A DNA stretch of 64,000 nucleotides from Acidobacteriota bacterium (GTDB lineage Bacteria > Pseudomonadota > Alphaproteobacteria > Acetobacterales > Acetobacteraceae), in NCBI GenBank assembly GCA_903970435.1, contig CAJCIS010000289.1:1-64000 (forward strand), read 5' to 3'. Position 1 is the first letter of the stretch. Each line of letters starts with the position of its first letter. The position numbers and the translations under genes were made by a program. The notes under the pieces are model-generated. The model was not told the origin of the DNA, ran no database searches, and was given only the letters and a program-made list of their open reading frames with translations. Shown here piece after piece: positions 1 to 64,000 of the stretch.

Positions 1-114
1 CAGCCGGGCAACCGCCTTTCCATGCCTGGTGATAACAAGCGTTTCGCCCCGTTCGACCTCATCCAGCAGTGCGGCCAGGTGGGTCTTGGCTTCAGAAGCA
101 CGTATTTCCCACAT
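1..114 (-). CDS. Phd/YefM-type antitoxin, N-terminal 38 residues (cut by window edge)
   Basis: Reading leftwards from the ATG at 112-114 gives 38 codons with no stop before the edge. The peptide starts MWEIRASEAKTHLAALLDEV and continues with an ERGETLVITRHGKAVA segment. This is the classic N-terminal DNA-binding fold of the Phd/YefM (prevent-host-death) antitoxin family, where an Ala-Lys helix is followed by a beta-hairpin around GE-x-x-x-ITRHG-x-x-VA. Such proteins repress their own operon and neutralise a toxin, often a PIN-domain (VapC) or Doc/RelE type, encoded just downstream. That partner would lie outside the window to the left. The family call is firm; the toxin is unseen. Confidence 0.85.
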   Translation of the reverse strand, partial: MWEIRASEAKTHLAALLDEVERGETLVITRHGKAVARL

Positions 115-221
115 CCCGCAGCTTTCAACCGGTCGGTTTGACTGGTCCATCCAGCCGCGGTGCCTGCCGTTTCAACCGGCTCATACCAACCGGCTTTGAG
201 AATGACACATCGAAGGAAGGC

Positions 222-292
222 GGGGGGCTTCGCCCCCTCGACCCCTGACCGGCGGCACGCCGGTCAGGGGTCCAGGGGGTGAAACCCCCTGG
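222..292. repeat. Cluster of three GC-rich hairpins
   Basis: Three back-to-back inverted repeats are visible: GGGGGC-TTC-GCCCCC at 223-237, a perfect 13-bp stem (CCCCTGACCGGCG at 242-254, complement at 258-270, loop GCA), and CCAGGGGGT-GAA-ACCCCCTGG at 272-292. Similar GGGGCC/GGCCCC palindromes recur near 57.2 kb and 59.0 kb, so this looks like a dispersed GC palindromic family separate from the AT-rich one. Function is not evident; a bidirectional terminator is possible. Confidence 0.7.
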
Positions 293-460
293 TCTTCCTC
301 GAAGAGTCGGTCTCAACGCGCGTTGGTATTATATGGGTCTGCCTGAACACCAGCGCGCCCGGCCTGGTAAGCGGTCCGGCAGAACGCTTGACCTCCATTA
401 CGAGCGGACGCTAATATTCGTTCTGACCTCGGCAATCATTCCGAGTGCTAGTGGTCCGAT

Positions 461-487
461 CCTGACGCTCACTACCCGAGCGTCAGG
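461..487. repeat. Perfect 10-bp stem-loop
   Basis: CCTGACGCTC at 461-470 and GAGCGTCAGG at 478-487 are perfect complements around the 7-nt loop ACTACCC. No T-run follows on either strand, so a classical intrinsic terminator is not supported. Confidence 0.6.
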
Positions 488-510
488 TGAATCGACCCAC
501 AAAAACAAAG

Positions 511-559
511 GCTAATGGTTTAAATCCAAGGACTCTTCCCTTGGATATTAACCACTAGC
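511..559. promoter_or_regulatory. 21-bp imperfect inverted repeat just before the DUF302 gene
   Basis: The arms at 511-531 and 539-559 match at 18 of 21 positions around the 7-nt spacer ACTCTTC. The right arm ends 27 bp before the DUF302 start codon. The half-motif GCTAGTGGT also occurs at 448-456. The element could be an operator, a leader hairpin or part of a mobile palindromic repeat; the sequence does not decide. Confidence 0.5.
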
Positions 560-586
560 GGGTTGATGGGCGAGGATTTGAAAATC

Positions 587-970
587 ATGCCTGACAGTGC
601 CGTTGTGGAACTGGTGAGCCCGTTGGATTTTGCGGCAACGCTGAAGCGGCTCACGGATGCAATTGCGGCCGCCTGCATGACAGTATATGCAACGCTTGAT
701 CATGCAGGCGCCGCCAAACAGGCAGGGCTTGCGATGCCGCCGACGGTGGTGCTGATTTACGGTAACGCGAAAGTCGGCACGCCCCTCATGCTTGCCTCTC
801 CGATCGCAGCGCTTGATCTACCCATGCGCGTGTTGATTCGGGAAGATGGCGCGGGCACCTACGTGTCATTCCACCCGATCGCGCAGGTACTGCGGACAGC
901 TTGTGTCCCAGAAACCATGTCGAGCCGATTGGATCGCGGGCAACAGATCCTTGTTGATGCTTTATCGTAA
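587..970 (+). CDS. DUF302 domain protein
   Basis: A 127-residue protein with the DUF302 pattern: a short alpha/beta domain in which PTVVLIYGNAKVGTPLM is followed by the hydrophobic run ASPIAALDLPMRVLI, then an EDGAGTYVSFHP stretch. DUF302 proteins are small, widespread and mostly uncharacterised; some are fused to oxidoreductase domains. I chose the ATG at 587 because CGAGGA lies about 10 nt upstream. An ATG at 566 would add seven residues but has no ribosome site. There is no signal peptide. It stands alone, convergent with the MOSC-reductase gene whose stop is at 1091. Confidence 0.75.
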   Translation: MPDSAVVELVSPLDFAATLKRLTDAIAAACMTVYATLDHAGAAKQAGLAMPPTVVLIYGNAKVGTPLMLASPIAALDLPMRVLIREDGAGTYVSFHPIAQVLRTACVPETMSSRLDRGQQILVDALS

Positions 971-1090
971 TAGGTTGGCGGCTCGATCTCCTACGGGTTT
1001 GGTATCTGGCACGCATGTGAGCGATAGAAGATTTCCAGGCTTTGGACGCAAGAAATGCTCGAACGTTTGCAAAATTGACGTAGGCCAGCA

Positions 1091-2857
1091 TCACAAATCG
1101 ATCACGACATCGCCTTCCGGTTGCGAACAGCAAAGCAATATAGTTCCGTCAGCCGGCGGCTCAATCGGGTCGGGCCGATAATCGACACCCCCCGATATGA
1201 CGGGCGTCTGGCAACTGTGGCACACGCCGGTACGGCACGACCAACGTACCGGCACATCGCATGCCTCGGCCAATTCAAGAACGCTTTGATAGGTCGATTT
1301 CCAGCGGACATTGAGCCCGCTTCGCGCAAATGATACCATCGGCCCCGTGCCGGTCGCACCGGCCGGCGGATGCGGCTGACGGTACGGAGTCGCTACGATT
1401 CCGGGTGTAACCGCCGGGCCGCCGCCGAACGACTCGCTACGAATGCGCTTGGCGTCCACGCCCCAAGCCGCCAGCCCAGTGCGCAGCTCTGTCATGAAGG
1501 CAGGCGGACCGCAAAGGTAAAACGCGGCGGCGCGGGGTGTTCCTATCCCCTTCAGACTATCAACGCTCGCATGGCCCGAAGCATCAAAATCAACACCTGG
1601 CCGGTCCGCCGACGTTGGTGAGCTGAAACAAATATGCCGATGGGCTCGGGGCAGCGCACCAAGACAGGCACCCACCTCCCCGGCAAAAGGATGCTCGCTG
1701 CCGTTGCGCGCGCCGTGGATCCACCAGACCTCCCGAGGCGAACTTTCTGCGGCAAGTGCATGAAGCATGGCCAGCATCGGCGTCACGCCGATACCGCCGC
1801 TCAGCAGGACTATGGGTCCCCCGCCGGGCTCCAGGACGAAGCTTCCACGCGGCGCAGACGCTTCGATAATATCACCGATTTGAACGTTATCGTGGATATG
1901 GCTTCCTACCACACCGCCGCGATTTCGCTTGACGCTTATGCGATAACGATCGCCGCTCGGCACGTCTGAAAGCGAGTAACTGCGCAGGTCGGGAGGTGCT
2001 GCGGGTGTTGCACGCAGTCGCAGAACGATGAACTGTCCCGGGCGGCCTCGCACCAAGGGCCGGCCATCGCTGCTCTCCAGGATGAGCGAAGTTACGTCAT
2101 CGCTTTCGTGTCGCTTGTCCGTTACCTGGAGCGGACGGAACCCTTGCCACCCCGGCTGCGGTTCAACCGCTGATACAAGGCCAGGGTTGCCGCTGGTTGT
2201 ATCACCGGTATGGGCTCTATCGAGCAGCGCCAGGAAGGATGAACGCCAGCCGGCGCTAAGCGCTGTGATGCGCAACGCCTGCTCAAGCCGTGCGGTCGAA
2301 TGTCCAGGCTTGTACAGCAACGCGTTTATCTCTGCGATGCTCAAGTTTTCCGGGCCGCGCGATATGCGGACCACCTCGTCTCCCGCTTCGACTTCCCCCT
2401 CCTCCAGCACGCGGAAATAGAAGCCGGGCCTTCCGTGCGCAACAAGCAGGGAAGCCATCCGGGGTTCCTTCATTCTAATCCCGATCCGGTAGCACGTTAC
2501 GCGCGGCTGGGTCACCTCAAATAGGGCGGAACCTATACGGTATCGGTCACCAACCCACACTTCATCGTCTGACAATCCCTCGACTGTGAAATTTTCACCG
2601 AATTCGCCATAGGTAAGGTCCATTCGCCCCAGTTGTCTTTCCCAGTAGTGGTAAGAATCAAGCTGGTACACGAACACCGCCCGATTCTCACCGCCATGTC
2701 CTGCCAAATCTCCTTGACCGTCACCATCGACATTGAACCGTCGCACAGACCGCCGGCCTTGAACCGGGTTTTTCCAGATCGCTGTGCGGACTGTCCTGCC
2801 TTGCCAAACGACCTCCTGGGGAAGTCCTACGTTGACGGACAGCAGACGTGCGGTCAC
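1091..2857 (-). CDS. MOSC domain fused to FAD/2Fe-2S ferredoxin reductase
   Basis: A 588-residue fusion. About residues 1-215 are a YiiM-like MOSC domain, with the conserved cysteine in TQPRVTCYR (about 121). Next comes a flavodoxin-reductase-type module: FAD site RSYSLSD (about 292), NAD(P) site GGIGVTPM (about 355) and CGPPAFM (about 455). The C-terminus is a plant-type 2Fe-2S domain with CRTGVCHSC and a final Cys pair in LLCCS. Known for the families: MOSC proteins bind or transfer sulfur or act on N-hydroxylated bases with a reductase. Inferred: a self-sufficient reductase that feeds electrons to the MOSC site, for example in N-hydroxy-compound detoxification. I prefer the GTG at 2857, after GGGGCGAG, over the longer frame that starts at 2962. 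Confidence 0.85.
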   Translation of the reverse strand: MTARLLSVNVGLPQEVVWQGRTVRTAIWKNPVQGRRSVRRFNVDGDGQGDLAGHGGENRAVFVYQLDSYHYWERQLGRMDLTYGEFGENFTVEGLSDDEVWVGDRYRIGSALFEVTQPRVTCYRIGIRMKEPRMASLLVAHGRPGFYFRVLEEGEVEAGDEVVRISRGPENLSIAEINALLYKPGHSTARLEQALRITALSAGWRSSFLALLDRAHTGDTTSGNPGLVSAVEPQPGWQGFRPLQVTDKRHESDDVTSLILESSDGRPLVRGRPGQFIVLRLRATPAAPPDLRSYSLSDVPSGDRYRISVKRNRGGVVGSHIHDNVQIGDIIEASAPRGSFVLEPGGGPIVLLSGGIGVTPMLAMLHALAAESSPREVWWIHGARNGSEHPFAGEVGACLGALPRAHRHICFSSPTSADRPGVDFDASGHASVDSLKGIGTPRAAAFYLCGPPAFMTELRTGLAAWGVDAKRIRSESFGGGPAVTPGIVATPYRQPHPPAGATGTGPMVSFARSGLNVRWKSTYQSVLELAEACDVPVRWSCRTGVCHSCQTPVISGGVDYRPDPIEPPADGTILLCCSQPEGDVVIDL

Positions 2858-3001
2858 GTCTCGCCCCGCTGAATATCGATCACCACGACGATACGTGCCC
2901 TCATCGGTCCCACCTTGTCGAAGTCCAGTCACGTTCCGACCACTATCATCAAGAGCACGCAATCGAAAAGATCAATGCTCTGTTGCCGGAGCGGCCTGGC
3001 A

Positions 3002-3118
3002 AAGGAAGCAGTTCTTTTTTTGAAAAAAAGAACCAAAAAACTTCTGCTCTATCTAAGGTGCCGCAATCAGATAAAAGTTTTTTGTTTCTTTTTTTCAAAA
3101 AAGAAATACTTCCTTCCC
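3002..3118. repeat. AT palindromic repeat, inverted pair
   Basis: A forward arm at 3002-3047 (GTTC/GAAC-closed stem with an extra T) and a reverse arm at 3073-3117 (the TTTC/GAAA-closed version) are separated by 25 bp. The pair fills the space between the histidine-kinase stop codon at 3120 and the leader of the MOSC gene. Confidence 0.95.
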
Positions 3119-3119
3119 G

Positions 3120-6100
3120 TCACGAATCAATCATATCCCGCACCCTATTCGCAATCGCATCAATCGCAAACGGCTTCGTTATCACTTGCATGCCCGGCTC
3201 AAGGTGTCCGTTGCCGATCACCGCGTTCTCCGCGTACCCCGTAATAAACAACACCTTCAGCGCGGGGCGCCCAACCCGCCCGGCGTCGGCCACTTGCCGC
3301 CCATTCATCCCGCCCGGCAGCCCCACGTCGGTCACCAGCAGGTCGATCCGTGTGTCGGACTGCAAAAGCTTCAAACCGCCCGGCCCGTCGGCCGCCTCCA
3401 GCACGCGATAGCCCGCATCCTGCAACAAATCCACCATGAGCATCCGCACGGTCGCGTCGTCGTCGATCACCAGGATCGTTTCGCCAAAGCCGCCCTCGAA
3501 CACGGCCATCTGCCCCTCGCCATCCGCGCGGTCCGCCGCTTCGCCGTGGTGGCGCGGAAAATACAGGCACATCGTCGTTCCCTGCCCGGGTTCGGAATAC
3601 ACCCGCACCTGGCCGTGCGATTGCCGCACGAAGCCGTAAATCATCGACAGGCCAAGGCCGGTGCCTTGGCCGAGCGGCTTGGTCGTAAAGAACGGCTCGA
3701 AAATCCGCTCGATCGTTTCCTTCGACATGCCAATGCCGGTGTCGGTGACGCTGAGCGATACATATTGCCCGGGCGGCAGATCGCGGCCGCGGGCAGCATG
3801 TTCGTCGAGCCATTTATTCGCCGTCTCGATGGTCAAACGGCCGCCGTCCGGCATCGCGTCGCGCGCATTGATGCACAGATTGAGCAAGGCATTTTCCAGC
3901 TGGTTCTGATCGATCCGAACCGGCCAAAGCCCGGCGGCACCCACCACTTCAACCGTAACATTCGGCCCGCTCGTGCGGCGCACCAGCTCCTCCAGGCCGG
4001 CAATCAGCCGGTTGATGTTGGTCGGCCTGGGATCGAGCGTCTGCCGCCGCGAAAAGGCGAGCAATCGTTGCGTCAGTGCCGTGGCACGCTTGGCCGCACC
4101 CTGCGCCGCATCCACATAGCGCGGCACCGTCTCCAGCCGTCCCTGCGCAATGCGGGCTTCCAGCATTTGCAGGCTGCCGGAAATGCCGGCCAGCAGATTG
4201 TTGAAATCATGTGCAATCCCGCCGGTCAGCTGCCCCACCGCTTCCATCTTCTGCGATTGGCGCAACGCTTCCTCGGCCTGCTCGCGTTGCGCAATCGCCT
4301 GCTGCACCCGATCCTCCAGCCGCTCGTTCAGTTCGCGCAACGCCGCTTCGATGGCACGCCGGTGCTCGATATCGATCAGAACGCCGGGAAAACGTATCGC
4401 CGCGCCGGCATCATCCAGATCCACCCTTCCATGCGCCTCGATCCAGCGGAACACACCGTCATGCTGGCGCACCCGGTATTCGCAGCGATAGGCGCCCCCG
4501 CGCCGCAGCGCCTGGTCAATCGCGGCACCCACCTGCTCGCGATCCTCCTCGTGGATCGACGCCATAATTTCCTGCAACGAAAGCCCGGCGCGGCAGCGCG
4601 CCGGATCGAGCCCGAACGAGCGGGCGAAGCGCTCATCGCCGGCGAAATGATCGGCCTGAACATCCCATACCCAGGTGCCCACGATGGCGCCGGCATCCAG
4701 CGCCAGTTGCACCCGCTCGGCCTGCTCGCGCGCGCGCGCTTCGCTGGCGCGCACCGCCTCGGCCGCCTCGCGCCGCAGCCGGGCCATGGCGATGTTCGCG
4801 GCAATGCGGGCCAGCAATTCACGCGCGGAAAACGGTTTGGTCAGGTAATCATCGGCGCCGGCGTCCAACCCCTCAACCTTGGCCTCCTCCCCGGCGCGCG
4901 CCGACAGCATCACAACCGGCAGGTCACGCAGCGACGCATCCTCGCGCACCCGGCGCAGCAGGCCGAATCCGTCCAGCCGCGGCATCATCACGTCGGTCAC
5001 CAGAATATCCGGCCGCTGCGCACGCAGCGCGGCCAGCGCCGCCTCCCCGTCGGTGACGGCCTCCACCTCGTAGCCGCGATCCGCCAGAAGCCGGCTGATA
5101 TAATCACGCAAATCGGCATTATCGTCGGCCAGCACCACGCGGCGTCGTTCTGCCCCCACATCGTCCACCGCAGCCGCGTGCGTTCGTTTTGATTGAAGCG
5201 CCACTTCGCCGTGCGGCACCTCGCGCGCCGCCCCCGCATCCAGCAGCGCGTCGCCTGTATCGCCCGGCAGCCAGCGCAGCGCCTCCTCGACAAAGGCCTG
5301 CGACCGTGACGCAGCCGCAATGTCGTCCGACGCCGTCGCCACCTGCTCGGCCGGCAGGTGCGCGGCGCCCAGCTTCAAGGTCACGCCAAAAATGGTGCCG
5401 CGCCCTTCCTCGCTCTGCACGTCGATCTCGCCGTAATGCAGCTTGACAAGTTCCTTGACCAGGGCAAGGCCGATGCCCGATCCCTCGAAACTGCGCCCGT
5501 TTGCCCCTTCCACCCGATGGAACCGGTCGAACAGCCGATCGATCTGACTGGCCGGAATGCCGGTGCCGGTATCGCGCACCGTCAGGCGCGCCGTACCATC
5601 CTGTTCGCGCAACGTCACCTCGATCCGGCCCGCGAACGTAAATTTGAACGCGTTCGATACCAGGTTGAGAACGATCTTCTCCCACATGTCGCGATCGACA
5701 TAGGCGGTCTGGCGCAGCTTCGGCGCGTCCACGATCAAGGTCAGCCCCGCCTTGTCGGTGGCCGACCGGAACGACGAAGCAAGGTCCGCGGTCAGCGCGG
5801 CGAGATCGGTGGGTTGGAAACGCGCCTCCACCCGCCCGGCCTCGATGCGCGAGAAATCCAGCAGCGAATTGACCAGGCGCAGCAGCCGCAACGCATTCCG
5901 GTGGGCAATATCCAGCAGATCGCGCAATTCGGGCGGCGCCGTGTCCGCTTCCGCCAGCGCATCCTCCAGCGGCCCCAGCATCAGCGTCAGCGGCGTGCGG
6001 AATTCGTGGCTCACGTTGGAAAAGAACGCGGTCTTGGCGCGGTCGATTTCGGCCAGCGCGTCGGCCCGTTCCCGCGCGCGCTCATAGTCGTCCGCCCGCG

Positions 6101-7079
6101 CAATGGCGGCCGCCACCTGCGCGGTCAGAAGTTCGAAGAAACCCTGATACGCGGAATCGAACAAGCGGTGCGGATTTAGGCCGGCAACGAGGTAGCCCAC
6201 CGGCCTGCCCCCCTCGGCGCTGGCAATCGGCGCAATCAGCGCCTGCCGAGGCGCCGCGCGCCGATCCGCCTGCGGCGCCCGCGCCCCCAAAGCGGCCGCA
6301 ATGCGGTCCACATCCACCAGCACGGGCCGGCCCTGCGCCCCTTGCAAAACCACCCAGTCGGCGGACTGCCCGGGATCGGCCGGCGCCCCGGCAGCGGCAA
6401 ACTGAAGCCCCGGATCGTGCAACGCCGCCAGCCGCGGCGCGCCACCGCCGTCGATCACATACACCAGCGCGAACGGCACATCCCGCGCGCCGGCCGACAG
6501 GCAGCTTTCCAGCCCCCGCATCACCTCGGCGCGGGTGCGCGCGGCCGCGAACGTGGCGCCCAGGTCGCGCAACGTCGCCAACTGGCGTTCCCCGATCACC
6601 CGCTCCGTCACTTCGGCCACCACGCACAACATGCCCGTCGTGGCTCCCGAATCGTCGGCGAGCGGCGAGTAGGAGAAGGTGTGATACGTCTCCTCGGAAA
6701 ACCCGCTGCGTTCCAGATACAGCAGTAGCGCCTCGTCCCACGTCGCCTCGCCGGTGGCCAGAACATGCCGGATGCGCGGCCCGATGTCGGGCCAGATCTC
6801 CGCCCACACCTTGTCCGACCGGCTGCCAATGACCCAGTCGCGTTTCAGGCCGACCGTCGGCAGATAATCGTCGTTGCACAGAAACGTCAGGTCGTCGCCC
6901 CACGCCATCCACATGGCAAAGCGCGATGTCAGCATGACCCGCACCACGGCACGCAGGCTGGCGGGCCAGGTGTCCGGCGGCCCGAGAGACGTGGCGCCCC
7001 AGTCGCACGCGCGCATCAGCGCACGGACTTCGCCTGTGCCACGGAGCAGGGGAGGCCCTTCGTCCACCGTAGGTGTCAT
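3120..7079 (-). CDS. Double hybrid sensor histidine kinase (PAS-GAF-HK-REC-PAS-HK-REC)
   Basis: A 1319-residue soluble kinase. Visible domains: an N-terminal PAS-like region (about 50-165) and a GAF region (about 175-335). The first HisKA has its phospho-His in [10 protein letters not shown] (about 356), and the HATPase has NLVSNAFKF (about 476). The first receiver has ADDNADLRD (about 650) and acceptor Asp in LVTDVMMP (about 696). A second PAS (about 800-930) precedes a second HisKA with GGIAHDFNN (about 958) and its HATPase. The last receiver has IDDDATVR (about 1206) and [10 protein letters not shown] (about 1244). Two complete kinase cores in one chain are unusual. The second core resembles the type in which H-x-FNN kinases signal to an attached receiver. 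No transmembrane segment and no output protein next door, so the ligand and partner are unknown. Confidence 0.93.
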
Positions 7080-7106
7080 CGGCTTTCTGTGCCGCGGTAA
7101 CTACAA

Positions 7107-7154
7107 AGGAAGGAAGTCGTTCTTTTTTGAAAAAAAGAACCAAAAAACTTTTGC
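7107..7154 (+). repeat. AT palindromic repeat, single forward arm
   Basis: GGAAG-TCG-hairpin-CAAAAAACTTTTG. Its GGAAG end points toward the kinase start codon at 7079, so this copy lies in a promoter region. Confidence 0.95.
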
Positions 7155-7266
7155 TTGTTCCGGGGCCGGCGCGAGCCCCTGACGAGTCAGCTGACCTGGA
7201 TTTATGAGCGCCGGAGCGCCGTAAATTCGCGCCAGATGGTCGTCAGGGCGGCTCTTCAAACGAGCG

Positions 7267-7527
7267 TTAGAACTTCACCCAGACGCCGCCGCGCCAATAA
7301 CCTCTCCCGGCGTGCTCGCGCCACGTGTAGTGCTCGCCGGGACCCCAGCGCCAGTTATCGGGGTGCACGACAACGCCATAGGCAGGCGCGTAGGCATACG
7401 GATGGCGAACATGCCAACACGCACCCTCGGCATTACAAACGATGGCGGCCGAAGCCGTCGCCGCCGAAGCCGTAAGGGCACTCAAACCGAGAAGGGCGGC
7501 GGACGCCACCTTGGACAGTCTATTCAT
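7267..7527 (-). CDS. Small secreted protein, Trp/Tyr/His-rich
   Basis: An 86-residue protein. Residues 1-28 are a clear Sec signal peptide (MNRLSK, an Ala/Leu core, ATASAA). The mature part begins IVCNAEGACWH and is rich in W, Y, H and G, ending GRGYWRGGVWVKF; two cysteines could form one disulfide. This matches the small exported hypothetical proteins common in alphaproteobacteria that often have a YXWxxG-rich tail. No enzymatic motif is present. The ATG at 7525-7527 starts directly at the signal peptide. Divergent from the aldolase gene. Function unknown. Confidence 0.75.
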   Translation of the reverse strand: MNRLSKVASAALLGLSALTASAATASAAIVCNAEGACWHVRHPYAYAPAYGVVVHPDNWRWGPGEHYTWREHAGRGYWRGGVWVKF

Positions 7528-7644
7528 ACCGAATCTCCAAACAAACCACGAAGCGGAGTGTACGCACCTGCCGGCAGCGCTGTCTACCTCCCGCCCCCCA
7601 CGCCGGGCGCTTGGCCGCGGGAGGGCCCCGTGGCAGACGCCGTC

Positions 7645-7672
7645 GGGTGCCATGCGCCTTCGCATGGCACCC
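7645..7672. repeat. Perfect 12-bp stem-loop before the aldolase gene
   Basis: GGGTGCCATGCG (7645-7656) and its complement (7661-7672) surround the loop CCTT. It lies 52 bp upstream of the aldolase ATG, in the divergent intergenic region, and may be a leader hairpin or a GC palindromic repeat. No T-run follows. Confidence 0.6.
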
Positions 7673-7724
7673 TCTTCGCCAAACGGGATTCGTTAAACTG
7701 TGCGCATCGCCCAAGGAGGGCCTC

Positions 7725-8624
7725 ATGGCAGACATTGAACAAATGGCGGCGCAGATGGCCGGCAAGGACGGATTCATCGCAGCACTCGACCAGAGCGGCG
7801 GATCCACCCCCGCGGCCCTGCGCGGCTACGGCATCCCCGACACCGCCTACCAAGGCGAGGCGGAGATGTTCCAACGGATCCACGACATGCGCGTGCGCAT
7901 CATCACCGCCCCCGCCTTCTCCGGCGACAAGGTGATTGCCGCCATCCTCTTCGAAGGCACCATGGACGGCGCGGTCCAGGGCAAGCCCGCGCCCTCCTAT
8001 CTCTGGCAAGACCGCGGCGTGGTGCCCTTCGTCAAAGTGGACAAAGGCCTGCGGGACGCCGCCGACAGCGTGCGCCTGATGAAGCCCATCCCCGACCTCG
8101 ACAAGCTGCTCGCCCGCGCCGCGTCCCTCGGCGTCTACGGCACCAAGATGCGCTCGGTCATCGACGGCGCCACGCGCACCGGCATCGCCGCCATCGTCCG
8201 CCAGCAATTCGAAATCGCCGCCCAGATCGCCGCCCACGGGCTCATGCCCATCATCGAGCCGGAAATCTCCATCAAGGCGCCCGACAAGCCGGCCGCCGAA
8301 GACATCCTGCGCGACGAAATCCACCAGCGCCTCGATGCGCTGCCGGCCGGCCGCAAGGTAATGCTGAAACTCACCCTTCCCACCTCGCCCGACCTCTACG
8401 CGCCGCTGATCGAACACCCGCGCACGCAGCGCGTCGTCGCCCTCTCCGGCGGCTACCCGCGCCCGCAAGCCTGCCGCCTGCTGACGCACAACCACGGCAT
8501 GATTGCCAGCTTCTCCCGCGCCCTGCTCGACGACCTGCGCGCCTCCATGACCGACGCCGAATTCGACACCGTCCTCCGCGACGCCATCGATGAAATCTAC
8601 CAGGCCTCCGTCCACAAGACTTAG
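7725..8624 (+). CDS. Class I fructose-bisphosphate aldolase
   Basis: A 299-residue protein, close to the roughly 296 residues usual for the bacterial class I aldolase (EC 4.1.2.13). It cleaves fructose 1,6-bisphosphate to glyceraldehyde 3-phosphate and dihydroxyacetone phosphate in the cytoplasm through a lysine Schiff base. Family landmarks: FIAALDQSGGSTP near residue 17, VVPFVKVDKGL, TKMRSVID, PIIEPEI, and VMLKLTLPT (about 214), which carries the likely Schiff-base lysine. The late LSGGY and ASFSRALLDDLRAS are also diagnostic. AAGGAGGG, 5 nt before the ATG at 7725, fixes the start. Monocistronic, with a small stem-loop after the stop. Confidence 0.95.
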   Translation: MADIEQMAAQMAGKDGFIAALDQSGGSTPAALRGYGIPDTAYQGEAEMFQRIHDMRVRIITAPAFSGDKVIAAILFEGTMDGAVQGKPAPSYLWQDRGVVPFVKVDKGLRDAADSVRLMKPIPDLDKLLARAASLGVYGTKMRSVIDGATRTGIAAIVRQQFEIAAQIAAHGLMPIIEPEISIKAPDKPAAEDILRDEIHQRLDALPAGRKVMLKLTLPTSPDLYAPLIEHPRTQRVVALSGGYPRPQACRLLTHNHGMIASFSRALLDDLRASMTDAEFDTVLRDAIDEIYQASVHKT

Positions 8625-8636
8625 TCCAAAACCCTT

Positions 8637-8656
8637 AGGGTGGGCTTCAGCCCACC
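8637..8656. terminator. Stem-loop after the aldolase gene
   Basis: GGTGGGCT-TC-AGCCCACC forms an 8-bp stem just after the aldolase stop. The same palindrome core (TGGGCTTCAGCCCA) recurs at 62580-62593 upstream of the GNAT gene, so it is also a dispersed GC repeat. No T-run, so terminator activity is a guess from position. Confidence 0.4.
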
Positions 8657-8680
8657 AACGCCGCGCTGCATCAACCCACG

Positions 8681-8727
8681 AAGGAAGAAGCAGTTCTTTT
8701 TTGAAAAAAAGAACCAAAAAACTTTTC
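8681..8727 (+). repeat. AT palindromic repeat, single forward arm
   Basis: GTTC/GAAC-closed stem of the T/A type. It lies downstream of the aldolase stop, with its GGAAG end toward that gene. Confidence 0.95.
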
Positions 8728-8866
8728 TGACACCACCGACCAAAAAACCACTTGCCCAGGCCGACGACTGCCCCTATGGATAGCCCTTCTAACGACAAGG
8801 GTTAGTCACCTGAACGCGATTTCGCCCAGCCAACCGGACCAAGCCGCCGAACGCACCCAGCGCCAC

Positions 8867-9451
8867 ATGCGCCTGTGCGCCGAGCTGGCCGACCTCGCCA
8901 TGGACCTGGCCCGCGCCGCCGCCGCCAAAACCCTCGCCGACTGGGCCAAACCCGAAGAACCCCCCGAAGCAGCCCCGCCCCCCGAGCCGGAACGCGCAGC
9001 CCCCACCCTCCTCGCGGCCAAACCGCCCCGCGCCCCCGGCACCTCGCTTCGGGCCGCTACCGCCAAACCTGCCGACATGGCCACGATCTTCACCCGCCTC
9101 GCCGCCACCGTCCGCGACTGCGTCGCCATGGAGGCCCGCCTCGCCGCCGGCCTCATCCCCACCAGCCGCGGCACCTCCCCCGCGCTGCGCGCCGACCCCC
9201 GGCGCGCATCCCTCCAGAACATCTTCCGCCGCATCACCGACCACCACCCCGACCGCGCCGAACTGATCCGGGACACCACCGCCCGCATCGACGAAGACCT
9301 CGCCGCCGACCCCGACCGCACGATCGACCTCCCCGAACTCTTCTTCAAAATCTGCGAAGATTTCGCCATCGAAGTCGACCTCGCCACCCTCCCCGACCAA
9401 TTTCTCGGCCTGGCCGAAGACCCCGACCCCCGCGCCACCTCCCCGCCGTAG
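8867..9451 (+). CDS. Hypothetical protein, Ala/Pro-rich with acidic C-terminal helix region
   Basis: Open for 194 codons from the ATG at 8867. The same frame continues upstream, without a stop, to a possible CTG start at 8810 that has AAGGG before it, so the start is uncertain. The N-terminal third is helical (LCAELADLAMDLARAAA), followed by a Pro/Glu-rich linker. The C-terminal half is better ordered: ASLQNIFRRITDHHPDRAEL, then LPELFFKICEDFAIEVDLATLP. Helical, cytoplasmic, no signal peptide, no family I recognise. I prefer this strand because the opposite frame is glycine-rich low-complexity sequence. Confidence 0.5.
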   Translation: MRLCAELADLAMDLARAAAAKTLADWAKPEEPPEAAPPPEPERAAPTLLAAKPPRAPGTSLRAATAKPADMATIFTRLAATVRDCVAMEARLAAGLIPTSRGTSPALRADPRRASLQNIFRRITDHHPDRAELIRDTTARIDEDLAADPDRTIDLPELFFKICEDFAIEVDLATLPDQFLGLAEDPDPRATSPP

Positions 9452-9518
9452 CCCGCCATGGAGCGAAGCGGAATGCGGGATCTCCACCCCATCGAACGGG
9501 ACTCGGACGTACAGGGTT

Positions 9519-9620
9519 AAGAAAGCAGTTCTTTTCTGAAGAAAAGAACCAAAAGACTTTTGCTCCTGATGCAATCCCCGAATTATCGGCAATGGCCCAA
9601 ACCGATGTGCAGGCGCAACG
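9519..9620 (+). repeat. AT palindromic repeat, C/G-type arm plus core
   Basis: A forward arm (9519-9565) with stem GTTCTTTTCT/AGAAAAGAAC is followed by a recognisable copy of the conserved core (CAATCCCCGA, TTATCGG, GTGCAGGCGCA). The right arm is missing, so this is a half element. Confidence 0.9.
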
Positions 9621-9723
9621 TTGCGTCATTCTGCGGCAGCGTCCACTGGCGCCGGGGATTTTTATCCGCCGCACCGAAATCCGCAACAAGTCGATGCGAT
9701 CGACAAGCAGCCTGCGCCACATT

Positions 9724-9749
9724 GGCGGAATGCCCAGGCGCATTCCGCC
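9724..9749 (-). terminator. Stem-loop after the kelch-type gene
   Basis: GGCGGAATGC (9724-9733) pairs with GCATTCCGCC (9740-9749) around a 6-nt loop, 18 bp beyond the stop of the leftward kelch-type gene. No T-run follows on the minus strand, so the terminator role rests on position. Confidence 0.4.
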
Positions 9750-9766
9750 CTACGCCGACAGCCCGC

Positions 9767-11335
9767 CTACCGCGCCGCCAGTATCGTCACCGCAACCGGC
9801 TGCGACGCAATGCCGTTGGCAACCACCATCAGAGTCGCGGCACCCGTTTCGATCCCGGCCGGCACCACGAAATCGGCCGACGATGCCGTTCCGGGCGCGA
9901 CCGACATGGACGTCATGCCGGACGTCCGTGCATAAAACACGTGCCCGGTCGCCGTGATGACCAGCTGCACCAACGGATAATTGGTCGCGTTCTGAAAGTC
10001 GTCGCCATAGGCGGCGCCCTGGGTCAGGCCGTTCAACTGCGTGCCGGAGACCTTGTAGCTACTGCCCGCCTTGAGCTTTTTCGGCACCTTGGTGACAACC
10101 GGTTGCCAGGCCGATTGCGCGACACCCGGGTCGGTGTAGATACCGAGATAGCCGATACGATCGTTCACCAGAATCTGCCCGGTCGGCAGCACCATCATGA
10201 AGATGTCGAACGAGGACTCGTTCGCGGCATTTGGCGGGTCCGCCACCTGGTTCAGATGGGTCCCGTCGAACAGAAAATAGTGCGCCGGCGTGTAGTATAT
10301 CCCAGGGCTCGCGGCCACCAGCACCTGTCCATCCGGCACGACGGCGGATGGCCCGTCCGCGACATCATATTGCGAGCCGCCAATGATCGGAAAGCTCGGG
10401 CCGGCCGACCAAAGGCCGGATGTGCCATCGTAGACGGCATTGGCGCCGGTAGCGCCGACGGCAAACACCGTGCCGTCCGGCCGCAGCACCTGCGGTCCCA
10501 CTTCGCCGTCCGCGATCAGTTGCGCGGGCGTCAAGCCGGCGCTCGCCCAGGACCCCGTGCCGGGCGCATAGATTTCCGTGTTCTGCGATGGATCGGTGTC
10601 CGTTGTGTCCACCGTCAACACATCGCCGTTCGGCAGCAAGGACCAGCCTTCCTCGCCATTGCCATCCGCCTTGCCGGTGCCGGTCGCGGTCCATTTCAAA
10701 TTCTTGGCATTGAGCAGCGCCTCCGCCGTGGTGCCGGAATACCCCGAGGCACCCAGCATGAATGTGCCATTGGCCAGCACGCTGGAAGGTCCGTCACCGA
10801 TGCGCACCCATTCACTCCCCTTGGGGTGCTTCACAGCGGTCCAGCTGTTCGCCACCGGATCGTAGATCGCGCCCCGATTGGTCCATTTGAGCTTGCCGAA
10901 ATTATATTCCCCGCCCATTACGATCACCCTGCCGTCAGGCAGGATGGCGGACGCATAATAAAGCGGCGCGTAATTCGACGGCATGGAAGCCAGCTGGCTC
11001 CAGGTGCCGTTCAGGTAACTGCCGGTAATGTCCGGCGTCAGTTTCCACCAGTTCCCGCTGCCGTTGTTCCGGCTGCCCTGATCCTGCACCATCACCGTGC
11101 CATCGGTCAGTTGCAGCATGGCGCCCGGATTGATCGGCACCGCGTTGGTCAGCGTCTGCCATGGCGAACCCCCGGGCGCCCGGAGCCGCGCCGGCGGAAC
11201 GAAAGCCGGCGGCGCGCGATGAACCCGTGCGGCGTGCGGCGCCGGCGGCGCGGGCATGGCCGCCAGGTTGGCGGGCAGGACCAAGACAGCAAGCAGAAGG
11301 ACCGGGATAGGCCGGCCTTGGCGACGATAATTCAT
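9767..11335 (-). CDS. Secreted kelch/galactose-oxidase-like beta-propeller protein
   Basis: A 522-residue exported protein. A signal peptide (RPIPVLLLAVLVLPANLAAM) follows the ATG at 11335, which has GAGGAAA before it. The body has repeated kelch-like blades (AILPDGRVIVMGG, SLLPNGDVLTVD, QVLRPDGTVFAVG, AVVPDGQVLVAASP, MVLPTGQILVND). The C-terminus resembles an Ig-like galactose-oxidase domain (AGSSYKVSGTQLNGL, DDFQNATNYPLVQLV). I could not identify the copper Tyr/Cys/His ligand set with confidence, so oxidase activity is not claimed. Known relatives include galactose oxidase/glyoxal-oxidase-like propellers. It sits alone, divergent from the ABC-F gene. Confidence 0.8.
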   Translation of the reverse strand: MNYRRQGRPIPVLLLAVLVLPANLAAMPAPPAPHAARVHRAPPAFVPPARLRAPGGSPWQTLTNAVPINPGAMLQLTDGTVMVQDQGSRNNGSGNWWKLTPDITGSYLNGTWSQLASMPSNYAPLYYASAILPDGRVIVMGGEYNFGKLKWTNRGAIYDPVANSWTAVKHPKGSEWVRIGDGPSSVLANGTFMLGASGYSGTTAEALLNAKNLKWTATGTGKADGNGEEGWSLLPNGDVLTVDTTDTDPSQNTEIYAPGTGSWASAGLTPAQLIADGEVGPQVLRPDGTVFAVGATGANAVYDGTSGLWSAGPSFPIIGGSQYDVADGPSAVVPDGQVLVAASPGIYYTPAHYFLFDGTHLNQVADPPNAANESSFDIFMMVLPTGQILVNDRIGYLGIYTDPGVAQSAWQPVVTKVPKKLKAGSSYKVSGTQLNGLTQGAAYGDDFQNATNYPLVQLVITATGHVFYARTSGMTSMSVAPGTASSADFVVPAGIETGAATLMVVANGIASQPVAVTILAAR

Positions 11336-11449
11336 GGGTTTCCTCACGGTGCCGCGGTGTTCGGCTCGTTCACGGACAAGCCCGTTTGCGCCAGCATCGC
11401 CCAACGCGGTGCCGACCGTCAACGACACGCGTCGTTCGCGCCTTCGCCA

Positions 11450-11523
11450 TGGCCCCTAAGTCAGGGATTGCATAAAGAGTAAAAGTCTCTTGGTTCTTTT
11501 CTTCAGAAAAGAACTGCCTCCTT
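11450..11523 (-). repeat. AT palindromic repeat, C/G-type reverse arm plus partial core
   Basis: A reverse arm at 11480-11523 is preceded by about 30 bp that match one end of the core (GTCAGGGATTGCAT). It lies in the divergent promoter region between the kelch-type and ABC-F genes. Confidence 0.9.
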
Positions 11524-11548
11524 ACGTTGAACGCAAGCCCGAGGACCC

Positions 11549-13171
11549 ATGATTCGCCTGGACAACATCAGCAAACAAAACGGCCGCCGCCTCATCTTCA
11601 TCGAGGCCTCGGCGTCCCTCCAGAAGGGCGAGAAAGTCGGCCTGGTCGGGCCCAACGGTGCCGGCAAAACCACCTTGTTCCGCATGATGACGCGGCAGGA
11701 AGAACCGGATGAGGGCCAGGTGCTGACCGAGCGCGGCGTCAGCATCGGTTATTTCAGCCAGGATGTCGGCGAAATGGCCGGCCGGAGCGCCACCGCCGAA
11801 GTGATGCAGGGCGCCGGCGCGGTGGCCGAGGTCGGCGCCGAACTGGCGACCCTGGAAGCCGCCATGGCGGACCCCGATCAGGCCCACCGGCTCGACGCAA
11901 TCCTGGAACGCTTCGGCGAAGTGCAAGCGCGCTTCGATGAACTGGGCGGCTACGCGCTGGAGGGCCGCGCGCGCGAAGTGCTCGACGGGCTGGGGTTCAG
12001 CCAGGACATGATGGACGGCGATGTCGGCAAGCTCTCCGGCGGCTGGAAAATGCGCGTCGCCCTCGCCCGCATCCTGCTCATGCGCCCTGATGTCATGCTG
12101 CTCGACGAGCCGAGCAACCACCTCGACCTCGAAAGCCTGATCTGGCTCGAGCATTTCCTGGCCGGCTTCGACGGCGCGCTGCTGATGACCTCGCACGACC
12201 GCGAATTCATGAACCGCGTCATCAACAAGGTCATCGAAATCGACGGCGGCAGCCTGACCTCGTTCTCCGGCGATTACGAATTCTACGCCCAGCAGCGCGC
12301 GCTGAACGAAAAGCAGCAGCAGGCGCAGTTCGAGCGCCAGCAGGCGATGCTGGCCAAGGAAATCAGCTTCATCGAACGTTTCAAGGCGCGCGCCTCGCAC
12401 GCGGCGCAAGTGCAAAGCCGGGTGAAGAAGCTGGAGAAAATCGACCGGGTCGAGCCGCCGAAGCGGCGCCAGTCGCTCGCGTTCGATTTTCCGCCGGCAC
12501 CGCGCTCCGGCGACGACGTCGCCCATCTGCGCGGCGTGCACAAGCGTTACGGCAACCGGGTGATTTATGACGGGCTCGACCTGCTGGTGCGGCGGCGCGA
12601 ACGCTGTTGCGTGCTCGGCGTGAACGGGGCCGGCAAATCCACGCTGCTGAAACTGGTCGCCGGCAGCACCACACCGGACGCCGGCACCGTCAAAATCGGC
12701 GGCAGCGTCAAGATGGGCTATTTCGCGCAGCACGCCATGGATTTGCTGGACGGCGAACGCACCGTGTTCGAAACGCTGGAGGATGCCTTCCCGCGCGCCG
12801 GCCAGGGCGCCTTGCGCGCGCTGGCCGGCGGCTTCGGCTTCTCCGGCGACGAAATCGAGAAAACCTGCCGCGTCCTCTCCGGCGGCGAGAAAGCGCGCCT
12901 GGTCATGGCGCTGATGCTGTTCGACCCGCCGAATTTCCTGGTGCTGGACGAGCCGACCAACCATCTCGACATCGCGACGAAGGAAATGCTGATTACGGCC
13001 TTGGCGCAATATGAGGGCACCATGCTGTTCGTCTCGCACGACCGCCATTTCCTGGCCGCCTTGTCCAACCGCGTGCTGGAGCTGACGCCGGAGGGCGTCC
13101 ACCAATATGGCGGCGGCTACCGGGAGTACGTCGCCCGCACCGGACACGAGGCGCCCGGCCTGCACGCGTAA
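11549..13171 (+). CDS. ABC-F family ATPase
   Basis: A 540-residue protein with two ABC nucleotide-binding domains and no membrane segments, the hallmark of ABC-F proteins, which act on ribosomes rather than in transport. The first Walker A is GPNGAGKTT (about 36) and the signature is LSGGWKMRV. The second Walker A is GVNGAGKST (about 359) and the signature is LSGGEKARL. Both Walker B regions end in LLDEPSNHLD or VLDEPTNHLD. Between them is the charged interdomain linker with EKQQQAQFERQQAM and RFKARASHAAQVQSR. Length fits the shorter YbiT/EttA-like groups. The exact subfamily, translation factor or antibiotic resistance, is not resolvable by eye. Confidence 0.93.
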   Translation: MIRLDNISKQNGRRLIFIEASASLQKGEKVGLVGPNGAGKTTLFRMMTRQEEPDEGQVLTERGVSIGYFSQDVGEMAGRSATAEVMQGAGAVAEVGAELATLEAAMADPDQAHRLDAILERFGEVQARFDELGGYALEGRAREVLDGLGFSQDMMDGDVGKLSGGWKMRVALARILLMRPDVMLLDEPSNHLDLESLIWLEHFLAGFDGALLMTSHDREFMNRVINKVIEIDGGSLTSFSGDYEFYAQQRALNEKQQQAQFERQQAMLAKEISFIERFKARASHAAQVQSRVKKLEKIDRVEPPKRRQSLAFDFPPAPRSGDDVAHLRGVHKRYGNRVIYDGLDLLVRRRERCCVLGVNGAGKSTLLKLVAGSTTPDAGTVKIGGSVKMGYFAQHAMDLLDGERTVFETLEDAFPRAGQGALRALAGGFGFSGDEIEKTCRVLSGGEKARLVMALMLFDPPNFLVLDEPTNHLDIATKEMLITALAQYEGTMLFVSHDRHFLAALSNRVLELTPEGVHQYGGGYREYVARTGHEAPGLHA

Positions 13172-13194
13172 ATGTCCTAATAAAAGCAAGGGTT

Positions 13195-13343
13195 AAGGAA
13201 GCAGTTCTTTTCTGAAGAAAAGAACCAAAAGACTTTGGCTCCTGCGCCTGCACAAAGGTTCGGGCCACGGCCGATAAGTCGGGGATTGCGTCAAAAAGCA
13301 AAAGTCTTTTGGTTCTTTTCTTCAGAAAAGAACATTCTTCCTT
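13195..13343. repeat. AT palindromic repeat, complete C/G-type composite (149 bp)
   Basis: Forward arm 13195-13238, core about 13239-13298, reverse arm 13299-13343. The reverse complement matches the composite at 32180-32328 almost base for base, including the core. It lies between the ABC-F gene and msrA. Confidence 0.97.
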
Positions 13344-13438
13344 CTCAAACCATTGCCGGCGACTCTCGACATCGCCGGGGAGCATCCCAATGTGACGGCA
13401 ACGCTATGGGCATATCTACCACAGAGGGAGGCAAGGGC

Positions 13439-13981
13439 ATGAGCACGGAACGCGCGGTTCTCGCAGGGGGCTGTTTTTGGGGCATGCAGGATCTGATCCG
13501 CAAGCTGCCGGGCGTGGTGTCCACCCGCGTCGGCTATTCCGGCGGCGAGGTGCGGAACGCCACCTATCGCAACCACGGCAACCATGCCGAGGCGATAGAA
13601 ATCATCTTCGATCCCGCCCGCACCAGTTTCCGCACGCTGCTCGAATTCTTCTTCCAGATCCACGACCCGACCACCCGCAACCGCCAGGGCAACGATGTCG
13701 GCGCCAGCTATCGATCGGCGATTTTCTATACGTCTCCGGAACAGAAAGCCGTGGCCGAGGACACCATCGCCGACGTGGAGGCCTCCGGCCTGTGGCCCGG
13801 CAAGGTGGTGACGGAATTATCGCCGGTGGGCGATTTCTGGGAGGCGGAGCCCGAGCACCAGGATTATCTGGAACGGATCCCAAACGGCTACACCTGCCAT
13901 TTCATCCGTCCCGGCTGGAAGCTGCCGCACCGCGCCGCGGCCCGGCAAGCGGCTGAGACGGCCGGGGCGCCGGGCAGGTGA
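13439..13981 (+). CDS. msrA: Peptide methionine (S)-S-oxide reductase
   Basis: A 180-residue MsrA (EC 1.8.4.11), which reduces the S-epimer of methionine sulfoxide in proteins using thioredoxin. The catalytic cysteine is C12 in [33 protein letters not shown] and [18 protein letters not shown] are all family signatures. AGGGAGGCAAGGG before the ATG at 13439 gives a strong ribosome site; an in-frame ATG at 13406 lacks one. No signal peptide, so cytoplasmic. The stop overlaps the GTG of the next gene by 4 bp, implying co-translation with the DUF5996 protein. Confidence 0.96.
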
Positions 13982-14910
13982 GCCTCTGGCCCGAGCTCCC
14001 CTACGCGGGTTGGCACGAAACCGCGGCAACGCTCCAGCTCTGGACCCAGATCGTCGGCAAGGTCCGCCTCGCACTGACCCCTTGGCTCAATCATAGCTGG
14101 CACGTGCCGCTCTACGTCACCGCGCGCGGGCTCGGCAGTTCGCCCATTCCGGCCGGCACCGAGCTGCTCGAATTCGAATTCGACATGATCGATCACCGCC
14201 TCGCCGGCCGCACCAGCACGGGCGCGGGCGCCGCGGTGGCGTTGGAACCGCAGTCGGTGGCCGATTTCTACGCCCGCGTTATGGCCATGTTGGCCGAACT
14301 CGGCGTCGATGTCGCGATCGATACACGACCGAGCGAAATCGCCGCGCCAATCCGATTCGAAAATGATACCATCCACGCCGCCTACGACCGCGACGCCGCG
14401 CACCGCTTCTGGCGCGTGCTCGTGCAGGCCGACCGTGTGCTCAAGCTGTTCCGCACCGGATTCATCGGCAAGGCCAGCCCGGTGCATTTCTTCTGGGGCA
14501 GTTTCGACCTGGCGGTGACACGTTTCTCGGGCCGCCGCGCCCCGATGCACCCCGGCGGCGTGCCCGGCCTGCCCGACCCGGTGACGCGCGAAGCCTACTC
14601 GCACGAAGTCAGCAGCGCCGGCTTCTGGCCCGGCAACGACGCGTTCCCGCAAGCCGCCTTCTACGCCTACGCCTATCCCGAACCGGATGGCTTTCGCGAC
14701 GCCCCGATGCCGCCAGGCGCGCGCTTCGAAACGGCGCTGGGCGAATTCGTCCTGCCCTACGAAACATTGCGCGAGGCGCCCGACCCCGACACGTTGCTGC
14801 TCGACTTTCTGCAGGCGACTTACGAGGCTGCCGCAATCGCCGGCCGATGGGACCGCACGAACCTGGAATGCGCCCGCGGCGTCCCGGGCAGGCCGCGACC
14901 GCTCAGCTGA
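13978..14910 (+). CDS. DUF5996 family protein
   Basis: A 310-residue protein with the features of the DUF5996 family: an early W-HET-x-LQLW motif ([22 protein letters not shown]), then [16 protein letters not shown], and a middle motif [23 protein letters not shown] followed by [15 protein letters not shown]. The function of the family is unknown. The GTG start overlaps the msrA stop (GTGA), so the two are probably one transcript. No signal peptide or membrane segment. Co-expression with MsrA hints at an oxidative-stress setting, but nothing in the protein proves that. Confidence 0.88.
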
Positions 14911-14958
14911 TCAGTTCGTCACGACATTTGTCCTTGGCTGAGTCGGCGGGAAGCGAGT

Positions 14959-15004
14959 AAAAGTTTTTTGGTTCTTTTTTTCAAAAAAGAACTGCTTCCT
15001 TCCT
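14959..15004 (-). repeat. AT palindromic repeat, single reverse arm
   Basis: Lies between two convergent genes. Its GGAAG end (CTTCC on the plus strand) faces the phosphoesterase stop at 15026. Confidence 0.95.
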
Positions 15005-15025
15005 TCTCGCAGCTCGCCGGCGGCG

Positions 15026-17812
15026 TTACTGGTCGTCGAGGTCCAGGTTCGGGTGCGCGATGCGCTTGGAGAACTCGGCCGGCCAGCGGACTTTTGTTTC
15101 ACCCGGATAGGGGCGCGTAAAGCCGGTCGCCTCATACCAGGCCCAGTGGTTCATCGTGTAGGGATCTTCCGAGTCCGGCTTTTGCAACTTGCCGCGGAAC
15201 ATATCGGCCTTTGCCAGTGACCAGGCGCGGGCGAGCGGGCTGAGTTTTTGTTCGTTGCTTGCCTGATCGTTGACGCCCTGGTTCAGCGGTATCTGGTTCG
15301 GCACGTGCGACCAGGGCGCCGTGTTGGGCGTGTTGGTGAACAGGTTGAACATCGGCGACGCGACCAGGTCGAACTGGTTCATCGGCGGCAGCCCGAGGAT
15401 CTGTTCGATTGTGCGGGTCATGTTGACCTGCGAGAAGTAGGTGTCGTTCGCCGGCTGATATTGCACCACGTAGGGGCTGACGATGTAGCCGGGGCTGCGG
15501 TGACCGTCCACGTGGTCGACGCCGTCCTGCGCATCGTCTTCGGTAATGAAGATCGCTGAGCTGCCCCATACGTTGCTGTGGGTGATTGCGTCCACGATGC
15601 GGCCGACCGCGAGGTCGTTGTCGGCCTGTTCGGCATTCACCGTCGGCGGCCCGCCGGTGTGATCGCACATGATCCAGAGCGTGGTGAGCGCCGGCACGGT
15701 GCCGGCCTTCACATCGGCCTGGAAGTTCGGCAGCCACAGATCGACGCGGAACTGGTCGGGGATGCCGAGGTCGAACACCGGGAAATGGGCGACCGAGTAG
15801 TTCTGCACCGAGGGGATTTCCGAAATGGTGTTGATGGTCGTTCCGTAATAGAGTTGCGATTCCTGGCCGCTTTCGTAGGCTTGCGAGTCGGCGTAGAATT
15901 GCGCCCAGCTCGGCTCGCTGGTGCTGCCGTTCGGCTGCGTGTAGGTCACCGAAGAATATTCGACATATTCGCCGAACAGCTTCACCGGCAGGCCCTTTTG
16001 CTCGGCGGCATCCCACAGGAAGCCCTTCGGCTGATAGGCCAGCGCGTCGTAGCCGTTGGCCGGATAGGAACGGATCCAGTCGGGTGACTGGATGTCGTCC
16101 ATATACGGCGCCATCGCCTGCACCAACCAGTTATGGCCGTCGGCCGACTGCCGCGACGGATTGTAGTAATTGTCGAGCAGCGGGAAACGTTGCACCAGCG
16201 CATGAAGGTTCGGCGTGTCCGCGCCGCCGAATACCGCCAGCGACGGGTCGCCGTTGCCTTGCGGAACGTCGCCGAGGATCTGGTCGTAGGTGCGGTTTTC
16301 GCGGACGATCAGGAACACGTGCTTGATCAGCGAAGGATCGCCGATATGGGCCGGGATCGCGACCGGCGGCTTGGACGAATTGCCGCCATGCGCCGCATTG
16401 ACGTTCACGGTCAGGTCCCAGTGATTATTCTGGTAAACCTGCGTCGTGTACGCCGAGAGCTGCGACTGCGTGGGTAGCGGGATCAGGTTTACGGTGGCGG
16501 TGTCGTGGTGGGTATTGTAGCCGTAAACACCGTGCGCCTCGCCGATCGAGCCCCAGGTGCCGAGGCCTTTGTCGTTGGCGACGACGAGCTGATTATGGGT
16601 GCTGTCGAACGCGATGGAGCCGGGGGTCGATCCGGTCGGGATATAACCCAGCACCGGGGTCTGGTTGCCGCCGCTGAGATCCACCACCGCGATCGCGTTG
16701 GCGGTGTAGAGCGAGACGTAGGCCACCGTGCCCACCACCACAATTCCGGTCGGCTGGGCGCCGAACGGCTTGCCCCGCAGCGGAATCGAAAGGTCGATGG
16801 TATTCATCACCTGGTTGGTTGCCAGATCGATGACCGAAATGCTTTCGCTGCCGGTATTGCAGACGAACAGCAGGCCGCCGGAGATCGTCATGCCCGTGGG
16901 GTGCAGGCCGACCTTGATGTGGGTCGCCACCTTGCCCGTGGTGAGGTCGACGACCGAGACCGTGCCGGTGATGGCGGTGCCCGATATGTTGCTGGCGACA
17001 ATCGGTGTGCCGTTGGATATGTTGGTGAAATCGGAAGGCTTTGCCTGGCGGCCGCCTTCGTTGCTGACATAGGCGTAGTTGCCGCTGACGACGACGCTGT
17101 GCGGTGCGTTGCCGACGCGGATCTGCTTGCCCTTCAATTGCGGCGGATCCACGGTGAGGTCGATCGGCTGCAGCGTGTTGTTGGCGTTCAGCACGGCATA
17201 GGCCGTGCTGCTGTCCGCGGACACCGCGATGCCGGCGGGATTGGAGGTGTAGTTGTTGCCATTGTAGAACTGGCCGCAGGCATCGGTCACCGGAATGCTC
17301 GGCAAGCCCACGATAATGCCCTGGCATTTGATGAAGGCCTGGCTTGGCAGAACCGGAAGCTGTTCGTAGTCGCTCAGCAGGCCGTTGTTGGGATTCACCT
17401 TGGCGATTGCGACATAGCTGTCGTCCTGGCTGAACAGCAGCTTGGTGCCATCCGGCGAATAGGTAATGCCGGTGAAGGACCCGGTGCTGTCGCTGAAGGG
17501 CGAATAGAGTTGCTGAATGGCGCCGGTGGCGGTGTCGAACACCTCGACCGCCTGGGCCGCGCCCATGACCAGCGCGGCGGCGCTGTTCGGGTTGGTCGGG
17601 TTCAGCGCAACCGCCTTGGCGCGCACCGGCGAGCCAAGAATGATGGTCTTGCCGGCCGGATTAACGATCTGGCCGGTGGACATCACATATGTGCCGTTGG
17701 ACTGAGGTCCCACCTGGTAGTTTGGGAATTGCTGCGATTGGGCGAAGGCCGTGGCGTACAGCCCGAGCGTCATCAGCCCGTACAGCGGGCCGTATTTGAT
17801 AGCCGACTTCAT
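15026..17812 (-). CDS. Secreted YncE-like propeller fused to phosphoesterase domain
   Basis: A 928-residue exported protein. Residues 1-24 are a signal peptide ending AFAQS. About 30-470 form a YVTN/YncE-type beta-propeller (GTVSVVDLTTGKVATHIKVGLHPTG, ISVIDLATNQVMNTID). From about 500 comes a phosphoesterase domain of the acid-phosphatase/phospholipase-C type (PF04185-like): HVFLIVRENRTYDQILGD, SADGHNWLVQAMAPY, ITEDDAQDGVDHVDGHRSPG. The probable role is release of phosphate from extracytoplasmic phosphoesters. AAGGGG precedes the ATG at 17812. Tandem TTGTCAG pairs with 11-bp spacing upstream suggest PhoB control. The convergent neighbour is the DUF5996 gene. Confidence 0.88.
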   Translation of the reverse strand: MKSAIKYGPLYGLMTLGLYATAFAQSQQFPNYQVGPQSNGTYVMSTGQIVNPAGKTIILGSPVRAKAVALNPTNPNSAAALVMGAAQAVEVFDTATGAIQQLYSPFSDSTGSFTGITYSPDGTKLLFSQDDSYVAIAKVNPNNGLLSDYEQLPVLPSQAFIKCQGIIVGLPSIPVTDACGQFYNGNNYTSNPAGIAVSADSSTAYAVLNANNTLQPIDLTVDPPQLKGKQIRVGNAPHSVVVSGNYAYVSNEGGRQAKPSDFTNISNGTPIVASNISGTAITGTVSVVDLTTGKVATHIKVGLHPTGMTISGGLLFVCNTGSESISVIDLATNQVMNTIDLSIPLRGKPFGAQPTGIVVVGTVAYVSLYTANAIAVVDLSGGNQTPVLGYIPTGSTPGSIAFDSTHNQLVVANDKGLGTWGSIGEAHGVYGYNTHHDTATVNLIPLPTQSQLSAYTTQVYQNNHWDLTVNVNAAHGGNSSKPPVAIPAHIGDPSLIKHVFLIVRENRTYDQILGDVPQGNGDPSLAVFGGADTPNLHALVQRFPLLDNYYNPSRQSADGHNWLVQAMAPYMDDIQSPDWIRSYPANGYDALAYQPKGFLWDAAEQKGLPVKLFGEYVEYSSVTYTQPNGSTSEPSWAQFYADSQAYESGQESQLYYGTTINTISEIPSVQNYSVAHFPVFDLGIPDQFRVDLWLPNFQADVKAGTVPALTTLWIMCDHTGGPPTVNAEQADNDLAVGRIVDAITHSNVWGSSAIFITEDDAQDGVDHVDGHRSPGYIVSPYVVQYQPANDTYFSQVNMTRTIEQILGLPPMNQFDLVASPMFNLFTNTPNTAPWSHVPNQIPLNQGVNDQASNEQKLSPLARAWSLAKADMFRGKLQKPDSEDPYTMNHWAWYEATGFTRPYPGETKVRWPAEFSKRIAHPNLDLDDQ

Positions 17813-17894
17813 GTCGAATTGCCCCTTATTGAACAACGCCGTTCTGGCGGGGCGCAAAATGTGGCCAGAACGGGCACGCGTCGCGCGCATTTCC

Positions 17895-17980
17895 GTGACA
17901 GATTGGTTAACCTTATCTGACAGCAAGTATTTGTCAGGTTCTTGTCAGACTAGATTCAACGTTTGTCAGGTTCTTGTCAG
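17895..17980. promoter_or_regulatory. Cluster of Pho-box-like direct repeats
   Basis: A 19-bp sequence, TTTGTCAGGTTCTTGTCAG, occurs twice without mismatch (17930-17948 and 17962-17980). Each copy is two TTGTCAG units 11 bp apart, which is the architecture of a PhoB-binding Pho box (7-bp repeat plus 4-bp spacer). Two further half-sites in the other orientation, GTGACAG at 17895 and CTGACAG at 17917, are 22 bp apart. The cluster is 83-168 bp upstream of a phosphoesterase. The tandem pairs read opposite to transcription, which is not the usual orientation. Confidence 0.7.
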
Positions 17981-18006
17981 TATAGTCATATCGAACCACA
18001 TCATTG

Positions 18007-18050
18007 CAAAAGTTTTTTGGTTCTTTCTTTCAAAAAAGCACTACTTCCTG
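18007..18050 (-). repeat. AT palindromic repeat, single reverse arm (partly decayed)
   Basis: The hairpin has mismatches (GTTCTTTCTT against AAAAAAGCAC). It lies 6 bp beyond the stop codon of the leftward TPR-sulfotransferase gene. Confidence 0.88.
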
Positions 18051-18056
18051 TTTTTG

Positions 18057-19688
18057 TTACGGAACAAGTTCACGCAGCGCCCCCAGCCAAGGTTCGTAAG
18101 CGCGCCAGCGCCCCACGGCGGCGCCATGAATGGGTTGCCGCGCCTGCCATTTGCTGGGCGTCTTGACGATCCGGAGGTTTCGTTCCGGATGCAGGCAGGA
18201 CTCTGACCAGTCCAGTCCGCAAGAAGCGGTCAGAAGCCGGATGACCGGTCCCGGGCCGCTGGTCAGCGCCTCGTAATCGATGTCGACGAACCGGGCGCGG
18301 GGGAGCACGGCGCGCCAGTGGGCGCAGAGGCGCTGATAGGCGCGCACGTAGCCCACCAGCGCCGCGCCGCCGGTGGGAAAGGCGATGCGGGGGTTGAAAT
18401 GGGTCTGGTGGATCGACAGCGCCGTATCGATCGGGGTGCGGCGGCAATGGATGATGGTGGCGTCCGGCAGCGCGAGATGGATCAGCCCGGCCCACTGGAA
18501 ATTCAGCGGCATCTTGTCGGTAACCCAGCCCGCGCCGCCGGCGATGCTGCGCAGGCGCCGGCGATAATCGGCCGCGTTGCGTGTGAGGGCGGCCGCGTCG
18601 GGCACGGGCGCGCCGGTTTTATCCCAGTTGCCGCCGAACGCGTTCCAAAACGGCAATTCGCCGCCGGCGCGCACGCGCGGATGGGCGGAGAGAATTTGTT
18701 CCACCAGCGTGGTGCCGGAGCGCGGCAAGCCGACAATGAAAATGGGAGCTGGTGTGCCGGGGTGTGCGGCGGCCGGGCGCGCGAAGACATCGGAGGTAAA
18801 GGTGGCGATCAGGCGGCCGATCCGCGCCTCGAAAGCGGCGAGATCGAAACGAACTATCGTGTTGCGCAGCGCCTCCGCCGCGTCGAACTGGCGCATGGCT
18901 TCCTCGGTGTCGCCGAGATCGTCGGCGGCCTTGCCCAAGGCGAGATGCACGCGGGAACGTTGCGCGGGTTCCAGCCCGGGCCATCGAAGTGCCGCCCGCA
19001 TGCGCGCGATCAGTTCGGCATCTTCGGGGCCGATGCGGCGGCAGCGCACGATGTCGTAATAACTGCCGGCGCGCAGGGGCGAGCGCTCGATTGCGCGGAT
19101 AAGATAGTCACGTGCTTCTTCGAAACGGCCGGCATCGGCGAGCAAATTACCGAGCAGGTCGAGCGCGGTCGCGTTGCCATCCACGGCCAGCACCTGTCGC
19201 AGAATTTTCTCCGCCTCTTCATCACGATCTTCGGCCAGCAGGGCCTTTGCGGCAGCAATACGGCCCGGCGTTGTCCGCGGCGCGGACGCGGCGGCGCGGC
19301 GGAATGCGGCAATTGCTTCGGCGGCATGACCCAGGCTGTAGAGGAGGTCGCCGGCGCGGTAGCGCGCGTCGGCCAGAGACGGCAGCACATCGGAGGCGCG
19401 GCGATACGCCGCCAAGGCTGCATCGACAGCGCCGGCCGCCTCAAAGGCGATGCCGAGCCGGAGATGGGCGTCCGCATAGCGGGGATTGATGGCAATGGCC
19501 CCTTGCAGGGCCGGAATGGCCTCGCCGAGAAGGCCGGTTTCCAGACAGGCAAGGCCGAGATCGTGCAGAATTTCGGCATTGCCCGGCGCCTGCCGCGCGG
19601 CTTCGCGCAACGGCGCCACCGCGTCGGCTGGCCGGCCGGCGCGGAGCCGTTGCGCGGCCAGGCCTAGGAGGCGCGCAACGTCGCTCAA
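18057..19688 (-). CDS. TPR-repeat sulfotransferase family protein (shorter copy)
   Basis: A 543-residue protein if the TTG at 19688 is the start; no ATG is available and no clear ribosome site is seen, so the start is weak. The N-terminal 280 residues are tetratricopeptide repeats (GNAEILHDLGLACLETGLL, NPRYADAHLRLGIAFEAAG). The C-terminal half is a sulfotransferase fold with the PAPS-binding loop IVGLPRSGTTLVEQILSAHP (about 318) and a later DKMPLNFQWAGLI. Such proteins transfer sulfate from PAPS to protein or glycan acceptors; the acceptor is unknown. Reading upstream into the AT repeat would add MFLFFKREILPS, which is repeat-derived. Same architecture as the neighbouring 608-residue protein. 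Confidence 0.85.
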   Translation of the reverse strand: MSDVARLLGLAAQRLRAGRPADAVAPLREAARQAPGNAEILHDLGLACLETGLLGEAIPALQGAIAINPRYADAHLRLGIAFEAAGAVDAALAAYRRASDVLPSLADARYRAGDLLYSLGHAAEAIAAFRRAAASAPRTTPGRIAAAKALLAEDRDEEAEKILRQVLAVDGNATALDLLGNLLADAGRFEEARDYLIRAIERSPLRAGSYYDIVRCRRIGPEDAELIARMRAALRWPGLEPAQRSRVHLALGKAADDLGDTEEAMRQFDAAEALRNTIVRFDLAAFEARIGRLIATFTSDVFARPAAAHPGTPAPIFIVGLPRSGTTLVEQILSAHPRVRAGGELPFWNAFGGNWDKTGAPVPDAAALTRNAADYRRRLRSIAGGAGWVTDKMPLNFQWAGLIHLALPDATIIHCRRTPIDTALSIHQTHFNPRIAFPTGGAALVGYVRAYQRLCAHWRAVLPRARFVDIDYEALTSGPGPVIRLLTASCGLDWSESCLHPERNLRIVKTPSKWQARQPIHGAAVGRWRAYEPWLGALRELVP

Positions 19689-19700
19689 GGCAAGGCAAGG

Positions 19701-19819
19701 GGAAGGAAGTATTTCTCTTTTGAAAAAAAGAAACAAAAAACCCTTATTCTGTTACGATTCAATACTAAACATGGTAAAAGTTTTTTGGTTCTTTTTTTCA
19801 AAAAAGAACGACTTCCTTC
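19701..19819. repeat. AT palindromic repeat, inverted pair
   Basis: Forward arm 19701-19743 (TTTC/GAAA type) and reverse arm 19776-19819 (GTTC/GAAC type), separated by 32 bp. It fills the gap between the two TPR-sulfotransferase genes, with the right end 1 bp from the stop codon of the upstream gene. Confidence 0.95.
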
Positions 19820-19820
19820 T

Positions 19821-21647
19821 TCAAACCGAATACCCAAGCCGCTCGATCGTAGGCAAGAGAATCGGTATAACCGGCTCAAGCCGCGCGAGATAATTCCTGT
19901 ACCGATACCGCGACCGATCATAAAGTTTCTCCGACACCTGCGCGTAGCTCGCCGTGCGCGCGTAGCGGCGATTTTCGTGGAAGGCCAGGCAATGCGGATC
20001 GAAATCCTCGCCGATGAAGGCCAGCACGCGGCGGATGCTGGCTTCCTGATCGTCCACGATGTCCTCGTAACGCACCGGCAGATAGCGCAGGCTCAACTCG
20101 GCGCGGTAATGCTCCACCAAATCCATCACCAGAACGTAGTGGCGCGCCGCACTTTCCAGCGCATAGGCGCAGTAATAGCCGTGCGTGAGAAGGTTGGAGA
20201 ATACCGACAGCACCACGTCGAGCGGATGGCGCATCAAATGCAGCAAGGGGGATTGCGGAAACAGCATGGAAATGAGGCCGAGATCGGTTTCGTTCAGCGG
20301 CATCTTGTCGGTAAACCACGTGGCGCCGGCGGGCACGATGCCGAGCTGGGCAACCTTGCGCAAATAATGGTCGCGCAGATTATCCAGGTCGTCGCGGTGG
20401 TCGCCCATCCAGAGTTCGGCCAAGGCTTCAGGATAGGTCAGCGGGCTATCCAACATGCGCGGCATGAGGCTGGTGAGTTCGTTAATGATGGGCAATTCGT
20501 CGCCGGCGGCGATGTGTGGATGCGCGGTGAGTGTCTGTTCCAGCAGCGTGGTGCCCGAGCGGGGAAAGCCGAGCACGAACAGCGGCTGGGCCACGTCGGT
20601 GCGCACCTGGGCGCGCGGCAGCATGCGCAGGCGGCGGGCGGTGAAGAAATTCTTCAGCCGCGCGGTAACTTGCCTTGCGTGGTCTTCGAGATAGGCGTTG
20701 CCGGACACCTCGCGCAGGCGGCGCTTTCCTTCGGAAAACGCATCGAACGCCTCATCGTAACGGCCCATCTGGTCCAGCAGGCGGCCTTTTTCCAGGTATT
20801 CGCTGGCACCCAGTTCGGCGCGCTCGGCGGCCATGGCATCGAGCAGCGCCACCGCGGCCGGCGCATCGCGCATGCGGCCGAGCACCACCGCGCGCATCAG
20901 TTGGACGCTGGGGTTGCCGGGGAATTGGGCTTCGGCACGGTCCAGCAACGCCATGGCGGCGGCCAGGTCGCGGTCGGCTTCCTCGAGGCGCGCAAAGCCC
21001 AGCAAGGTATGCAGGCTGTCCGGCGCGGCGGCCAGCGACTCCGTGTAAAGATCGCGCGCGGCCTGCATCTTGCCTTGATTTTTCAGGCACAACGCCAAAT
21101 TGGCGAGCACCACCGGGTCACGCGCGCCGGACAAGTCCAGCGCGCGATAATAATGGAATTCGCCGACCGCGGGGCGGTAGGCCTCGGTGAGCACCATGCC
21201 CATCAGATAATGCGACTGCGCGTTTTCGGGCGCGATGCGGATGGCGTTGCGGGCGTGATGTTCCGCCTCGGCCAATGCGCCCTTGCCCAGCAGCAGCAAG
21301 GTGATTTCGTTGGTCGCCCAGAAATTGTTGGGCTCCAGCGCCACGATGCGGCGGATCAGCGCCTCGGTGGCCGGGCGGTTGGCCTCGGCCTTGCGGATTT
21401 CGTACAGCACCGAAAGCGCCCCGGTGCGGCCGGGCGCCAGTTCCAGCACGTCCAGCGCCAGGCGTTCGGCGGTGTCGCGCGCGCCGGTGCGGCTTGCCTG
21501 CACGGCGCGCTCTTCCAGCGGCACCAGGTGCCGGTTGGCTTCCGGCGCGCCGAGCGTGGCAAGGTTCAGCTCGCAGCACCGCGCCCGGCTAAGGCCGCTG
21601 CCGCACGGACATTGCCGTGTCGGAATGGCGTCCGCCGATGGTCGCAT
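19821..21647 (-). CDS. TPR-repeat sulfotransferase with N-terminal SEC-C-like zinc motif
   Basis: A 608-residue protein. Residues 12-26 hold CPCGSGLSRARCC, which resembles the SEC-C zinc-binding motif. TPR repeats fill about 40-340 (LEPNNFWATNEITLLLLGKG, IAPENAQSHYLMGMVLTEA). A sulfotransferase domain follows, with the PAPS loop LGFPRSGTTLLEQTLTAHP at about 359, then DKMPLNETDLGLI and the conserved LMRHPLDVVLSVFSN. It transfers sulfate from PAPS to an unknown acceptor. The ATG at 21647 is 5 bp after the stop of the GloVer-repeat gene, so both are probably transcribed from the promoter with the Pho-box-like site at 22862. Confidence 0.9.
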   Translation of the reverse strand: MRPSADAIPTRQCPCGSGLSRARCCELNLATLGAPEANRHLVPLEERAVQASRTGARDTAERLALDVLELAPGRTGALSVLYEIRKAEANRPATEALIRRIVALEPNNFWATNEITLLLLGKGALAEAEHHARNAIRIAPENAQSHYLMGMVLTEAYRPAVGEFHYYRALDLSGARDPVVLANLALCLKNQGKMQAARDLYTESLAAAPDSLHTLLGFARLEEADRDLAAAMALLDRAEAQFPGNPSVQLMRAVVLGRMRDAPAAVALLDAMAAERAELGASEYLEKGRLLDQMGRYDEAFDAFSEGKRRLREVSGNAYLEDHARQVTARLKNFFTARRLRMLPRAQVRTDVAQPLFVLGFPRSGTTLLEQTLTAHPHIAAGDELPIINELTSLMPRMLDSPLTYPEALAELWMGDHRDDLDNLRDHYLRKVAQLGIVPAGATWFTDKMPLNETDLGLISMLFPQSPLLHLMRHPLDVVLSVFSNLLTHGYYCAYALESAARHYVLVMDLVEHYRAELSLRYLPVRYEDIVDDQEASIRRVLAFIGEDFDPHCLAFHENRRYARTASYAQVSEKLYDRSRYRYRNYLARLEPVIPILLPTIERLGYSV

Positions 21648-21652
21648 GGGTG

Positions 21653-22819
21653 TTACGGCGTCAATTTGAACACCGCGCCCAGGCCGGCCGCACCGCCATA
21701 TTGCGTCGTGCCATACAGGGTCTTGCCCCGGAAGATCACGCCGGCGTAGGGGTTAGCCGGCGCCTTGTTGCCTTTGAAGCGTGCGAGCACGGTTTCGGCG
21801 CCGGTGGTGGCGTCGATGCTGAATACCGTTCCGTTGTCCATCCCGCCACCGTAATAGGTGGTGCCGTACAAAGTCCCGTTTTGGTAAAGCAGGCCCGCAT
21901 AAGGCGCCGCCCCGTCGAGACCGCCCTTGAAACTGTACAGCACGGTTTCGGCGTTGGTTGCAGGGTCGAACGAAAATGCCACGCCGTTGCCGCTGGCGCC
22001 GCCGAACACCGCGGTGCCATACAGGAGGCCGCTCTGGTAAATAAGGCCGGCGTAAGGGTACTCCCCGTCGGCGCCGCCGGTAAAGCTGTAGAGCACCGCC
22101 TCGGCGGCCGTGCTGATGTCGAACGCGAACAGGGTGCCGCTGTCGGCCGCCCCGCCCGTGGACGTGGCTCCGTAGAGCGTGCCGGCCGCATCGACCAGTC
22201 CGCCGAAGGGTCTCGCACCGTCCGTGCCGCCGGCGAAACTGTGCAGCACCGTCTCGGCGCCGGTGGCCAGATCGATCTGGAACAATGTTCCGAGGTTGCC
22301 GGTGCCGCCGCCGTTGGTGGTGCCGTACAGAAAGCCGCCCTGGTAGGTCAGTGTGCTGGCCGGAAAGGCGCCATCGGTGGTTCCGCCCGCGAAACTGTAC
22401 AGCACCGTCTCGGCTTGCGTCTGGGGATTGAGGGCGAACACGGTGCCGTTGTTCGACGCGCCGCCCTGGGTGGTGGTGCCGTAGAAGGCGCCCTTGGCGT
22501 ACACCAGGCCGCCGAACGGGGCCTGGCCATCCGTGCCGCCGGCAAAGCTGTGCAGCACCGTCTCGTCGCCGGTGGCCGGATCGAGCTGGAATGCCACCCC
22601 GAACCCGGAACCGCCGTCCTCCGGCGCGGTGCCGAACAGGCTGCCGGCATGGTAGGTGAGGCCGGCATAGGGACTGGCGCCGTCCTGGCCGCCGGCGAAG
22701 CTGTGCACCACCTTCAGTTTGTGGGCGCTTCCCGCTGCGGGCGGCTTTTGCGCATGTCCGGCGGCCGGGAACATTGCCAGGCTGGCAAGGGCGAGCGCGG
22801 CAATTCTGGCGATTGGCAT
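21653..22819 (-). CDS. Secreted GloVer-type tandem-repeat protein
   Basis: A 388-residue exported protein. Its signal peptide is ARIAALALASLAMFPAAGHA. The mature part consists of about eight repeats of 38-41 residues, each with a core like YAGLTYHAGSLFGTAPEDGG followed by G-x-VFxLDPATGAETVLHSFAGG. This is the choice-of-anchor GloVer tandem repeat (TIGR03803-like), predicted to form a beta-propeller. No anchor or catalytic motif is visible and the function is unknown. GGGGGACTGAC precedes the ATG at 22819. It is the first gene of a likely two-gene operon with the TPR-sulfotransferase and has a perfect 18-bp Pho-box-like repeat 43 bp upstream. Confidence 0.85.
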   Translation of the reverse strand: MPIARIAALALASLAMFPAAGHAQKPPAAGSAHKLKVVHSFAGGQDGASPYAGLTYHAGSLFGTAPEDGGSGFGVAFQLDPATGDETVLHSFAGGTDGQAPFGGLVYAKGAFYGTTTQGGASNNGTVFALNPQTQAETVLYSFAGGTTDGAFPASTLTYQGGFLYGTTNGGGTGNLGTLFQIDLATGAETVLHSFAGGTDGARPFGGLVDAAGTLYGATSTGGAADSGTLFAFDISTAAEAVLYSFTGGADGEYPYAGLIYQSGLLYGTAVFGGASGNGVAFSFDPATNAETVLYSFKGGLDGAAPYAGLLYQNGTLYGTTYYGGGMDNGTVFSIDATTGAETVLARFKGNKAPANPYAGVIFRGKTLYGTTQYGGAAGLGAVFKLTP

Positions 22820-22861
22820 GTCAGTCCCCCGGGGTCGCCGGGGTTTTAGATCATTTGCGCT

Positions 22862-22879
22862 CTGTCAGACAACTGTCAG
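22862..22879. promoter_or_regulatory. Pho-box-like direct repeat
   Basis: CTGTCAGACAACTGTCAG is two identical CTGTCAG heptamers with a 4-bp spacer. The 11-bp period is exactly that of PhoB half-sites (consensus CTGTCAT). It lies 43 bp upstream of the GloVer-repeat gene, and another TGTCAG overlaps its start codon. Orientation is opposite to transcription, as at 17930-17980. Confidence 0.65.
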
Positions 22880-22926
22880 CAGCACAAAGCTGGGCGGAAG
22901 GAAATCGAATACAATCAATGCTTTAA

Positions 22927-23007
22927 GAAGGAAGCCGTTCTTTTCTGAAGAAAACAACCAAAACACTTTTGTCTGTCTGCCTGCACAGACGTTCGGGCTA
23001 TAAACGG
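22927..23007 (+). repeat. AT palindromic repeat, C/G-type arm plus remnant core
   Basis: A forward arm at 22927-22971 with one stem mismatch is followed by a shortened piece of core (CTGCACAGACGTTCGGGCTA). It lies just after the peroxiredoxin stop at 23010. Confidence 0.88.
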
Positions 23008-23009
23008 AT

Positions 23010-23540
23010 TCAGTGGGACGCTTTCCATTCCTTCACGGCGGCGAGCGTGTTGCCCACGTGGCCCGATGGATCCAACGCGCTGTAGGCGTAACCGATTTTG
23101 CCGTCCGGCAAAATGACGTAGCTGGTGCGGCTGGAATAACCCAGCATGCCGATCAGAACGGCATCGTATTCCTTGGATATGGTACCGTCCTTGTCGCTGG
23201 CGACAGGAAATTTGCTGCGGCACTCGCTCACCGAAAATTTCTTCAGCTTCGCCACGTCATCCTGCGACACGCCGATGACGGTGGCGCCCAGCGCCTGGAA
23301 TTGCGGCACCGCGTCGGCAAATTCATGCGCTTCCTCAGTGCAGCCGCTGGTGAAGGCGGCCGGATAGAAATACAGCACCACCGGACCATGCTTCAGCGCG
23401 TCCGCCAGACTGAAGGCAAATTCGTTGCCGCCCTGCGTGGCCTGCGCCGAGAAATCCGGCGCCTGGGCACCCGGTTTCAACATCGCCAGCGCCGGCCCGG
23501 CCGCCACCAACATCGCCGCCACTGCCAAGACTTGCCGCAT
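23010..23540 (-). CDS. Exported peroxiredoxin (AhpC/TSA, BCP-like)
   Basis: A 176-residue thiol peroxidase. A signal peptide (LAVAAMLVAAGPALAM) places it in the periplasm. The peroxidatic cysteine is in YPAAFTSGCTEEAHEF (about 66), following PGAQAPDFSA and VVLYFY; VIGVSQDDVAKLKKFSV is the usual BCP segment. A second Cys in SVSECRSKFPVASDKDG could be the resolving residue. It reduces hydroperoxides with thiol reductants. BCP-type peroxiredoxins are usually cytoplasmic, so the signal peptide is noteworthy. Upstream of its start lies an AT repeat arm, then the mrp gene in the same direction. Confidence 0.93.
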   Translation of the reverse strand: MRQVLAVAAMLVAAGPALAMLKPGAQAPDFSAQATQGGNEFAFSLADALKHGPVVLYFYPAAFTSGCTEEAHEFADAVPQFQALGATVIGVSQDDVAKLKKFSVSECRSKFPVASDKDGTISKEYDAVLIGMLGYSSRTSYVILPDGKIGYAYSALDPSGHVGNTLAAVKEWKASH

Positions 23541-23592
23541 TTTGTATCTCCCGGTGGTTGGAAAAGCGTGTGGTAGGAAAGGCGTACAGACA

Positions 23593-23636
23593 GGGAAGTC
23601 GTTCTTTTTTGAAAAAAAGAACCAAAAAACTTTTGC
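23593..23636 (+). repeat. AT palindromic repeat, single forward arm
   Basis: T/A-type GTTC/GAAC stem between mrp (stop 23742) and the peroxiredoxin start. Both genes run leftwards. Confidence 0.95.
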
Positions 23637-23741
23637 TCCTGGCGGTTGGTATCATACGGCGGCGCGCGCGCAAGCCGCAAACTGGCGGATGGCTCGGATC
23701 AGCGATAACGTTCCGGAACAGAACGGCTTTCCTTTTTTCAT

Positions 23742-24809
23742 TTAGCCCCCCAACGCCCGCACCACCCCCTCGGCAATAGCCCGAAATGCCGCCGCCGCGG
23801 CACTGGCCGGCGCGCCGATGACCACGGGCAATCCCGCATCGCCAGCGGCGCGCACGTCGGCCAGCAGCGGCACCGCGCCCAGGAACGGCACGCCCATTTT
23901 GGCCGCCTCCGCCTGCGCGCCGCCGTGGCCGAAAATGTCGGTGCGGCCGCCGCAATGGGGGCACTGAAAATAGCTCATGTTCTCGACCACGCCGAGGATG
24001 CGCACGCCGACTTTTTCGAACATTGTCACACCGCGCCGCGCGTCCAGCAGCGCGATGTCCTGCGGCGTGGAGACGATCACCGCGCCGGCGAGATCGACGC
24101 GCTGGCTCAGGGTTAGCTGGGCGTCGCCGGTGCCGGGGGGCATGTCCACCACCATCACGTCGAGCGCGCCCCAATCGGTCTGGCCGAGCATCTGGCTGAG
24201 CGCGCCCATCACCATCGGGCCGCGCCACACCATGGCCTGCGTCTCGGGCACCAGAAAGCCCATGGACATGCACACCAGCCCGAAGGCCGGCACCGGGATC
24301 ATGATCTGGTCGCGCAGGCCCGGCTTTTGGTTCACCCCCAGCATGCGCGGCAGGCTGGGGCCGTAAATGTCGGCGTCGATCAGCCCGACCCGGCGGCCGC
24401 TTTGCGCGAGCGCCACCGCCAGGTTGACCGCGACGGTGGATTTGCCGACGCCGCCCTTGCCGGAGGCGACGGCCACCACGGACTTCACGTCCGTGAGAAA
24501 TTTTTCGTGGCCGGCGGGGCCGTGCCCGGCGTGGGCCGGCGCGGGCGCGGGGGCGGGGGCGGGGGCGGCCTGTTTGTGGGACGTCAGCACCACCGTGACG
24601 TGGCGTACCCCCGCCGCACCGCGCAGGGCTTCCTCCACCTGCCGCCCGGCCTGCTCCATGGCGGCCAGGTGCGCACGCTCGGTGCGCAAGGCGACGTGCA
24701 CGGTGCCGTCGGCGACCGACACGCTGTCGACCAGCTTGGCGGCCACCAGGTCACGCCCATCCGGCCCGCGCACCTGACGCAGCACCCGCACCACTCCGGC
24801 CTCGTCCAT
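23742..24809 (-). CDS. Mrp/NBP35-family iron-sulfur carrier ATPase (ApbC-like)
   Basis: A 355-residue cytoplasmic P-loop protein that carries 4Fe-4S clusters to target proteins. Residues 1-95 form an MIP18/FeS-assembly-P-like domain. An Ala/Pro-rich linker (QAAPAPAPAPAPAH) precedes the ATPase, whose deviant Walker A is GKGGVGKST (about 115), with IDADIYGPSLPRMLG and VVDMPPGTGD. Cluster ligands are the C-x-x-C in FQCPHCGG (about 284). I start it at the ATG at 24809 (MDEAGVVRVL), preceded by GGAAAGG, rather than 25 codons upstream. Divergent from hflK. Confidence 0.93.
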   Translation of the reverse strand: MDEAGVVRVLRQVRGPDGRDLVAAKLVDSVSVADGTVHVALRTERAHLAAMEQAGRQVEEALRGAAGVRHVTVVLTSHKQAAPAPAPAPAPAHAGHGPAGHEKFLTDVKSVVAVASGKGGVGKSTVAVNLAVALAQSGRRVGLIDADIYGPSLPRMLGVNQKPGLRDQIMIPVPAFGLVCMSMGFLVPETQAMVWRGPMVMGALSQMLGQTDWGALDVMVVDMPPGTGDAQLTLSQRVDLAGAVIVSTPQDIALLDARRGVTMFEKVGVRILGVVENMSYFQCPHCGGRTDIFGHGGAQAEAAKMGVPFLGAVPLLADVRAAGDAGLPVVIGAPASAAAAAFRAIAEGVVRALGG

Positions 24810-24916
24810 CGCTTTGCAAACCTTTCCCGCCCGGCCCATATGCGGGCAACGCGGCATATGGCGCACCGCTTGCCGCCGCGCCACGTCCGCCCCCTCACTT
24901 CAGGCAGCCAAACCCC

Positions 24917-26068
24917 ATGCCGTCCGACCACAATCCTTGGACCCCCGGCGGGGGCGACGGAAGGCCGCCCAGCGGGCCGCGCCTGCCGGATGCCGGCCCG
25001 CCCTGGGGCGGCCCGCCCCGGCGCGGCCCGCCGCCCGACTTCCGCCATATCTCCGACCTGCTGCGCGGGCTGCTGCACCGCCTGCTGGGCGGCGGGCCGC
25101 GGCTGCTCGCAGCGTTCGGTATCGGTCTGGCGGCGATCTGGCTCGCCACCGGCTTCTTCCGGGTGCAGCCGGACGAACAGGGGCTGGTGCTGCGCTTCGG
25201 CGCCTATAACCGCAGCGCGCCGCCGGGCCTGAATTACTGCATTCCTTACCCGTTCGAATCGGTGCTGCTGCTGCCGGTGACGCGCATCAACCGGGTGGAA
25301 ATCGGTTTTCGCAGCGAGACCGAGGAGGATCAGCCCTTCCCGCGCGCGCCGAACGGCGCCGGGCAGGAGGCGGACCAGCCGGAACGCGATTTGCGCGAAG
25401 AAAGCCTGATGCTGACGGGAGATGAAAATATCGTCGATATCAACGCGTCGGTGTTCTGGCGCATCAGCAATGCCTCTGCGTACGCCTTCAATACACGCAA
25501 CCCGGCCTATACGGTGAAATCGGCGTCCGAAAGCATGCTGCGCCAGGTGGTCGGCCACACCAACATTCAGTCGGCGCTGACCGAGGGCCGCGCGGCGATC
25601 GAGCAGGCGGTGACCGTCGGCACGCAGAAGATACTGGATCAATACGGCACCGGCGTGGAAATCACCCAGGTGCAATTGCAGAAAGTCGATCCGCCGGCCG
25701 ACGTGATCGAGAGTTTCCGCGACGTGCAACGGGCCAATACCGACGCCGATCGCGCCCGCAACGAAGCCCAGGCCTACGCCAACGACATCGTGCCGCGGGC
25801 GCGCGGCGATGCCGCCGCCGTGGTGGCGCAGGCGGAGGGCCAGAAGACCGCGGCCATCGCCAATGCGAACGGCGAGGCGCAGCGTTTCCTGGATGTTTAT
25901 GCCGCCTACGCCCAGGCCAAGGACGTCACGTTGAAACGATTGTATATCGAAACCATGCAGGATGTGTTGAGCCATGCCGAGCTGACGGTGGTGGACGACA
26001 GGCTGCGCAACCTGCTGCCGGTGCTGCCGCTGAGCACGACTCGCAGCCGCGCGGAGGCGCCGCCATGA
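24917..26068 (+). CDS. hflK: FtsH protease modulator HflK
   Basis: A 383-residue membrane protein of the SPFH/prohibitin family. A Pro/Gly-rich cytoplasmic N-terminus (PGGGDGRPPSGPRLP) precedes one transmembrane helix (about 65-82), followed by the band-7 domain (FFRVQPDEQGLVLRFGAYNR, NIVDINASVFWRI). The C-terminal helical region has the usual YANDIVPRARGDAA and QAEGQKTAAIANANGEAQRFL. With HflC it forms a large periplasm-facing cage around the FtsH protease and limits its activity. The stop overlaps the hflC start (ATGA), as expected for this operon. Confidence 0.95.
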   Translation: MPSDHNPWTPGGGDGRPPSGPRLPDAGPPWGGPPRRGPPPDFRHISDLLRGLLHRLLGGGPRLLAAFGIGLAAIWLATGFFRVQPDEQGLVLRFGAYNRSAPPGLNYCIPYPFESVLLLPVTRINRVEIGFRSETEEDQPFPRAPNGAGQEADQPERDLREESLMLTGDENIVDINASVFWRISNASAYAFNTRNPAYTVKSASESMLRQVVGHTNIQSALTEGRAAIEQAVTVGTQKILDQYGTGVEITQVQLQKVDPPADVIESFRDVQRANTDADRARNEAQAYANDIVPRARGDAAAVVAQAEGQKTAAIANANGEAQRFLDVYAAYAQAKDVTLKRLYIETMQDVLSHAELTVVDDRLRNLLPVLPLSTTRSRAEAPP

Positions 26069-26931
26069 ACCGCTGGCTCACAGGTGCTGCCGTCGTTTTC
26101 GTGGCCTTGTATGTGCTGATGCACATGTCGTTCTTTGTCGTCAATCAAACCGACATGGTGCTGATTACCGATCTTGGTGATCCGCAGCGGGTGATTACCG
26201 ATCCCGGCCTGCACGCCAAGCTGCCGCTGGTGCAGAACGCCATCGTGTTCGATCGCCGCCTGCTGGATTTCGAATCGCCGCCCGAAGAGGTTATTCTCGG
26301 TGACCAGCGCCGGCTCATCGTCGATTCGTTTGCGCGCTACCGCATTACCAATCCGCTGGAATACTACCAGTCGGTCGGCCCGTCGGAGGATGCTATTCAG
26401 GCGCGGCTCGATTCGGTGGTGACATCAAGCCTGCGCCGCGTGCTGGGCAGCGAAACATTGCTCGATGTGCTGTCGGCGCAGCGCACCCGCATCATGTCGT
26501 CGATCCAGAAACAGGTGAACGACGAAATGAAAGGGTTTGGCGTCGACGTGATCGACGTGCGCCTGCGGCGTGCCGATCTGCCGGCGGAAAATACCCAGGC
26601 GATCCTGCAGCGCATGCAGTCCGAACGCGATCGCGTCGCCCGCCAGGCCCGCGCCGAAGGCGCCGAAGCCGCCGCCCGCATCAAGGCCGACGCCGACCGC
26701 CAGCGCACCGTCATCCTGGCCGACGCAGGCGCCACCGCCAACACACGCCGCGGCGAAGGCGAGGCGCAGGCCATCGCGATTTACGCCAATGCATTTTCGC
26801 GCGACCCGGGGTTCTTTGCGACGTGGCGGACGTTGCAGGCTTATCGCGAGGCTTTTGCCGGGGGGCATAGTCATCTGATATTGTCGCCCGACAATGATTT
26901 TCTGCGGTTGCTGCAGGGGGCGCAGAAATAA
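26065..26931 (+). CDS. hflC: FtsH protease modulator HflC
   Basis: A 288-residue SPFH partner of HflK. An N-terminal membrane anchor (GAAVVFVALYVLMHMSFFVV) is followed by the band-7 domain (VNQTDMVLITDLGDPQRVI, GLHAKLPLVQNAIVFDRRLLDFE) and the helical tail (RMQSERDRVARQARAEGAEA, AIAIYANAFSRDPGFFATWRTLQAY). It starts within the hflK stop with GGAGG upstream. The TAA stop at 26929-26931 runs directly into the GGAAG of an AT palindromic repeat, so the 3' end of the hflKC transcript begins with that hairpin. Confidence 0.95.
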   Translation: MNRWLTGAAVVFVALYVLMHMSFFVVNQTDMVLITDLGDPQRVITDPGLHAKLPLVQNAIVFDRRLLDFESPPEEVILGDQRRLIVDSFARYRITNPLEYYQSVGPSEDAIQARLDSVVTSSLRRVLGSETLLDVLSAQRTRIMSSIQKQVNDEMKGFGVDVIDVRLRRADLPAENTQAILQRMQSERDRVARQARAEGAEAAARIKADADRQRTVILADAGATANTRRGEGEAQAIAIYANAFSRDPGFFATWRTLQAYREAFAGGHSHLILSPDNDFLRLLQGAQK

Positions 26932-26976
26932 GGAAGGAAGCAGTTCTTTTTTGAAAAAAAGAACCAAAAAACTTTT
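26930..26976 (+). repeat. AT palindromic repeat, single forward arm on the hflC stop
   Basis: T/A-type arm whose AAGGAAG end shares bases with the hflC TAA stop codon. It lies between hflC and the convergent esterase gene. Confidence 0.95.
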
Positions 26977-27003
26977 GTCTGTCCAGCACGCCCTACAGCC
27001 GCT

Positions 27004-28710
27004 TTAGTTTGGACCATATCCACGGCCGAACTTCTGGTTCTTGACGGGCTTGCCGGGGGCGCAACGGTAGCTTGCCGCGTGCGTGGGATTGCCCGTTCCG
27101 TTGTAGCGGGCGTTCCGCGGATAGGGGCAGAGCGGGCGCTGGAATTCGATACCCTGCGCCTCGTTGTCGTTGATGTAGTGGGTTGCAATGATTTTTTCGG
27201 GTTCGGTGCCGGACTCGCGCCAGGCGACCAAAGCCGCCAAGATATCGTCCTTGGGCGACAACGGGTCGGGCGGCTGGTTGGGCGATTGGTTGCCGAAGGC
27301 GTCCGCGCCGGGGCCGCCCGTGCAGTGCCACATGCCGGGTGCGAGATACAGCCTTGTATAGGCGGGCGTGTTAGGGTCGTCGATCAATGCCTGATTGTAA
27401 TAGTCGATCGTATCGGCCGAGGGGATGACCGGATCCTCGTAGCCGGCATACAGGATCAGCTTGCCGCCTTGCGTGTTGAAAGCGGAAAGATTGGCCTGGG
27501 TGGCATTGACGACGTTGGCAAAATTCGAGCTGCCGACGGGAGTTTCGTCCAGGGCGCGGATTCTGCCGGCGCGCACGCCGGCGGGTTCTGTGACGGTCTT
27601 GAAGAGCGTCTGCCATCGGAATTGCTTGCCGAACGTCCAGGCATCGATACTGTCATAGGCCGGCTCCGTCAGCGTTTCCCGCGTGCCCAGGCCGTCGGCG
27701 GCGTTCTCCGCGCCGCGCTCGTATCCGGGATCGAGCACGCTTCCATTGCTGTCCAGCGCGCCGTGCCAGTATTGCGTCATGGCAATCACCTGGTCGGCGG
27801 TGAGGCAGGTGCAGCCGGCGGCGACGCTGTCCGCGCACGGTATTTCGCCCGGCGCGCCGGTGCACTGCAACGCGGTGGGGCTGAAATTGCACATCGCCGG
27901 CTGGGTCAGGTAATTATCGGTCGTCAGGCCGCCGTCCCGGCCGGCGCACGCGGCCAGCAGGCCGGCATGCGCCAGCGTTCGGGCGCCCGCGGTCAGATAC
28001 GCATCCGGCGCGAAATGCGTCACTTCGTAGAGTCCGGCGCCGCCACTGATGAGATGGGTGCGGTCGTAGGCCGGCGACCCCGCGAGGATGGCGTCGTAAT
28101 CGCCAGGATAACGTTCCGCTTCCGCCAGAGCCTGGCCGCCACCGGTGGAGCAGCCGTGGAAATAACTGTAGGTCGCCGGCGTGCCGTAATAATCCTGGAT
28201 GAGCGCCTTTCCGGCCAGGGTCATGAGATGGGTGGCGCCAAATCCGAAATCGGCAATTGCGGCTGCGTCGCCATGCAGGCCGCCGCGCGGCACGCCATAT
28301 TGCGTGAAGCCCTCGCGGCTGCCGCAGTAGAGCGGAATGCATTTGAACAGATTGCCGGTGCCGAGGTCGGTATTGGCAACGGCGTAGCCTTCCAGCAACC
28401 CGGTTTTCATGGCACCCGTATTGATTTCGCCGGCGAACCCGCCGTTGCCGGTGCCCAGGAAGCGGCCGTTCCATCCGGTTTCCGGCAGCCACACCGCAAT
28501 GACGATTTGCGACTGGGCCGCGTTGGCATTGGACGATACGGTCGCGGTGATGGCGCAGTAGGGCGGCGGCCCCGGTTCGTCGATCGCCGTCAGGCCGAGC
28601 GTCTGCGCCACGCCGTCCAGCTTCAGCACGGTGCCGTTCAGCGCCGTGCACGGTGTTGCGGCGGCGCTCTGGGCAAATAGCAGCAGGCTTGCTGCAATCG
28701 GCACCTTCAT
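27004..28710 (-). CDS. Secreted tannase/feruloyl esterase family protein
   Basis: A 568-residue exported esterase (PF07519 family). The signal peptide is KVPIAASLLLFAQSAAA. The catalytic serine is in the family motif HGCSTGGGQALAEAERYPGDYD (about 190). The late aspartate and histidine are expected near GYEDPVIPSADTIDYYN and GMWHCTGGPGADAF. DRTHLISGG and many cysteines, including the CTCLTADQV region, fit the fold with its disulfides. It probably hydrolyses aromatic esters such as gallate or ferulate esters of plant material. GGAGGA precedes the ATG at 28710. Reading further upstream only adds repeat-derived residues (MFLFFKKEILP). Confidence 0.9.
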   Translation of the reverse strand: MKVPIAASLLLFAQSAAATPCTALNGTVLKLDGVAQTLGLTAIDEPGPPPYCAITATVSSNANAAQSQIVIAVWLPETGWNGRFLGTGNGGFAGEINTGAMKTGLLEGYAVANTDLGTGNLFKCIPLYCGSREGFTQYGVPRGGLHGDAAAIADFGFGATHLMTLAGKALIQDYYGTPATYSYFHGCSTGGGQALAEAERYPGDYDAILAGSPAYDRTHLISGGAGLYEVTHFAPDAYLTAGARTLAHAGLLAACAGRDGGLTTDNYLTQPAMCNFSPTALQCTGAPGEIPCADSVAAGCTCLTADQVIAMTQYWHGALDSNGSVLDPGYERGAENAADGLGTRETLTEPAYDSIDAWTFGKQFRWQTLFKTVTEPAGVRAGRIRALDETPVGSSNFANVVNATQANLSAFNTQGGKLILYAGYEDPVIPSADTIDYYNQALIDDPNTPAYTRLYLAPGMWHCTGGPGADAFGNQSPNQPPDPLSPKDDILAALVAWRESGTEPEKIIATHYINDNEAQGIEFQRPLCPYPRNARYNGTGNPTHAASYRCAPGKPVKNQKFGRGYGPN

Positions 28711-28734
28711 GGCAGTCCTCCAGGGAAGGAAGAA

Positions 28735-28817
28735 AGGAAGTATTTCTTTTTTGAAAAAAAGAAACAAAAAACTTTTGAAAGTTTTTTGGTTCTTTTTTTC
28801 AAAAGAGAACTACTTCT
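28735..28817. repeat. AT palindromic repeat, inverted pair without spacer
   Basis: Forward arm 28735-28777 (TTTC/GAAA) abuts reverse arm 28777-28817 (GTTC/GAAC) with no spacer. It fills the gap between the esterase start and the stop of the CopD-like gene. Confidence 0.95.
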
Positions 28818-28824
28818 TCCTTCC

Positions 28825-30486
28825 TTACGCTTCCCGATAAAATATAAGAAGAAACCCAATCACCACAAAGCACCAAGGCCACACCCAGGCCGCCGCCGTC
28901 GCAATGCGCCCCGGCAGGCGCAGTTCCAGCCACCGCGACCACCCCGCAATGATCGCCGCCAGCGCCAGCGGCGTGTGCGTCCATTCGATGAGCAACTGAT
29001 CCTTCACATTGGCGATCGCATGGCTGTGGGTCAGCAACAGGGCGCCGCCACCTGCGCACATCAGCGGGAACACATAGGCCGCCCAGGGCGCGCGGATGCG
29101 GCCGGTGCGCACCCCCCATTCGAACAGGCCGAACGCGATCGGCAGCGCGGCAAACACGCGATGCTGCACCACCTCCACATCGTGCAACGAATCGAGCAGG
29201 CCGATATCGCCGAGCGGCCAGACTTCGGGGTCGGAACGCACCAGCAGGAAGCCGGCCAGCCCAAGGAAGATCAGCGGCCAATGCCGCGCCCAACGCACCC
29301 CGGCCTGGTTCAGCAGGGCAAAGATGCCGATGGCGAGCACGAACAGGCCGGACCAATGGTGGTTGTATTCCGACCACGCAATGTCGTCGGCGTTGCGCGG
29401 CGGCAGGTCGCCCGAGCCTTCGACGAACGCGGCGCGTGGCGTTTGCGCACGCGCGGCGGCTTCGCGGTCGAGTTGCGCCTGCAGCGCGGGAATGCCGAGG
29501 CGGTCGTGGTCGGGCGAGGCGAGGCGCGGCCAGCGCGGGGTGAAGTCCCGCGCGACGACCTCGTGCCAGGTGGCGCGGTCCTGGGTGAGGTCGATGCCGG
29601 GCGGCACGGAGGTGAGCGAGGCCGCGGTGAAGAAGACGGTGAAGCCGATGCCGATTTCGATTTCGGCAAAGCGGCGCAGGCGCAGCACGGGGACGTTGGG
29701 GTCGCGCCGCAGCCGTTCCGTGACCAGGAAATTGCCCAGGCCCAGGCACAGCAGCAGCGCGAACATTGCCACCTTGGCACCCACCATCACGCCGTACGCC
29801 GTCCCGTAAAACGCCTGCCAACTGCCGATATAGAACACGGTCATGGTGAGGCCGCTGAGCAGGATGCAGGCGACCCCGGCGATGGATATGCGGGAGAAGC
29901 GCCCGCCGATGTCGCGCAGCGCCGTGCCGCTGGAGAGCCGGCCCACAGCCATGACGAAGCACGGAATACCGCCGATCCAGATCGCTGCGCCAAGCTGGTG
30001 CAGGAATTCCACGCCCAGCAGCAGGGCGTTATGGTCCAAGCGGGCGCGCGCGTGCGTGGTTAGCGTGGCGGCGGCCAGCTCGGCGGCGCAGACGGCGAGC
30101 AAAGGCACGGCGCCGGCGCCCCGCATCAGCAGCAGGCCGAGCAGTGCGGCCGCGGCCATTTTGGCAAGCCCGGCAACGGCGAAGTTGGCGTCGAGCATGT
30201 CGGCCGCCGGCATGTCCAGGGTGCTGGCGAGGATGGCGGTTTGCAGGGTGACGTTCACCCCCTCCACCAGCACCAGGCAGAAGGCGCTGATGGCGGCGGT
30301 GCGTAGGGTGCGGCGCAGGATGTCCGGGCCCAGTGCGGCGGCAAACGGGCGGGCCGCGAAGACGAGGAAGAACGTGCCGCCCAGCGCCATGGACTGGGTG
30401 ACGATGACCAGCCCATGCAGCAGAATGCCGAGATAGCCGAACAGATCGACGAGGAGGCTCACGGCGTTGGCGTTATCCGGCTGCAC
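28825..30486 (-). CDS. CopD-like multi-pass membrane protein
   Basis: A 553-residue integral membrane protein with about 13 hydrophobic segments. The N-terminal half resembles the copper-resistance CopD family (VEFLHQLGAAIWIGGIPCFVMAV, ISIAGVACILLSGLTM, YGVMVGAKVAMFALLLCLGLGN). The C-terminal half has more helices and conserved His-containing loops (SEYNHHWSGLFVL, LLLTHSHAIAN). CopD proteins sit in the inner membrane and are linked to copper uptake or homeostasis. No CopC is fused or adjacent. The start codon is GTG at 30486 with a weak ribosome site; GTG at 30462 is an alternative. Confidence 0.8.
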   Translation of the reverse strand: MQPDNANAVSLLVDLFGYLGILLHGLVIVTQSMALGGTFFLVFAARPFAAALGPDILRRTLRTAAISAFCLVLVEGVNVTLQTAILASTLDMPAADMLDANFAVAGLAKMAAAALLGLLLMRGAGAVPLLAVCAAELAAATLTTHARARLDHNALLLGVEFLHQLGAAIWIGGIPCFVMAVGRLSSGTALRDIGGRFSRISIAGVACILLSGLTMTVFYIGSWQAFYGTAYGVMVGAKVAMFALLLCLGLGNFLVTERLRRDPNVPVLRLRRFAEIEIGIGFTVFFTAASLTSVPPGIDLTQDRATWHEVVARDFTPRWPRLASPDHDRLGIPALQAQLDREAAARAQTPRAAFVEGSGDLPPRNADDIAWSEYNHHWSGLFVLAIGIFALLNQAGVRWARHWPLIFLGLAGFLLVRSDPEVWPLGDIGLLDSLHDVEVVQHRVFAALPIAFGLFEWGVRTGRIRAPWAAYVFPLMCAGGGALLLTHSHAIANVKDQLLIEWTHTPLALAAIIAGWSRWLELRLPGRIATAAAWVWPWCFVVIGFLLIFYREA

Positions 30487-30682
30487 AGGGGCGGCCCGCT
30501 TCTACCCTGTGCGCGGGCCGGGCAACAATGCCGCTCGTGGTTCAGGGGTGCACGCGCGGCGCGCCGGCGGCCGGCGCAAGCGTGCCCCAATTTAGCCGCT
30601 TGTTCATTTGTTGCGGTTACAGCAGTGACCGCGCCGGAGCCCAAGGGACGTCCGATTGAAAGTCCAGTCTAAGAATTCATGA

Positions 30683-32182
30683 ATGAAGGGATTTGTGATG
30701 CTCGGCCTTGTGCGTCCCGCCGCTGCTTCCGAGGCCATCGCCACGCTCAAGGCGCTCGAGCGGTCGCAGGCCATGATCGAATTCGCGCCCGACGGTGTGG
30801 TGCTGACGGCCAACCAGAAATTCCTGGAGCTCATGGGCTACAGCCTGGCGGAAATCCGGGGCAAACCCCACAGCATGTTCGTCGATCCCGCCTACCGGGC
30901 AAGCCCGGAATATGCGCAGTTCTGGCAAAAACTCGGCCGCGGTGAATATCAGGCGGCGCAGTTCCGACGCATCGCCAAGGATGGCAGGGAGATTTGGATC
31001 GAAGCGTCCTACAATCCAATACTGGGCCGCAACGGTAAACCGTTCAAGGTGGTGAAATTCGCCACCGATGTGACGCAGCGGAAGACCGAGTTCGCCAACC
31101 TCAATGGCCAAGTGGAAGCCATCAACAAATCCCAGGCCAGCATCGAGTTCACGCTCGACGGCGTCGTGCTGACCGCCAACCAGAAATTCCTCGACCTCAC
31201 CGGCTACAGCCTGGCGGAAATTCAGGGCAAGCGGCACAGCATGTTTGTCGATCCCGCCCACGCCGCCAGCACCGAATACCGGCAATTCTGGGAGAAATTG
31301 AGACGCGGCGAGTACCAAGCGGGTCAGTTCAAGCGGATCGGCAGGGGCGGACAGGAGGTTTGGATCGAGGCCTCCTACAATTCGATCCTCGATCTCAACG
31401 GCAAGCCGTTCAAGGTGGTGAAATTCGCCACCGACATCACGGCGCAGATGCAGATGCTGGCCAATTTCAAAACCCTGCTCGACCATAATTTTGCCGAGAT
31501 AGAGGGTGCCGTCAGGCTCTCGTCCAGCCAGGCTGACCTTGCTTCAGGCGCGGTGCACACGACCTCGGGCACCGTGCAGACCATGGCGGCCAGCGCCGAG
31601 GAACTGGCCGCGTCGGTGCGCGAAATTTCCGACATGATGTTGCGGTCGAAGGCCGCCGCCGACAGCGCGACCACCCAGGCCGCGATGGCGGACAAGGCAA
31701 CGCAGAGCCTGACCGCCATGTCGACGTCGATGGGCGGGATTGTGACCGTCATCAGCGGGATTGCCCAGCAGATCAATCTGCTGGCGCTGAACGCGACCAT
31801 CGAGGCGGCACGGGCCGGCGACGCAGGCCGCGGGTTTGCCGTGGTGGCCAGCGAGGTGAAAAACCTGGCGCAGCAGGCCGCGCAGGCCACCGGCCAAATC
31901 AGTACAGAAATCAGCGCCCTGCAATCGGTGACAAAGGGCGTGGTGGAGTCATTGGCCGCGATTGTGAGCGCCATTCAACTCGTGCAGCAATTCGTTACCG
32001 GCACCGCCAGTTCGGTGGAGGAGCAAAGTGCCGTGACGCAACAGATGTCGCAAGGGATGCAAACCGCATCCCTTGCGATGGTGGGCATAAACGACAACAT
32101 GACGGAGATTACCGCCGCGGTTACGCAGGTGGCGCATGCCATGGGGGACACGCGCAAGTCCGCGAGCGTGCTTGTGCGGTAA
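30683..32182 (+). CDS. Soluble methyl-accepting chemotaxis protein with two PAS domains
   Basis: A 499-residue cytoplasmic chemoreceptor without transmembrane segments. Two PAS domains (about 25-130 and 147-252) are nearly identical to each other and lie 366 bp apart: both contain [27 protein letters not shown] and [13 protein letters not shown]. The signalling domain has the conserved hairpin tip [22 protein letters not shown] near 366. A heme- or flavin-binding sensor for oxygen or redox state is plausible but not shown. An ATG at 30698 has the better-spaced AAGGGA and may be the true start. The stop TAA is the first base triplet of an AT repeat composite. Confidence 0.93.
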
Positions 32183-32328
32183 GGAAGCCGTTCTTTTCTG
32201 AAGAAAAGAACCAAAAGACTTTTGCTTTTTGACGCAATCCCCGACTTATCGGCCTTGGCCCGAACCTATGTGCAGGCGCAGGGGCAAAAGTCTTTTGGTT
32301 CTTTTCTTCAGAAAAGAACTGCTTACCC
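32180..32328. repeat. AT palindromic repeat, complete C/G-type composite (149 bp)
   Basis: Forward arm 32180-32224 begins on the TAA of the chemoreceptor gene. The core is about 32225-32284 and the reverse arm is 32285-32328. It is the inverted near-copy of the element at 13195-13343. Confidence 0.97.
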
Positions 32329-32658
32329 CTGCCCGACAAATACGCGTACACGCCCCAACTAGCGGTTGAGAAATCACCGGCGATTCCAGGCCATAACGGC
32401 GGGCGCATCCGACAGTTCCTGAGTCTGTCATTCCCTCTCGCATTCATTACGCTATCGCCGTTCGTTTTTATGTCGACCCGCCAAATGGGCGCACGAAGAC
32501 GTGAACATTGCCGACGGTTCCGACGCATCGAAGAAACCCGAACAAGCATTAGGTTCGCAGCCAAGTTGCATGGAGATCCTAATGATAGCAGTTGCATGGC
32601 CAGGTGTTGGCGATCGCCGACCCGATGGGGTGCCAGAATCCAGAACCGGGAGATCTCA
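32329..32658. other. Gene-free leader region of the Tat-exported SDR gene
   Basis: About 330 bp with no supported gene. It should carry the promoter of the SDR operon. The frame of the SDR stays open upstream, but its residues there are Arg-rich and unlike the family, so I read it as non-coding. Confidence 0.5.
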
Positions 32659-33726
32659 GTGACCGGCACGATCGAGAAGCATGACGCCCTGCGGCGCGGC
32701 CTTGTCATGGGTGGCGGATTGGCGGCCGGCCTGGCCATGGCCAATGCGGCAAGTGCGGCAACGGCGACGTCAACACTTGAAATGCAGACGCAAGATGCGC
32801 CGCGCACATTGGACGGTAATTCGGTGCCGGAACCGCCGCCGGAGAAATCGGCGGGTCCGGTACGGCCGGGGCGCGGATCGATGCTAACTGGCAAGGTTGC
32901 CGTGGTTACAGGCGCCGCACGCGGTATTGGCCGTGCCATTGCCGTGGAGTTTGCGGCCAACGGCGCCGACGTGGTTGCCGTCGATATTGCAGGCCCTGTC
33001 AGCCCCGCTTCGAACGCGGAACCGGCGACGCCGGACGAACTCGCCGATACGGTTCGGCAGATCAAACAATATGGCCGCCGCGGAGAGGCGATTCGTGCCG
33101 ATATCCGCGACATCGCGGCGCTGCGCCGTGTCGCCGATCAGGTCCAGACCACCTATGGCAAAATCGATATTGTCGTGGCCGATGCGGCCATTCAGCGATG
33201 GATGCCGTTGCTGGACATGCAGGATAGTGATTGGCACGACGTCATCGACAACAACCTCAATGGCACGGCCAACACCATTCGCGCATTTGCGCCCAAGATG
33301 GTGGCGCAAAAAAATGGCCGGATTATTGTGCTGTCCTCGATGCAGGGTCTGCATGGAACGAAGGACGCGTCCAGCTATTCGGCGTCGAAGTGGGGAATCA
33401 TCGGCCTGATGAAGTCGGCGGCTTTGGAGCTGGGTCAGTATAATATTACAGTCAACGCGCTCATACCGGGGTTGGTCGACACGGCGCTGACACGCTACTA
33501 TAAACGTCTGAGCGAAACCATGGCGGAAACGGGTCGCAAGCCGCCGGAGAAACCGACGCCGCAAGAAGCGTGGGATGTGCGGGCACCGACCGTTGCGCTC
33601 AAGGTTGGCTGGTTGCAGCCGGATGACATTTCGCCGGCAGCGGTGTTTCTGGCGTCCGACGCAGCCGCCATGGTAACCGGCGCCGAATATCAGGTGACCG
33701 GCGGTGACAGCGCGAAGGACGTTTGA
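32659..33726 (+). CDS. SDR family oxidoreductase with Tat signal
   Basis: A 355-residue short-chain dehydrogenase. Near the N-terminus, RRGLVMGGGLAAGLAMANAA (from residue 12) looks like a twin-arginine signal, followed by a Pro/Glu linker. The Rossmann fold starts MLTGKVAVVTGAARGIGRAI (about 75). The catalytic Ser is in VLSSMQG and the Tyr/Lys in SSYSASKWG (about 240). TALTRYYKRL and DISPAAVFLASDAAAMVTGA complete the fold. It oxidises or reduces an unknown alcohol/carbonyl with NAD(P). Export of an SDR is unusual, since NAD(P) must be acquired before translocation. GGGAG before the GTG at 32659 supports this start. Confidence 0.85.
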   Translation: MTGTIEKHDALRRGLVMGGGLAAGLAMANAASAATATSTLEMQTQDAPRTLDGNSVPEPPPEKSAGPVRPGRGSMLTGKVAVVTGAARGIGRAIAVEFAANGADVVAVDIAGPVSPASNAEPATPDELADTVRQIKQYGRRGEAIRADIRDIAALRRVADQVQTTYGKIDIVVADAAIQRWMPLLDMQDSDWHDVIDNNLNGTANTIRAFAPKMVAQKNGRIIVLSSMQGLHGTKDASSYSASKWGIIGLMKSAALELGQYNITVNALIPGLVDTALTRYYKRLSETMAETGRKPPEKPTPQEAWDVRAPTVALKVGWLQPDDISPAAVFLASDAAAMVTGAEYQVTGGDSAKDV

Positions 33727-33743
33727 ACAGGAAAGGATGTTCA

Positions 33744-33850
33744 GACTTTTGCCCCGGCACCTGCACAAACGTTGGGGTTATGGCCCATAGGCTGGGGATT
33801 GCATCAGGAGAAGTCTTTTGGTTCTTTTCCTCAGAAAAGAACTGCTTCCT
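33744..33850. repeat. AT palindromic repeat, C/G-type core and reverse arm
   Basis: Only the last bases of a left arm remain (GACTTTTGC at 33745-33753). The diverged core fills 33754-33808 and the reverse arm 33809-33850. It lies between the two SDR genes. Confidence 0.9.
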
Positions 33851-33927
33851 TGCTTTTTTTCAGCTTTTTTTCAGCCAGACACTCAGCCGCCGCCCGCGGA
33901 ACGTCGGGCGTTCAAGGAGAGGCACCA

Positions 33928-34803
33928 TTGCAGGATCCAACAACAAAATATCCGCGGCCGCCCTATCAGAGGCAGTCACAACCCTGGCCTGGCCTCGCCG
34001 GCAAGATGAACCCGCCGCCCGACCACGGCGAAACGACTTATCGCGGATCGGGCCGGTTGCTTGGTCGAAAGGCTCTGATAACCGGCGGCGATTCCGGTAT
34101 GGGCCGCGCCGCGGCGATTGCATTCGCGCGCGAAGGCGCCGATGTCGCCATCAACTATCTTCCGGCCGAGGAAGAGGATGCGCGCGAGGTCATTGCCCTC
34201 ATCCGGCAGGCGGGGCGAACCGGTTTGGCGCTACCGGGTGATATCCGCGAGGAGGCATTCTGCCAGGAGCTTGTTGCAGAAGCGGTGCGCGGCCTCGGCG
34301 GGTTGAACATTGTGGTGAGCAATGCGGGACGCCAGCAGACACATCCCTCAATACTCGACATTTCCACCGAGGAATTCGATGCGACCATAAAGACGAACAT
34401 CTATGCACCGTTCTGGATCATCAAGGCGGCGCTGCCGCATCTGCCACCCGGCTCCACGATTATCGGCACCACATCGGAGCAGGCTTATGATCCCACGCCG
34501 GATTTGTACGACTACGCGCAGACCAAGGCCGCGACGATGAATTACGTGAAATCACTCGCCAAGCAGTTGGCGCCGAAAGGAATTCGCGTGAATGGCGTGG
34601 CGCCCGGCCCGATCTGGACACCGTTGCAGGTTTCCGGCGGTGCCACGCAGGAAAAGCTGGAACATTTCGGTGGTCAGACGCCGCTGGGCCGCGCCGGGCA
34701 GCCGGCCGAACTCGCATCGATCTACGTTCAACTTGCCGCCGACGATGGCAGCTTTGCGACCGGGCAGGTGTATGGCTCGGCCGGCGGGAGCGGGCAGCCT
34801 TGA
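33928..34803 (+). CDS. SDR family oxidoreductase (YghA/YhxD-like)
   Basis: A 291-residue short-chain dehydrogenase of the longer type with an N-terminal extension (YPRPPYQRQSQPWPGLAGKM and NPPPDHGE), typical of the YghA/YhxD group. Cofactor loop TGGDSGMGRAAAIAFA (about 52), catalytic Ser in GTTSEQ, Tyr/Lys in DYAQTKAATMNYVKSL (about 195), and PGPIWTPLQVSGG. It is predicted to be a cytoplasmic NAD(P)-dependent alcohol/aldehyde reductase, substrate unknown. AAGGAGAGG before the TTG at 33928 defines the start; the open frame upstream crosses an AT repeat and is not coding. Confidence 0.9.
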   Translation: MQDPTTKYPRPPYQRQSQPWPGLAGKMNPPPDHGETTYRGSGRLLGRKALITGGDSGMGRAAAIAFAREGADVAINYLPAEEEDAREVIALIRQAGRTGLALPGDIREEAFCQELVAEAVRGLGGLNIVVSNAGRQQTHPSILDISTEEFDATIKTNIYAPFWIIKAALPHLPPGSTIIGTTSEQAYDPTPDLYDYAQTKAATMNYVKSLAKQLAPKGIRVNGVAPGPIWTPLQVSGGATQEKLEHFGGQTPLGRAGQPAELASIYVQLAADDGSFATGQVYGSAGGSGQP

Positions 34804-34821
34804 CGGCTGTTCGGATCGGTT

Positions 34822-34870
34822 TAAGGAAGGAAGTATTTCTTTTTTGAAAAAAAGAAACAAGAAACTTTTT
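34822..34870 (+). repeat. AT palindromic repeat, single forward arm
   Basis: TTTC/GAAA-closed stem with AAACAAGAAACTTTT tail. Last well-preserved copy before a repeat-poor stretch of about 18.6 kb. Confidence 0.93.
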
Positions 34871-34940
34871 TATTATGGAGTTTGAGGACCCCCTGGCATT
34901 TTTCTCAATCCGGCGCCATGGTGCCAGGGGAGGCAAAACC

Positions 34941-36422
34941 GTGACACCTCATTTCAAGATAGCCATAGTGGGCGCCGGCTTTGCCGGGCTCGGCATGGCG
35001 ATACGACTCAAGGCGCAGGGGGAGACGTCCTTTGTGGTGCTGGAGAAGGCCGGCCGCGTGGGCGGCACCTGGCGCGACAATACCTATCCTGGGGCGGCGT
35101 GCGACGTACAATCGCACCTCTATTGGTTCTCGTTCGACGCGCAACCGAACTGGAGCCGCATCTATCCATTGCAGCCTGAAATCCTTGCCAACATCGACGC
35201 CATGGTCGCGCGCCATGACCTGCTGCCGAATATACGCCTGAACGCCGAATTGGGCTCTGCCGCTTGGGACGAACGAGACTCGGTGTGGCGGCTTCAATTG
35301 CGCGATGGCCGTATGCTGGAAGCCAATATTGTCATCACGGCGTGGGGACAACTCAACCGTCCGTCGATTCCTGATTTCAGCGGCGTGGCGAACTTTGCCG
35401 GTGCCTGGTTTCATTCCGCTCAATGGAATCACGCGGTTCAGCTGCAAGGCAAGCGGGTGGCCAGCATCGGCAACGGGCCGAGCGCGGCGCAATTCATTCC
35501 GGAGATTGCAGAGGTGGCCGGCCACCTCACCGTGTTCCAGCGTTCGCCAAACTATATCGTTCCGCGCCAGGACCGCGCCTACACCGAAGAGGAACTTGCC
35601 CAGTTTGCCACTGGGCCGGCGCGCGCCGAAAGCCGCGAATTGTATTATCAAGAGCATGAAGGTTGGTTCCCGGCCTTCTATCCGGGCACCGAACGCGCGG
35701 CTGAATTCGAGGCCCTCGCGCGCGCACATCTGGAGGAACAGGTTGCCGACCCGGTGCTGCGCGAGCGTCTGTGGCCGCGCTATCCGCTCGGGTGCAAACG
35801 CCTCATCATATCGGACGATTTTCTGCCCGCCATGGCGCGGCCGAACGTGACGCTTGTCACCGAGCATATCGAGTGCATCGAAGAAAAAGGCGTTCGCACG
35901 AAGGATGGCATGCTGCACGATGTGGATGTGATTGTGTATGGAACCGGATTCGACACATTGCAGTTCCTCGGGGCCGGTGACATAACCGGCCGCGGCGGAC
36001 GCTCGTTGCGCCAGGCTTGGCATGCCGCGCCGCGAGCTTACCTTGGCATGAACATCGCCGGCTTCCCGAATCTTTTCATGCTTTATGGCCCCAACACAAA
36101 CCTTGGCCACAACTCTATCCTGCTGATGCTGGAATGCCAATTCGAATATATATTACAGGCCGTCAATGCGATCGACCAGCATGATGGCCGCCCGCTGGAC
36201 GTGCGGTCCGATGCGCTGGCGACATTCAATCGTCGCCTGCAGAACGACCTGCAGGCGACGGCATGGGCCGGAAGTTGCATTTCCTGGTACAAGACGGCCG
36301 ACAATCTCATTACGAATAATTGGTCCGGCTCGGTGGAGGATTACCGCGCCCGAACTTCGCAGCTCGATCTGAACGATTACGAATTCGTTGAGGCGCCGCC
36401 GCAAACAGCACGCGCAGGATAG
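34941..36422 (+). CDS. Flavin-containing (Baeyer-Villiger-type) monooxygenase
   Basis: A 493-residue FAD/NADPH monooxygenase. The FAD site is IVGAGFAGLGMAIRL (about 10-24), followed by WRDNTYPGAACDVQSHLY. FAGAWFHSAQWN (about 151) corresponds to the Baeyer-Villiger fingerprint F-x-G-x3-H-x3-W, although the usual Pro/Asp after Trp is Asn. The NADPH site is IGNGPSAAQFIPEIA. It converts ketones to esters, or oxidises N/S atoms, with O2. The GTG at 34941 follows AGGGGAGG, better than the ATG at 34875. Six bp separate it from the alpha/beta hydrolase gene, so a ketone-to-ester-to-acid route is plausible. Confidence 0.9.
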   Translation: MTPHFKIAIVGAGFAGLGMAIRLKAQGETSFVVLEKAGRVGGTWRDNTYPGAACDVQSHLYWFSFDAQPNWSRIYPLQPEILANIDAMVARHDLLPNIRLNAELGSAAWDERDSVWRLQLRDGRMLEANIVITAWGQLNRPSIPDFSGVANFAGAWFHSAQWNHAVQLQGKRVASIGNGPSAAQFIPEIAEVAGHLTVFQRSPNYIVPRQDRAYTEEELAQFATGPARAESRELYYQEHEGWFPAFYPGTERAAEFEALARAHLEEQVADPVLRERLWPRYPLGCKRLIISDDFLPAMARPNVTLVTEHIECIEEKGVRTKDGMLHDVDVIVYGTGFDTLQFLGAGDITGRGGRSLRQAWHAAPRAYLGMNIAGFPNLFMLYGPNTNLGHNSILLMLECQFEYILQAVNAIDQHDGRPLDVRSDALATFNRRLQNDLQATAWAGSCISWYKTADNLITNNWSGSVEDYRARTSQLDLNDYEFVEAPPQTARAG

Positions 36423-36428
36423 CGTCAC

Positions 36429-37478
36429 ATGCCGGACCATCCTTATTATTCACAGGCTCTGCATGGTCCGTTCGAAACCTATGCGCTCGGCAATTTTTTG
36501 CTCGAAGACGGCAGCACGCTTCGCGACTGCATGCTGGCTTATGCCATTTTCGGTGAATTGTCGGCCGCCCGAGACAACGCCATTCTGGTGACCACCTGGT
36601 TCTCCGGCACCTCAAAAATTATGGAGCAAGCCTATATTGGCGCCGGGCGTGCTTTAGATCCCAGCAAATACTTCATTATCGTCGTCAATCAGATCGGCAA
36701 TGGACTTTCGACATCGCCGCACAACGTGCCGGCGCCGTTCGGAGGCCCCAATTTTCCGCATGTAGGCGTCCCGGACGACGTTATTGCCCAACGCCGTCTG
36801 CTGACGGAAAGGTTTGGCATAGACCGTTTGGCTCTGGTAACCGGCGCCTCGATGGGAGCCCAACAAACCTATGAATGGGCCGTGAGATTCCCGGACATGG
36901 TCGCGCGCGCGGCGCCCATCGCCGGCACGGCCCGCACCACCGCCCATTGCAAGCTATTCGCGCAAGCCTTGATGGATGCGCTGACATCCGATCCTGGATG
37001 GGCGGGTGGCTGGTATGAAACACAAGCTGCGATGCGCCAGGGGCTGCACATGCATGCGCGGTTGTGGGCCCTGATGGGCGCCAACCCGTCCATGTATTCG
37101 CAAGAATTATGGCGGGGTCTCGGCTTTTCCTCGGTCGAGGACTTCGTCCTTGGCCTGCTCGATGCGTCGTTCCTGCCTCTGGACGCGAATTCGTTGCTTG
37201 TTCAAGGCAGGAAGTGGCAGCATGCCGATGTCGCGCGGCCATACGGCGGCGACCTGGCCGCGGCACTCGGCCGTATCAAGGCAAGAACCTGCGTTATGCC
37301 CGTCAGCACCGACATGTTCTTCACCGTAGCAGATTGCGCGGCCGAACAGCGGCTCGTTCCTACAAGCCAACTATGTGTGCTGGAGACAGCATGGGGCCAT
37401 TTGGGCGTCATGGGCATGGACCGTGCCTACCTTGCCCAGGTTGACGCAGCCTTGATGGCTCTGCTCGCGGCCGATTAG
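36429..37478 (+). CDS. Alpha/beta hydrolase, MetX (homoserine acetyltransferase)-like
   Basis: A 349-residue alpha/beta-fold protein. The nucleophile elbow is TGASMGAQQTYEWAVRFPDMV (about 138). The upstream FIIVVNQIGNGLSTSPHN and the late VMPVSTDMFFTVADC and TAWGHLGVMG match the MetX-like group, where Asp and His complete the triad. Known relatives are homoserine O-acetyltransferases and esterases with this fold. Because it directly follows a Baeyer-Villiger-type monooxygenase, an esterase role on the lactone or ester product is more likely than methionine synthesis; this is inference. No signal peptide. Confidence 0.85.
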   Translation: MPDHPYYSQALHGPFETYALGNFLLEDGSTLRDCMLAYAIFGELSAARDNAILVTTWFSGTSKIMEQAYIGAGRALDPSKYFIIVVNQIGNGLSTSPHNVPAPFGGPNFPHVGVPDDVIAQRRLLTERFGIDRLALVTGASMGAQQTYEWAVRFPDMVARAAPIAGTARTTAHCKLFAQALMDALTSDPGWAGGWYETQAAMRQGLHMHARLWALMGANPSMYSQELWRGLGFSSVEDFVLGLLDASFLPLDANSLLVQGRKWQHADVARPYGGDLAAALGRIKARTCVMPVSTDMFFTVADCAAEQRLVPTSQLCVLETAWGHLGVMGMDRAYLAQVDAALMALLAAD

Positions 37479-37672
37479 CGCGACACATCGGCCGTGCAAT
37501 GGTATGCAGGCTGGCATTGCACCCTTTCCGATTGAAGCGATTACGCATCGGCACCCGCGCCGTCCGCGGCCCCGATAGGGCGACAGCTAGGACCCACAAC
37601 GTGCCTGGCACGCGGAACCAGACAATGATCAAGACGTTATAAGGGCGGGCGGCACAGGCTGGAGCGACAGGT

Positions 37673-38218
37673 TTGATAGGATACCGTAACCTGCCGAATT
37701 CGGTGCGTTCCCCTGGCGACCGCATCGATATTGCCACGCACGAGGGCTTTATGCGGCGCGCCATCCAGCTCGCGGAAGGCGGGGATCAGCGCCCGGGTTG
37801 CGGCGCCGTAGGGTGCGTTATCGTGATCGGCGAGCGGATCGTTGGTGAGGCGAGCAATGAAGCGGAATTGCGCCACGATCCTACCGCACATGCGGAGATA
37901 ATGGCGATACGCCGCGCTGCATCGAAGCTTGAAACGACCGAGCTGCGCGGCGCCACGCTCTACTCGACCTTGCAGCCGTGCGGCATGTGCTCGATGGCAT
38001 CGATCTGGGCGCGCATAGGATGTATTGTGTTTGGTGCCGGCCGGCATGAGGTGCACGCTTCCTATTTCGAGGGACGCCATCTGAACACCATCGACTTCAT
38101 CAATGATGCGTTTCGCGATGACCTTGAGGTGGTGCCCGGCATATTAGGTCAGCAATGTGCAACACTTTATTACGGGCCGCATGATAAGGTTCCACTTGCC
38201 GAGCAGACCAATGTCTAA
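37673..38218 (+). CDS. Nucleoside/cytosine-type deaminase
   Basis: A 181-residue zinc deaminase of the CDA fold. The catalytic motif is TAHAEIMAIRRA (about 71) and the zinc cysteines are in LQPCGMCSMASIWARI (about 101-105), followed by IGCIVFGA. The C-terminus (ASYFEGRHLNTIDFINDAF) is not that of tRNA adenosine deaminase, so the substrate is open: guanine, cytosine or a small amine heterocycle. A TTG at 37673 with GGAG upstream is my start; GTG at 37703 or ATG at 37751 are alternatives. It is the first gene of a tight five-gene run in which the next gene overlaps its stop. Confidence 0.82.
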   Translation: MIGYRNLPNSVRSPGDRIDIATHEGFMRRAIQLAEGGDQRPGCGAVGCVIVIGERIVGEASNEAELRHDPTAHAEIMAIRRAASKLETTELRGATLYSTLQPCGMCSMASIWARIGCIVFGAGRHEVHASYFEGRHLNTIDFINDAFRDDLEVVPGILGQQCATLYYGPHDKVPLAEQTNV

Positions 38219-39365
38219 CAGAACGCCGATGCAAGCCTCTCGCATGGCGTCGCAGATGCCGCGGGGTCCCGCTGCGCAGCCGCGGGTCGTCGTTGCGATA
38301 CCTGTGCGTAATGAAGAAGCGTATATCGTACCCTGCCTGCGCGCGTTGGACGCCCAGGCGGGTGCCGCACCAGACCGCATTGTGCTGCTGCTCAATTGTT
38401 GCACAGACCGCACGGCATCCAATGTGAGGAGATTGGCGCCTGAGCTTTCGACGGCAGTCGATATCATTGAGCGCAATTTGCGTGGCAGCCAGGCAACGGC
38501 CGGTTTCGCGCGTAGTTTGGCCATGCGTTACGCCGCCGATCCTCTTGCCGATCATGATGTTCTCATGACAACCGACGCGGACGCAATCGTGGCGCCCAAT
38601 TGGATCGCCGCTAACCTGGCTGCCTTGAACAACGGCGCCGATGCGGTGTGCGGCCGCGCGATGCTGAACCCGCGCGATGCGCATCTCATTCCGGCTCATT
38701 TGCATGAGGACGATGCAAGGGAACGCCGCCTTGCGAGCCTGCTCGACGAAATTGCGTCGGTGCTCGATCCCGACCCCTTCGACCCCTGGCCAAGGCATTG
38801 CGAGGATTCCGGTGCCAGCATTTCGGTGAGCGTGCTTGCCTGGCGGCGCGCGGGGGGAATACCCTGCGTGCCATGCGGCGAGGACCGCGCTTTCATTACG
38901 AAATTGCGAAATATCGATTTGCGTGTCCGCCACGAACCGGATGCTTTCGTTACCGTATCAGGTCGTACGCAAGGGCGCGCAAGTGGCGGCATGGCCGACA
39001 CGATCCGTCGCCGCCTGATACAACAAGACGAGTTCACCGACGCGTCGCTGGAGCCCGCCACGGACCGCTACCGACGCCTTTTGTTACGAAATGCAGCGCG
39101 CAGGCTGTGGGTCGACCGGCGTGCCAGTATTGACGCGCTCATGGAAGCATTTGAGCTGCCGCCGAGAGCGTTTCGCGCAGCGCTCGGTGCGCCGTTTTTT
39201 GGCCAGGCCTGGGCGATGCTGGAACGCGCCAGCCCAGTGCTCGGCGCACGCCGCGTGCGGTTCATTGAACTTGAACACGAAATAGAAGCTGCTGTGCGGC
39301 TTCGTGCGCAGGCCTTTGGCTTGTTGGAGCGCCAGTCTGGCGACCATGAATTGGTAACGGCCTGA
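38211..39365 (+). CDS. Family 2 glycosyltransferase
   Basis: A 384-residue GT-A glycosyltransferase. The fold opens with VVVAIPVRNEEAYIVPCLRAL. The metal/nucleotide-sugar D-x-D-type site is MTTDADAIVAPNWIAANLAA (near 125). The acceptor region SGASISVSVLAWRRAGGIPCVPCGEDRAF carries the ED motif of GT2 enzymes. No transmembrane helices, so it is cytosolic and not a NodC-type synthase. The ATG at 38211 overlaps the deaminase stop. The next gene starts 1 bp after its stop, and the operon continues with acyl-CoA-dehydrogenase-like, PIG-L and NodS-like genes, suggesting stepwise building of a modified amino-sugar compound. Confidence 0.87.
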   Translation: MSNRTPMQASRMASQMPRGPAAQPRVVVAIPVRNEEAYIVPCLRALDAQAGAAPDRIVLLLNCCTDRTASNVRRLAPELSTAVDIIERNLRGSQATAGFARSLAMRYAADPLADHDVLMTTDADAIVAPNWIAANLAALNNGADAVCGRAMLNPRDAHLIPAHLHEDDARERRLASLLDEIASVLDPDPFDPWPRHCEDSGASISVSVLAWRRAGGIPCVPCGEDRAFITKLRNIDLRVRHEPDAFVTVSGRTQGRASGGMADTIRRRLIQQDEFTDASLEPATDRYRRLLLRNAARRLWVDRRASIDALMEAFELPPRAFRAALGAPFFGQAWAMLERASPVLGARRVRFIELEHEIEAAVRLRAQAFGLLERQSGDHELVTA

Positions 39366-39366
39366 C

Positions 39367-40503
39367 GTGCGCATGGATGCGGCCGACACCGTCGAGGAAG
39401 CCGTCGCTGCCCTGCTCACCCGCATGGCGCCATTATTGGCCGCCAGCCGCGACCACGCGCAGAAATTGGACGCGGAGGGGGTATTCGCAAGCGACGATCT
39501 GGCCGCGCTGACCCGGGCCGGCATACTTGCCGCGGCCGTGCCAACACTGATGGGTGGTCTCGGGATCGGAACAGAACCGGCGCGGGCAGTTGCCACCGCC
39601 GAACTTCTCCATTCTGTCGGCAGCGGCAGCATCGCGCTCGGCAGGATTATCGAGGGGCACATCAATGCAGTCCGGCTCGTCATACGAAACGGCAACGAGG
39701 CGCAGCGCGTGGCCACCGCCGAGGACGCAAGAGCAGGCCATCTGCATGCTTTGTGGGTAACCGACGGACCGGAGGCACTTCGCTACATCCACATTGCGAA
39801 TGGCATCGAATTGAGCGGCGAGAAATTGTTTTGCTCCGCAGCAGGACATGCAACCCGCGCGGTCGTGACAGCAATGGGCCCGGACGGTGAGCGCCGCCTG
39901 TTGTTGCTTACCATGCGGCAAGGGGAGGAAATACATCACTTGCCGGCCGGCCTTCAGGGCGTTCGCAGCGCTGGCACTGGCCGTGTCGTATTCAATGGAG
40001 TACGTCATGGAAGCGCAACGATATTTGGCGCGCCCGGGGCCTACCTTCGCGAACCTGAGTTCTCCGCGGGCGCATGGCGCGCCTCGGCAGTCACGGCCGG
40101 CGCATTGTCCGCGCTGGTGGATGCGGCGCGGGCAGAACTCGTTTCGCGCAACCGCGCCGCCAATCCGGAGCAGCGCCAGAGACTTGGGCGGATGTATATC
40201 AACGCCGAAACCGCGCGTCTGTGGACACTGGGCGCCTGTTCATTCGGCGAAGATGCCGACGCCAAAGCCGAACGAGCGACCGCTATGGTGAATCTGGCAC
40301 GTATTGCCATCGAAGCCGCATGCATGGATACTATTCAGTTGGTGCAACGATCGCTTGGGTTGTCGGCTTTTGTGCAAGCCAACCCGGTGGAACGAATGTG
40401 CCGCGACTTGGCAACCTATTTGCGCCAACCCGCCCCGGATGAGGCGCTTAGCGAAGCCGCCGCCTATTTCACCGATCATCCCCTCATTGCTGGTTGGGAT
40501 TAA
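39367..40503 (+). CDS. Acyl-CoA dehydrogenase-like flavoprotein
   Basis: A 378-residue protein with the acyl-CoA dehydrogenase architecture. An N-terminal helical domain (LDAEGVFASDDLAALTRAGI, VPTLMGGLGIG) is followed by a central beta-domain with IELSGEKLFCSAAGHATRAVV and GRVVFNGVRHGSATIFG. The C-terminal four-helix bundle includes DTIQLVQRSLGLSAF and the late CRDLATYLRQPAPDEALSEAA. The usual catalytic Glu region is not obvious, so it may be a dehydrogenase-like monooxygenase (DszC type) or an inactive relative. The start is GTG at 39367 or ATG at 39373. Its stop overlaps the PIG-L start (TAATG). Confidence 0.8.
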   Translation: MRMDAADTVEEAVAALLTRMAPLLAASRDHAQKLDAEGVFASDDLAALTRAGILAAAVPTLMGGLGIGTEPARAVATAELLHSVGSGSIALGRIIEGHINAVRLVIRNGNEAQRVATAEDARAGHLHALWVTDGPEALRYIHIANGIELSGEKLFCSAAGHATRAVVTAMGPDGERRLLLLTMRQGEEIHHLPAGLQGVRSAGTGRVVFNGVRHGSATIFGAPGAYLREPEFSAGAWRASAVTAGALSALVDAARAELVSRNRAANPEQRQRLGRMYINAETARLWTLGACSFGEDADAKAERATAMVNLARIAIEAACMDTIQLVQRSLGLSAFVQANPVERMCRDLATYLRQPAPDEALSEAAAYFTDHPLIAGWD

Positions 40504-41231
40504 TGCGCGCCGGCGACATTCAAGTGGCCTGGGCAGAGCTGCCGATGGGGAACATTGAGGCCATTTTCGGGACTGGCAGAACCCTTGTATTGGCGCCGCA
40601 CCCTGATGACGAAAGCCTTGGCTGCGGCGGAATGATTGCGGAACTTTGCCGCCAGGGCAGGCCGCCGCGCGTGATTGTACTTACCGATGGAACTGGTTCA
40701 CATAGCGGATCGGTCGCCACCAATGCGCCGGCACTGCGCCGCATTCGTGAGCGTGAGGCAATTGAAGCGCTGAGCCATCTGGGGCTCAGGCCGCCCGAGG
40801 CGCCAGTGTTCATGCGTCTGCGAGACACCGCTGCACCGCACCGCGGATCGATGTTCGAGGTTGCGGTAGCGCGCCTGTGCGCGCTCGCGGCCGATTGTGA
40901 TACGATATGTGCGACCTGGAGCCACGACCCGCATTGTGATCACACCGCCGCTCACCTCATGGCGTTGGCCGTCGCGGCACAGACGGGATGCCGACATGTT
41001 GCTTATCCGGTATGGGGATGGACCTTGCCCGCGGATGCGCAATTACCCGATCGGCAGGTTGGCGGGTGGCGCCTGGATATTTCGGCCGTATTGGATAACA
41101 AACAATCGGCGATCGCTGCACATCGCTCGCAGCATGGCGGTTTGATCGGCGACGATCCGAACGGTTTTGTTCTGCCGGCTGCGCTGCTGGCTATAGCTGC
41201 GCGGCCGTATGAGGTGTTTCTTCGACCATGA
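40503..41231 (+). CDS. PIG-L/LmbE family N-deacetylase
   Basis: A 242-residue zinc deacetylase of the PIG-L family, which removes acetyl from N-acetylglucosamine-type groups (as in mycothiol, bacillithiol and GPI synthesis). The zinc motif is LVLAPHPDDESLGCGG (about 29-44). The second metal-ligand motif is SHDPHCDHTAAH (about 139). GVIVLTDGTGS-like residues (VIVLTDGTGSHSGS) contact the sugar. The ATG at 40503 overlaps the preceding stop, and its own stop overlaps the next start (ATGA), so translation is coupled throughout. In context it should deacetylate the product of the GT2 enzyme; this is inference. Confidence 0.9.
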   Translation: MRAGDIQVAWAELPMGNIEAIFGTGRTLVLAPHPDDESLGCGGMIAELCRQGRPPRVIVLTDGTGSHSGSVATNAPALRRIREREAIEALSHLGLRPPEAPVFMRLRDTAAPHRGSMFEVAVARLCALAADCDTICATWSHDPHCDHTAAHLMALAVAAQTGCRHVAYPVWGWTLPADAQLPDRQVGGWRLDISAVLDNKQSAIAAHRSQHGGLIGDDPNGFVLPAALLAIAARPYEVFLRP

Positions 41232-41806
41232 CGCAAGCGCCGCTGTCCCGCGGACGATCGCATTTTGAGCGCATCTATGCAAGCGCCGAAGATCCGTGGA
41301 ATTTCCGGTCCAGCAAGTACGAGCGCGAGAAATATGACGCCACCATCGCCGCGTTGCCAAGGCCTAAGTTTCAGGCGGGCCTGGAGGTTGGTTGCTCGAT
41401 AGGCGAATTGACGCGACTTCTGGCGGAACGTTGCGAGTCATTGCTGGGTGTTGACACAGTCGCCGCGCCCTTGAAAATTGCCGGGGCGCGATGTGCCGGG
41501 CTGCCGCACGTGCGATTCGCGCAAATGCATGTTCCTGCCACGTGGCCAGAGGGTCTATTCGATCTGGTTGTACTTTCGGAGGTGCTTTACTTCCTTACAC
41601 CAAACGATATTTCCGCGCTTGCAGCACGCGTGAACGCTAGCCTTCGTAACGAAGCGGTGGTCGTTTTGGTGAATTGGCTTGGGCGTACGGACGATCCGTG
41701 CTCGGGAGACGAGGCGGCGGAGAGGTTCATCGCATCCCTGCCGAAGCTGCGAACCGGATTGCAGCGAAGGCAGAGCCGCTACCGGATTGATGTGTTGATC
41801 CGCTAG
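41228..41806 (+). CDS. NodS-like SAM-dependent methyltransferase
   Basis: A 192-residue class I methyltransferase of the NodS type (PF05401-like). The N-terminus HFERIYASAEDPWNFRSSKYE is characteristic. The SAM motif is LEVGCSIGELTRLLA (about 50), followed by LLGVDTVAAPL and FDLVVLSEVLYFL. NodS N-methylates a freed amino group of chitooligosaccharides after deacetylation. Here the gene follows a PIG-L deacetylase with a 4-bp overlap, which fits N-methylation of the deacetylated sugar amine. No nodABC genes are present, so the natural product is not a Nod factor on current evidence. Last gene of the operon. Confidence 0.88.
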   Translation: MTQAPLSRGRSHFERIYASAEDPWNFRSSKYEREKYDATIAALPRPKFQAGLEVGCSIGELTRLLAERCESLLGVDTVAAPLKIAGARCAGLPHVRFAQMHVPATWPEGLFDLVVLSEVLYFLTPNDISALAARVNASLRNEAVVVLVNWLGRTDDPCSGDEAAERFIASLPKLRTGLQRRQSRYRIDVLIR

Positions 41807-41910
41807 GCGCACTGGGGCCGCAATTCCCAGACCTTCTGCTATCGCCTTGCCGATCGGGTGGCAGGGTGATTTGCAACAAAGCCTTTTGCTTGCCGGCTTT
41901 CTGTGGCATT

Positions 41911-41947
41911 ACAGTTCTTTTTTGAAAGCAGAACCAAAGAACTTTCT
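41911..41947 (+). repeat. AT palindromic repeat, degenerate forward arm
   Basis: CAGTTCTTTTTTGAAAGCAGAACCAAAGAAC resembles an arm with a disrupted stem. It is the only copy within the repeat-poor block 34.9-53.5 kb and lies just beyond the stop of the TetR-type gene. Confidence 0.75.
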
Positions 41948-41949
41948 CT

Positions 41950-43029
41950 TTAGGTGACCTTCAGGTTGAAATTGTTTTCGAAGGCGGCGAAGCGGGTTTC
42001 GATATCTTCAACGCAAAGGACCGATTCCTGTGAGACTCGCTTGCTGGGCATGATGAATATTCTGCGCCTTTCCGGCGCAGCCGCTGGCAGCAGCACAACC
42101 GCCACCCAGTCGCTCTGCGCGGGATCGCAATTAAACACCATTGCCTTGCCGAACGCGGCAAGCAATCCTCTTACCGAAATTCGTTGGGGAGCGCCGTTGG
42201 GCTGCTGCGCCAAAACATTGTAGCCCGGCCAAGACTCCGTTGTCTTCATGGCAGGCACGCCCGCAAAGGTCAGTTCGCCTGCTACCAGCATGGCGCACGC
42301 GTTATCCATGCGCATGCATTCATCATGAGGCATTGTCGCAATTGGGCCGCTTCCGGAAAACTGCGGTGGCGCCGCCGTCGAACCGAACTGCACCGGAAAC
42401 ACCGAACGCAAATACGCAACACAGCGCAGGCGGGCGCCCGGCCGATCCAACTCTGCCTCATCGTGGAAAGCTATCTCCTGCCAGATCATCTCCAGCGCGC
42501 CAATCAGCCCCAATGCAACGCCATCCGCGTCGAGATGGAGAGCCTGATTTTGCAGGATCAGCCTTTGCACCAGGTCAAGCACCAGATCGGCGAACGCCTC
42601 GTCGCGCTTGCCGCAAATGGAATAATATTCAGAACGCGCGCTCGCCTCACCCCAAAACGCATACCACACCGAAACCTTCCGCGGGCTGGCAATGTCGGGA
42701 TCTAGATACAAATCGATCAACCGCAGCAGCGCCACTTCCGGACGGTCGCGCAACGCCTGAAGCGGCGCCAACACCCGTTCCTCAAACTCATCGGCCAGGA
42801 ATTCCAGCGCGGCTACCAGCAACGCTGCCTTCGTTTCAAAATAAAAGTTTACGATGCCGGGAGACATATCGGCAATCGCCACGACCTTGTCAATCGTTGT
42901 GCGCGAGGGGCCATGCTGATACAGCGCAGAAATGCACGCATCGACCAATTTCTGCCGCTGCCGCACACGCGACAATTTCTCTCCCGCCTTTGCGAGCGAG
43001 TTCGTGTCGGGTTTTTCAAAAGGCATCAT
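41950..43029 (-). CDS. TetR/AcrR regulator (BetI-like) with long C-terminal extension
   Basis: A 359-residue regulator. The N-terminal helix-turn-helix is TTIDKVVAIADMSPGIVNFYFETKAALL (about 43-70). The ligand-binding part to about residue 210 follows the BetI pattern (WYAFWGEASARSEYYSICGKRDEAF), which in relatives senses choline or related amines. About 140 further residues (GPIATMPHDECMRMDNACAM to the end) are not part of a normal 190-215-residue TetR protein and resemble nothing I can name. It probably represses the adjoining transporter and catabolic genes. The ATG at 43029 or the adjacent one at 43026 is the likely start. Confidence 0.85.
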   Translation of the reverse strand: MMPFEKPDTNSLAKAGEKLSRVRQRQKLVDACISALYQHGPSRTTIDKVVAIADMSPGIVNFYFETKAALLVAALEFLADEFEERVLAPLQALRDRPEVALLRLIDLYLDPDIASPRKVSVWYAFWGEASARSEYYSICGKRDEAFADLVLDLVQRLILQNQALHLDADGVALGLIGALEMIWQEIAFHDEAELDRPGARLRCVAYLRSVFPVQFGSTAAPPQFSGSGPIATMPHDECMRMDNACAMLVAGELTFAGVPAMKTTESWPGYNVLAQQPNGAPQRISVRGLLAAFGKAMVFNCDPAQSDWVAVVLLPAAAPERRRIFIMPSKRVSQESVLCVEDIETRFAAFENNFNLKVT

Positions 43030-43125
43030 GCAGCCGCGCAAGCCTCAGGGGAGCCTGTTATCATGGCGCCAAGCGCTGTAACGGACAAGACGTGCACACG
43101 CGGTGCTGGTATCCCGAAATGCCTG

Positions 43126-44220
43126 CTATTCCCCTGTCTTGATGCGGGTCCAGGCCCGCGTGCGCAACCGTTCCACCGCCGGGCTCACCTCGTCGGATTC
43201 GTACAGGCGGCCCATCATCGCTTGCGTCGGGTAGATTGCCGGATTGTGCAAAATGGCCGGCAGAACGAACGGATCGGCTGCAGTATTATTGTTGCCGTAA
43301 TGGATTTCGTTGGTAGTGGCCGCAATCACTTTCGGGTCAAGCATGTAATTGAGGAATTTATACGCCGCCTCCTTGTGCGGTGCGCCATTTGGAACCAGCC
43401 ACGCATCATACCAGATATTGGCGCCTTCCCTGGGTACCGTGAAAGCCAGATCGATGTTCACACCCGCCGCCTTTGCCCGCGCCTCCGCCGTCTCGAAATC
43501 GCCAGACCAAGACATGGCAATACACAGATCCTTGTTCGGCAGCGCGTTCATGAAGCCCTCGGAATCGAAGGTCCGTACATAAGGCCGCACCGCGAGCAGC
43601 AATGCCTCGGCCGACTTGAAATCCTCCGGCTTCTGCGTATTTGGATCGAGATGCAGATAATTCAGCGCCAATTGCAGCACATCCTCCGCGTTGTCCATGA
43701 AGCTCACGCCGCAATCTGCGAACTTCGATATGATTTCAGGTTTGAACACCATATCCAGGCTGTCGACCGGTGCATTCGGCATGCGCGTCTTGATCATATC
43801 GATATTATACGCAAACCCGTTGACCCCGTGCAGGTAAGGTACCGCATGCGCATTGCCGGGGTCGAACCGCGCCATTACCGCAAGGATAGCCGGATCCAAA
43901 TTCTTCCAATTCGGCAGCTTGCTCCGGTCCAACGTTTCATACACGCCCGCCTTGATCTGGCGCGCAAAAAAATCGGTCGACGTCGTAACCACATCGTAGC
44001 CCGACTCGCCGGCCATCACTTTCGCTTCGAGCCCCGCGTCGGAATCGTACGTATCATAAACAACATTGATTCCGGTCAGCTTCTGGAAATCTGCGACCGT
44101 GTTCTTGCCAATATAGTCCGCCCAGTTATAGACATTCAGTTGCGAGTCCTCTGCCACGGCCGGCGCCGCCAAAGCCGCCAGCATCGCGCAACCAAAAGCC
44201 GCCCACACTGTTTTCCGCAT
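43126..44220 (-). CDS. Polyamine-type ABC transporter substrate-binding protein (PotF-like)
   Basis: A 364-residue periplasmic binding protein of the spermidine/putrescine family. Signal peptide MRKTVWAAFGCAMLAALAAP, then the family start QLNVYNWADYIGKNTVADFQ. YDTYDSDAGLEAKVMAGESGYDVV, VPYLHGVNGFAYN and ANIWYDAWLVPNGAPHKEAAYKFLNYML are all PotF/PotD signatures. It delivers a cationic amine to the PotG/H/I-like parts encoded at 45906 and 51784-53525. It runs leftwards toward the regulator gene and is divergent from the aldehyde dehydrogenase gene. Confidence 0.93.
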   Translation of the reverse strand: MRKTVWAAFGCAMLAALAAPAVAEDSQLNVYNWADYIGKNTVADFQKLTGINVVYDTYDSDAGLEAKVMAGESGYDVVTTSTDFFARQIKAGVYETLDRSKLPNWKNLDPAILAVMARFDPGNAHAVPYLHGVNGFAYNIDMIKTRMPNAPVDSLDMVFKPEIISKFADCGVSFMDNAEDVLQLALNYLHLDPNTQKPEDFKSAEALLLAVRPYVRTFDSEGFMNALPNKDLCIAMSWSGDFETAEARAKAAGVNIDLAFTVPREGANIWYDAWLVPNGAPHKEAAYKFLNYMLDPKVIAATTNEIHYGNNNTAADPFVLPAILHNPAIYPTQAMMGRLYESDEVSPAVERLRTRAWTRIKTGE

Positions 44221-44290
44221 CGTTGAACCTCGCCGCCCGCGCTCATTGGCGGGACCCTAGCGACAAATGCTATGGGACGAAGCCGTTTCC

Positions 44291-44307
44291 CGCAATGCCG
44301 CATTGCG
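44291..44307. promoter_or_regulatory. 17-bp palindrome in a divergent promoter region
   Basis: CGCAATGC-C-GCATTGCG is a perfect 8-bp inverted repeat around one base. It lies 71 bp upstream of the binding-protein start and 86 bp upstream of the chosen aldehyde dehydrogenase start. Size and position suit a TetR-family operator, and a TetR-type gene is one gene away. Confidence 0.5.
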
Positions 44308-44392
44308 TCATGCCTACGCCGCAATTTGTCATGCCGACTGCCAGTGCTTCTCTGTAATGATCTACTTCGCCACTCCCATCCGGACGACCAAA

Positions 44393-45832
44393 ATGCCCGA
44401 CGCCATGCAGTTCTATGTCAACGGCGTCTGGGTCGATCCCATCTCGCCCAACCGGCGCGACGTGATAGATCCATCCACCGGAACGCCAATCGGCCAAGTG
44501 GCACTGGCCGGCGCCGCCGACGTGGATCGGGCCGTCACCGCCGCGCGCGCCGCATTTCCTGCATTCGCCGCCACACCGCGCGCGGAGCGCCTGGCGCTGT
44601 TGCGTCGTATCACCGAACTTTACGCCGCCCGCATGCCGGATATCGCCGACAGCGTCATGCGCGAATTGGGGGCGCCACGCGCCTATGCGCACGACACCCA
44701 GGCATGGATCGGCCTCGCCCATCTCGAAAAGGCGGTTGAAACTCTGGAACATTATCGTTTCGAGGAAATGCGCGGCGGGACACTCGTCGCCCGCGAGCCC
44801 GCCGGTGTGGCGGGCTTGATTACGCCATGGAATTGGCCGCTCAATCAAATTATCTGCAAGGTTGCACCTGCGCTGGCTACCGGCTGTACCATGGTTCTCA
44901 AGCCCAGCGAAAATACCCCGACGAACGCGGTGTTGTTCGCCGAGATCCTGCATGACGCAGGCGTGCCTCCGGGCGTATTCAACCTCATTCAAGGGGAGGG
45001 GCCGGTTGCCGGCCGCGAATTGGCCGCGCATCCTGACATCGACCTGATTTCCTTTACCGGATCCACGCGCGCGGGCATCGATGTCGCAACAACTGCGGCG
45101 CCCACGGTCAAGCGCGTGCTGCAGGAACTCGGCGGCAAATCCCCTTTCATTGTTCTGCCGGATGCCGATCTCGCCGTCGCCGTGGCCAGTTGTGCTGCCA
45201 CGGTTTTCGGCAACACGGGCCAGTCCTGCGACTCTCCGACGCGCCTGCTGGTTCCGCGAAATCGCCAGGCTGAGGCTCAGTCCCTGGCACGCCAGGCGGC
45301 GCTCGCCTGTCGCGTCGGCAACCCCGCCGATGCCGAAACAACCATGGGGCCGGTGGTCAGCGAACGTCAATTCAACCACGTCCAGCGGTTGCTGCAAGCC
45401 GGCGTGGCGGAGGGCGCCACCCTGGTCACCGGCGGCCCCGGCCGCCCGCCTGGCCTCAACCGCGGCTATTTTGTTCAGCCAACCGTCTTCGGGGACGTGA
45501 AGCTGGATATGACCATCGCGCAGGATGAAATCTTTGGCCCCGTCATATGCATCATTTCGTACGATGATGAAGCGGACGCTATCCGCAAGGGCAACGACAC
45601 CCCATACGGCCTCGCCGCGTATATACATGGCAAGGACATGGAACGCGTGCGACGCGTCGCACGCGCCTTGCGCGCCGGCATGGTTGCATTGAACGATCCG
45701 CCGCTCGATCTCGGCGCCCCCTTTGGCGGCTACAAGCAATCCGGCAACGGCCGCGAATACGCCGATTTCGGTTTCGATGATTTCACGGAAATAAAAGGCA
45801 TGATTGGCTATGCGTCGGCCAGCGGGGGTTGA
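44393..45832 (+). CDS. NAD(P)-dependent aldehyde dehydrogenase
   Basis: A 479-residue ALDH-superfamily enzyme of usual length. Conserved residues: the oxyanion Asn in ITPWNWPLNQI, the general base Glu in LQELGGKSPFIVLPDADL (about 243), the nucleophile Cys in NTGQSCDSPTRLLVP (about 278), and EIFGPVICI. The SCDSPTR variant resembles aminoaldehyde/betaine-aldehyde-like or broad-range ALDHs. It probably oxidises the aldehyde made by amine oxidation in this cluster. The start is uncertain: ATG at 44393 or 44405, neither with a strong ribosome site. Confidence 0.92.
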   Translation: MPDAMQFYVNGVWVDPISPNRRDVIDPSTGTPIGQVALAGAADVDRAVTAARAAFPAFAATPRAERLALLRRITELYAARMPDIADSVMRELGAPRAYAHDTQAWIGLAHLEKAVETLEHYRFEEMRGGTLVAREPAGVAGLITPWNWPLNQIICKVAPALATGCTMVLKPSENTPTNAVLFAEILHDAGVPPGVFNLIQGEGPVAGRELAAHPDIDLISFTGSTRAGIDVATTAAPTVKRVLQELGGKSPFIVLPDADLAVAVASCAATVFGNTGQSCDSPTRLLVPRNRQAEAQSLARQAALACRVGNPADAETTMGPVVSERQFNHVQRLLQAGVAEGATLVTGGPGRPPGLNRGYFVQPTVFGDVKLDMTIAQDEIFGPVICIISYDDEADAIRKGNDTPYGLAAYIHGKDMERVRRVARALRAGMVALNDPPLDLGAPFGGYKQSGNGREYADFGFDDFTEIKGMIGYASASGG

Positions 45833-45905
45833 TCGTGCCGGTTATGCGCGCCGCACCCGATGGCGAAACTCGGCTAAGGGAGCAACAGCTGTGGTCCCGC
45901 GTGGA

Positions 45906-47051
45906 TCAGGATTGCAATAAAATAGCAGCATCGGCGGCAAAGCACGCATAGACCTCATCACTCCAGTCGATTGACCATTCCGCAGTCCGCCTTACATTGG
46001 GTGCACTCGCCACCAGCAACTTGCCACAATCCGTCTTTACCCGATACACGGAATGGTTGCCCAAATATCCAAGCTCCCACACCACGCCCTTGATGCAATT
46101 CATCCCTGCCTCTGTCACCGGCGCCTTGCTCAACATAATCTTCTCGGGCCGCACAGCCACGCACACAAGCTGCCCCACGCTGAACCGTCCGCGATTGTCA
46201 ACCATGAGATCCGACTCCATTTCCGCACTGCGAACGGTAATCCGCCCGGCATCACACGCGGTAATGGTCGATTCGAACAGATTGGTTGAACCCACGAAGT
46301 TCGCTACAAACCGGCTTTGCGGAAACTCATACACCTCCGCCGGTGTCCCCACCTGCACCACCCGGCCACGATCCATCACGGCGATACGGGTAGAAAGCGC
46401 CATCGCCTCCTCCTGATCATGGGTCACGATGACGAACGTAATGCCGACTTTGTATTGAATATTCATAAGCTCGAACTGGGTCTGCTCGCGTAATTTTTTA
46501 TCGAGCGCGCTCAGCGGCTCGTCCAGCAACAGCACCTTCGGCCGCCGTATCAATGCCCGCGCAAGCGTCACGCGCTGACGTTGTCCACCCGATAGCTGAT
46601 GCGGCCTGCGCCCCGCTAAGTTGCCGAGTTGCACCATTTCCAGCGCTTCCTCGATTTGTCGTTTTCGTTCGGCTTCCGCCATCGGCATACGGCGCAGCCC
46701 ATACCCTACGTTCTTCTCCACACTCATGTGCGGAAACAAGGCGTAGCTCTGGAACATCATGTTCACCGGGCGGGCATGAGGCGGTACGTTCTTCATGTCG
46801 GCATCGTCGATCATGATGCGGCCCGCGCTTGGCTCGGTGAATCCCGCCAGCATTCGCAACAATGTTGTCTTCCCGCAGCCCGAACCACCCACAAGCGCGA
46901 ACATCTCCCCCTTATGGATTTTTAAATTTACGCCATCCACCGCCTTCACATGATCATAGGCCTTGCTGACATTGTCGATTACGATCTGCGGCACCGCCTG
47001 TGGGTCCAACCACGGCCGATCGGCAAGCGCCTTTTGCAGGTCGGATATCAT
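45906..47051 (-). CDS. Polyamine-type ABC transporter ATPase (PotA/PotG-like)
   Basis: A 381-residue ABC ATPase. Walker A GGSGCGKTTLLRML, Q-loop MMFQSYALFPHMSV, signature LSGGQRQRVTLARALI, Walker B LLLDEPLSALDKKLRE and H-loop VIVTHDQEEAM, followed by a C-terminal TOBE-type domain (SVGQLVCVAVRPEKIMLS). It energises import with the permeases at 51784-53525 and the binding protein at 43126. Last gene of a leftward run of four (two flavoproteins, the GcvT-like protein, then this), 40 bp after the GcvT-like stop. Confidence 0.94.
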   Translation of the reverse strand: MISDLQKALADRPWLDPQAVPQIVIDNVSKAYDHVKAVDGVNLKIHKGEMFALVGGSGCGKTTLLRMLAGFTEPSAGRIMIDDADMKNVPPHARPVNMMFQSYALFPHMSVEKNVGYGLRRMPMAEAERKRQIEEALEMVQLGNLAGRRPHQLSGGQRQRVTLARALIRRPKVLLLDEPLSALDKKLREQTQFELMNIQYKVGITFVIVTHDQEEAMALSTRIAVMDRGRVVQVGTPAEVYEFPQSRFVANFVGSTNLFESTITACDAGRITVRSAEMESDLMVDNRGRFSVGQLVCVAVRPEKIMLSKAPVTEAGMNCIKGVVWELGYLGNHSVYRVKTDCGKLLVASAPNVRRTAEWSIDWSDEVYACFAADAAILLQS

Positions 47052-47091
47052 TTGTCAGGCCACCCAAATGACGTCATTGCCCCTGCTTTCG

Positions 47092-48300
47092 TTACCGATC
47101 CCAAGCTGGAGTGACCTTCCGCCGGGCGGGCGCATAGAACGGCTTTTCGACCACCACTCCCCGCGCTACCCGCCGTTCCCATTCCAACTCCCGGCACAGA
47201 TAAATTTCCGCCCAAACCTGCCGCCCTGTCTCGAAATAGGGCGCATCCACCAATCCCAAGGCAATGTTGCGCTTGCACGTCGGCGACCACAAGGCCGAAC
47301 TGATCGCACCGATCTCCCGTCGGCACGATTTATCCGCGTATAGTAGCGCCTTCAGGGCGGGTTTGTTCCCGTCTATATCCAACCCCACCAGGCGCCGCGC
47401 GGCGCCGCGCTTTTGTTCCGCCACCAGTGCGCGCCGCCCATTGAAGTGGCCTTTCTTCAGGTCCACGAGCCATTCCAGCCCCAACTCAAATGGCGACCGC
47501 CCCCGCCCGATCCTGACGCTCGCTTCAGCCGGCACGAAATCGATGTTCGGCATGATGAAGCCAGCCTCGATTCGCGCCATATCCAGCGCCTGGGATCCGA
47601 TTGGCCGGATCCCGCTTGATGCGCCAGCAATCATCAGCCGATCCCAGACAGAAACCGCATCGGCCGGTGTCATCCAAAGCTCGTAGCCGAGGTCACCGGT
47701 AAATCCCGTGCGCGACACAGTCATGTCCGCGCCACCCAAAACAAATCGTCCGATATCGAACGGTCGCAACCGCTCGACACCTCGTAAGCCCAATGCCTTC
47801 AATACGGCACAGGATGTCGGTCCCTGCAGAGACAAGGCTGCGATCGACTCGGTCACCTCCTCCACCGCAACATCGAAACCTATTGCGCTATCAAGTAACC
47901 AATCCAATTGCCGTGCTGCCGTGCATAGAAGAAACTCGCCCGTCTCCAGTCGAAAAATTGTGCCGTCATCAATCAAGTGGCCGTCATCGTTGCACCACAC
48001 GCTGTAAGCCACGCGCCCCGGTTTCACGCGACGCACATCGCGGGTCACCAGGCGGTTCAGATAATTCTCTGCATCCTTTCCTGTGATCCGGTATTTTACC
48101 ATCGGCGTCAGATCGTAGACCGAACAGGCATTGCGTATTGCAAAATACTCCTGTTCAACGGTCGTATAAACATCGACCGTTGTGTAGCCTGCCCATGCGA
48201 CGAATTGGTCGACCGTGCTGCACGCGCGCGTCCGCGAATGAAACGGCGTTGTCAGCAATGGTTGCTTGAAATGCGGAGGACGGTTGGCAGCATCGCTCAT
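47092..48300 (-). CDS. GcvT/DmdA-like folate-dependent aminomethyltransferase or demethylase
   Basis: A 402-residue protein of the glycine-cleavage T family. VYDLTPMVKYRITGKDAENYLNRLVTRDV, VWCNDDGHLIDDGTIFRLE, LSLQGPTSCAVL, SRTGFTGDLGYELWM and LDMARIEAGF are GcvT-family signatures, and a C-terminal barrel-type domain follows. No GcvH or GcvP is nearby, so a stand-alone tetrahydrofolate demethylase (as in DmdA or methylated-amine breakdown) is more likely than glycine cleavage. It starts 1 bp after the stop of the preceding flavoprotein gene, indicating coupled expression. The substrate is inferred to be a methylated amine taken up by the adjacent importer. Confidence 0.88.
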   Translation of the reverse strand: MSDAANRPPHFKQPLLTTPFHSRTRACSTVDQFVAWAGYTTVDVYTTVEQEYFAIRNACSVYDLTPMVKYRITGKDAENYLNRLVTRDVRRVKPGRVAYSVWCNDDGHLIDDGTIFRLETGEFLLCTAARQLDWLLDSAIGFDVAVEEVTESIAALSLQGPTSCAVLKALGLRGVERLRPFDIGRFVLGGADMTVSRTGFTGDLGYELWMTPADAVSVWDRLMIAGASSGIRPIGSQALDMARIEAGFIMPNIDFVPAEASVRIGRGRSPFELGLEWLVDLKKGHFNGRRALVAEQKRGAARRLVGLDIDGNKPALKALLYADKSCRREIGAISSALWSPTCKRNIALGLVDAPYFETGRQVWAEIYLCRELEWERRVARGVVVEKPFYAPARRKVTPAWDR

Positions 48301-48301
48301 T

Positions 48302-49858
48302 TCATGCCGCCTTCTTCAGCACCTGTCGCGCCGCGTTCCGGCCGCCCAAACCCATCACGCCTCCACCGGGATGAGAGCCGGCGCCACACAGGAAGAATCC
48401 CTCCAGCGGCGACTCGTATTGCGTGGCCCCGGGCACCGGGCGCACCATGAAGAATTGGTCGAACGCCAATTCACCATGGTGCCAATGGCCGCCTGAAATT
48501 CCGAACTCCGTTTCAATATCAGCCGGAGTCAGCAATTCGGCGGCAATAATCAACCCACGCAACCCTGGCGCATAGGTCTCGATGGTCTCGATAATCCTGT
48601 CCAGAAAATTCTGTTTCACCGCGCTCCATCCATCTGTGTGCGAATACGGCGCATATTGCACAACTGCGGACAACACGTGCTGCGCGGCCGGCGCCATGGT
48701 TGCGTCGCTAGCAGTCGGCACCACAATCTCCATGGCGGGCGATGCCGAATAATCGCCATATTTCGTTGCGTTGAACGCAGTCTCGACGTAGCTCAATGAA
48801 GGTGCGATAATCATCCGGCTACGCAAGCCAGCTAAAGCCAGATCACGGAACGGCGGCGCCGCCGACAACGCCAGATGCACCTTAGCCGTGAGTCCGCGCT
48901 GCCTGAAATGATCAATACGGCGCACGAACCCCGTATCAAGATGCTCCGCGCCAAGCAGATTTAGGAAAGTCGTGCGTGGGTCGGCGTTCGAGATGACGTG
49001 GCGTCCCGCAATTGTCTCGCCGTCCGCCAGCAGCACGCCGACGGCCCGATCATCGCGTACAGCGACCCGGGCGACCCGGGCGGCGACACGAATTTCAGCG
49101 CCGGCCGCCTGTGCCGCCGCCGCCAGTGCGTCGCTGACGGTGCCCATCCCTCCCCTTGGCTGCGCCATCGCGGCGCCACACGCTCCACTTTCCGCCGCCA
49201 GTCGATACAAAAACGTCAGCACCGTACCCGGCGAGCGCGGCCCGAAATTGGTGCCGAGAACGGCATCGAAGGCTACCGCAGCGCGCAGCGCCGGGGAAGC
49301 AAAACATTCCTCTACAAGATCGTACATGTTCATGCCAATGATGCGCAGCAAATCGCGCATGCCGGTGCGCCCCAGGCTACGTATTTCCCACGCCAGCCGC
49401 AGAAGGGCGCCATTATCGGCGGCGGTGCCGGTGCCCAGACGCGGTGGCGTCCGGCTCAACATTGGCCGCAAATGCGCTGCGAATCGACGCATCCGGGCCA
49501 TGAATGTGCTATATGCGGTCACATCCTCCCCGGACAAACCGCCATTCACGCGCGCGGGTAGCCGCAAATGTGGGCCATCCGCCGCGAGCGAAATCGTCGG
49601 CATCGCCTCAGCGGCGAACACCAAACCGTGCCGTATCAATCCAAGATCGGTGATAATGTCTTGCGGCATCTGGTGCAGCAAATGCGCGCAAGCCGAAACC
49701 TTGAATCCCGGCGCAAAGCTGCGTGTGACCGCGGCGCCGCCCACGCGATCAGCGGCCTCCAGCACCAGTACGCGCTTGCCTGCCCGTGCCAAATAGGCAG
49801 CGCAGGTCAGGCCATTGTGTCCACCCCCAATGACTATGGAATGATATGGCGCAGTCAA
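48302..49858 (-). CDS. PYROXD2/phytoene-desaturase-like FAD oxidoreductase (first copy)
   Basis: A 518-residue flavoprotein. The dinucleotide site is VIGGGHNGLTCAAYLARAGKRVLVLEAAD at the N-terminus. ARVARVAVRDDRAVGVLLADGE and HVISNADPRTTFLNLLG are CrtI/PYROXD2 features. The C-terminal SPLEGFFLCGAGSHPGGGVMGLGGRNAARQVL binds FAD. Relatives desaturate carotenoids, or have unknown roles (PYROXD2). No carotenoid genes are present, so an amine or other small-molecule oxidation is more plausible. Its ATG overlaps the stop of the second copy by 4 bp. Confidence 0.88.
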   Translation of the reverse strand: MTAPYHSIVIGGGHNGLTCAAYLARAGKRVLVLEAADRVGGAAVTRSFAPGFKVSACAHLLHQMPQDIITDLGLIRHGLVFAAEAMPTISLAADGPHLRLPARVNGGLSGEDVTAYSTFMARMRRFAAHLRPMLSRTPPRLGTGTAADNGALLRLAWEIRSLGRTGMRDLLRIIGMNMYDLVEECFASPALRAAVAFDAVLGTNFGPRSPGTVLTFLYRLAAESGACGAAMAQPRGGMGTVSDALAAAAQAAGAEIRVAARVARVAVRDDRAVGVLLADGETIAGRHVISNADPRTTFLNLLGAEHLDTGFVRRIDHFRQRGLTAKVHLALSAAPPFRDLALAGLRSRMIIAPSLSYVETAFNATKYGDYSASPAMEIVVPTASDATMAPAAQHVLSAVVQYAPYSHTDGWSAVKQNFLDRIIETIETYAPGLRGLIIAAELLTPADIETEFGISGGHWHHGELAFDQFFMVRPVPGATQYESPLEGFFLCGAGSHPGGGVMGLGGRNAARQVLKKAA

Positions 49859-51483
49859 TGCAAGCCGTCCAACCGCAAGTCGTCCCGCCTTAAATCACGA
49901 AGAATTTCACGAGCCGCATTCGCCCCCGGCGCGCCCATCACCCCGCCCCCCGGATGGGTGCTGGATCCGCACATATATAGCCCGCGAATGGGACTTCGAT
50001 ATTGTGCGTAGCCGGGCACTGGCCGGTTGAACAGCAGCTGGTCCATCGTCAGCTCGCCCTGGAAAATATTGCCTTCCGTCAGCCCGACTTCGTTTTCGAT
50101 ATCCCATGGCGTGCGGATTTCCGCGTGCAAGATCAATTTGCGAAAGTCCGGGCTTTGCCGGGAAATTGCCTGGATTACGGTCTCCCCAAATGCCTGGCGC
50201 TTGCCGTCATCCCACGACCCGCTTGCCAATTCGTAGGGGCAATATTGCACAAACACCGACATATAATGCTTGCCCGCCGGCGCCATTGTCGGATCGATCT
50301 GCGACGGGATCAGCATGTCAACATACGGCGCCTGCGACCATATGCCGGCCTTCCAGTCGTCGTAGGCACGCTCCATCATGGCAATCGAATCCGTAATGTG
50401 CAGATCGCCCCTGATGCATGGGGCGCCTTCGGGAATGGCCGGAAATGACGGTACCGCGTCCAAGGCTATATTGAGCTTTCCTGACGAGCCGCGGATCTTG
50501 AAATTCTCCACTTGGCGGTGAAATTCAGCCGGCAGATCCTTCCTGTCCACCAGGCCCAGAAACGTGCGCTTCACATCCAGCCCGGACACAATTGTGGCCG
50601 CCCTCACTTCCGTTCCATCCGCCAGTGCCACGCCGACCGCCCGGCCGCCGGACGTCAGCACACGTTCCGCGCCCGCGTTGCATCGTATTTCTCCTCCGCT
50701 GGCCTGAAACGATGCCGCCAGCGCGTTCGTGACCGCCCCCATGCCGCCGCGCGCAAAGCCCCACGCCCCCACCGCGTCATCTATATCGCCCATATAATGA
50801 TGCAGAAGCACATAGGCGGTGCCCGGCGAACGCGGCCCCAATGCCGTTCCGATAATGGAACTGCCCGCCAGGTGCGCCTTTACGATATCGCTTTCAAAAT
50901 ACTCATCCAGGAAATCCGCGCAGCTCATGGTCCAGAAGCGCAACGTCTCGTACATGCGCGTCTCGCCCATTCTGTGGAAACGTTGGCCCAGGTACAGCAG
51001 CTCCATAAGATCGCGCGGCTTGAACGATGTCGGGTCCGGCGGTGTGCGCATCAGCAATGGCTTGATGAACCGGCATTGGCGCAGCATGTCACGCGCAAAT
51101 CGGTCGTATGCTTCCGCATCCCGTTTTGAATGACGTGAAATCTCCCGCCGCAGCGCATCGTGATTATCGTACAGCGCGAGATGGCCGCCGTCGCGCATCA
51201 TGGTGCATCCCCCTTCATAGGGAATGATCTGCAATCCATGAAGCGGCAGTTCCAGCGTCCGCATGATTTCAGGGCGCAGGAGGCTACACACGTAGGAACA
51301 ATTCGAGTACGTAAAGTCCTGGTACAATTGCCGGCTTACCGCGGCGCCGCCAATATAGGGGTTGCGTTCCACGACCAGCACGGAAAGGCCCGCGCGCGCC
51401 ATGTAGCACGCCGCGATCAGCCCGTTATGGCCGGCGCCGAGCACCACCGCGTCGTAACGCTTTGCACTGGCAATGGCCGTCAC
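49855..51483 (-). CDS. PYROXD2/phytoene-desaturase-like FAD oxidoreductase (second copy)
   Basis: A 542-residue paralogue of the neighbour. N-terminal FAD site VVLGAGHNGLIAACYMARAGLSVLVVERN, then YIGGAAVSRQLYQDFTYSNC. Matching regions are GAERVLTSGGRAVGVALADG and IVSGLDVKRTFLGLV. C-terminal SPIRGLYMCGSSTHPGGGVMGAPG. The two copies share architecture but differ widely in sequence, so they may act as subunits or on successive steps. First gene of the leftward operon, divergent from the permease genes across about 300 bp. Confidence 0.88.
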   Translation of the reverse strand: MTAIASAKRYDAVVLGAGHNGLIAACYMARAGLSVLVVERNPYIGGAAVSRQLYQDFTYSNCSYVCSLLRPEIMRTLELPLHGLQIIPYEGGCTMMRDGGHLALYDNHDALRREISRHSKRDAEAYDRFARDMLRQCRFIKPLLMRTPPDPTSFKPRDLMELLYLGQRFHRMGETRMYETLRFWTMSCADFLDEYFESDIVKAHLAGSSIIGTALGPRSPGTAYVLLHHYMGDIDDAVGAWGFARGGMGAVTNALAASFQASGGEIRCNAGAERVLTSGGRAVGVALADGTEVRAATIVSGLDVKRTFLGLVDRKDLPAEFHRQVENFKIRGSSGKLNIALDAVPSFPAIPEGAPCIRGDLHITDSIAMMERAYDDWKAGIWSQAPYVDMLIPSQIDPTMAPAGKHYMSVFVQYCPYELASGSWDDGKRQAFGETVIQAISRQSPDFRKLILHAEIRTPWDIENEVGLTEGNIFQGELTMDQLLFNRPVPGYAQYRSPIRGLYMCGSSTHPGGGVMGAPGANAAREILRDLRRDDLRLDGLH

Positions 51484-51783
51484 GCTGCTTTGGCCCTGTT
51501 ATCCCAGCCCGCCGCACGATGCATCCGCGCATTTCCCTAACACCCTGCCCGACACGTAGCCTACCATCGAGGCTTGGATCGGTCCACCAGAAATTATATG
51601 TTCATTCAAAATCGCCCCGCGTTAGAGCCGCTTCGCATAGCTAAAGAGAGCAAAATCAATGATCTTGCCATGTGACGGCAGGATGTGCTTATATTGAATG
51701 GTCATACAGAATGTGCCGCAACCCATGACAGCATCCCCATGCCAAGGCTGCAATCCGCCTCCGGCCAAGGTGGCCGCGGTGTG
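51484..51783. other. Divergent intergenic region of the importer cluster
   Basis: About 300 bp between the flavoprotein operon and the permease genes. It must hold two outward promoters. I saw no clear operator palindrome matching the one at 44291. Confidence 0.5.
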
Positions 51784-52689
51784 ATGACGCCGGATCGATT
51801 GGCCATGCGCGTGCGCCCCGGGCGCTGGTTGATGATACTTCCGCCGCTCTTGTTTCTCGTTATTTTCTTTCTGATCCCGTTCTGCTTTGCCTTTAAGATC
51901 AGCTTCGCCGACGCGACCATTGCGGTTCCGCCATTCTCGAAACTGCTCACGGTTGCGCCGGACGGTCATTTTGCGCTGACCTTCACGCTCGACAATTACC
52001 GTTATCTTATTACGGATGACGTCTATCTTCTTTCCTATATTTTTTCTCTCCGCACGGCTTTTGTTTCAACGATCATCTGTCTCCTCATCGGCTACCCGAT
52101 GGCCTATGCCATCGCCCGCGCACCGCGTAGCACGCAGACCATATTGCTTCTCCTCATCATCCTGCCGTTCTGGACGTCGTTCCTGCTTCGCGTGTATGCC
52201 CTGCAGGGTATTATCAGCGAACATGGGCTGCTCAATAATCTTCTAGTCGCGCTCGGCATCATCCATGCACCACTGCGCATCATGCACACGACGCTCGCCG
52301 TTTATATCGGCATCGTCTACAGCTATTTGCCCTTCATGATCCTGCCGCTGTACGCAACGTTGGAGAAGCTCGACGGCACGCTTCTTGAAGCGGCCGCCGA
52401 CCTCGGCACCCCGCCCTGGCGCGCCTTTCTGGACATCACTCTCCCACTTTCGTTGCCAGGCGTCATCGCCGGTTGCCTGCTGGTGTTCATTCCGGCGATC
52501 GGCGAATTTGTCATCCCGGCACTGCTCGGCGGACCCGACAGTCTGATGATTGGCCGCGTGTTGTGGGACGAGTTCTTCGCCAACCATAATTGGCCCGTCG
52601 CCTCGGCGGTGGCCACCGCGTTCCTGGTGTTGCTGGTTGGGCCGATCGCGCTTTATCAGCATTATCAAATGAAAGATCATGCACCGTGA
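51784..52689 (+). CDS. Polyamine-type ABC transporter permease (PotB/PotH-like)
   Basis: A 301-residue inner-membrane permease with about six helices (WLMILPPLLFLVIFFLIPF and IICLLIGYPMAYAIARAP). The cytoplasmic EAA loop, which docks to the ATPase, is LLEAAADLGTPPWRAFLDITLPLSLPG. The family motif LLIILPFWTSFLLRVYAL is also present. It works with the permease that follows. ATG at 51784 is my start, with an AAGGTGG some 11 nt away; ATG at 51739 is an alternative. The stop codon overlaps the next start (TGATG). Confidence 0.93.
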   Translation: MTPDRLAMRVRPGRWLMILPPLLFLVIFFLIPFCFAFKISFADATIAVPPFSKLLTVAPDGHFALTFTLDNYRYLITDDVYLLSYIFSLRTAFVSTIICLLIGYPMAYAIARAPRSTQTILLLLIILPFWTSFLLRVYALQGIISEHGLLNNLLVALGIIHAPLRIMHTTLAVYIGIVYSYLPFMILPLYATLEKLDGTLLEAAADLGTPPWRAFLDITLPLSLPGVIAGCLLVFIPAIGEFVIPALLGGPDSLMIGRVLWDEFFANHNWPVASAVATAFLVLLVGPIALYQHYQMKDHAP

Positions 52690-53525
52690 TGACGGCGCGC
52701 CTGCCGTGGGGCCTCGTTATGGTGCTCGCCCTGGGCCTGGCCTTCCTGTATCTGCCGATCCTCGTGCTGATTGCGTATTCATTCAACGCGTCCGCGCTGG
52801 TGACGGTGTGGGGCGGCTTTTCGGCTGTGTGGTATGCGCGGCTTTTGCATAACCCACAGGTTTTGTCGGCCGCCCTTCTGTCGCTCGAAGTGGGGGTGGC
52901 CGCGACGAGCTGCGCTGTTGTGCTCGGCACGATGGCCGCAGCCGCTCTCGTGCGCGTGCGGCGTTTCCGGGGGCGGTTCCTGCTCACCGGCATGGTGCAT
53001 GCGCCGCTGGTGGTGCCTGAAATCATCACCGGCATTACATTGCTGCTGCTGTTCGTCTCGATGTCACAAATACTCGGCTGGCCGCATCATCGCGGTTTCC
53101 TCACGCTTGTGCTCGCGCATATTTCGTTCTGCATGGCTTATGTGACCGTTACGGTCCAGCCGCGGCTGGCCGGCGCGGACCGCGCGCTGGAGGAGGCGGC
53201 GATGGATCTTGGCGCGTCGCCGCTGCGCGCCTTTCTGGAAATCACCTTGCCGATCATATCGCCGGCGCTGATTTCCGGTTGGCTTCTCGGCCTTACTCTT
53301 TCGCTGGACGACCTGGTTATTTCCAGCTTCGTCGCCGGCCCCGGTTCCAGCACATTGCCGATGGTGATTTATTCGAAGGTGAAACTTGGTGTCAGCCCCG
53401 ACATGAACGCGCTGGCCAGCCTGGTGATCCTGACGGTCAGCATCGGCGTTTGCTGCGCCGGCTGGCTGATGCGCCGTGCGGAAGTGCAAAGGGCAAGGGA
53501 CCGACAATTGGCGGAACAAGGGTAG
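52689..53525 (+). CDS. Polyamine-type ABC transporter permease (PotC/PotI-like)
   Basis: A 278-residue partner permease with six helices. It begins PWGLVMVLALGLAFLYLPILVL, then ALVTVWGGFSAVWYARLL. The EAA loop is LEEAAMDLGASPLRAFLEITLPIISPA, and the family segment SLDDLVISSFVAGPGSSTLPMVIYS is diagnostic. It starts at the ATG in TGATG, overlapping the upstream permease. An AT repeat begins directly after its TAG stop, marking the right border of the repeat-poor block. Confidence 0.93.
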   Translation: MTARLPWGLVMVLALGLAFLYLPILVLIAYSFNASALVTVWGGFSAVWYARLLHNPQVLSAALLSLEVGVAATSCAVVLGTMAAAALVRVRRFRGRFLLTGMVHAPLVVPEIITGITLLLLFVSMSQILGWPHHRGFLTLVLAHISFCMAYVTVTVQPRLAGADRALEEAAMDLGASPLRAFLEITLPIISPALISGWLLGLTLSLDDLVISSFVAGPGSSTLPMVIYSKVKLGVSPDMNALASLVILTVSIGVCCAGWLMRRAEVQRARDRQLAEQG

Positions 53526-53645
53526 GAAGTATTTCTTTTTTGAAAAAAAGAAACAAAAAACTTTTGCTCGTTGGCACACGATGTCGAATTCGAATTGCGG
53601 AGCGGCCGTCAATACAAAAAAGTTTTTTGGTTCCTTTTTTCTTGC
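53523..53645. repeat. AT palindromic repeat, inverted pair with truncated right arm
   Basis: Forward arm 53523-53567 (TTTC/GAAA) starts on the stop codon of the PotI-like gene. The reverse arm at 53614-53640 is cut short and abuts the FadB-like stop at 53645. The two genes are convergent. Confidence 0.93.
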
Positions 53646-55828
53646 TAAGCCGCAACGGCCTTGGCCACCCCGTAAAAACTCTCTCCCCGCGCCGCCATAT
53701 CCCGCAACAATTGCGGCGGCGCGAACCGGGCGCCATACCGTTCCGCCAGCCGATCGCAAATCGTCACAAACTTGCCCACCCCCACGCCATCGATCAGGCT
53801 GATTGGCCCCCCCGTCCAAGGCGCGAAGCCCCAGCCGAGGATTGCGCCGACATCGGCTTCGCGCGGATTGGTCGTGACGTTCTCCGCCATGCAGCGCGCC
53901 GCCTCTACCGCCTGGCGATACAGCAGCCGGGTGCGAATTTCTTCGATGAGGGCAGCATCCGCCTCGGTTACCGTCACCGGCGCCAGATCGGCCAAGCCCG
54001 GCCACAGTTTTTTCGTGCCATCGGGCGCGTAATCATAAAATCCGCGTCCGTTCTTGCGCCCCAGGCGACCCAATTCCGTTACCATCTTGGCGATCAAGGC
54101 ATCCACCGGGCCGCCGTGATACGCGTCACCCAGATCTTTCCGGGCCTGCTCGCGAACTTTATAGGATAGATCGAGCGCCACATCGTCGTTCATTTCCAAC
54201 GGTCCGCGCGGCATGCCGGTGGCGCGGCCGACATTATCGATGATGGCGGGCGCGATGCCTTCCACCAGCATTTCCAGCCCTTCCTGCACGAACGTGCCGA
54301 AGCAGCGGCTGGTGTAAAATCCGCGGCTGTCGTTTACAACAATGGGCGTCTTGCGAATTTTCAGAACGTAATCGATGGCGCGGGCCACCGTCTCCTGGCT
54401 CGTCTGAGCGCCGACGATGATTTCGACAAGGCCCATTCGATCGACGGGCGAAAAGAAATGAATGCCGATGAATTTGTCCGGCCGCACGCTCACCTCGGCC
54501 AGGCCGGTAATCGGCAAGGTCGATGTGTTGCTGCCAAATACAGAATTCTCGGCAAGCTCTGCCTCGGCGCGCCGCGTGACATCGGCTTTCAAGCCTCTGT
54601 CCTCGAATACCGCCTCCACCACCAGGTCGCTGCCGGCGATCAGGCCGTAATCCGTCGTGGGATGGATCAGCGCCAGCAGCGCTTCCGCCTTCTCCTGCGT
54701 CATCTTGCCGCGCTTGACGGCCTTGTCCGTCAATTTGCGTGAATATTCCTTGCCCTTGTCCGCACCTTCCTGGGTCGTATCGATCAATACCGTCTCGATG
54801 CCGGACATCGCCTGCACATAGGCGATGCCCGCGCCCATCATGCCGGCGCCCAGAACCGCAACTTGTTTCGCATCGCTTTTCGCGAAACCCTGTGGCCGGC
54901 TGGCGCCCTTGCCAAGCTGGTCCATCGAGAGGAACAGCGTTCGGATCATGCCGCGCGCTTGTGGCGTGCCGGCGGTTCTGGCGAAATACCGGCTTTCGAT
55001 GCGCAGGGCCGCATCGATCGGCACCTGCAATCCCTCATACACGCACTTCATAATGTTGAGCTGCGCGGGATAATTGCCGAAGCTCTGTTTGCGCACCATG
55101 GCGTTGCCCATCACGAACACCTGCGTCGTTGCCGGTGTGTAGGGGCCGCCGCCGGGAATCTTGAAATCCTTTTTGTCCCAAGGTGCCACAGCATCGCCCT
55201 TCGCCGCGATCCATTCCTTTGCGACCGCAACAACCCGTTCCACCGGCACGACTTCGTGCACCACGCCGAGCGCCAGCGCCTCCTGCGGCGACAGCGACTT
55301 GCCTTCCAGCAACAGCGGCAACGCCTTCATGGCGCCGACAAGGCGCGGCAATCGTTGCGTTCCGCCAGCGCCCGGCAATAGTCCCACCTTCGCCTCGGGC
55401 AATCCCAGTTGGATTTTCGCACCGTCCGCCACCACCCGGTAATGGCACGCCAGCGCCAGTTCCAATCCGCCGCCCAACGCCAAACCATTCAGCGCCGCGG
55501 CCACGGGCTTGCCGCACATTTCGAGCGATCGAAACAACTTGTTCAGCGTGTAGGACGCGTCGAACAGCGCGCGCTTCTCGGCCTCGCCGCCTGCGTCACC
55601 GTCAAAGCCGCCGCCCAATTCACCAAGATCGGCGCCGGCACAAAATCCGCTGCTCTTTCCGCTGGTGAACACCGCCCCGTTGATCGCATCGTCCGACGCA
55701 AGGCGCGCCACCAACTCGCCAAGCTCGCGCACTACATCCGCCGTCAATGTATTCATCGAGCGGCCGGGCACGTCGAACACCACCACCGCAATGCCGGCAT
55801 CGTCGACTGTTACGGCAAAGTTCGCCAT
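53645..55828 (-). CDS. Fatty-acid oxidation bifunctional enoyl-CoA hydratase / 3-hydroxyacyl-CoA dehydrogenase
   Basis: A 727-residue FadB/FadJ-type enzyme. The N-terminal crotonase domain (about 1-190) has SSGFCAGADLGEL and ALGGGLELALACHYRV (catalytic Glu region) and GLLPGAGGTQRLPRL. The NAD-binding domain has VAVLGAGMMGAGIAYVQAMSG (about 325), followed by a hydroxyacyl-CoA dehydrogenase domain (FIGIHFFSPVDRMGLVEII, NDSRGFYTSRCF). It carries out two consecutive beta-oxidation steps in the cytoplasm. AGGAG precedes the ATG at 55828. The thiolase gene lies 65 bp upstream in the same direction, an AT repeat arm between them. Confidence 0.95.
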   Translation of the reverse strand: MANFAVTVDDAGIAVVVFDVPGRSMNTLTADVVRELGELVARLASDDAINGAVFTSGKSSGFCAGADLGELGGGFDGDAGGEAEKRALFDASYTLNKLFRSLEMCGKPVAAALNGLALGGGLELALACHYRVVADGAKIQLGLPEAKVGLLPGAGGTQRLPRLVGAMKALPLLLEGKSLSPQEALALGVVHEVVPVERVVAVAKEWIAAKGDAVAPWDKKDFKIPGGGPYTPATTQVFVMGNAMVRKQSFGNYPAQLNIMKCVYEGLQVPIDAALRIESRYFARTAGTPQARGMIRTLFLSMDQLGKGASRPQGFAKSDAKQVAVLGAGMMGAGIAYVQAMSGIETVLIDTTQEGADKGKEYSRKLTDKAVKRGKMTQEKAEALLALIHPTTDYGLIAGSDLVVEAVFEDRGLKADVTRRAEAELAENSVFGSNTSTLPITGLAEVSVRPDKFIGIHFFSPVDRMGLVEIIVGAQTSQETVARAIDYVLKIRKTPIVVNDSRGFYTSRCFGTFVQEGLEMLVEGIAPAIIDNVGRATGMPRGPLEMNDDVALDLSYKVREQARKDLGDAYHGGPVDALIAKMVTELGRLGRKNGRGFYDYAPDGTKKLWPGLADLAPVTVTEADAALIEEIRTRLLYRQAVEAARCMAENVTTNPREADVGAILGWGFAPWTGGPISLIDGVGVGKFVTICDRLAERYGARFAPPQLLRDMAARGESFYGVAKAVAA

Positions 55829-55844
55829 CGGAATCACTCCTAGC

Positions 55845-55890
55845 AGGGAAGCCGTTGTTTTTTGAAAAAAAGCAGCAAGAAACTTTTATC
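55845..55890 (+). repeat. AT palindromic repeat, single forward arm (diverged)
   Basis: The stem is GTTGTTTTTT/AAAAAAGCAGC with mismatches. It occupies the whole gap between the thiolase stop (55893) and the ribosome site of the FadB-like gene. Confidence 0.85.
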
Positions 55891-55892
55891 TG

Positions 55893-57098
55893 TTAGACGC
55901 GTTCGATCACCGTCGCCGTGCCCATTCCGGCGCCGACGCATAGCGTAATCAATGCGGTTTCCTGGTCGGATCTCTCAAGCTCGTCCAGGACGGTGCCCAG
56001 GATCATCGCGCCGGTGGCGCCTAGCGGATGCCCCATCGCAATGGCCCCGCCATTGACGTTGATTTTGTCGTGCGGCACATTGAGCACCTTCATGAAACGC
56101 ATCACGACGCTCGCGAACGCCTCGTTCAGTTCGTACAGGTCGATATCGTCCACCTGCATGCCCAGCCGCTTGAGCAATTTCTCCGTCACCAGCGCAGGCC
56201 CTGTCAGCATGATGGAGGGTTCGCTGCCGATGCTCGCCATACCGCGAATGCGCGCGCGCGGCTTCAGTCCCGCAGCCTCGCCCGCTTCCTTTGTGCCGAT
56301 CAAAACGCCGGCCGCGCCATCGACGATGCCGCTGGAATTGCCTGCGTGATGCACGTGGTTTACCCGTTCCACTTGCGGATAGCGCTGTATCACCACCGCA
56401 TCGAAACCCATTTCGCCCGGCCCGGTGAACGCAGGGTTCAGCGAGGCCAGCGACTGCATGCTCGTCTCCGGCCGCATGTGCTCGTCACGCGCCAATATGG
56501 GAAAGCCCAATTGATCGCGCACCGCAACTACACTCTTCCTGAACCGGCCTTCCTCCCACGCGCGGGCTGCGCGCTTCTGGCTTTCGACCGCGTAGGCGTC
56601 CACATCGTCGCGGGAAAATCCGTCCAGCGTCGCAATGAGATCGGCGCCGATGCCTTGCGGCGCGAAATAGGTCTTGAACGCGCTGGACGGGTCCACCGGC
56701 CAGGCGCCGCCGTCCGAGCCCATCGGCACCCGGCTCATGCTCTCCACGCCGCCGCCGATCGCCATGACCGCCTCGCCTGATTTCACCTTGGCCGCCGCCA
56801 TGTTGCAGGCTTCCAGGCCGCTGGCACAGAAACGATTGATCTGCACGCCGGCGGTGGTTTGCGCGTAATCGGCGTTCAGCACCGCGGTGCGCGCGATGTC
56901 GGAGCCTTGCTCGCCCACCGGCGCCACGCAACCGAACACCACGTCATCGACCAGCGAGGTATCGAGATCGTTGCGGTCCCGCAGGGCTTCGAGCACCTGG
57001 GTGGCGAGCGAGAGGGCGGTGATTTCGTGGAGCGCGCCATCCTTGCGGCCCTTGCCGCGCGGGGTGCGCACCGCGTCGAAAATGTAGGCGTCGGCCAT
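55893..57098 (-). CDS. Acetyl-CoA C-acyltransferase (beta-oxidation thiolase)
   Basis: A 401-residue thiolase. The acyl-accepting Cys lies in [16 protein letters not shown] (about 90). The base residues are in [17 protein letters not shown] (His) and [18 protein letters not shown] (second Cys, near the C-terminus). [16 protein letters not shown] is also typical. It cleaves 3-ketoacyl-CoA with CoA to acetyl-CoA and a shortened acyl-CoA, the step following the FadB-like enzyme. GGAGG precedes its ATG, immediately next to a 16-bp palindrome that may be an operator. Confidence 0.95.
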
Positions 57099-57113
57099 GT
57101 CGGTGTCCTCCGG

Positions 57114-57129
57114 TTAATCGATCGATTAA
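57114..57129. promoter_or_regulatory. 16-bp perfect palindrome in the thiolase leader
   Basis: TTAATCGATCGATTAA is fully self-complementary. It begins 16 bp upstream of the thiolase start codon, directly next to the GGAGGA ribosome site. The position fits an operator for a fatty-acid-responsive repressor, or a translational cis-element; no regulator gene is adjacent. Confidence 0.55.
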
Positions 57130-57174
57130 GCCAGAAAAGGCACATAGACAAGGCCAGGACCTCTGCCCCAGGGT

Positions 57175-57280
57175 CTCAGCTGGGGACGAGTACGGAACCA
57201 AACAGATGGGGATCTGGGGCCTCAGGCCCCGTCACGCGAATGCGCGCTGCGCACGACGGGGGCCAGGGGCAGAGCCCCGG
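57175..57280. repeat. GC-rich palindrome cluster
   Basis: Includes GGGGCCTCAGGCCCC and GGGGC-AGA-GCCCC hairpins and a segment (GCGAATGCGCGCTGCGCACGAC) whose reverse complement resembles the loop of the neighbouring 54-bp inverted repeat. The GGGGCC/GGCCCC cores are shared with the elements at 222-292 and near 59.03 kb. Confidence 0.55.
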
Positions 57281-57288
57281 CCTTATAC

Positions 57289-57413
57289 CAGCCGTCCTTG
57301 ATGTTGACCCTCGCGTTTCGCCTTCGGCGACCGGGGGCGTCGTGCGGAGCACGCATTCGCGACGCCCCCGGTCGCCGAAGGCGAAACGCGAGGGTCAACA
57401 TCAAGGACGGCTG
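57289..57413. repeat. Perfect 54-bp inverted repeat (17-nt loop)
   Basis: The left arm 57289-57342 and right arm 57360-57413 are exact reverse complements over 54 bp. They surround a 17-nt spacer that itself can fold (TGCG-GAGCA-CGCA). The element ends 8 bp before the pqqE stop codon, between pqqE and the thiolase leader. It could end transcription from pqqE or be a recently formed palindromic element; perfect complementarity implies recent origin or continuous repair. Confidence 0.9.
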
Positions 57414-57421
57414 TTGGGGTA

Positions 57422-58549
57422 TTAGCTGACCAAAACCCCCAGCCTCCGATACACAAACGCCGGCGCCGGCGCCGCGCTCTCCGCCGCCGCCTCGGCCATT
57501 AAATAATGCTGCGGCGACAACTCGCAGGCCGGGTCAGTCAGCCCTGCATCGCCCAGAATGGCAAACGCCTGGCACCGGCATCCGCCCCAATCGAGCTCCC
57601 GCCGGTCGCAACTCCGGCACGGCTCCGGCATCCAGCCGGTGCCCCGATACCGCCGGAACGCCTCGCTCTCCCAAACCTGAGCCAGCGAAACATCGCGCAC
57701 ATTCGGGAAATCAAAACCCGGCAAACTCTCCGCCGCGTGGCACGGCAGAGCCTTGCCGGCCGGCGATATATTGATGAAGCGCTGCGCCCAGCCGCCCATG
57801 CAGCTCTTCGGCCGCGCCGCGTGATAATCTGGCACGACGTAGTCGATCACCATCTTGCCGCGTAACCGCTCGCGCGCGGCCTCCACCACGTTGGTGCTGT
57901 CCTCCAGTTGCGCGCGGGTCGGCAGCAGGGCGGCGCGGTTCTTCAGCCCCCAGCCATAATATTGCACATGCGCAATCTCCACCCGCTCTGCCTGCAGCAA
58001 TTCGGCGAAAGCCAGCATTTCCGCCACCCGGCCGGCGTTGTGGCGCTGGATCACGAAATTCAGGGTCAGCGGCAGCCCAGCGCCGCGGATGCGATCCGCC
58101 GCCGCCCGCTTCTTGGCAAACGCCCCCTTGTAGCCGCCGATCCGGTCGTTCTCCGTCGGGTCGATATCCTGGAAACTGAGCTGAATATGATCGATGCCGG
58201 CATCCTTCAGCGCCGCCATCGCCCGGTCGTCCAAGGTCACGCCGCTGGTAATGATGTTGGTGTAAATGCCGCCCTTTGCGGCGCGGTAGACGAGCCCCGC
58301 CAGGTCGCGCCGCGCCAATGGCTCGCCGCCGGTGAAATGGATTTGCAGCACGCCCATGGCGGCCGCCTCGTCGATCACCCTGAGCCACACCTCGGACGGC
58401 AGCTCGCTGGCCACCGGGTCGAGCGCCAGCGGATTGCTGCAATACGGGCATTGCAGCGGGCATCGATGGGTCAGTTCCGCGATCAGCCCCATCGGCGGCG
58501 GGTGCGGCGGCGGCACCGGCGGAGCGGGCGGCGGGAAAATCTTGCTCAC
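57422..58549 (-). CDS. pqqE: PQQ biosynthesis radical SAM protein PqqE
   Basis: A 375-residue radical SAM enzyme. With PqqD as chaperone it makes the Glu-Tyr carbon-carbon crosslink in PqqA, the first step of pyrroloquinoline quinone synthesis. The cluster-binding CPLQCPYC is at about 29-36 (in LTHRCPLQCPYCSNP). HFTGGEPLARRDL follows. The SPASM auxiliary-cluster cysteines are in CMGGWAQRFINISPAGKALPC and CRSCDRRELDWGGCRC. The GTG start overlaps the pqqD stop by 4 bp (GTGA). The predicted leader is Pro-rich (PPPAPPVPPPHPP). Confidence 0.96.
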   Translation of the reverse strand: MSKIFPPPAPPVPPPHPPPMGLIAELTHRCPLQCPYCSNPLALDPVASELPSEVWLRVIDEAAAMGVLQIHFTGGEPLARRDLAGLVYRAAKGGIYTNIITSGVTLDDRAMAALKDAGIDHIQLSFQDIDPTENDRIGGYKGAFAKKRAAADRIRGAGLPLTLNFVIQRHNAGRVAEMLAFAELLQAERVEIAHVQYYGWGLKNRAALLPTRAQLEDSTNVVEAARERLRGKMVIDYVVPDYHAARPKSCMGGWAQRFINISPAGKALPCHAAESLPGFDFPNVRDVSLAQVWESEAFRRYRGTGWMPEPCRSCDRRELDWGGCRCQAFAILGDAGLTDPACELSPQHYLMAEAAAESAAPAPAFVYRRLGVLVS

Positions 58550-58851
58550 AGCCGCACCGCACCGCGGGCGGACAGGTCTTGCAGCATGGGCCAGATGTCG
58601 GCCTCGATTGCGGCGGCAGGTGCCGCAAATTTCTCCGCCAGGGTCGCCGCGATGGCGGCCACCGAACGCGTGCCATCGACCAATTTCAGTACCTCCACGG
58701 CATGTTCATCCGGCAGGAACAGCCTCTCGGGTCCCAGCACCACCCAGGCGTCGCGCACCTGGTCGAAGCGCAGTTTCATCCCTGCCCCGAAGCGGGGCAC
58801 GGCGGCACTTTCAGCCTCGGACAACGCAGATGGCATCTTCACACCTGACAT
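58546..58851 (-). CDS. pqqD: PQQ biosynthesis peptide chaperone PqqD
   Basis: A 101-residue RiPP-recognition-type protein that binds PqqA and presents it to PqqE. Family features: PRFGAGMKLRFDQVRDAWVVLGPERLFLPDEHAVEVLKLVDGTRSVAAIA, then a helical C-terminal wing (LAEKFAAPAAAIEADIWPML). Length fits stand-alone PqqD (about 90-100 residues). The start may be 58851 or 58836; the latter has AGGTG nearby. An intrinsic terminator lies 34-61 bp upstream, so pqqDE are read from a leaky transcript or an internal promoter. Confidence 0.92.
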   Translation of the reverse strand: MSGVKMPSALSEAESAAVPRFGAGMKLRFDQVRDAWVVLGPERLFLPDEHAVEVLKLVDGTRSVAAIAATLAEKFAAPAAAIEADIWPMLQDLSARGAVRL

Positions 58852-58884
58852 GAGAACACCGGGCAAGGACACAGCCAGGGCAAC

Positions 58885-58912
58885 AAAAAAACCAGGGAGC
58901 AATGCCCCCTGG
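58885..58912 (-). terminator. Intrinsic terminator between pqqA and pqqDE
   Basis: On the minus strand CCAGGG and CCCTGG (58907-58912 and 58892-58897) pair, with inner GC pairs, one mismatch and an ATT loop. Seven T residues follow directly (58891-58885). It lies 148 bp beyond the pqqA stop and 34 bp before the pqqD start. Confidence 0.75.
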
Positions 58913-59025
58913 CCCCCATATCAGTATAGCCTCGGCCGAAACCAAGGCGTTTTGCGGACCCGACTACCGGCGCCCCCACCTACACGTGGCTAGAAGCCGG
59001 CGGCGCGTGCCGCGATCAGGGACCA

Positions 59026-59039
59026 GGGGCGAAAGCCCC
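59026..59039. repeat. GGGGC-GAAA-GCCCC hairpin after pqqA
   Basis: A 5-bp GC stem with a GAAA tetraloop 20 bp after the pqqA stop codon. It may protect the 3' end of a short pqqA mRNA. Confidence 0.5.
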
Positions 59040-59059
59040 CAGGGACCTTGACGTCAACC

Positions 59060-59143
59060 TTACTTCTTGGCTTCGGCGCAAGCGTAGGAATTGATCTCAG
59101 CGCCGAGCGCGATTTCAATAACCTTAGGTGCTTTCCAGCTCAT
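59060..59143 (-). CDS. pqqA: PQQ precursor peptide PqqA
   Basis: A 27-residue peptide, MSWKAPKVIEIALGAEINSY followed by ACAEAKK. The Glu and Tyr that become the PQQ skeleton are in the conserved E-x-x-x-Y arrangement (EINSY, Glu16 and Tyr20). The motif GAEINSYACA is close to acetic-acid-bacterial PqqA. AGAGGGAG precedes the ATG by about 10 nt. It is followed by a hairpin and an intrinsic terminator, then pqqD and pqqE in the same direction. pqqB and pqqC, which normally sit between pqqA and pqqD, are absent. PQQ serves membrane alcohol and glucose dehydrogenases. Confidence 0.95.
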   Translation of the reverse strand: MSWKAPKVIEIALGAEINSYACAEAKK

Positions 59144-59263
59144 ACGTATGTACTCCCTCTATAGGCTTCGCTCTTCAACGTAGCCCTCCCGGTAAGTCGC
59201 TCAGGGGATGGGCTGCGTCAATCACACTTTAGGCCTAGCGGCCCCGGTTTCAAACCCCCCGAG

Positions 59264-59277
59264 GCGCCTACAGGCGC
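59264..59277 (-). terminator. Small hairpin after the formaldehyde dehydrogenase gene
   Basis: GCGCCT and AGGCGC (6-bp stem, 2-nt loop) lie 21 bp beyond the stop of the leftward dehydrogenase gene and before the pqqA promoter. There is no T-run, so the call rests on position. Confidence 0.3.
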
Positions 59278-59297
59278 ATTCTTCACATGAAACCGCG

Positions 59298-60407
59298 TCA
59301 ATAAACCACCACGCTGCGAATGCTCTCGCCGCGCTCCATCAGCCCAAAGGCGTCGTTGATCTTCTCCAGCGGCAGCACGTGGGTGATCAGATCGTCGATG
59401 TTGATCTTCTTCTGCATGTACCAGTCCACGATCTTCGGCACATCGGTCCGCCCGCGGGCGCCGCCGAATGCCGAGCCCTGCCACACCCGCCCTGTCACCA
59501 GTTGGAACGGCCGCGTGGAAATCTCCTGCCCCGAGGCCGCCACCCCGATAATCGTGCTGCGGCCCCAGCCGCGATGGGCGCATTCCAGCGCCTGCCGCAT
59601 CAGCGTGGTGTTGCCGACGCATTCGAAACTGTGGTCCGCCCCGCCGCCGGTCAGTTCCACCAGATGCGGCACCACGTCGCCGGAAATTTCCTTCGGGTTG
59701 ACGAAATGCGTCAGGCCGAACTTCTCCGCGAGTGCCTTGCGGCCAGGGTTGATGTCCACGCCCACGATCATGTCGGCGCCGGCGATCCGCGCGCCCTGGA
59801 TGACGTTCAGCCCGATGCCGCCGAGCCCGAAGACCACCACGTTGTCGCCAGGCCGCACCTTGGCGGTGAAAATCACCGCGCCGACGCCGGTGGTGACACC
59901 GCAGCCTATATAGCAGATCTTTTCGAACGGCGCGTCCTCGCGCACCTTGGCCAGCGCGATTTCCGGCAGCACGGTGAAATTGGCGAATGTGCTGCAGCCC
60001 ATGTAATGCGCGATCGGCTTGCCGTCCTTCGAGAACCGGCTCGTTCCGTCCGGCATCACGCCCTTGCCCTGGGTGGCGCGAATGGCAGTGCACAGATTCG
60101 TCTTCTGGCTCAGGCAGCTTTTGCAATTGCGGCATTCCGGCGTGTAGAGCGGAATGACGTGATCGCCCTTTTTCAGCGTCTTCACGCCGTCGCCGACATC
60201 GACCACCACGCCGGCGCCTTCATGGCCGAGAATGCACGGAAATATTCCTTCCGAATCCAAACCGGAAAGCGTGTACTTGTCGGTGTGGCAAATGCCGGTG
60301 GCCTTGATTTCCACCAGCACCTCGCCGGCCTTCGGCCCTTCGAGCTGAACTGTTTCGATACTAAGCGGCTTGCCCGCTTCCCATGCCACTGCGGCGCGAA
60401 CGTCCAT
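59298..60407 (-). CDS. frmA: S-(hydroxymethyl)glutathione dehydrogenase / class III alcohol dehydrogenase
   Basis: A 369-residue zinc alcohol dehydrogenase of class III. It oxidises S-hydroxymethylglutathione (formaldehyde plus glutathione) to S-formylglutathione with NAD. Catalytic zinc Cys in TGICHTDKYTLSG, GHEGAGVVVDVG; the structural zinc cysteines are in CRNCKSCLSQKTNLC; NAD fold VVVFGLGGIGLNVIQGARIAG. The class-III region KGDHVIPLYTPEC is intact. It lies next to the PQQ genes, whose product supports methanol and other alcohol oxidation, so a role in C1 or aldehyde detoxification fits. No S-formylglutathione hydrolase is nearby. Confidence 0.95.
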   Translation of the reverse strand: MDVRAAVAWEAGKPLSIETVQLEGPKAGEVLVEIKATGICHTDKYTLSGLDSEGIFPCILGHEGAGVVVDVGDGVKTLKKGDHVIPLYTPECRNCKSCLSQKTNLCTAIRATQGKGVMPDGTSRFSKDGKPIAHYMGCSTFANFTVLPEIALAKVREDAPFEKICYIGCGVTTGVGAVIFTAKVRPGDNVVVFGLGGIGLNVIQGARIAGADMIVGVDINPGRKALAEKFGLTHFVNPKEISGDVVPHLVELTGGGADHSFECVGNTTLMRQALECAHRGWGRSTIIGVAASGQEISTRPFQLVTGRVWQGSAFGGARGRTDVPKIVDWYMQKKINIDDLITHVLPLEKINDAFGLMERGESIRSVVVY

Positions 60408-60430
60408 GTTATGTCTCCCAGTTAGGTTAG

Positions 60431-60556
60431 AAAGGAAGTATTTCTTTTTTGAAAAAAAGAAACAAAAAACTTTTGTATTGTCGATCCCTCACATTGGTTT
60501 CACCTTAAATAGCAAAAGTTTTTTGGTTCTTTTTTTCAAAAAAGAACTACTTCCTT
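60431..60556. repeat. AT palindromic repeat, inverted pair
   Basis: Forward arm 60431-60475 (TTTC/GAAA) and reverse arm 60512-60556 (GTTC/GAAC), 36-bp spacer. The right end overlaps the last codons and stop of the NTF2-like gene (stop at 60547-60549). Confidence 0.95.
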
Positions 60557-60957
60557 TCTACCTGCCTCAGCCAATCCTCCAAATTATAGAAATTCGTCAC
60601 GCGCCCAATTCGTCCTTCCCTTACATCGAAAAACGCCCCCGCCGGCAGCACATAGCTTTGGCCATGCGCCGGCGGCAACCCCTCGTCGGCGGACAGATAC
60701 GTGCCGTGCACCACGAATTCCGCCGCCGCGCGCGCGCCATCCGGTGTTGCCATCACGACTATATTTTCCAGTTGCTCCCGGTAGGCGCCGTTCATCCGCG
60801 CCATAAAGGCGCGAAATGCATCGATCCCCGTCTCGCGCGCGCCCTGGTTGATGTCGTGCGCCACGTCATCGGTCAGCAGCGCCAGCATGCCCTCCGCGTC
60901 GCCGCGATTGAAGGCGGCGTAATAGGCTTGCACCAGGGCGATCGTTTCGGCGCTCAT
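60547..60957 (-). CDS. NTF2-like protein (SnoaL/ketosteroid-isomerase fold)
   Basis: A 136-residue small cone-fold protein: IALVQAYYAAFNRGDAEGMLALLTDDVAHDIN at the start, then EFVVHGTYLSADEGLPPAHGQSYVLP and FYNLEDWLRQV at the end. Family members bind small hydrophobic ligands; several are isomerases or cyclases. The overlap with the nitrilase-like gene (GAGC ATGA region, 4 bp) shows a common transcript. The last residues, ERK, and the TAG stop are built from an AT repeat arm, so the natural C-terminus may have been reset by insertion of the repeat. Confidence 0.85.
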   Translation of the reverse strand: MSAETIALVQAYYAAFNRGDAEGMLALLTDDVAHDINQGARETGIDAFRAFMARMNGAYREQLENIVVMATPDGARAAAEFVVHGTYLSADEGLPPAHGQSYVLPAGAFFDVREGRIGRVTNFYNLEDWLRQVERK

Positions 60958-61835
60958 GCTTCCTCCAGGAAAGTGACGGCGCAGGGCGGCGGCGGCGGCG
61001 GCCAGTCGCGGAAATTGCGCACCGCGCCGTCGCGGCGCACCGCCTCCAGGGCGCCGGGATCGAGGCTGGCGAACACCAGCCCGGGCGCATCCATCACGCC
61101 GCGCGTCACCACGCCATCAGCCGCGAATCCGCGATCGACCGGCCCGAACACCGCGGCATAGCCGTGATTCTCGTCCACCGACGCCAGATGCGGCGCCAGG
61201 CCCACGGTGGGCGAGACCGCGACGTAGCACTGGTTTTCCAGCGCCCGCGCCCGCGCCGACAGCCGCACCCGGTTGAACCCATGCAGGCTGTCCGTGCAGC
61301 TCGGCGTCAGGATCAGCCAGGCGCCGGCTTCCACCTGCGCCCGCACCAGCGGGGCAAACTCGACATCGTAGCAGATGGCGATGCCGATCCGCCCCCAATC
61401 GGTCTCGAACACCCGGGGCGGCGCGCCGGACCGCACGCCCCAGCTTTCGTCCTCGAACCGGGTCATTACGCTTTTGTCCTGCACCGCCTGCCGGCCGCCC
61501 GGGTCGATCAGCGGCGCCCGGTTCAGCACACGATCGCCGGTGCGCCACGGCAGCGTGCCGGGTAGAAACCACACTTTGTGCCGCCGCGCCGCGTCGCGAA
61601 ATCCGGCCAGCAGCGCGGGCGCCACCGCGCTGACCGAGGCGAGCTCCCCGGCCGGCGTGCCCGCGCCGGGAAAGCCGGCGGCCACCTCCATGCTGGCATA
61701 TTCCGGCAGCACCACCAGGTCCGCGCCGCCCGCCACCGCATCGCTGAGCACCGCATCGATCTTGGCCCGGAACGCGTCCAGCCGCGCCGGCCCGGTAATG
61801 CCGTATTGCGAAAGGCCAAGCCGAAGGCCGCTCAT
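60954..61835 (-). CDS. Carbon-nitrogen hydrolase (nitrilase superfamily)
   Basis: A 293-residue hydrolase. The Glu-Lys-Cys triad is visible: Glu in LVVLPEYASMEVA, Lys in AVQDKSVMTRFE, Cys in IGIAICYDVEFAPLV. It cleaves a nitrile, amide or carbamoyl bond; the exact branch is unclear, but the early LRLGLSQYGI and SLHGFNRVRLSARARALENQCY suggest the omega-amidase/ beta-ureidopropionase-like set. The ATG at 61835 overlaps the GNAT stop (ATGA). Middle gene of a three-gene operon. Confidence 0.9.
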   Translation of the reverse strand: MSGLRLGLSQYGITGPARLDAFRAKIDAVLSDAVAGGADLVVLPEYASMEVAAGFPGAGTPAGELASVSAVAPALLAGFRDAARRHKVWFLPGTLPWRTGDRVLNRAPLIDPGGRQAVQDKSVMTRFEDESWGVRSGAPPRVFETDWGRIGIAICYDVEFAPLVRAQVEAGAWLILTPSCTDSLHGFNRVRLSARARALENQCYVAVSPTVGLAPHLASVDENHGYAAVFGPVDRGFAADGVVTRGVMDAPGLVFASLDPGALEAVRRDGAVRNFRDWPPPPPPCAVTFLEEA

Positions 61836-62497
61836 GGCTGCGGGCCCGTGTTGAGCCGGCCCGGGCGTCGTAGCAGGCCTGGCGGTAAGGCGTCCCCGAA
61901 CAGGCTCTTCATCCAGAAGGTCAGCGTCTTGGGGGTCTCCCCGGCCTCGTCCACATCCTTCCACCGCATCCGCGCGGTGAAGGCGGGGTGCTTTACGTAA
62001 CCGCGATGGGCCCAAAACCCGTCCAGACCTATGGCGCCCGGCGGCCGCCGCGGGTCATCAGCCGCCCGCTGCACGGCGCAAAATGTGCAGAACCGCGCTT
62101 GTCCCAAAGCAAGGGCGTGAGCTTCGCGCAGCTCGAAGAACCGCACGCCGATACCCTGGCCGCGATAGGCGTCCAGCAGCACCGACTCACCGAAATAGAA
62201 GAAATCGGCCAGGCTCAACCCGGCCGCCAGAAACGGCGCCCGCGCGTCCGCGCTGGCCTCCGCCATCGGCAGGCACGTGCTTGCCCCCACCACCGACGCG
62301 CCGTCCCGCGCCACCGCGACCGCGGCACCCGGTGCCTTCACATAGGTTTGGAGATAGTCGGCCTCGTAGGCCTCGGAGCCGTCATACAGATACGGCCAGG
62401 CGCGGAACACGGTGACGCGCAGGCGCGCCAGCGCCCCCAGCAGCGGTGCCAACGCGGCGCCGCGCTCGACCGCCACCGTCACGCCATCTGCCGCCAT
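61832..62497 (-). CDS. GNAT family N-acetyltransferase
   Basis: A 221-residue acetyltransferase. The acetyl-CoA-binding motif A is YRGQGIGVRFFELREAHALALG (about 112-133), preceded by FFYFGESVLLDAYRG. The N-terminus has the family opening RLRVTVFRAWPYLYDGS. It is first in an operon with a nitrilase-like and an NTF2-like protein, which suggests modification of an amine- or amide-containing metabolite. A TGGGCTTCAGCCCA palindrome lies about 85 bp upstream. Confidence 0.88.
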   Translation of the reverse strand: MAADGVTVAVERGAALAPLLGALARLRVTVFRAWPYLYDGSEAYEADYLQTYVKAPGAAVAVARDGASVVGASTCLPMAEASADARAPFLAAGLSLADFFYFGESVLLDAYRGQGIGVRFFELREAHALALGQARFCTFCAVQRAADDPRRPPGAIGLDGFWAHRGYVKHPAFTARMRWKDVDEAGETPKTLTFWMKSLFGDALPPGLLRRPGRLNTGPQP

Positions 62498-62630
62498 CCT
62501 GCCTCCCTCCCGCTACTTTCGGCGAAGCGGGAGGCCGATGAAACGCCTTCTTTAGTCGGAGAGGCGCTCAAGCCGTGGGATGGGCTTCAGCCCACCCCTT
62601 CCGAGCGCCCTGACGCGACTAGAGCGGCCT

Positions 62631-62743
62631 CAGCCTGACTGGAAAATCGTCGGTGCCCGTGGGGCCGCTCCAGGTTGGTGTCCGCCGAGCATTTGTATCA
62701 GCCTCACGTCGGGCGTCTCCATCGGGCGATTCCAGTCAGGCTG
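62631..62743. repeat. 14-bp inverted repeat flanking 85 bp
   Basis: CAGCCTGACTGGAA (62631-62644) and its complement (62730-62743) bracket an 85-bp segment between the GNAT gene and the Gly/Trp-rich gene. The interior encodes no credible protein. It may be a remnant of a small mobile element or a long terminator hairpin. Confidence 0.55.
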
Positions 62744-62751
62744 AAAATGCG

Positions 62752-63162
62752 CTAATAGCCCGGCGCTGGCGGTGCGTAGCCGCCTGGCGGGGGAGCCGCA
62801 TACCCGGGCGGCGCACCCTGATACGGATAGGGATACGGCGCCGGCGCCGGATACGGGTATGGATAGGCCGGGTAATACGGATACGGCGCATAGGCTCCGG
62901 CCACCGCGCCGCCGATCGCCACGCCCGCGAGCGCGCCGCCGACGACCGCCGGACCCCAGCCCCAGCCGCCGCCGTGCCAGCCCCAGCCCCAGCCGCCATG
63001 ATAGCCGCCCCAGCCGCCGTGCCAGCCGCCACCCCAGCCGCCACCATGCCAACCGCCGCCCCAACCGGCGGCCTGCGCCGGCGCCGGCGCGGCCGCCAGA
63101 CCGCCAGCCAATAGGGCTGCCGCCAACGCGACCGTGGCCAGGCGGGATTTCGTGTTTGCCAT
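62752..63162 (-). CDS. Secreted Gly/Trp/His-rich protein with Pro/Tyr-rich tail
   Basis: A 136-residue exported protein. The signal peptide is LATVALAAALLAGGLAAAPA ending QAA. The mature part begins with about 37 residues of repeated GWGGGWHGG units, then a hydrophobic stretch (VVGGALAGVAIGGAVAGAY) that may insert in a membrane, then PYPYYPAYPYPYPAPAP and GYAPPPPGG-like repeats. Low-complexity exported proteins of this kind are common but of unknown role; metal binding by the many His/Trp is a guess. GGAGG, 8 nt before the ATG at 63162, supports this start over the one at 63168. Confidence 0.7.
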   Translation of the reverse strand: MANTKSRLATVALAAALLAGGLAAAPAPAQAAGWGGGWHGGGWGGGWHGGWGGYHGGWGWGWHGGGWGWGPAVVGGALAGVAIGGAVAGAYAPYPYYPAYPYPYPAPAPYPYPYQGAPPGYAAPPPGGYAPPAPGY

Positions 63163-63356
63163 CTTCATGTCCTCCTCTGGACGACCCCTCATATTGGGTG
63201 CCGCGATGGCCAAACCATGGCGAGAATCCTTGCCGAATGTATCAGCCGGGAGCTTGCTGCGGGCGTCCGCGGCCCCGTCCGCCTGTCCCCGGCTTAACTT
63301 GGCGCGGGCCGCGCGCGGCCGCATAGTGCGGCGACATAAGCCGAGGAGGACGTGCC

Positions 63357-64000
63357 TTGCGTTTGCTGCCATCCCTGCTGCTCGCCGCCGCCTGCATCAC
63401 GGCACCTGCCTTCACCTCCCCCGCCGGCGCCACGGAGGGTCTCGAGCAGGTCCTGCACGGACCCACGCGGTCGGCCAAATTCGCCGCCCGCGACGCGGTC
63501 CGCCACCCCGCCGCCGTGCTGGAATTCTTCGGCGTGAAGCCGAATTCGACGGTGGTGGAAATCTGGCCCGGCGCCGGCTACTGGACCGAAATCCTCGCCC
63601 CGTATCTGTTCGGCCACGGCACCTATTACGTCGCCCTGCCCGCCGGCCAGGACGATGAGTCCAAGAAGGACGCAGCCGCGTTCCGGGCGCGCCTGGACGC
63701 TGCGCCGGGCTTTTACCGTCACGTGAAGGTCACCGGCCTGGCGCACGGCCAAACCAACATCGCACCGGCCGCCAGCGCCGACTTCGTTCTTACATTCCGT
63801 AACGTGCACAACTGGATGTACGACGGCGATGCCGACGAGATGTTCGCCGCCTTCTACCGCGCGCTGAAACCCGGCGGCATCCTGGGTGTCGAGGAACATC
63901 GCGGGCCGGCGGACAAGCGACAGGATCCGAAAGCCGAAAACGGCTATGTGCGGCAGGACTATACGGTGGCATTGGCGCAAAAGGCCGGCTTCGTCCTGGA
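63357..64000 (+). CDS. Exported methyltransferase-like protein (COG4798-like), cut by right edge
   Basis: The frame stays open from a TTG at 63357 to the window end (about 214 codons); GAGGAGG lies just upstream. A signal peptide (LLPSLLLAAACITAPAFTS) precedes a class I methyltransferase-like fold: VVEIWPGAGYWTEILAPYL in place of the usual SAM loop, LTFRNVHNWMYDG, and ALKPGGILGVEEHRG. This matches the exported predicted methyltransferases (COG4798 type), many with unknown substrates. The 3' end is not visible. Confidence 0.85.
   Translation, partial: MRLLPSLLLAAACITAPAFTSPAGATEGLEQVLHGPTRSAKFAARDAVRHPAAVLEFFGVKPNSTVVEIWPGAGYWTEILAPYLFGHGTYYVALPAGQDDESKKDAAAFRARLDAAPGFYRHVKVTGLAHGQTNIAPAASADFVLTFRNVHNWMYDGDADEMFAAFYRALKPGGILGVEEHRGPADKRQDPKAENGYVRQDYTVALAQKAGFVL

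Follow-up and report, generated by a model that had tools for sequence, protein, structure and literature searches.

A widespread gene cassette with a predicted stress promoter that may build a protective N-methylated amino-sugar compound

Four adjoining genes in this DNA, encoding a GT2 glycosyltransferase, a flavoprotein of the acyl-CoA dehydrogenase fold, a PIG-L protein and a NodS-like methyltransferase, are a conserved unit. Our preferred reading, which we hold to be reasonably probable, is that they form a stress cassette common to many bacteria, predicted to be under the control of EcfG in this alphaproteobacterium and to make a protective N-methylated amino-sugar compound. The spread of the cassette over several phyla, its catalase, Ku/LigD and trehalose neighbours and the predicted alphaproteobacterial stress promoter point to a common protective product. 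No description of the cassette or of its product was found in the literature searched, and nothing on the cassette was found in a paper on desiccation of Acinetobacter (PMC13130816).

The operon and its conserved core

Domain profiles and open reading frames place the operon at 37673–41806 of the 64-kb window (the whole stretch of DNA that was analysed), on the forward strand (Table 1). The first-pass annotation had described a unit of five tightly joined genes starting at 36429; the five genes, their order and their tight joins hold, whereas 36429 is the start of a separate MetX-like hydrolase, so that the operon begins at 37673, and it is the last four genes that are conserved elsewhere. At the level of the sequence, the deaminase stop (38216–38218) and the GT2 ATG (38211) overlap by 8 bp, a 1-bp gap separates the GT2 stop (39365) from the GTG of the flavoprotein (39367), the flavoprotein TAA (40501–40503) and the PIG-L ATG (40503) share one base, and the PIG-L TGA (41229–41231) overlaps the methyltransferase ATG (41228) by 4 bp. 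Upstream, 194 bp lie between the MetX-like gene and the deaminase start, and the EcfG box is inside this interval. The idea that the MetX-like gene and the monooxygenase gene upstream are members of the pathway was rejected, as a comparison with the fetched cassette loci turned up no relative of either gene. A scan of the region for sigma-70 promoters and terminators gave matches no better than chance.

Table 1 Features of the operon and its upstream neighbour, in window coordinates
Feature	Coordinates	Strand	Evidence and remarks
MetX-like alpha/beta hydrolase	36429..37478	+	NF005757, 463 bits; upstream neighbour, outside the operon proper
EcfG promoter (predicted), GGAAC (-35), 16-nt spacer, CGTT (-10)	37614..37638	+	Exact pattern match
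Nucleoside-deaminase-like protein, zinc deaminase fold, TadA/guanine-deaminase-like	37673..38218	+	PF00383, 85.7 bits
GT2 glycosyltransferase, GT-A fold	38211..39365	+	PF00535; TTDAD and ED motifs; AlphaFold model
Acyl-CoA-dehydrogenase-fold flavoprotein, cassette-specific subfamily	39367..40503	+	PF02771/PF00441, weak; DszC/MsuC profiles
PIG-L (LmbE-type) zinc-dependent de-N-acetylase	40503..41231	+	PF02585, 80.5 bits
NodS-like SAM-dependent methyltransferase	41228..41806	+	PF05401, 54.4 bits (cut-off 24)

The deaminase is an occasional partner of the cassette and lies outside its conserved core: only three other loci, each from an alphaproteobacterium, have a related deaminase in the vicinity (L030, where it is divergent, L109 and L126). 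Candidate starts for the gene are TTG 37673, GTG 37703 and ATG 37751, with GGAG shortly 5' of the TTG, and the protein scores below the NCBIfam TadA cut-off (97.1 against the 150 bits needed).

To follow the cassette in other bacteria, 103 loci were fetched through PIG-L searches of the genome's family and of a collection of named genomes, together with a flavoprotein search of plasmids. The genes for the flavoprotein, the PIG-L protein and the methyltransferase occurred together in 78 of these loci, and the GT2 gene was present as well in 70, bearing out the expectation that the genes would keep company in other taxa. Distant groups have the cassette in common, namely Alpha-, Beta- and Gammaproteobacteria (Acetobacteraceae, Methylobacteriaceae, Sphingomonadales, Rhodobacterales, Bradyrhizobium, Variovorax, Cupriavidus, Pseudomonas and Acinetobacter), many Cyanobacteria, Bacteroidota (Hymenobacter and others), Verrucomicrobiota and Deinococcota (Deinococcus). 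The position of the GT2 gene varies, being first, last, or convergent on the opposite strand (for example, in Komagataeibacter and cyanobacteria).

To guard against circularity, we ran the profile of the flavoprotein, rather than that of the PIG-L protein, on 289 genomes of the class. The scores were sharply two-peaked, with five genomes, including the present one, above 300 bits and all others at or below 105 bits, so the cassette is patchy in the class. The methyltransferase gene adjoins the flavoprotein gene in all five high scorers, and the PIG-L and GT2 genes are adjacent in four of the five; at three ordinary flavoprotein homologues that were checked, cassette genes were adjacent in none. 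Where a PIG-L gene had no flavoprotein gene beside it, 12 of 17 genomes (largely Methylobacterium) held the cassette flavoprotein elsewhere, which supports, but does not prove, that the genes depend on each other, since these 17 genomes are related and their base rate is above that of the class. No relatives of the flavoprotein were found in viral contigs.

Predicted stress regulation and genomic neighbourhood

The sequence GGAACCAGACAATGATCAAGACGTT (37614–37638) is an exact GGAAC-N16-CGTT box, with 34 bp between it and the earliest candidate start codon (TTG 37673). A box of the GGAAC-N16/17-CGTT type is the signature of the general stress sigma factor EcfG (PMC6599016). Two matches to the box occur in the window against 1.07 expected in shuffles, so a match in the window is not rare, and the weight rests on the position of the box and on wider comparisons. 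Across the whole genome, on both strands, a pattern search returned 47 box sites compared to 116 for a reversed control pattern; with 47 sites, a box in the right orientation and at most 150 bp from a given gene is expected about 0.0008 times. Matches to NepR and to PhyR-type proteins lie together on one contig of the genome (C40).

Among other alphaproteobacterial cassettes, the strict box precedes the GT2 gene in 8 of 43 upstream regions, compared to 4 of 345 for flanking genes, and seven of these eight boxes lie 85–128 bp upstream of the conserved GT2 domain, with one 151 bp upstream. Reversed, complemented and antisense versions of the box, used as an alphaproteobacterial control, were found before none of the cassette GT2 genes, and the strict box was absent from all 66 upstream regions of non-alphaproteobacterial cassette loci. 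With the last element of the box relaxed, matches were seen for 11 of 43 GT2 and 5 of 52 flavoprotein genes in alphaproteobacterial loci; most alphaproteobacterial cassettes are without a strict EcfG box. The cassette described here, together with the deaminase gene, is predicted to be, and probably is, under EcfG control.

Additionally, we inspected the genes around the cassettes. In the scanned genome loci, catalase lay within ~8 kb of 10 of the 60 full cassettes and of none of the 19 other PIG-L loci. The background in the class is 16 full-length catalase matches in 96 genomes, that is, ~0.06 per Mb over roughly 260 Mb (a total estimated from rounded genome sizes). At that density, the cassette loci, 0.9 Mb in total, would be expected to contain ~0.05 catalases, a rough yardstick because these loci are not all alphaproteobacterial. 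Ku was found beside four cassettes and LigD beside five in the same scan. Cassettes on plasmids have Ku/LigD beside them in Bradyrhizobium, catalase and LigD in Novosphingobium, catalase and Dps in Sphingomonas, catalase in Sulfitobacter, the OtsAB trehalose genes in Acinetobacter, and catalase, a PA2169-family protein and topoisomerase IB in Cupriavidus. The regulon paper (PMC6599016), in whose main text the cassette does not appear, gives catalases, Ku and topoisomerase IB as dependent on EcfG in Sphingomonas melonis. At many loci, including most of those in Acetobacteraceae and cyanobacteria, no recognised stress genes were found near the cassette. The flanks of the Acetobacteraceae and cyanobacterial cassettes are mixed.

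A stress role is thus supported by the predicted promoter and by the neighbourhood, and the two together shift the reading of the locus from a Nod-factor-like signal to a general stress product.

Proposed chemistry and its alternatives

For the product, we infer every enzymatic step, the substrates, the order of the steps and the protective role. The GT2 enzyme would load an acceptor with an N-acetylated sugar, the PIG-L protein would then strip the acetyl group, the NodS-like enzyme would methylate the freed amine, and the flavoprotein would oxidise the amine or a neighbouring carbon, yielding a protective N-methylated amino-sugar compound that may be soluble or surface-bound. Given the co-occurrence of the genes and the PIG-L and NodS-type motifs, the chemistry that we favour remains de-N-acetylation and then N-methylation. 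The order already put forward by the first-pass annotation, glycosylation, then de-N-acetylation, then N-methylation, is retained as plausible in view of the co-occurrence, the motifs and a protein of Sulfitobacter, with the deaminase now outside the conserved unit. The Sulfitobacter protein is a natural fusion of GT2, NodS-type methyltransferase and polysaccharide deacetylase domains and, together with Nod-factor tailoring, offers a plausible parallel, by analogy, to the proposed order of steps.

The GT2 protein has its conserved TTDAD and ED motifs, and a fold search with its AlphaFold model (pLDDT 90.6) returned a general GT-A answer; the GT2 fold is silent on donor or acceptor. Glycosyltransferases of wall teichoic acid and of polysaccharides are among its structural neighbours, in line with an alternative that we rate as unlikely but of some weight, namely that the cassette modifies an existing lipid or polymer of the cell surface (exopolysaccharide, lipopolysaccharide or glycolipid), with GT2 adding a side sugar as the target of the later deacetylation and methylation. 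An extra GT4 gene flanks the cassette in Novosphingobium, and genes for UDP-galactopyranose mutase and another glycosyltransferase flank it in Deinococcus, as this alternative would have it; however, no polymerase, flippase or export gene was found among the recurrent flank families, and the GT2 model has no obvious membrane part.

The PIG-L metal motif and the NodS-type motif, looked for as a check on an amino-sugar pathway, are both present. In the PIG-L protein, the metal motif (APHPDDE ... DPHCDH) fits the AHPDDE and HxDH patterns, and the metal ligands H33, D36 and H147 are invariant in 13 aligned sequences; PIG-L proteins are also able to act on non-sugar amides. The nearest solved structures are diacetylchitobiose deacetylase, TT1542 and BshB, and the best equivalog matches are BshB1 and BshB2, both sub-threshold (BshB1, 45.0 against 182.5 bits in NCBIfam). 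These relatives, along with the catalase and oxidative-stress neighbours, would suit a glucosamine-based low-molecular-weight thiol or similar redox buffer, made much as bacillithiol and mycothiol are. We regard such a product as highly improbable, because no MshC/BshC-like cysteine ligase was recognised in or beside the cassettes examined, because the cassette glycosyltransferase is a GT2 and not a GT4 like MshA and BshA, and because N-methylation would be expected to block ligation to the same amine.

The methyltransferase has the NodS-type motifs DPW, YExxK and SEVxYYL (DPW...YE...EVLYYL), and its structure matches include PDB 4isc (9e-55) and NodS 3ofj (3.5e-30); its score against the NCBIfam NodS equivalog is 63.6 bits, where 300 are needed, and NodS-like similarity does not prove N-methylation. 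In a tree with long branches, three NodS proteins clustered together (98/89) and lay outside the cassette methyltransferases.

For the flavoprotein, the best profile matches are DszC (7e-29) and MsuC (4e-24), and cassette flavoproteins score ~290–460 bits, whereas ordinary members of the family reach no more than 105 bits. Across the cassette family, the C-terminal EGT catalytic motif is replaced by a YLRQPAPD-type segment, which is in register with the DszC/MsuC-like protein L135, and Glu is also absent at the position used in isovaleryl-CoA dehydrogenase. The model (pLDDT 92.6) has the acyl-CoA dehydrogenase fold and matches both 4iv6 (Z 40.4, rmsd 2.5, 359 aligned) and DszC 3x0y (Z 40.4, rmsd 2.3, 356 aligned), with the fold search returning Z 38–40 for dehydrogenases and monooxygenases alike. 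Since these scores are tied, the fold does not discriminate, and the assignment as a monooxygenase rests on sequence. The top Foldseek match was KijD3, an amino-sugar oxygenase, at tied scores.

We conclude that the flavoprotein is probably a monooxygenase or other non-dehydrogenase, more likely to oxygenate than to desaturate, and that the annotation of cassette flavoprotein genes as 'acyl-CoA dehydrogenase' is probably wrong. The first-pass suggestion that the dehydrogenase-like protein could desaturate an acyl part was consequently dropped, both catalytic Glu positions being replaced and the nearest profiles being the monooxygenases DszC and MsuC. A Nod-factor-like signal whose acyl part is desaturated in this way, which would agree with the kinship of the methyltransferase to the NodS family, is barely credible in view of the missing Glu, a PIG-L rather than a NodB fold, the separation of the cassette methyltransferases from NodS in the tree and a predicted regulation by stress, not plant signalling. 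No match to NodA was found in the genome, in a search run without a positive control.

Within the preferred reading of a stress cassette, a bolder version, which we think rather improbable, is that it makes a new class of stress protectant across several phyla. The product would be an N-methylated amino sugar in which the flavoprotein also oxygenates the nitrogen, to a hydroxylamine or nitrone, and it could trap radicals or act as a protective solute in oxidative stress and drying.

Comparison with known systems

The cassette flavoprotein has the same fold as DszC, MsuC and the nitrososynthases KijD3, ORF36 and DnmZ, and like them a C-terminal segment replacing EGT; KijD3 and DnmZ have nucleotide amino sugars as substrates. 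It differs from the flavin monooxygenases of the ACAD fold (group D) in that identity to them is only ~16–22% and in that no partner flavin reductase is present in the cassette.

In Nod-factor tailoring, a glycosyltransferase, a de-N-acetylase and a NodS-family methyltransferase (NodC, NodB and NodS) work one after another on an amino sugar, and the cassette has like kinds of enzyme and the DPW/YE/EVLYYL motifs in common with that system. It differs in having PIG-L in place of the NodB polysaccharide deacetylase, a different GT2, an added flavoprotein, a predicted stress promoter and a methyltransferase of a separate clade. The Sulfitobacter trifunctional protein likewise combines the three kinds of activity, with a NodS-type methyltransferase domain, but in a single polypeptide with a NodB-type deacetylase and no flavoprotein.

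Bacillithiol and mycothiol synthesis (BshA/BshB and MshA/MshB) resembles the cassette in pairing a glycosyltransferase with a subsequent PIG-L deacetylase and in its stress role; the cassette, in contrast, has GT2 instead of GT4, a methyltransferase and a flavoprotein, and no recognised cysteine ligase. Finally, with the EcfG regulon of Alphaproteobacteria, the cassette loci have in common the promoter motif as well as catalase, Ku and topoisomerase IB, which belong to the regulon in S. melonis (PMC6599016); for the cassette itself, control by EcfG is a prediction.

Composition of the region around the cassette

Genes between positions 32400 and 53550 of the window have a third-position G+C content of 0.62–0.75, compared with mostly 0.76–0.88 elsewhere in the window, and regional G+C is near 0.60 here versus 0.64–0.66 in the rest. 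Given these lower values, together with the near-absence of copies of a dispersed 38-nt repeat from 34.9 to 53.5 kb, this region, cassette included, looks like an acquired block. The repeat, an intergenic element (GTTCTTTTTTGAAAAAAAGAAC-CAAAAAACTTTT), occurs in at least 21 copies between 3010 and 60561, and about 10 further copies in the window form a related family of opposite orientation; both are terminator-like and frequently sited at gene ends, and a degenerate copy of the element (41912–41949) lies 3′ of the cassette operon.

Flanking genes and EcfG boxes

Downstream, the adjoining block encodes a TetR/BetI-like regulator, a polyamine-type ABC transporter (binding protein, ATPase and two permeases), an aldehyde dehydrogenase, an aminomethyltransferase-like protein and two FAD oxidoreductases, and would perhaps serve import and degradation of a methylated amine. 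Upstream, the second of two short-chain dehydrogenases is similar to general-stress short-chain dehydrogenases. Across the window's own genome, the EcfG promoter pattern (GGAAC-N16-CGTT) occurs at 47 sites versus 116 for the reversed control pattern, which suggests that stray EcfG boxes are avoided.

Variant proteins in other loci

The Deinococcus cassette flavoproteins carry an additional N-terminal part of ~400 residues, for which Pfam comparison gave no match; a fusion protein was found in Sulfitobacter indolifex.

Coordinates of features in the window and in loci from other bacteria
Feature	Sequence	Positions	Remark
38-nt element, example copies	window	8691-8728, 26941-26978, 34834-34871, 53530-53567	
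Two short-chain dehydrogenases	window	32470-34803	upstream of monooxygenase and MetX-like genes
Block adjoining cassette downstream	window	41950-53525	
Flavoprotein with N-terminal extension	L119	5543-7882	Deinococcus
Flavoprotein with N-terminal extension	L194	2860-5208	Deinococcus
GT2 + NodS-like methyltransferase + polysaccharide deacetylase fusion	L183	3375-6455	plasmid
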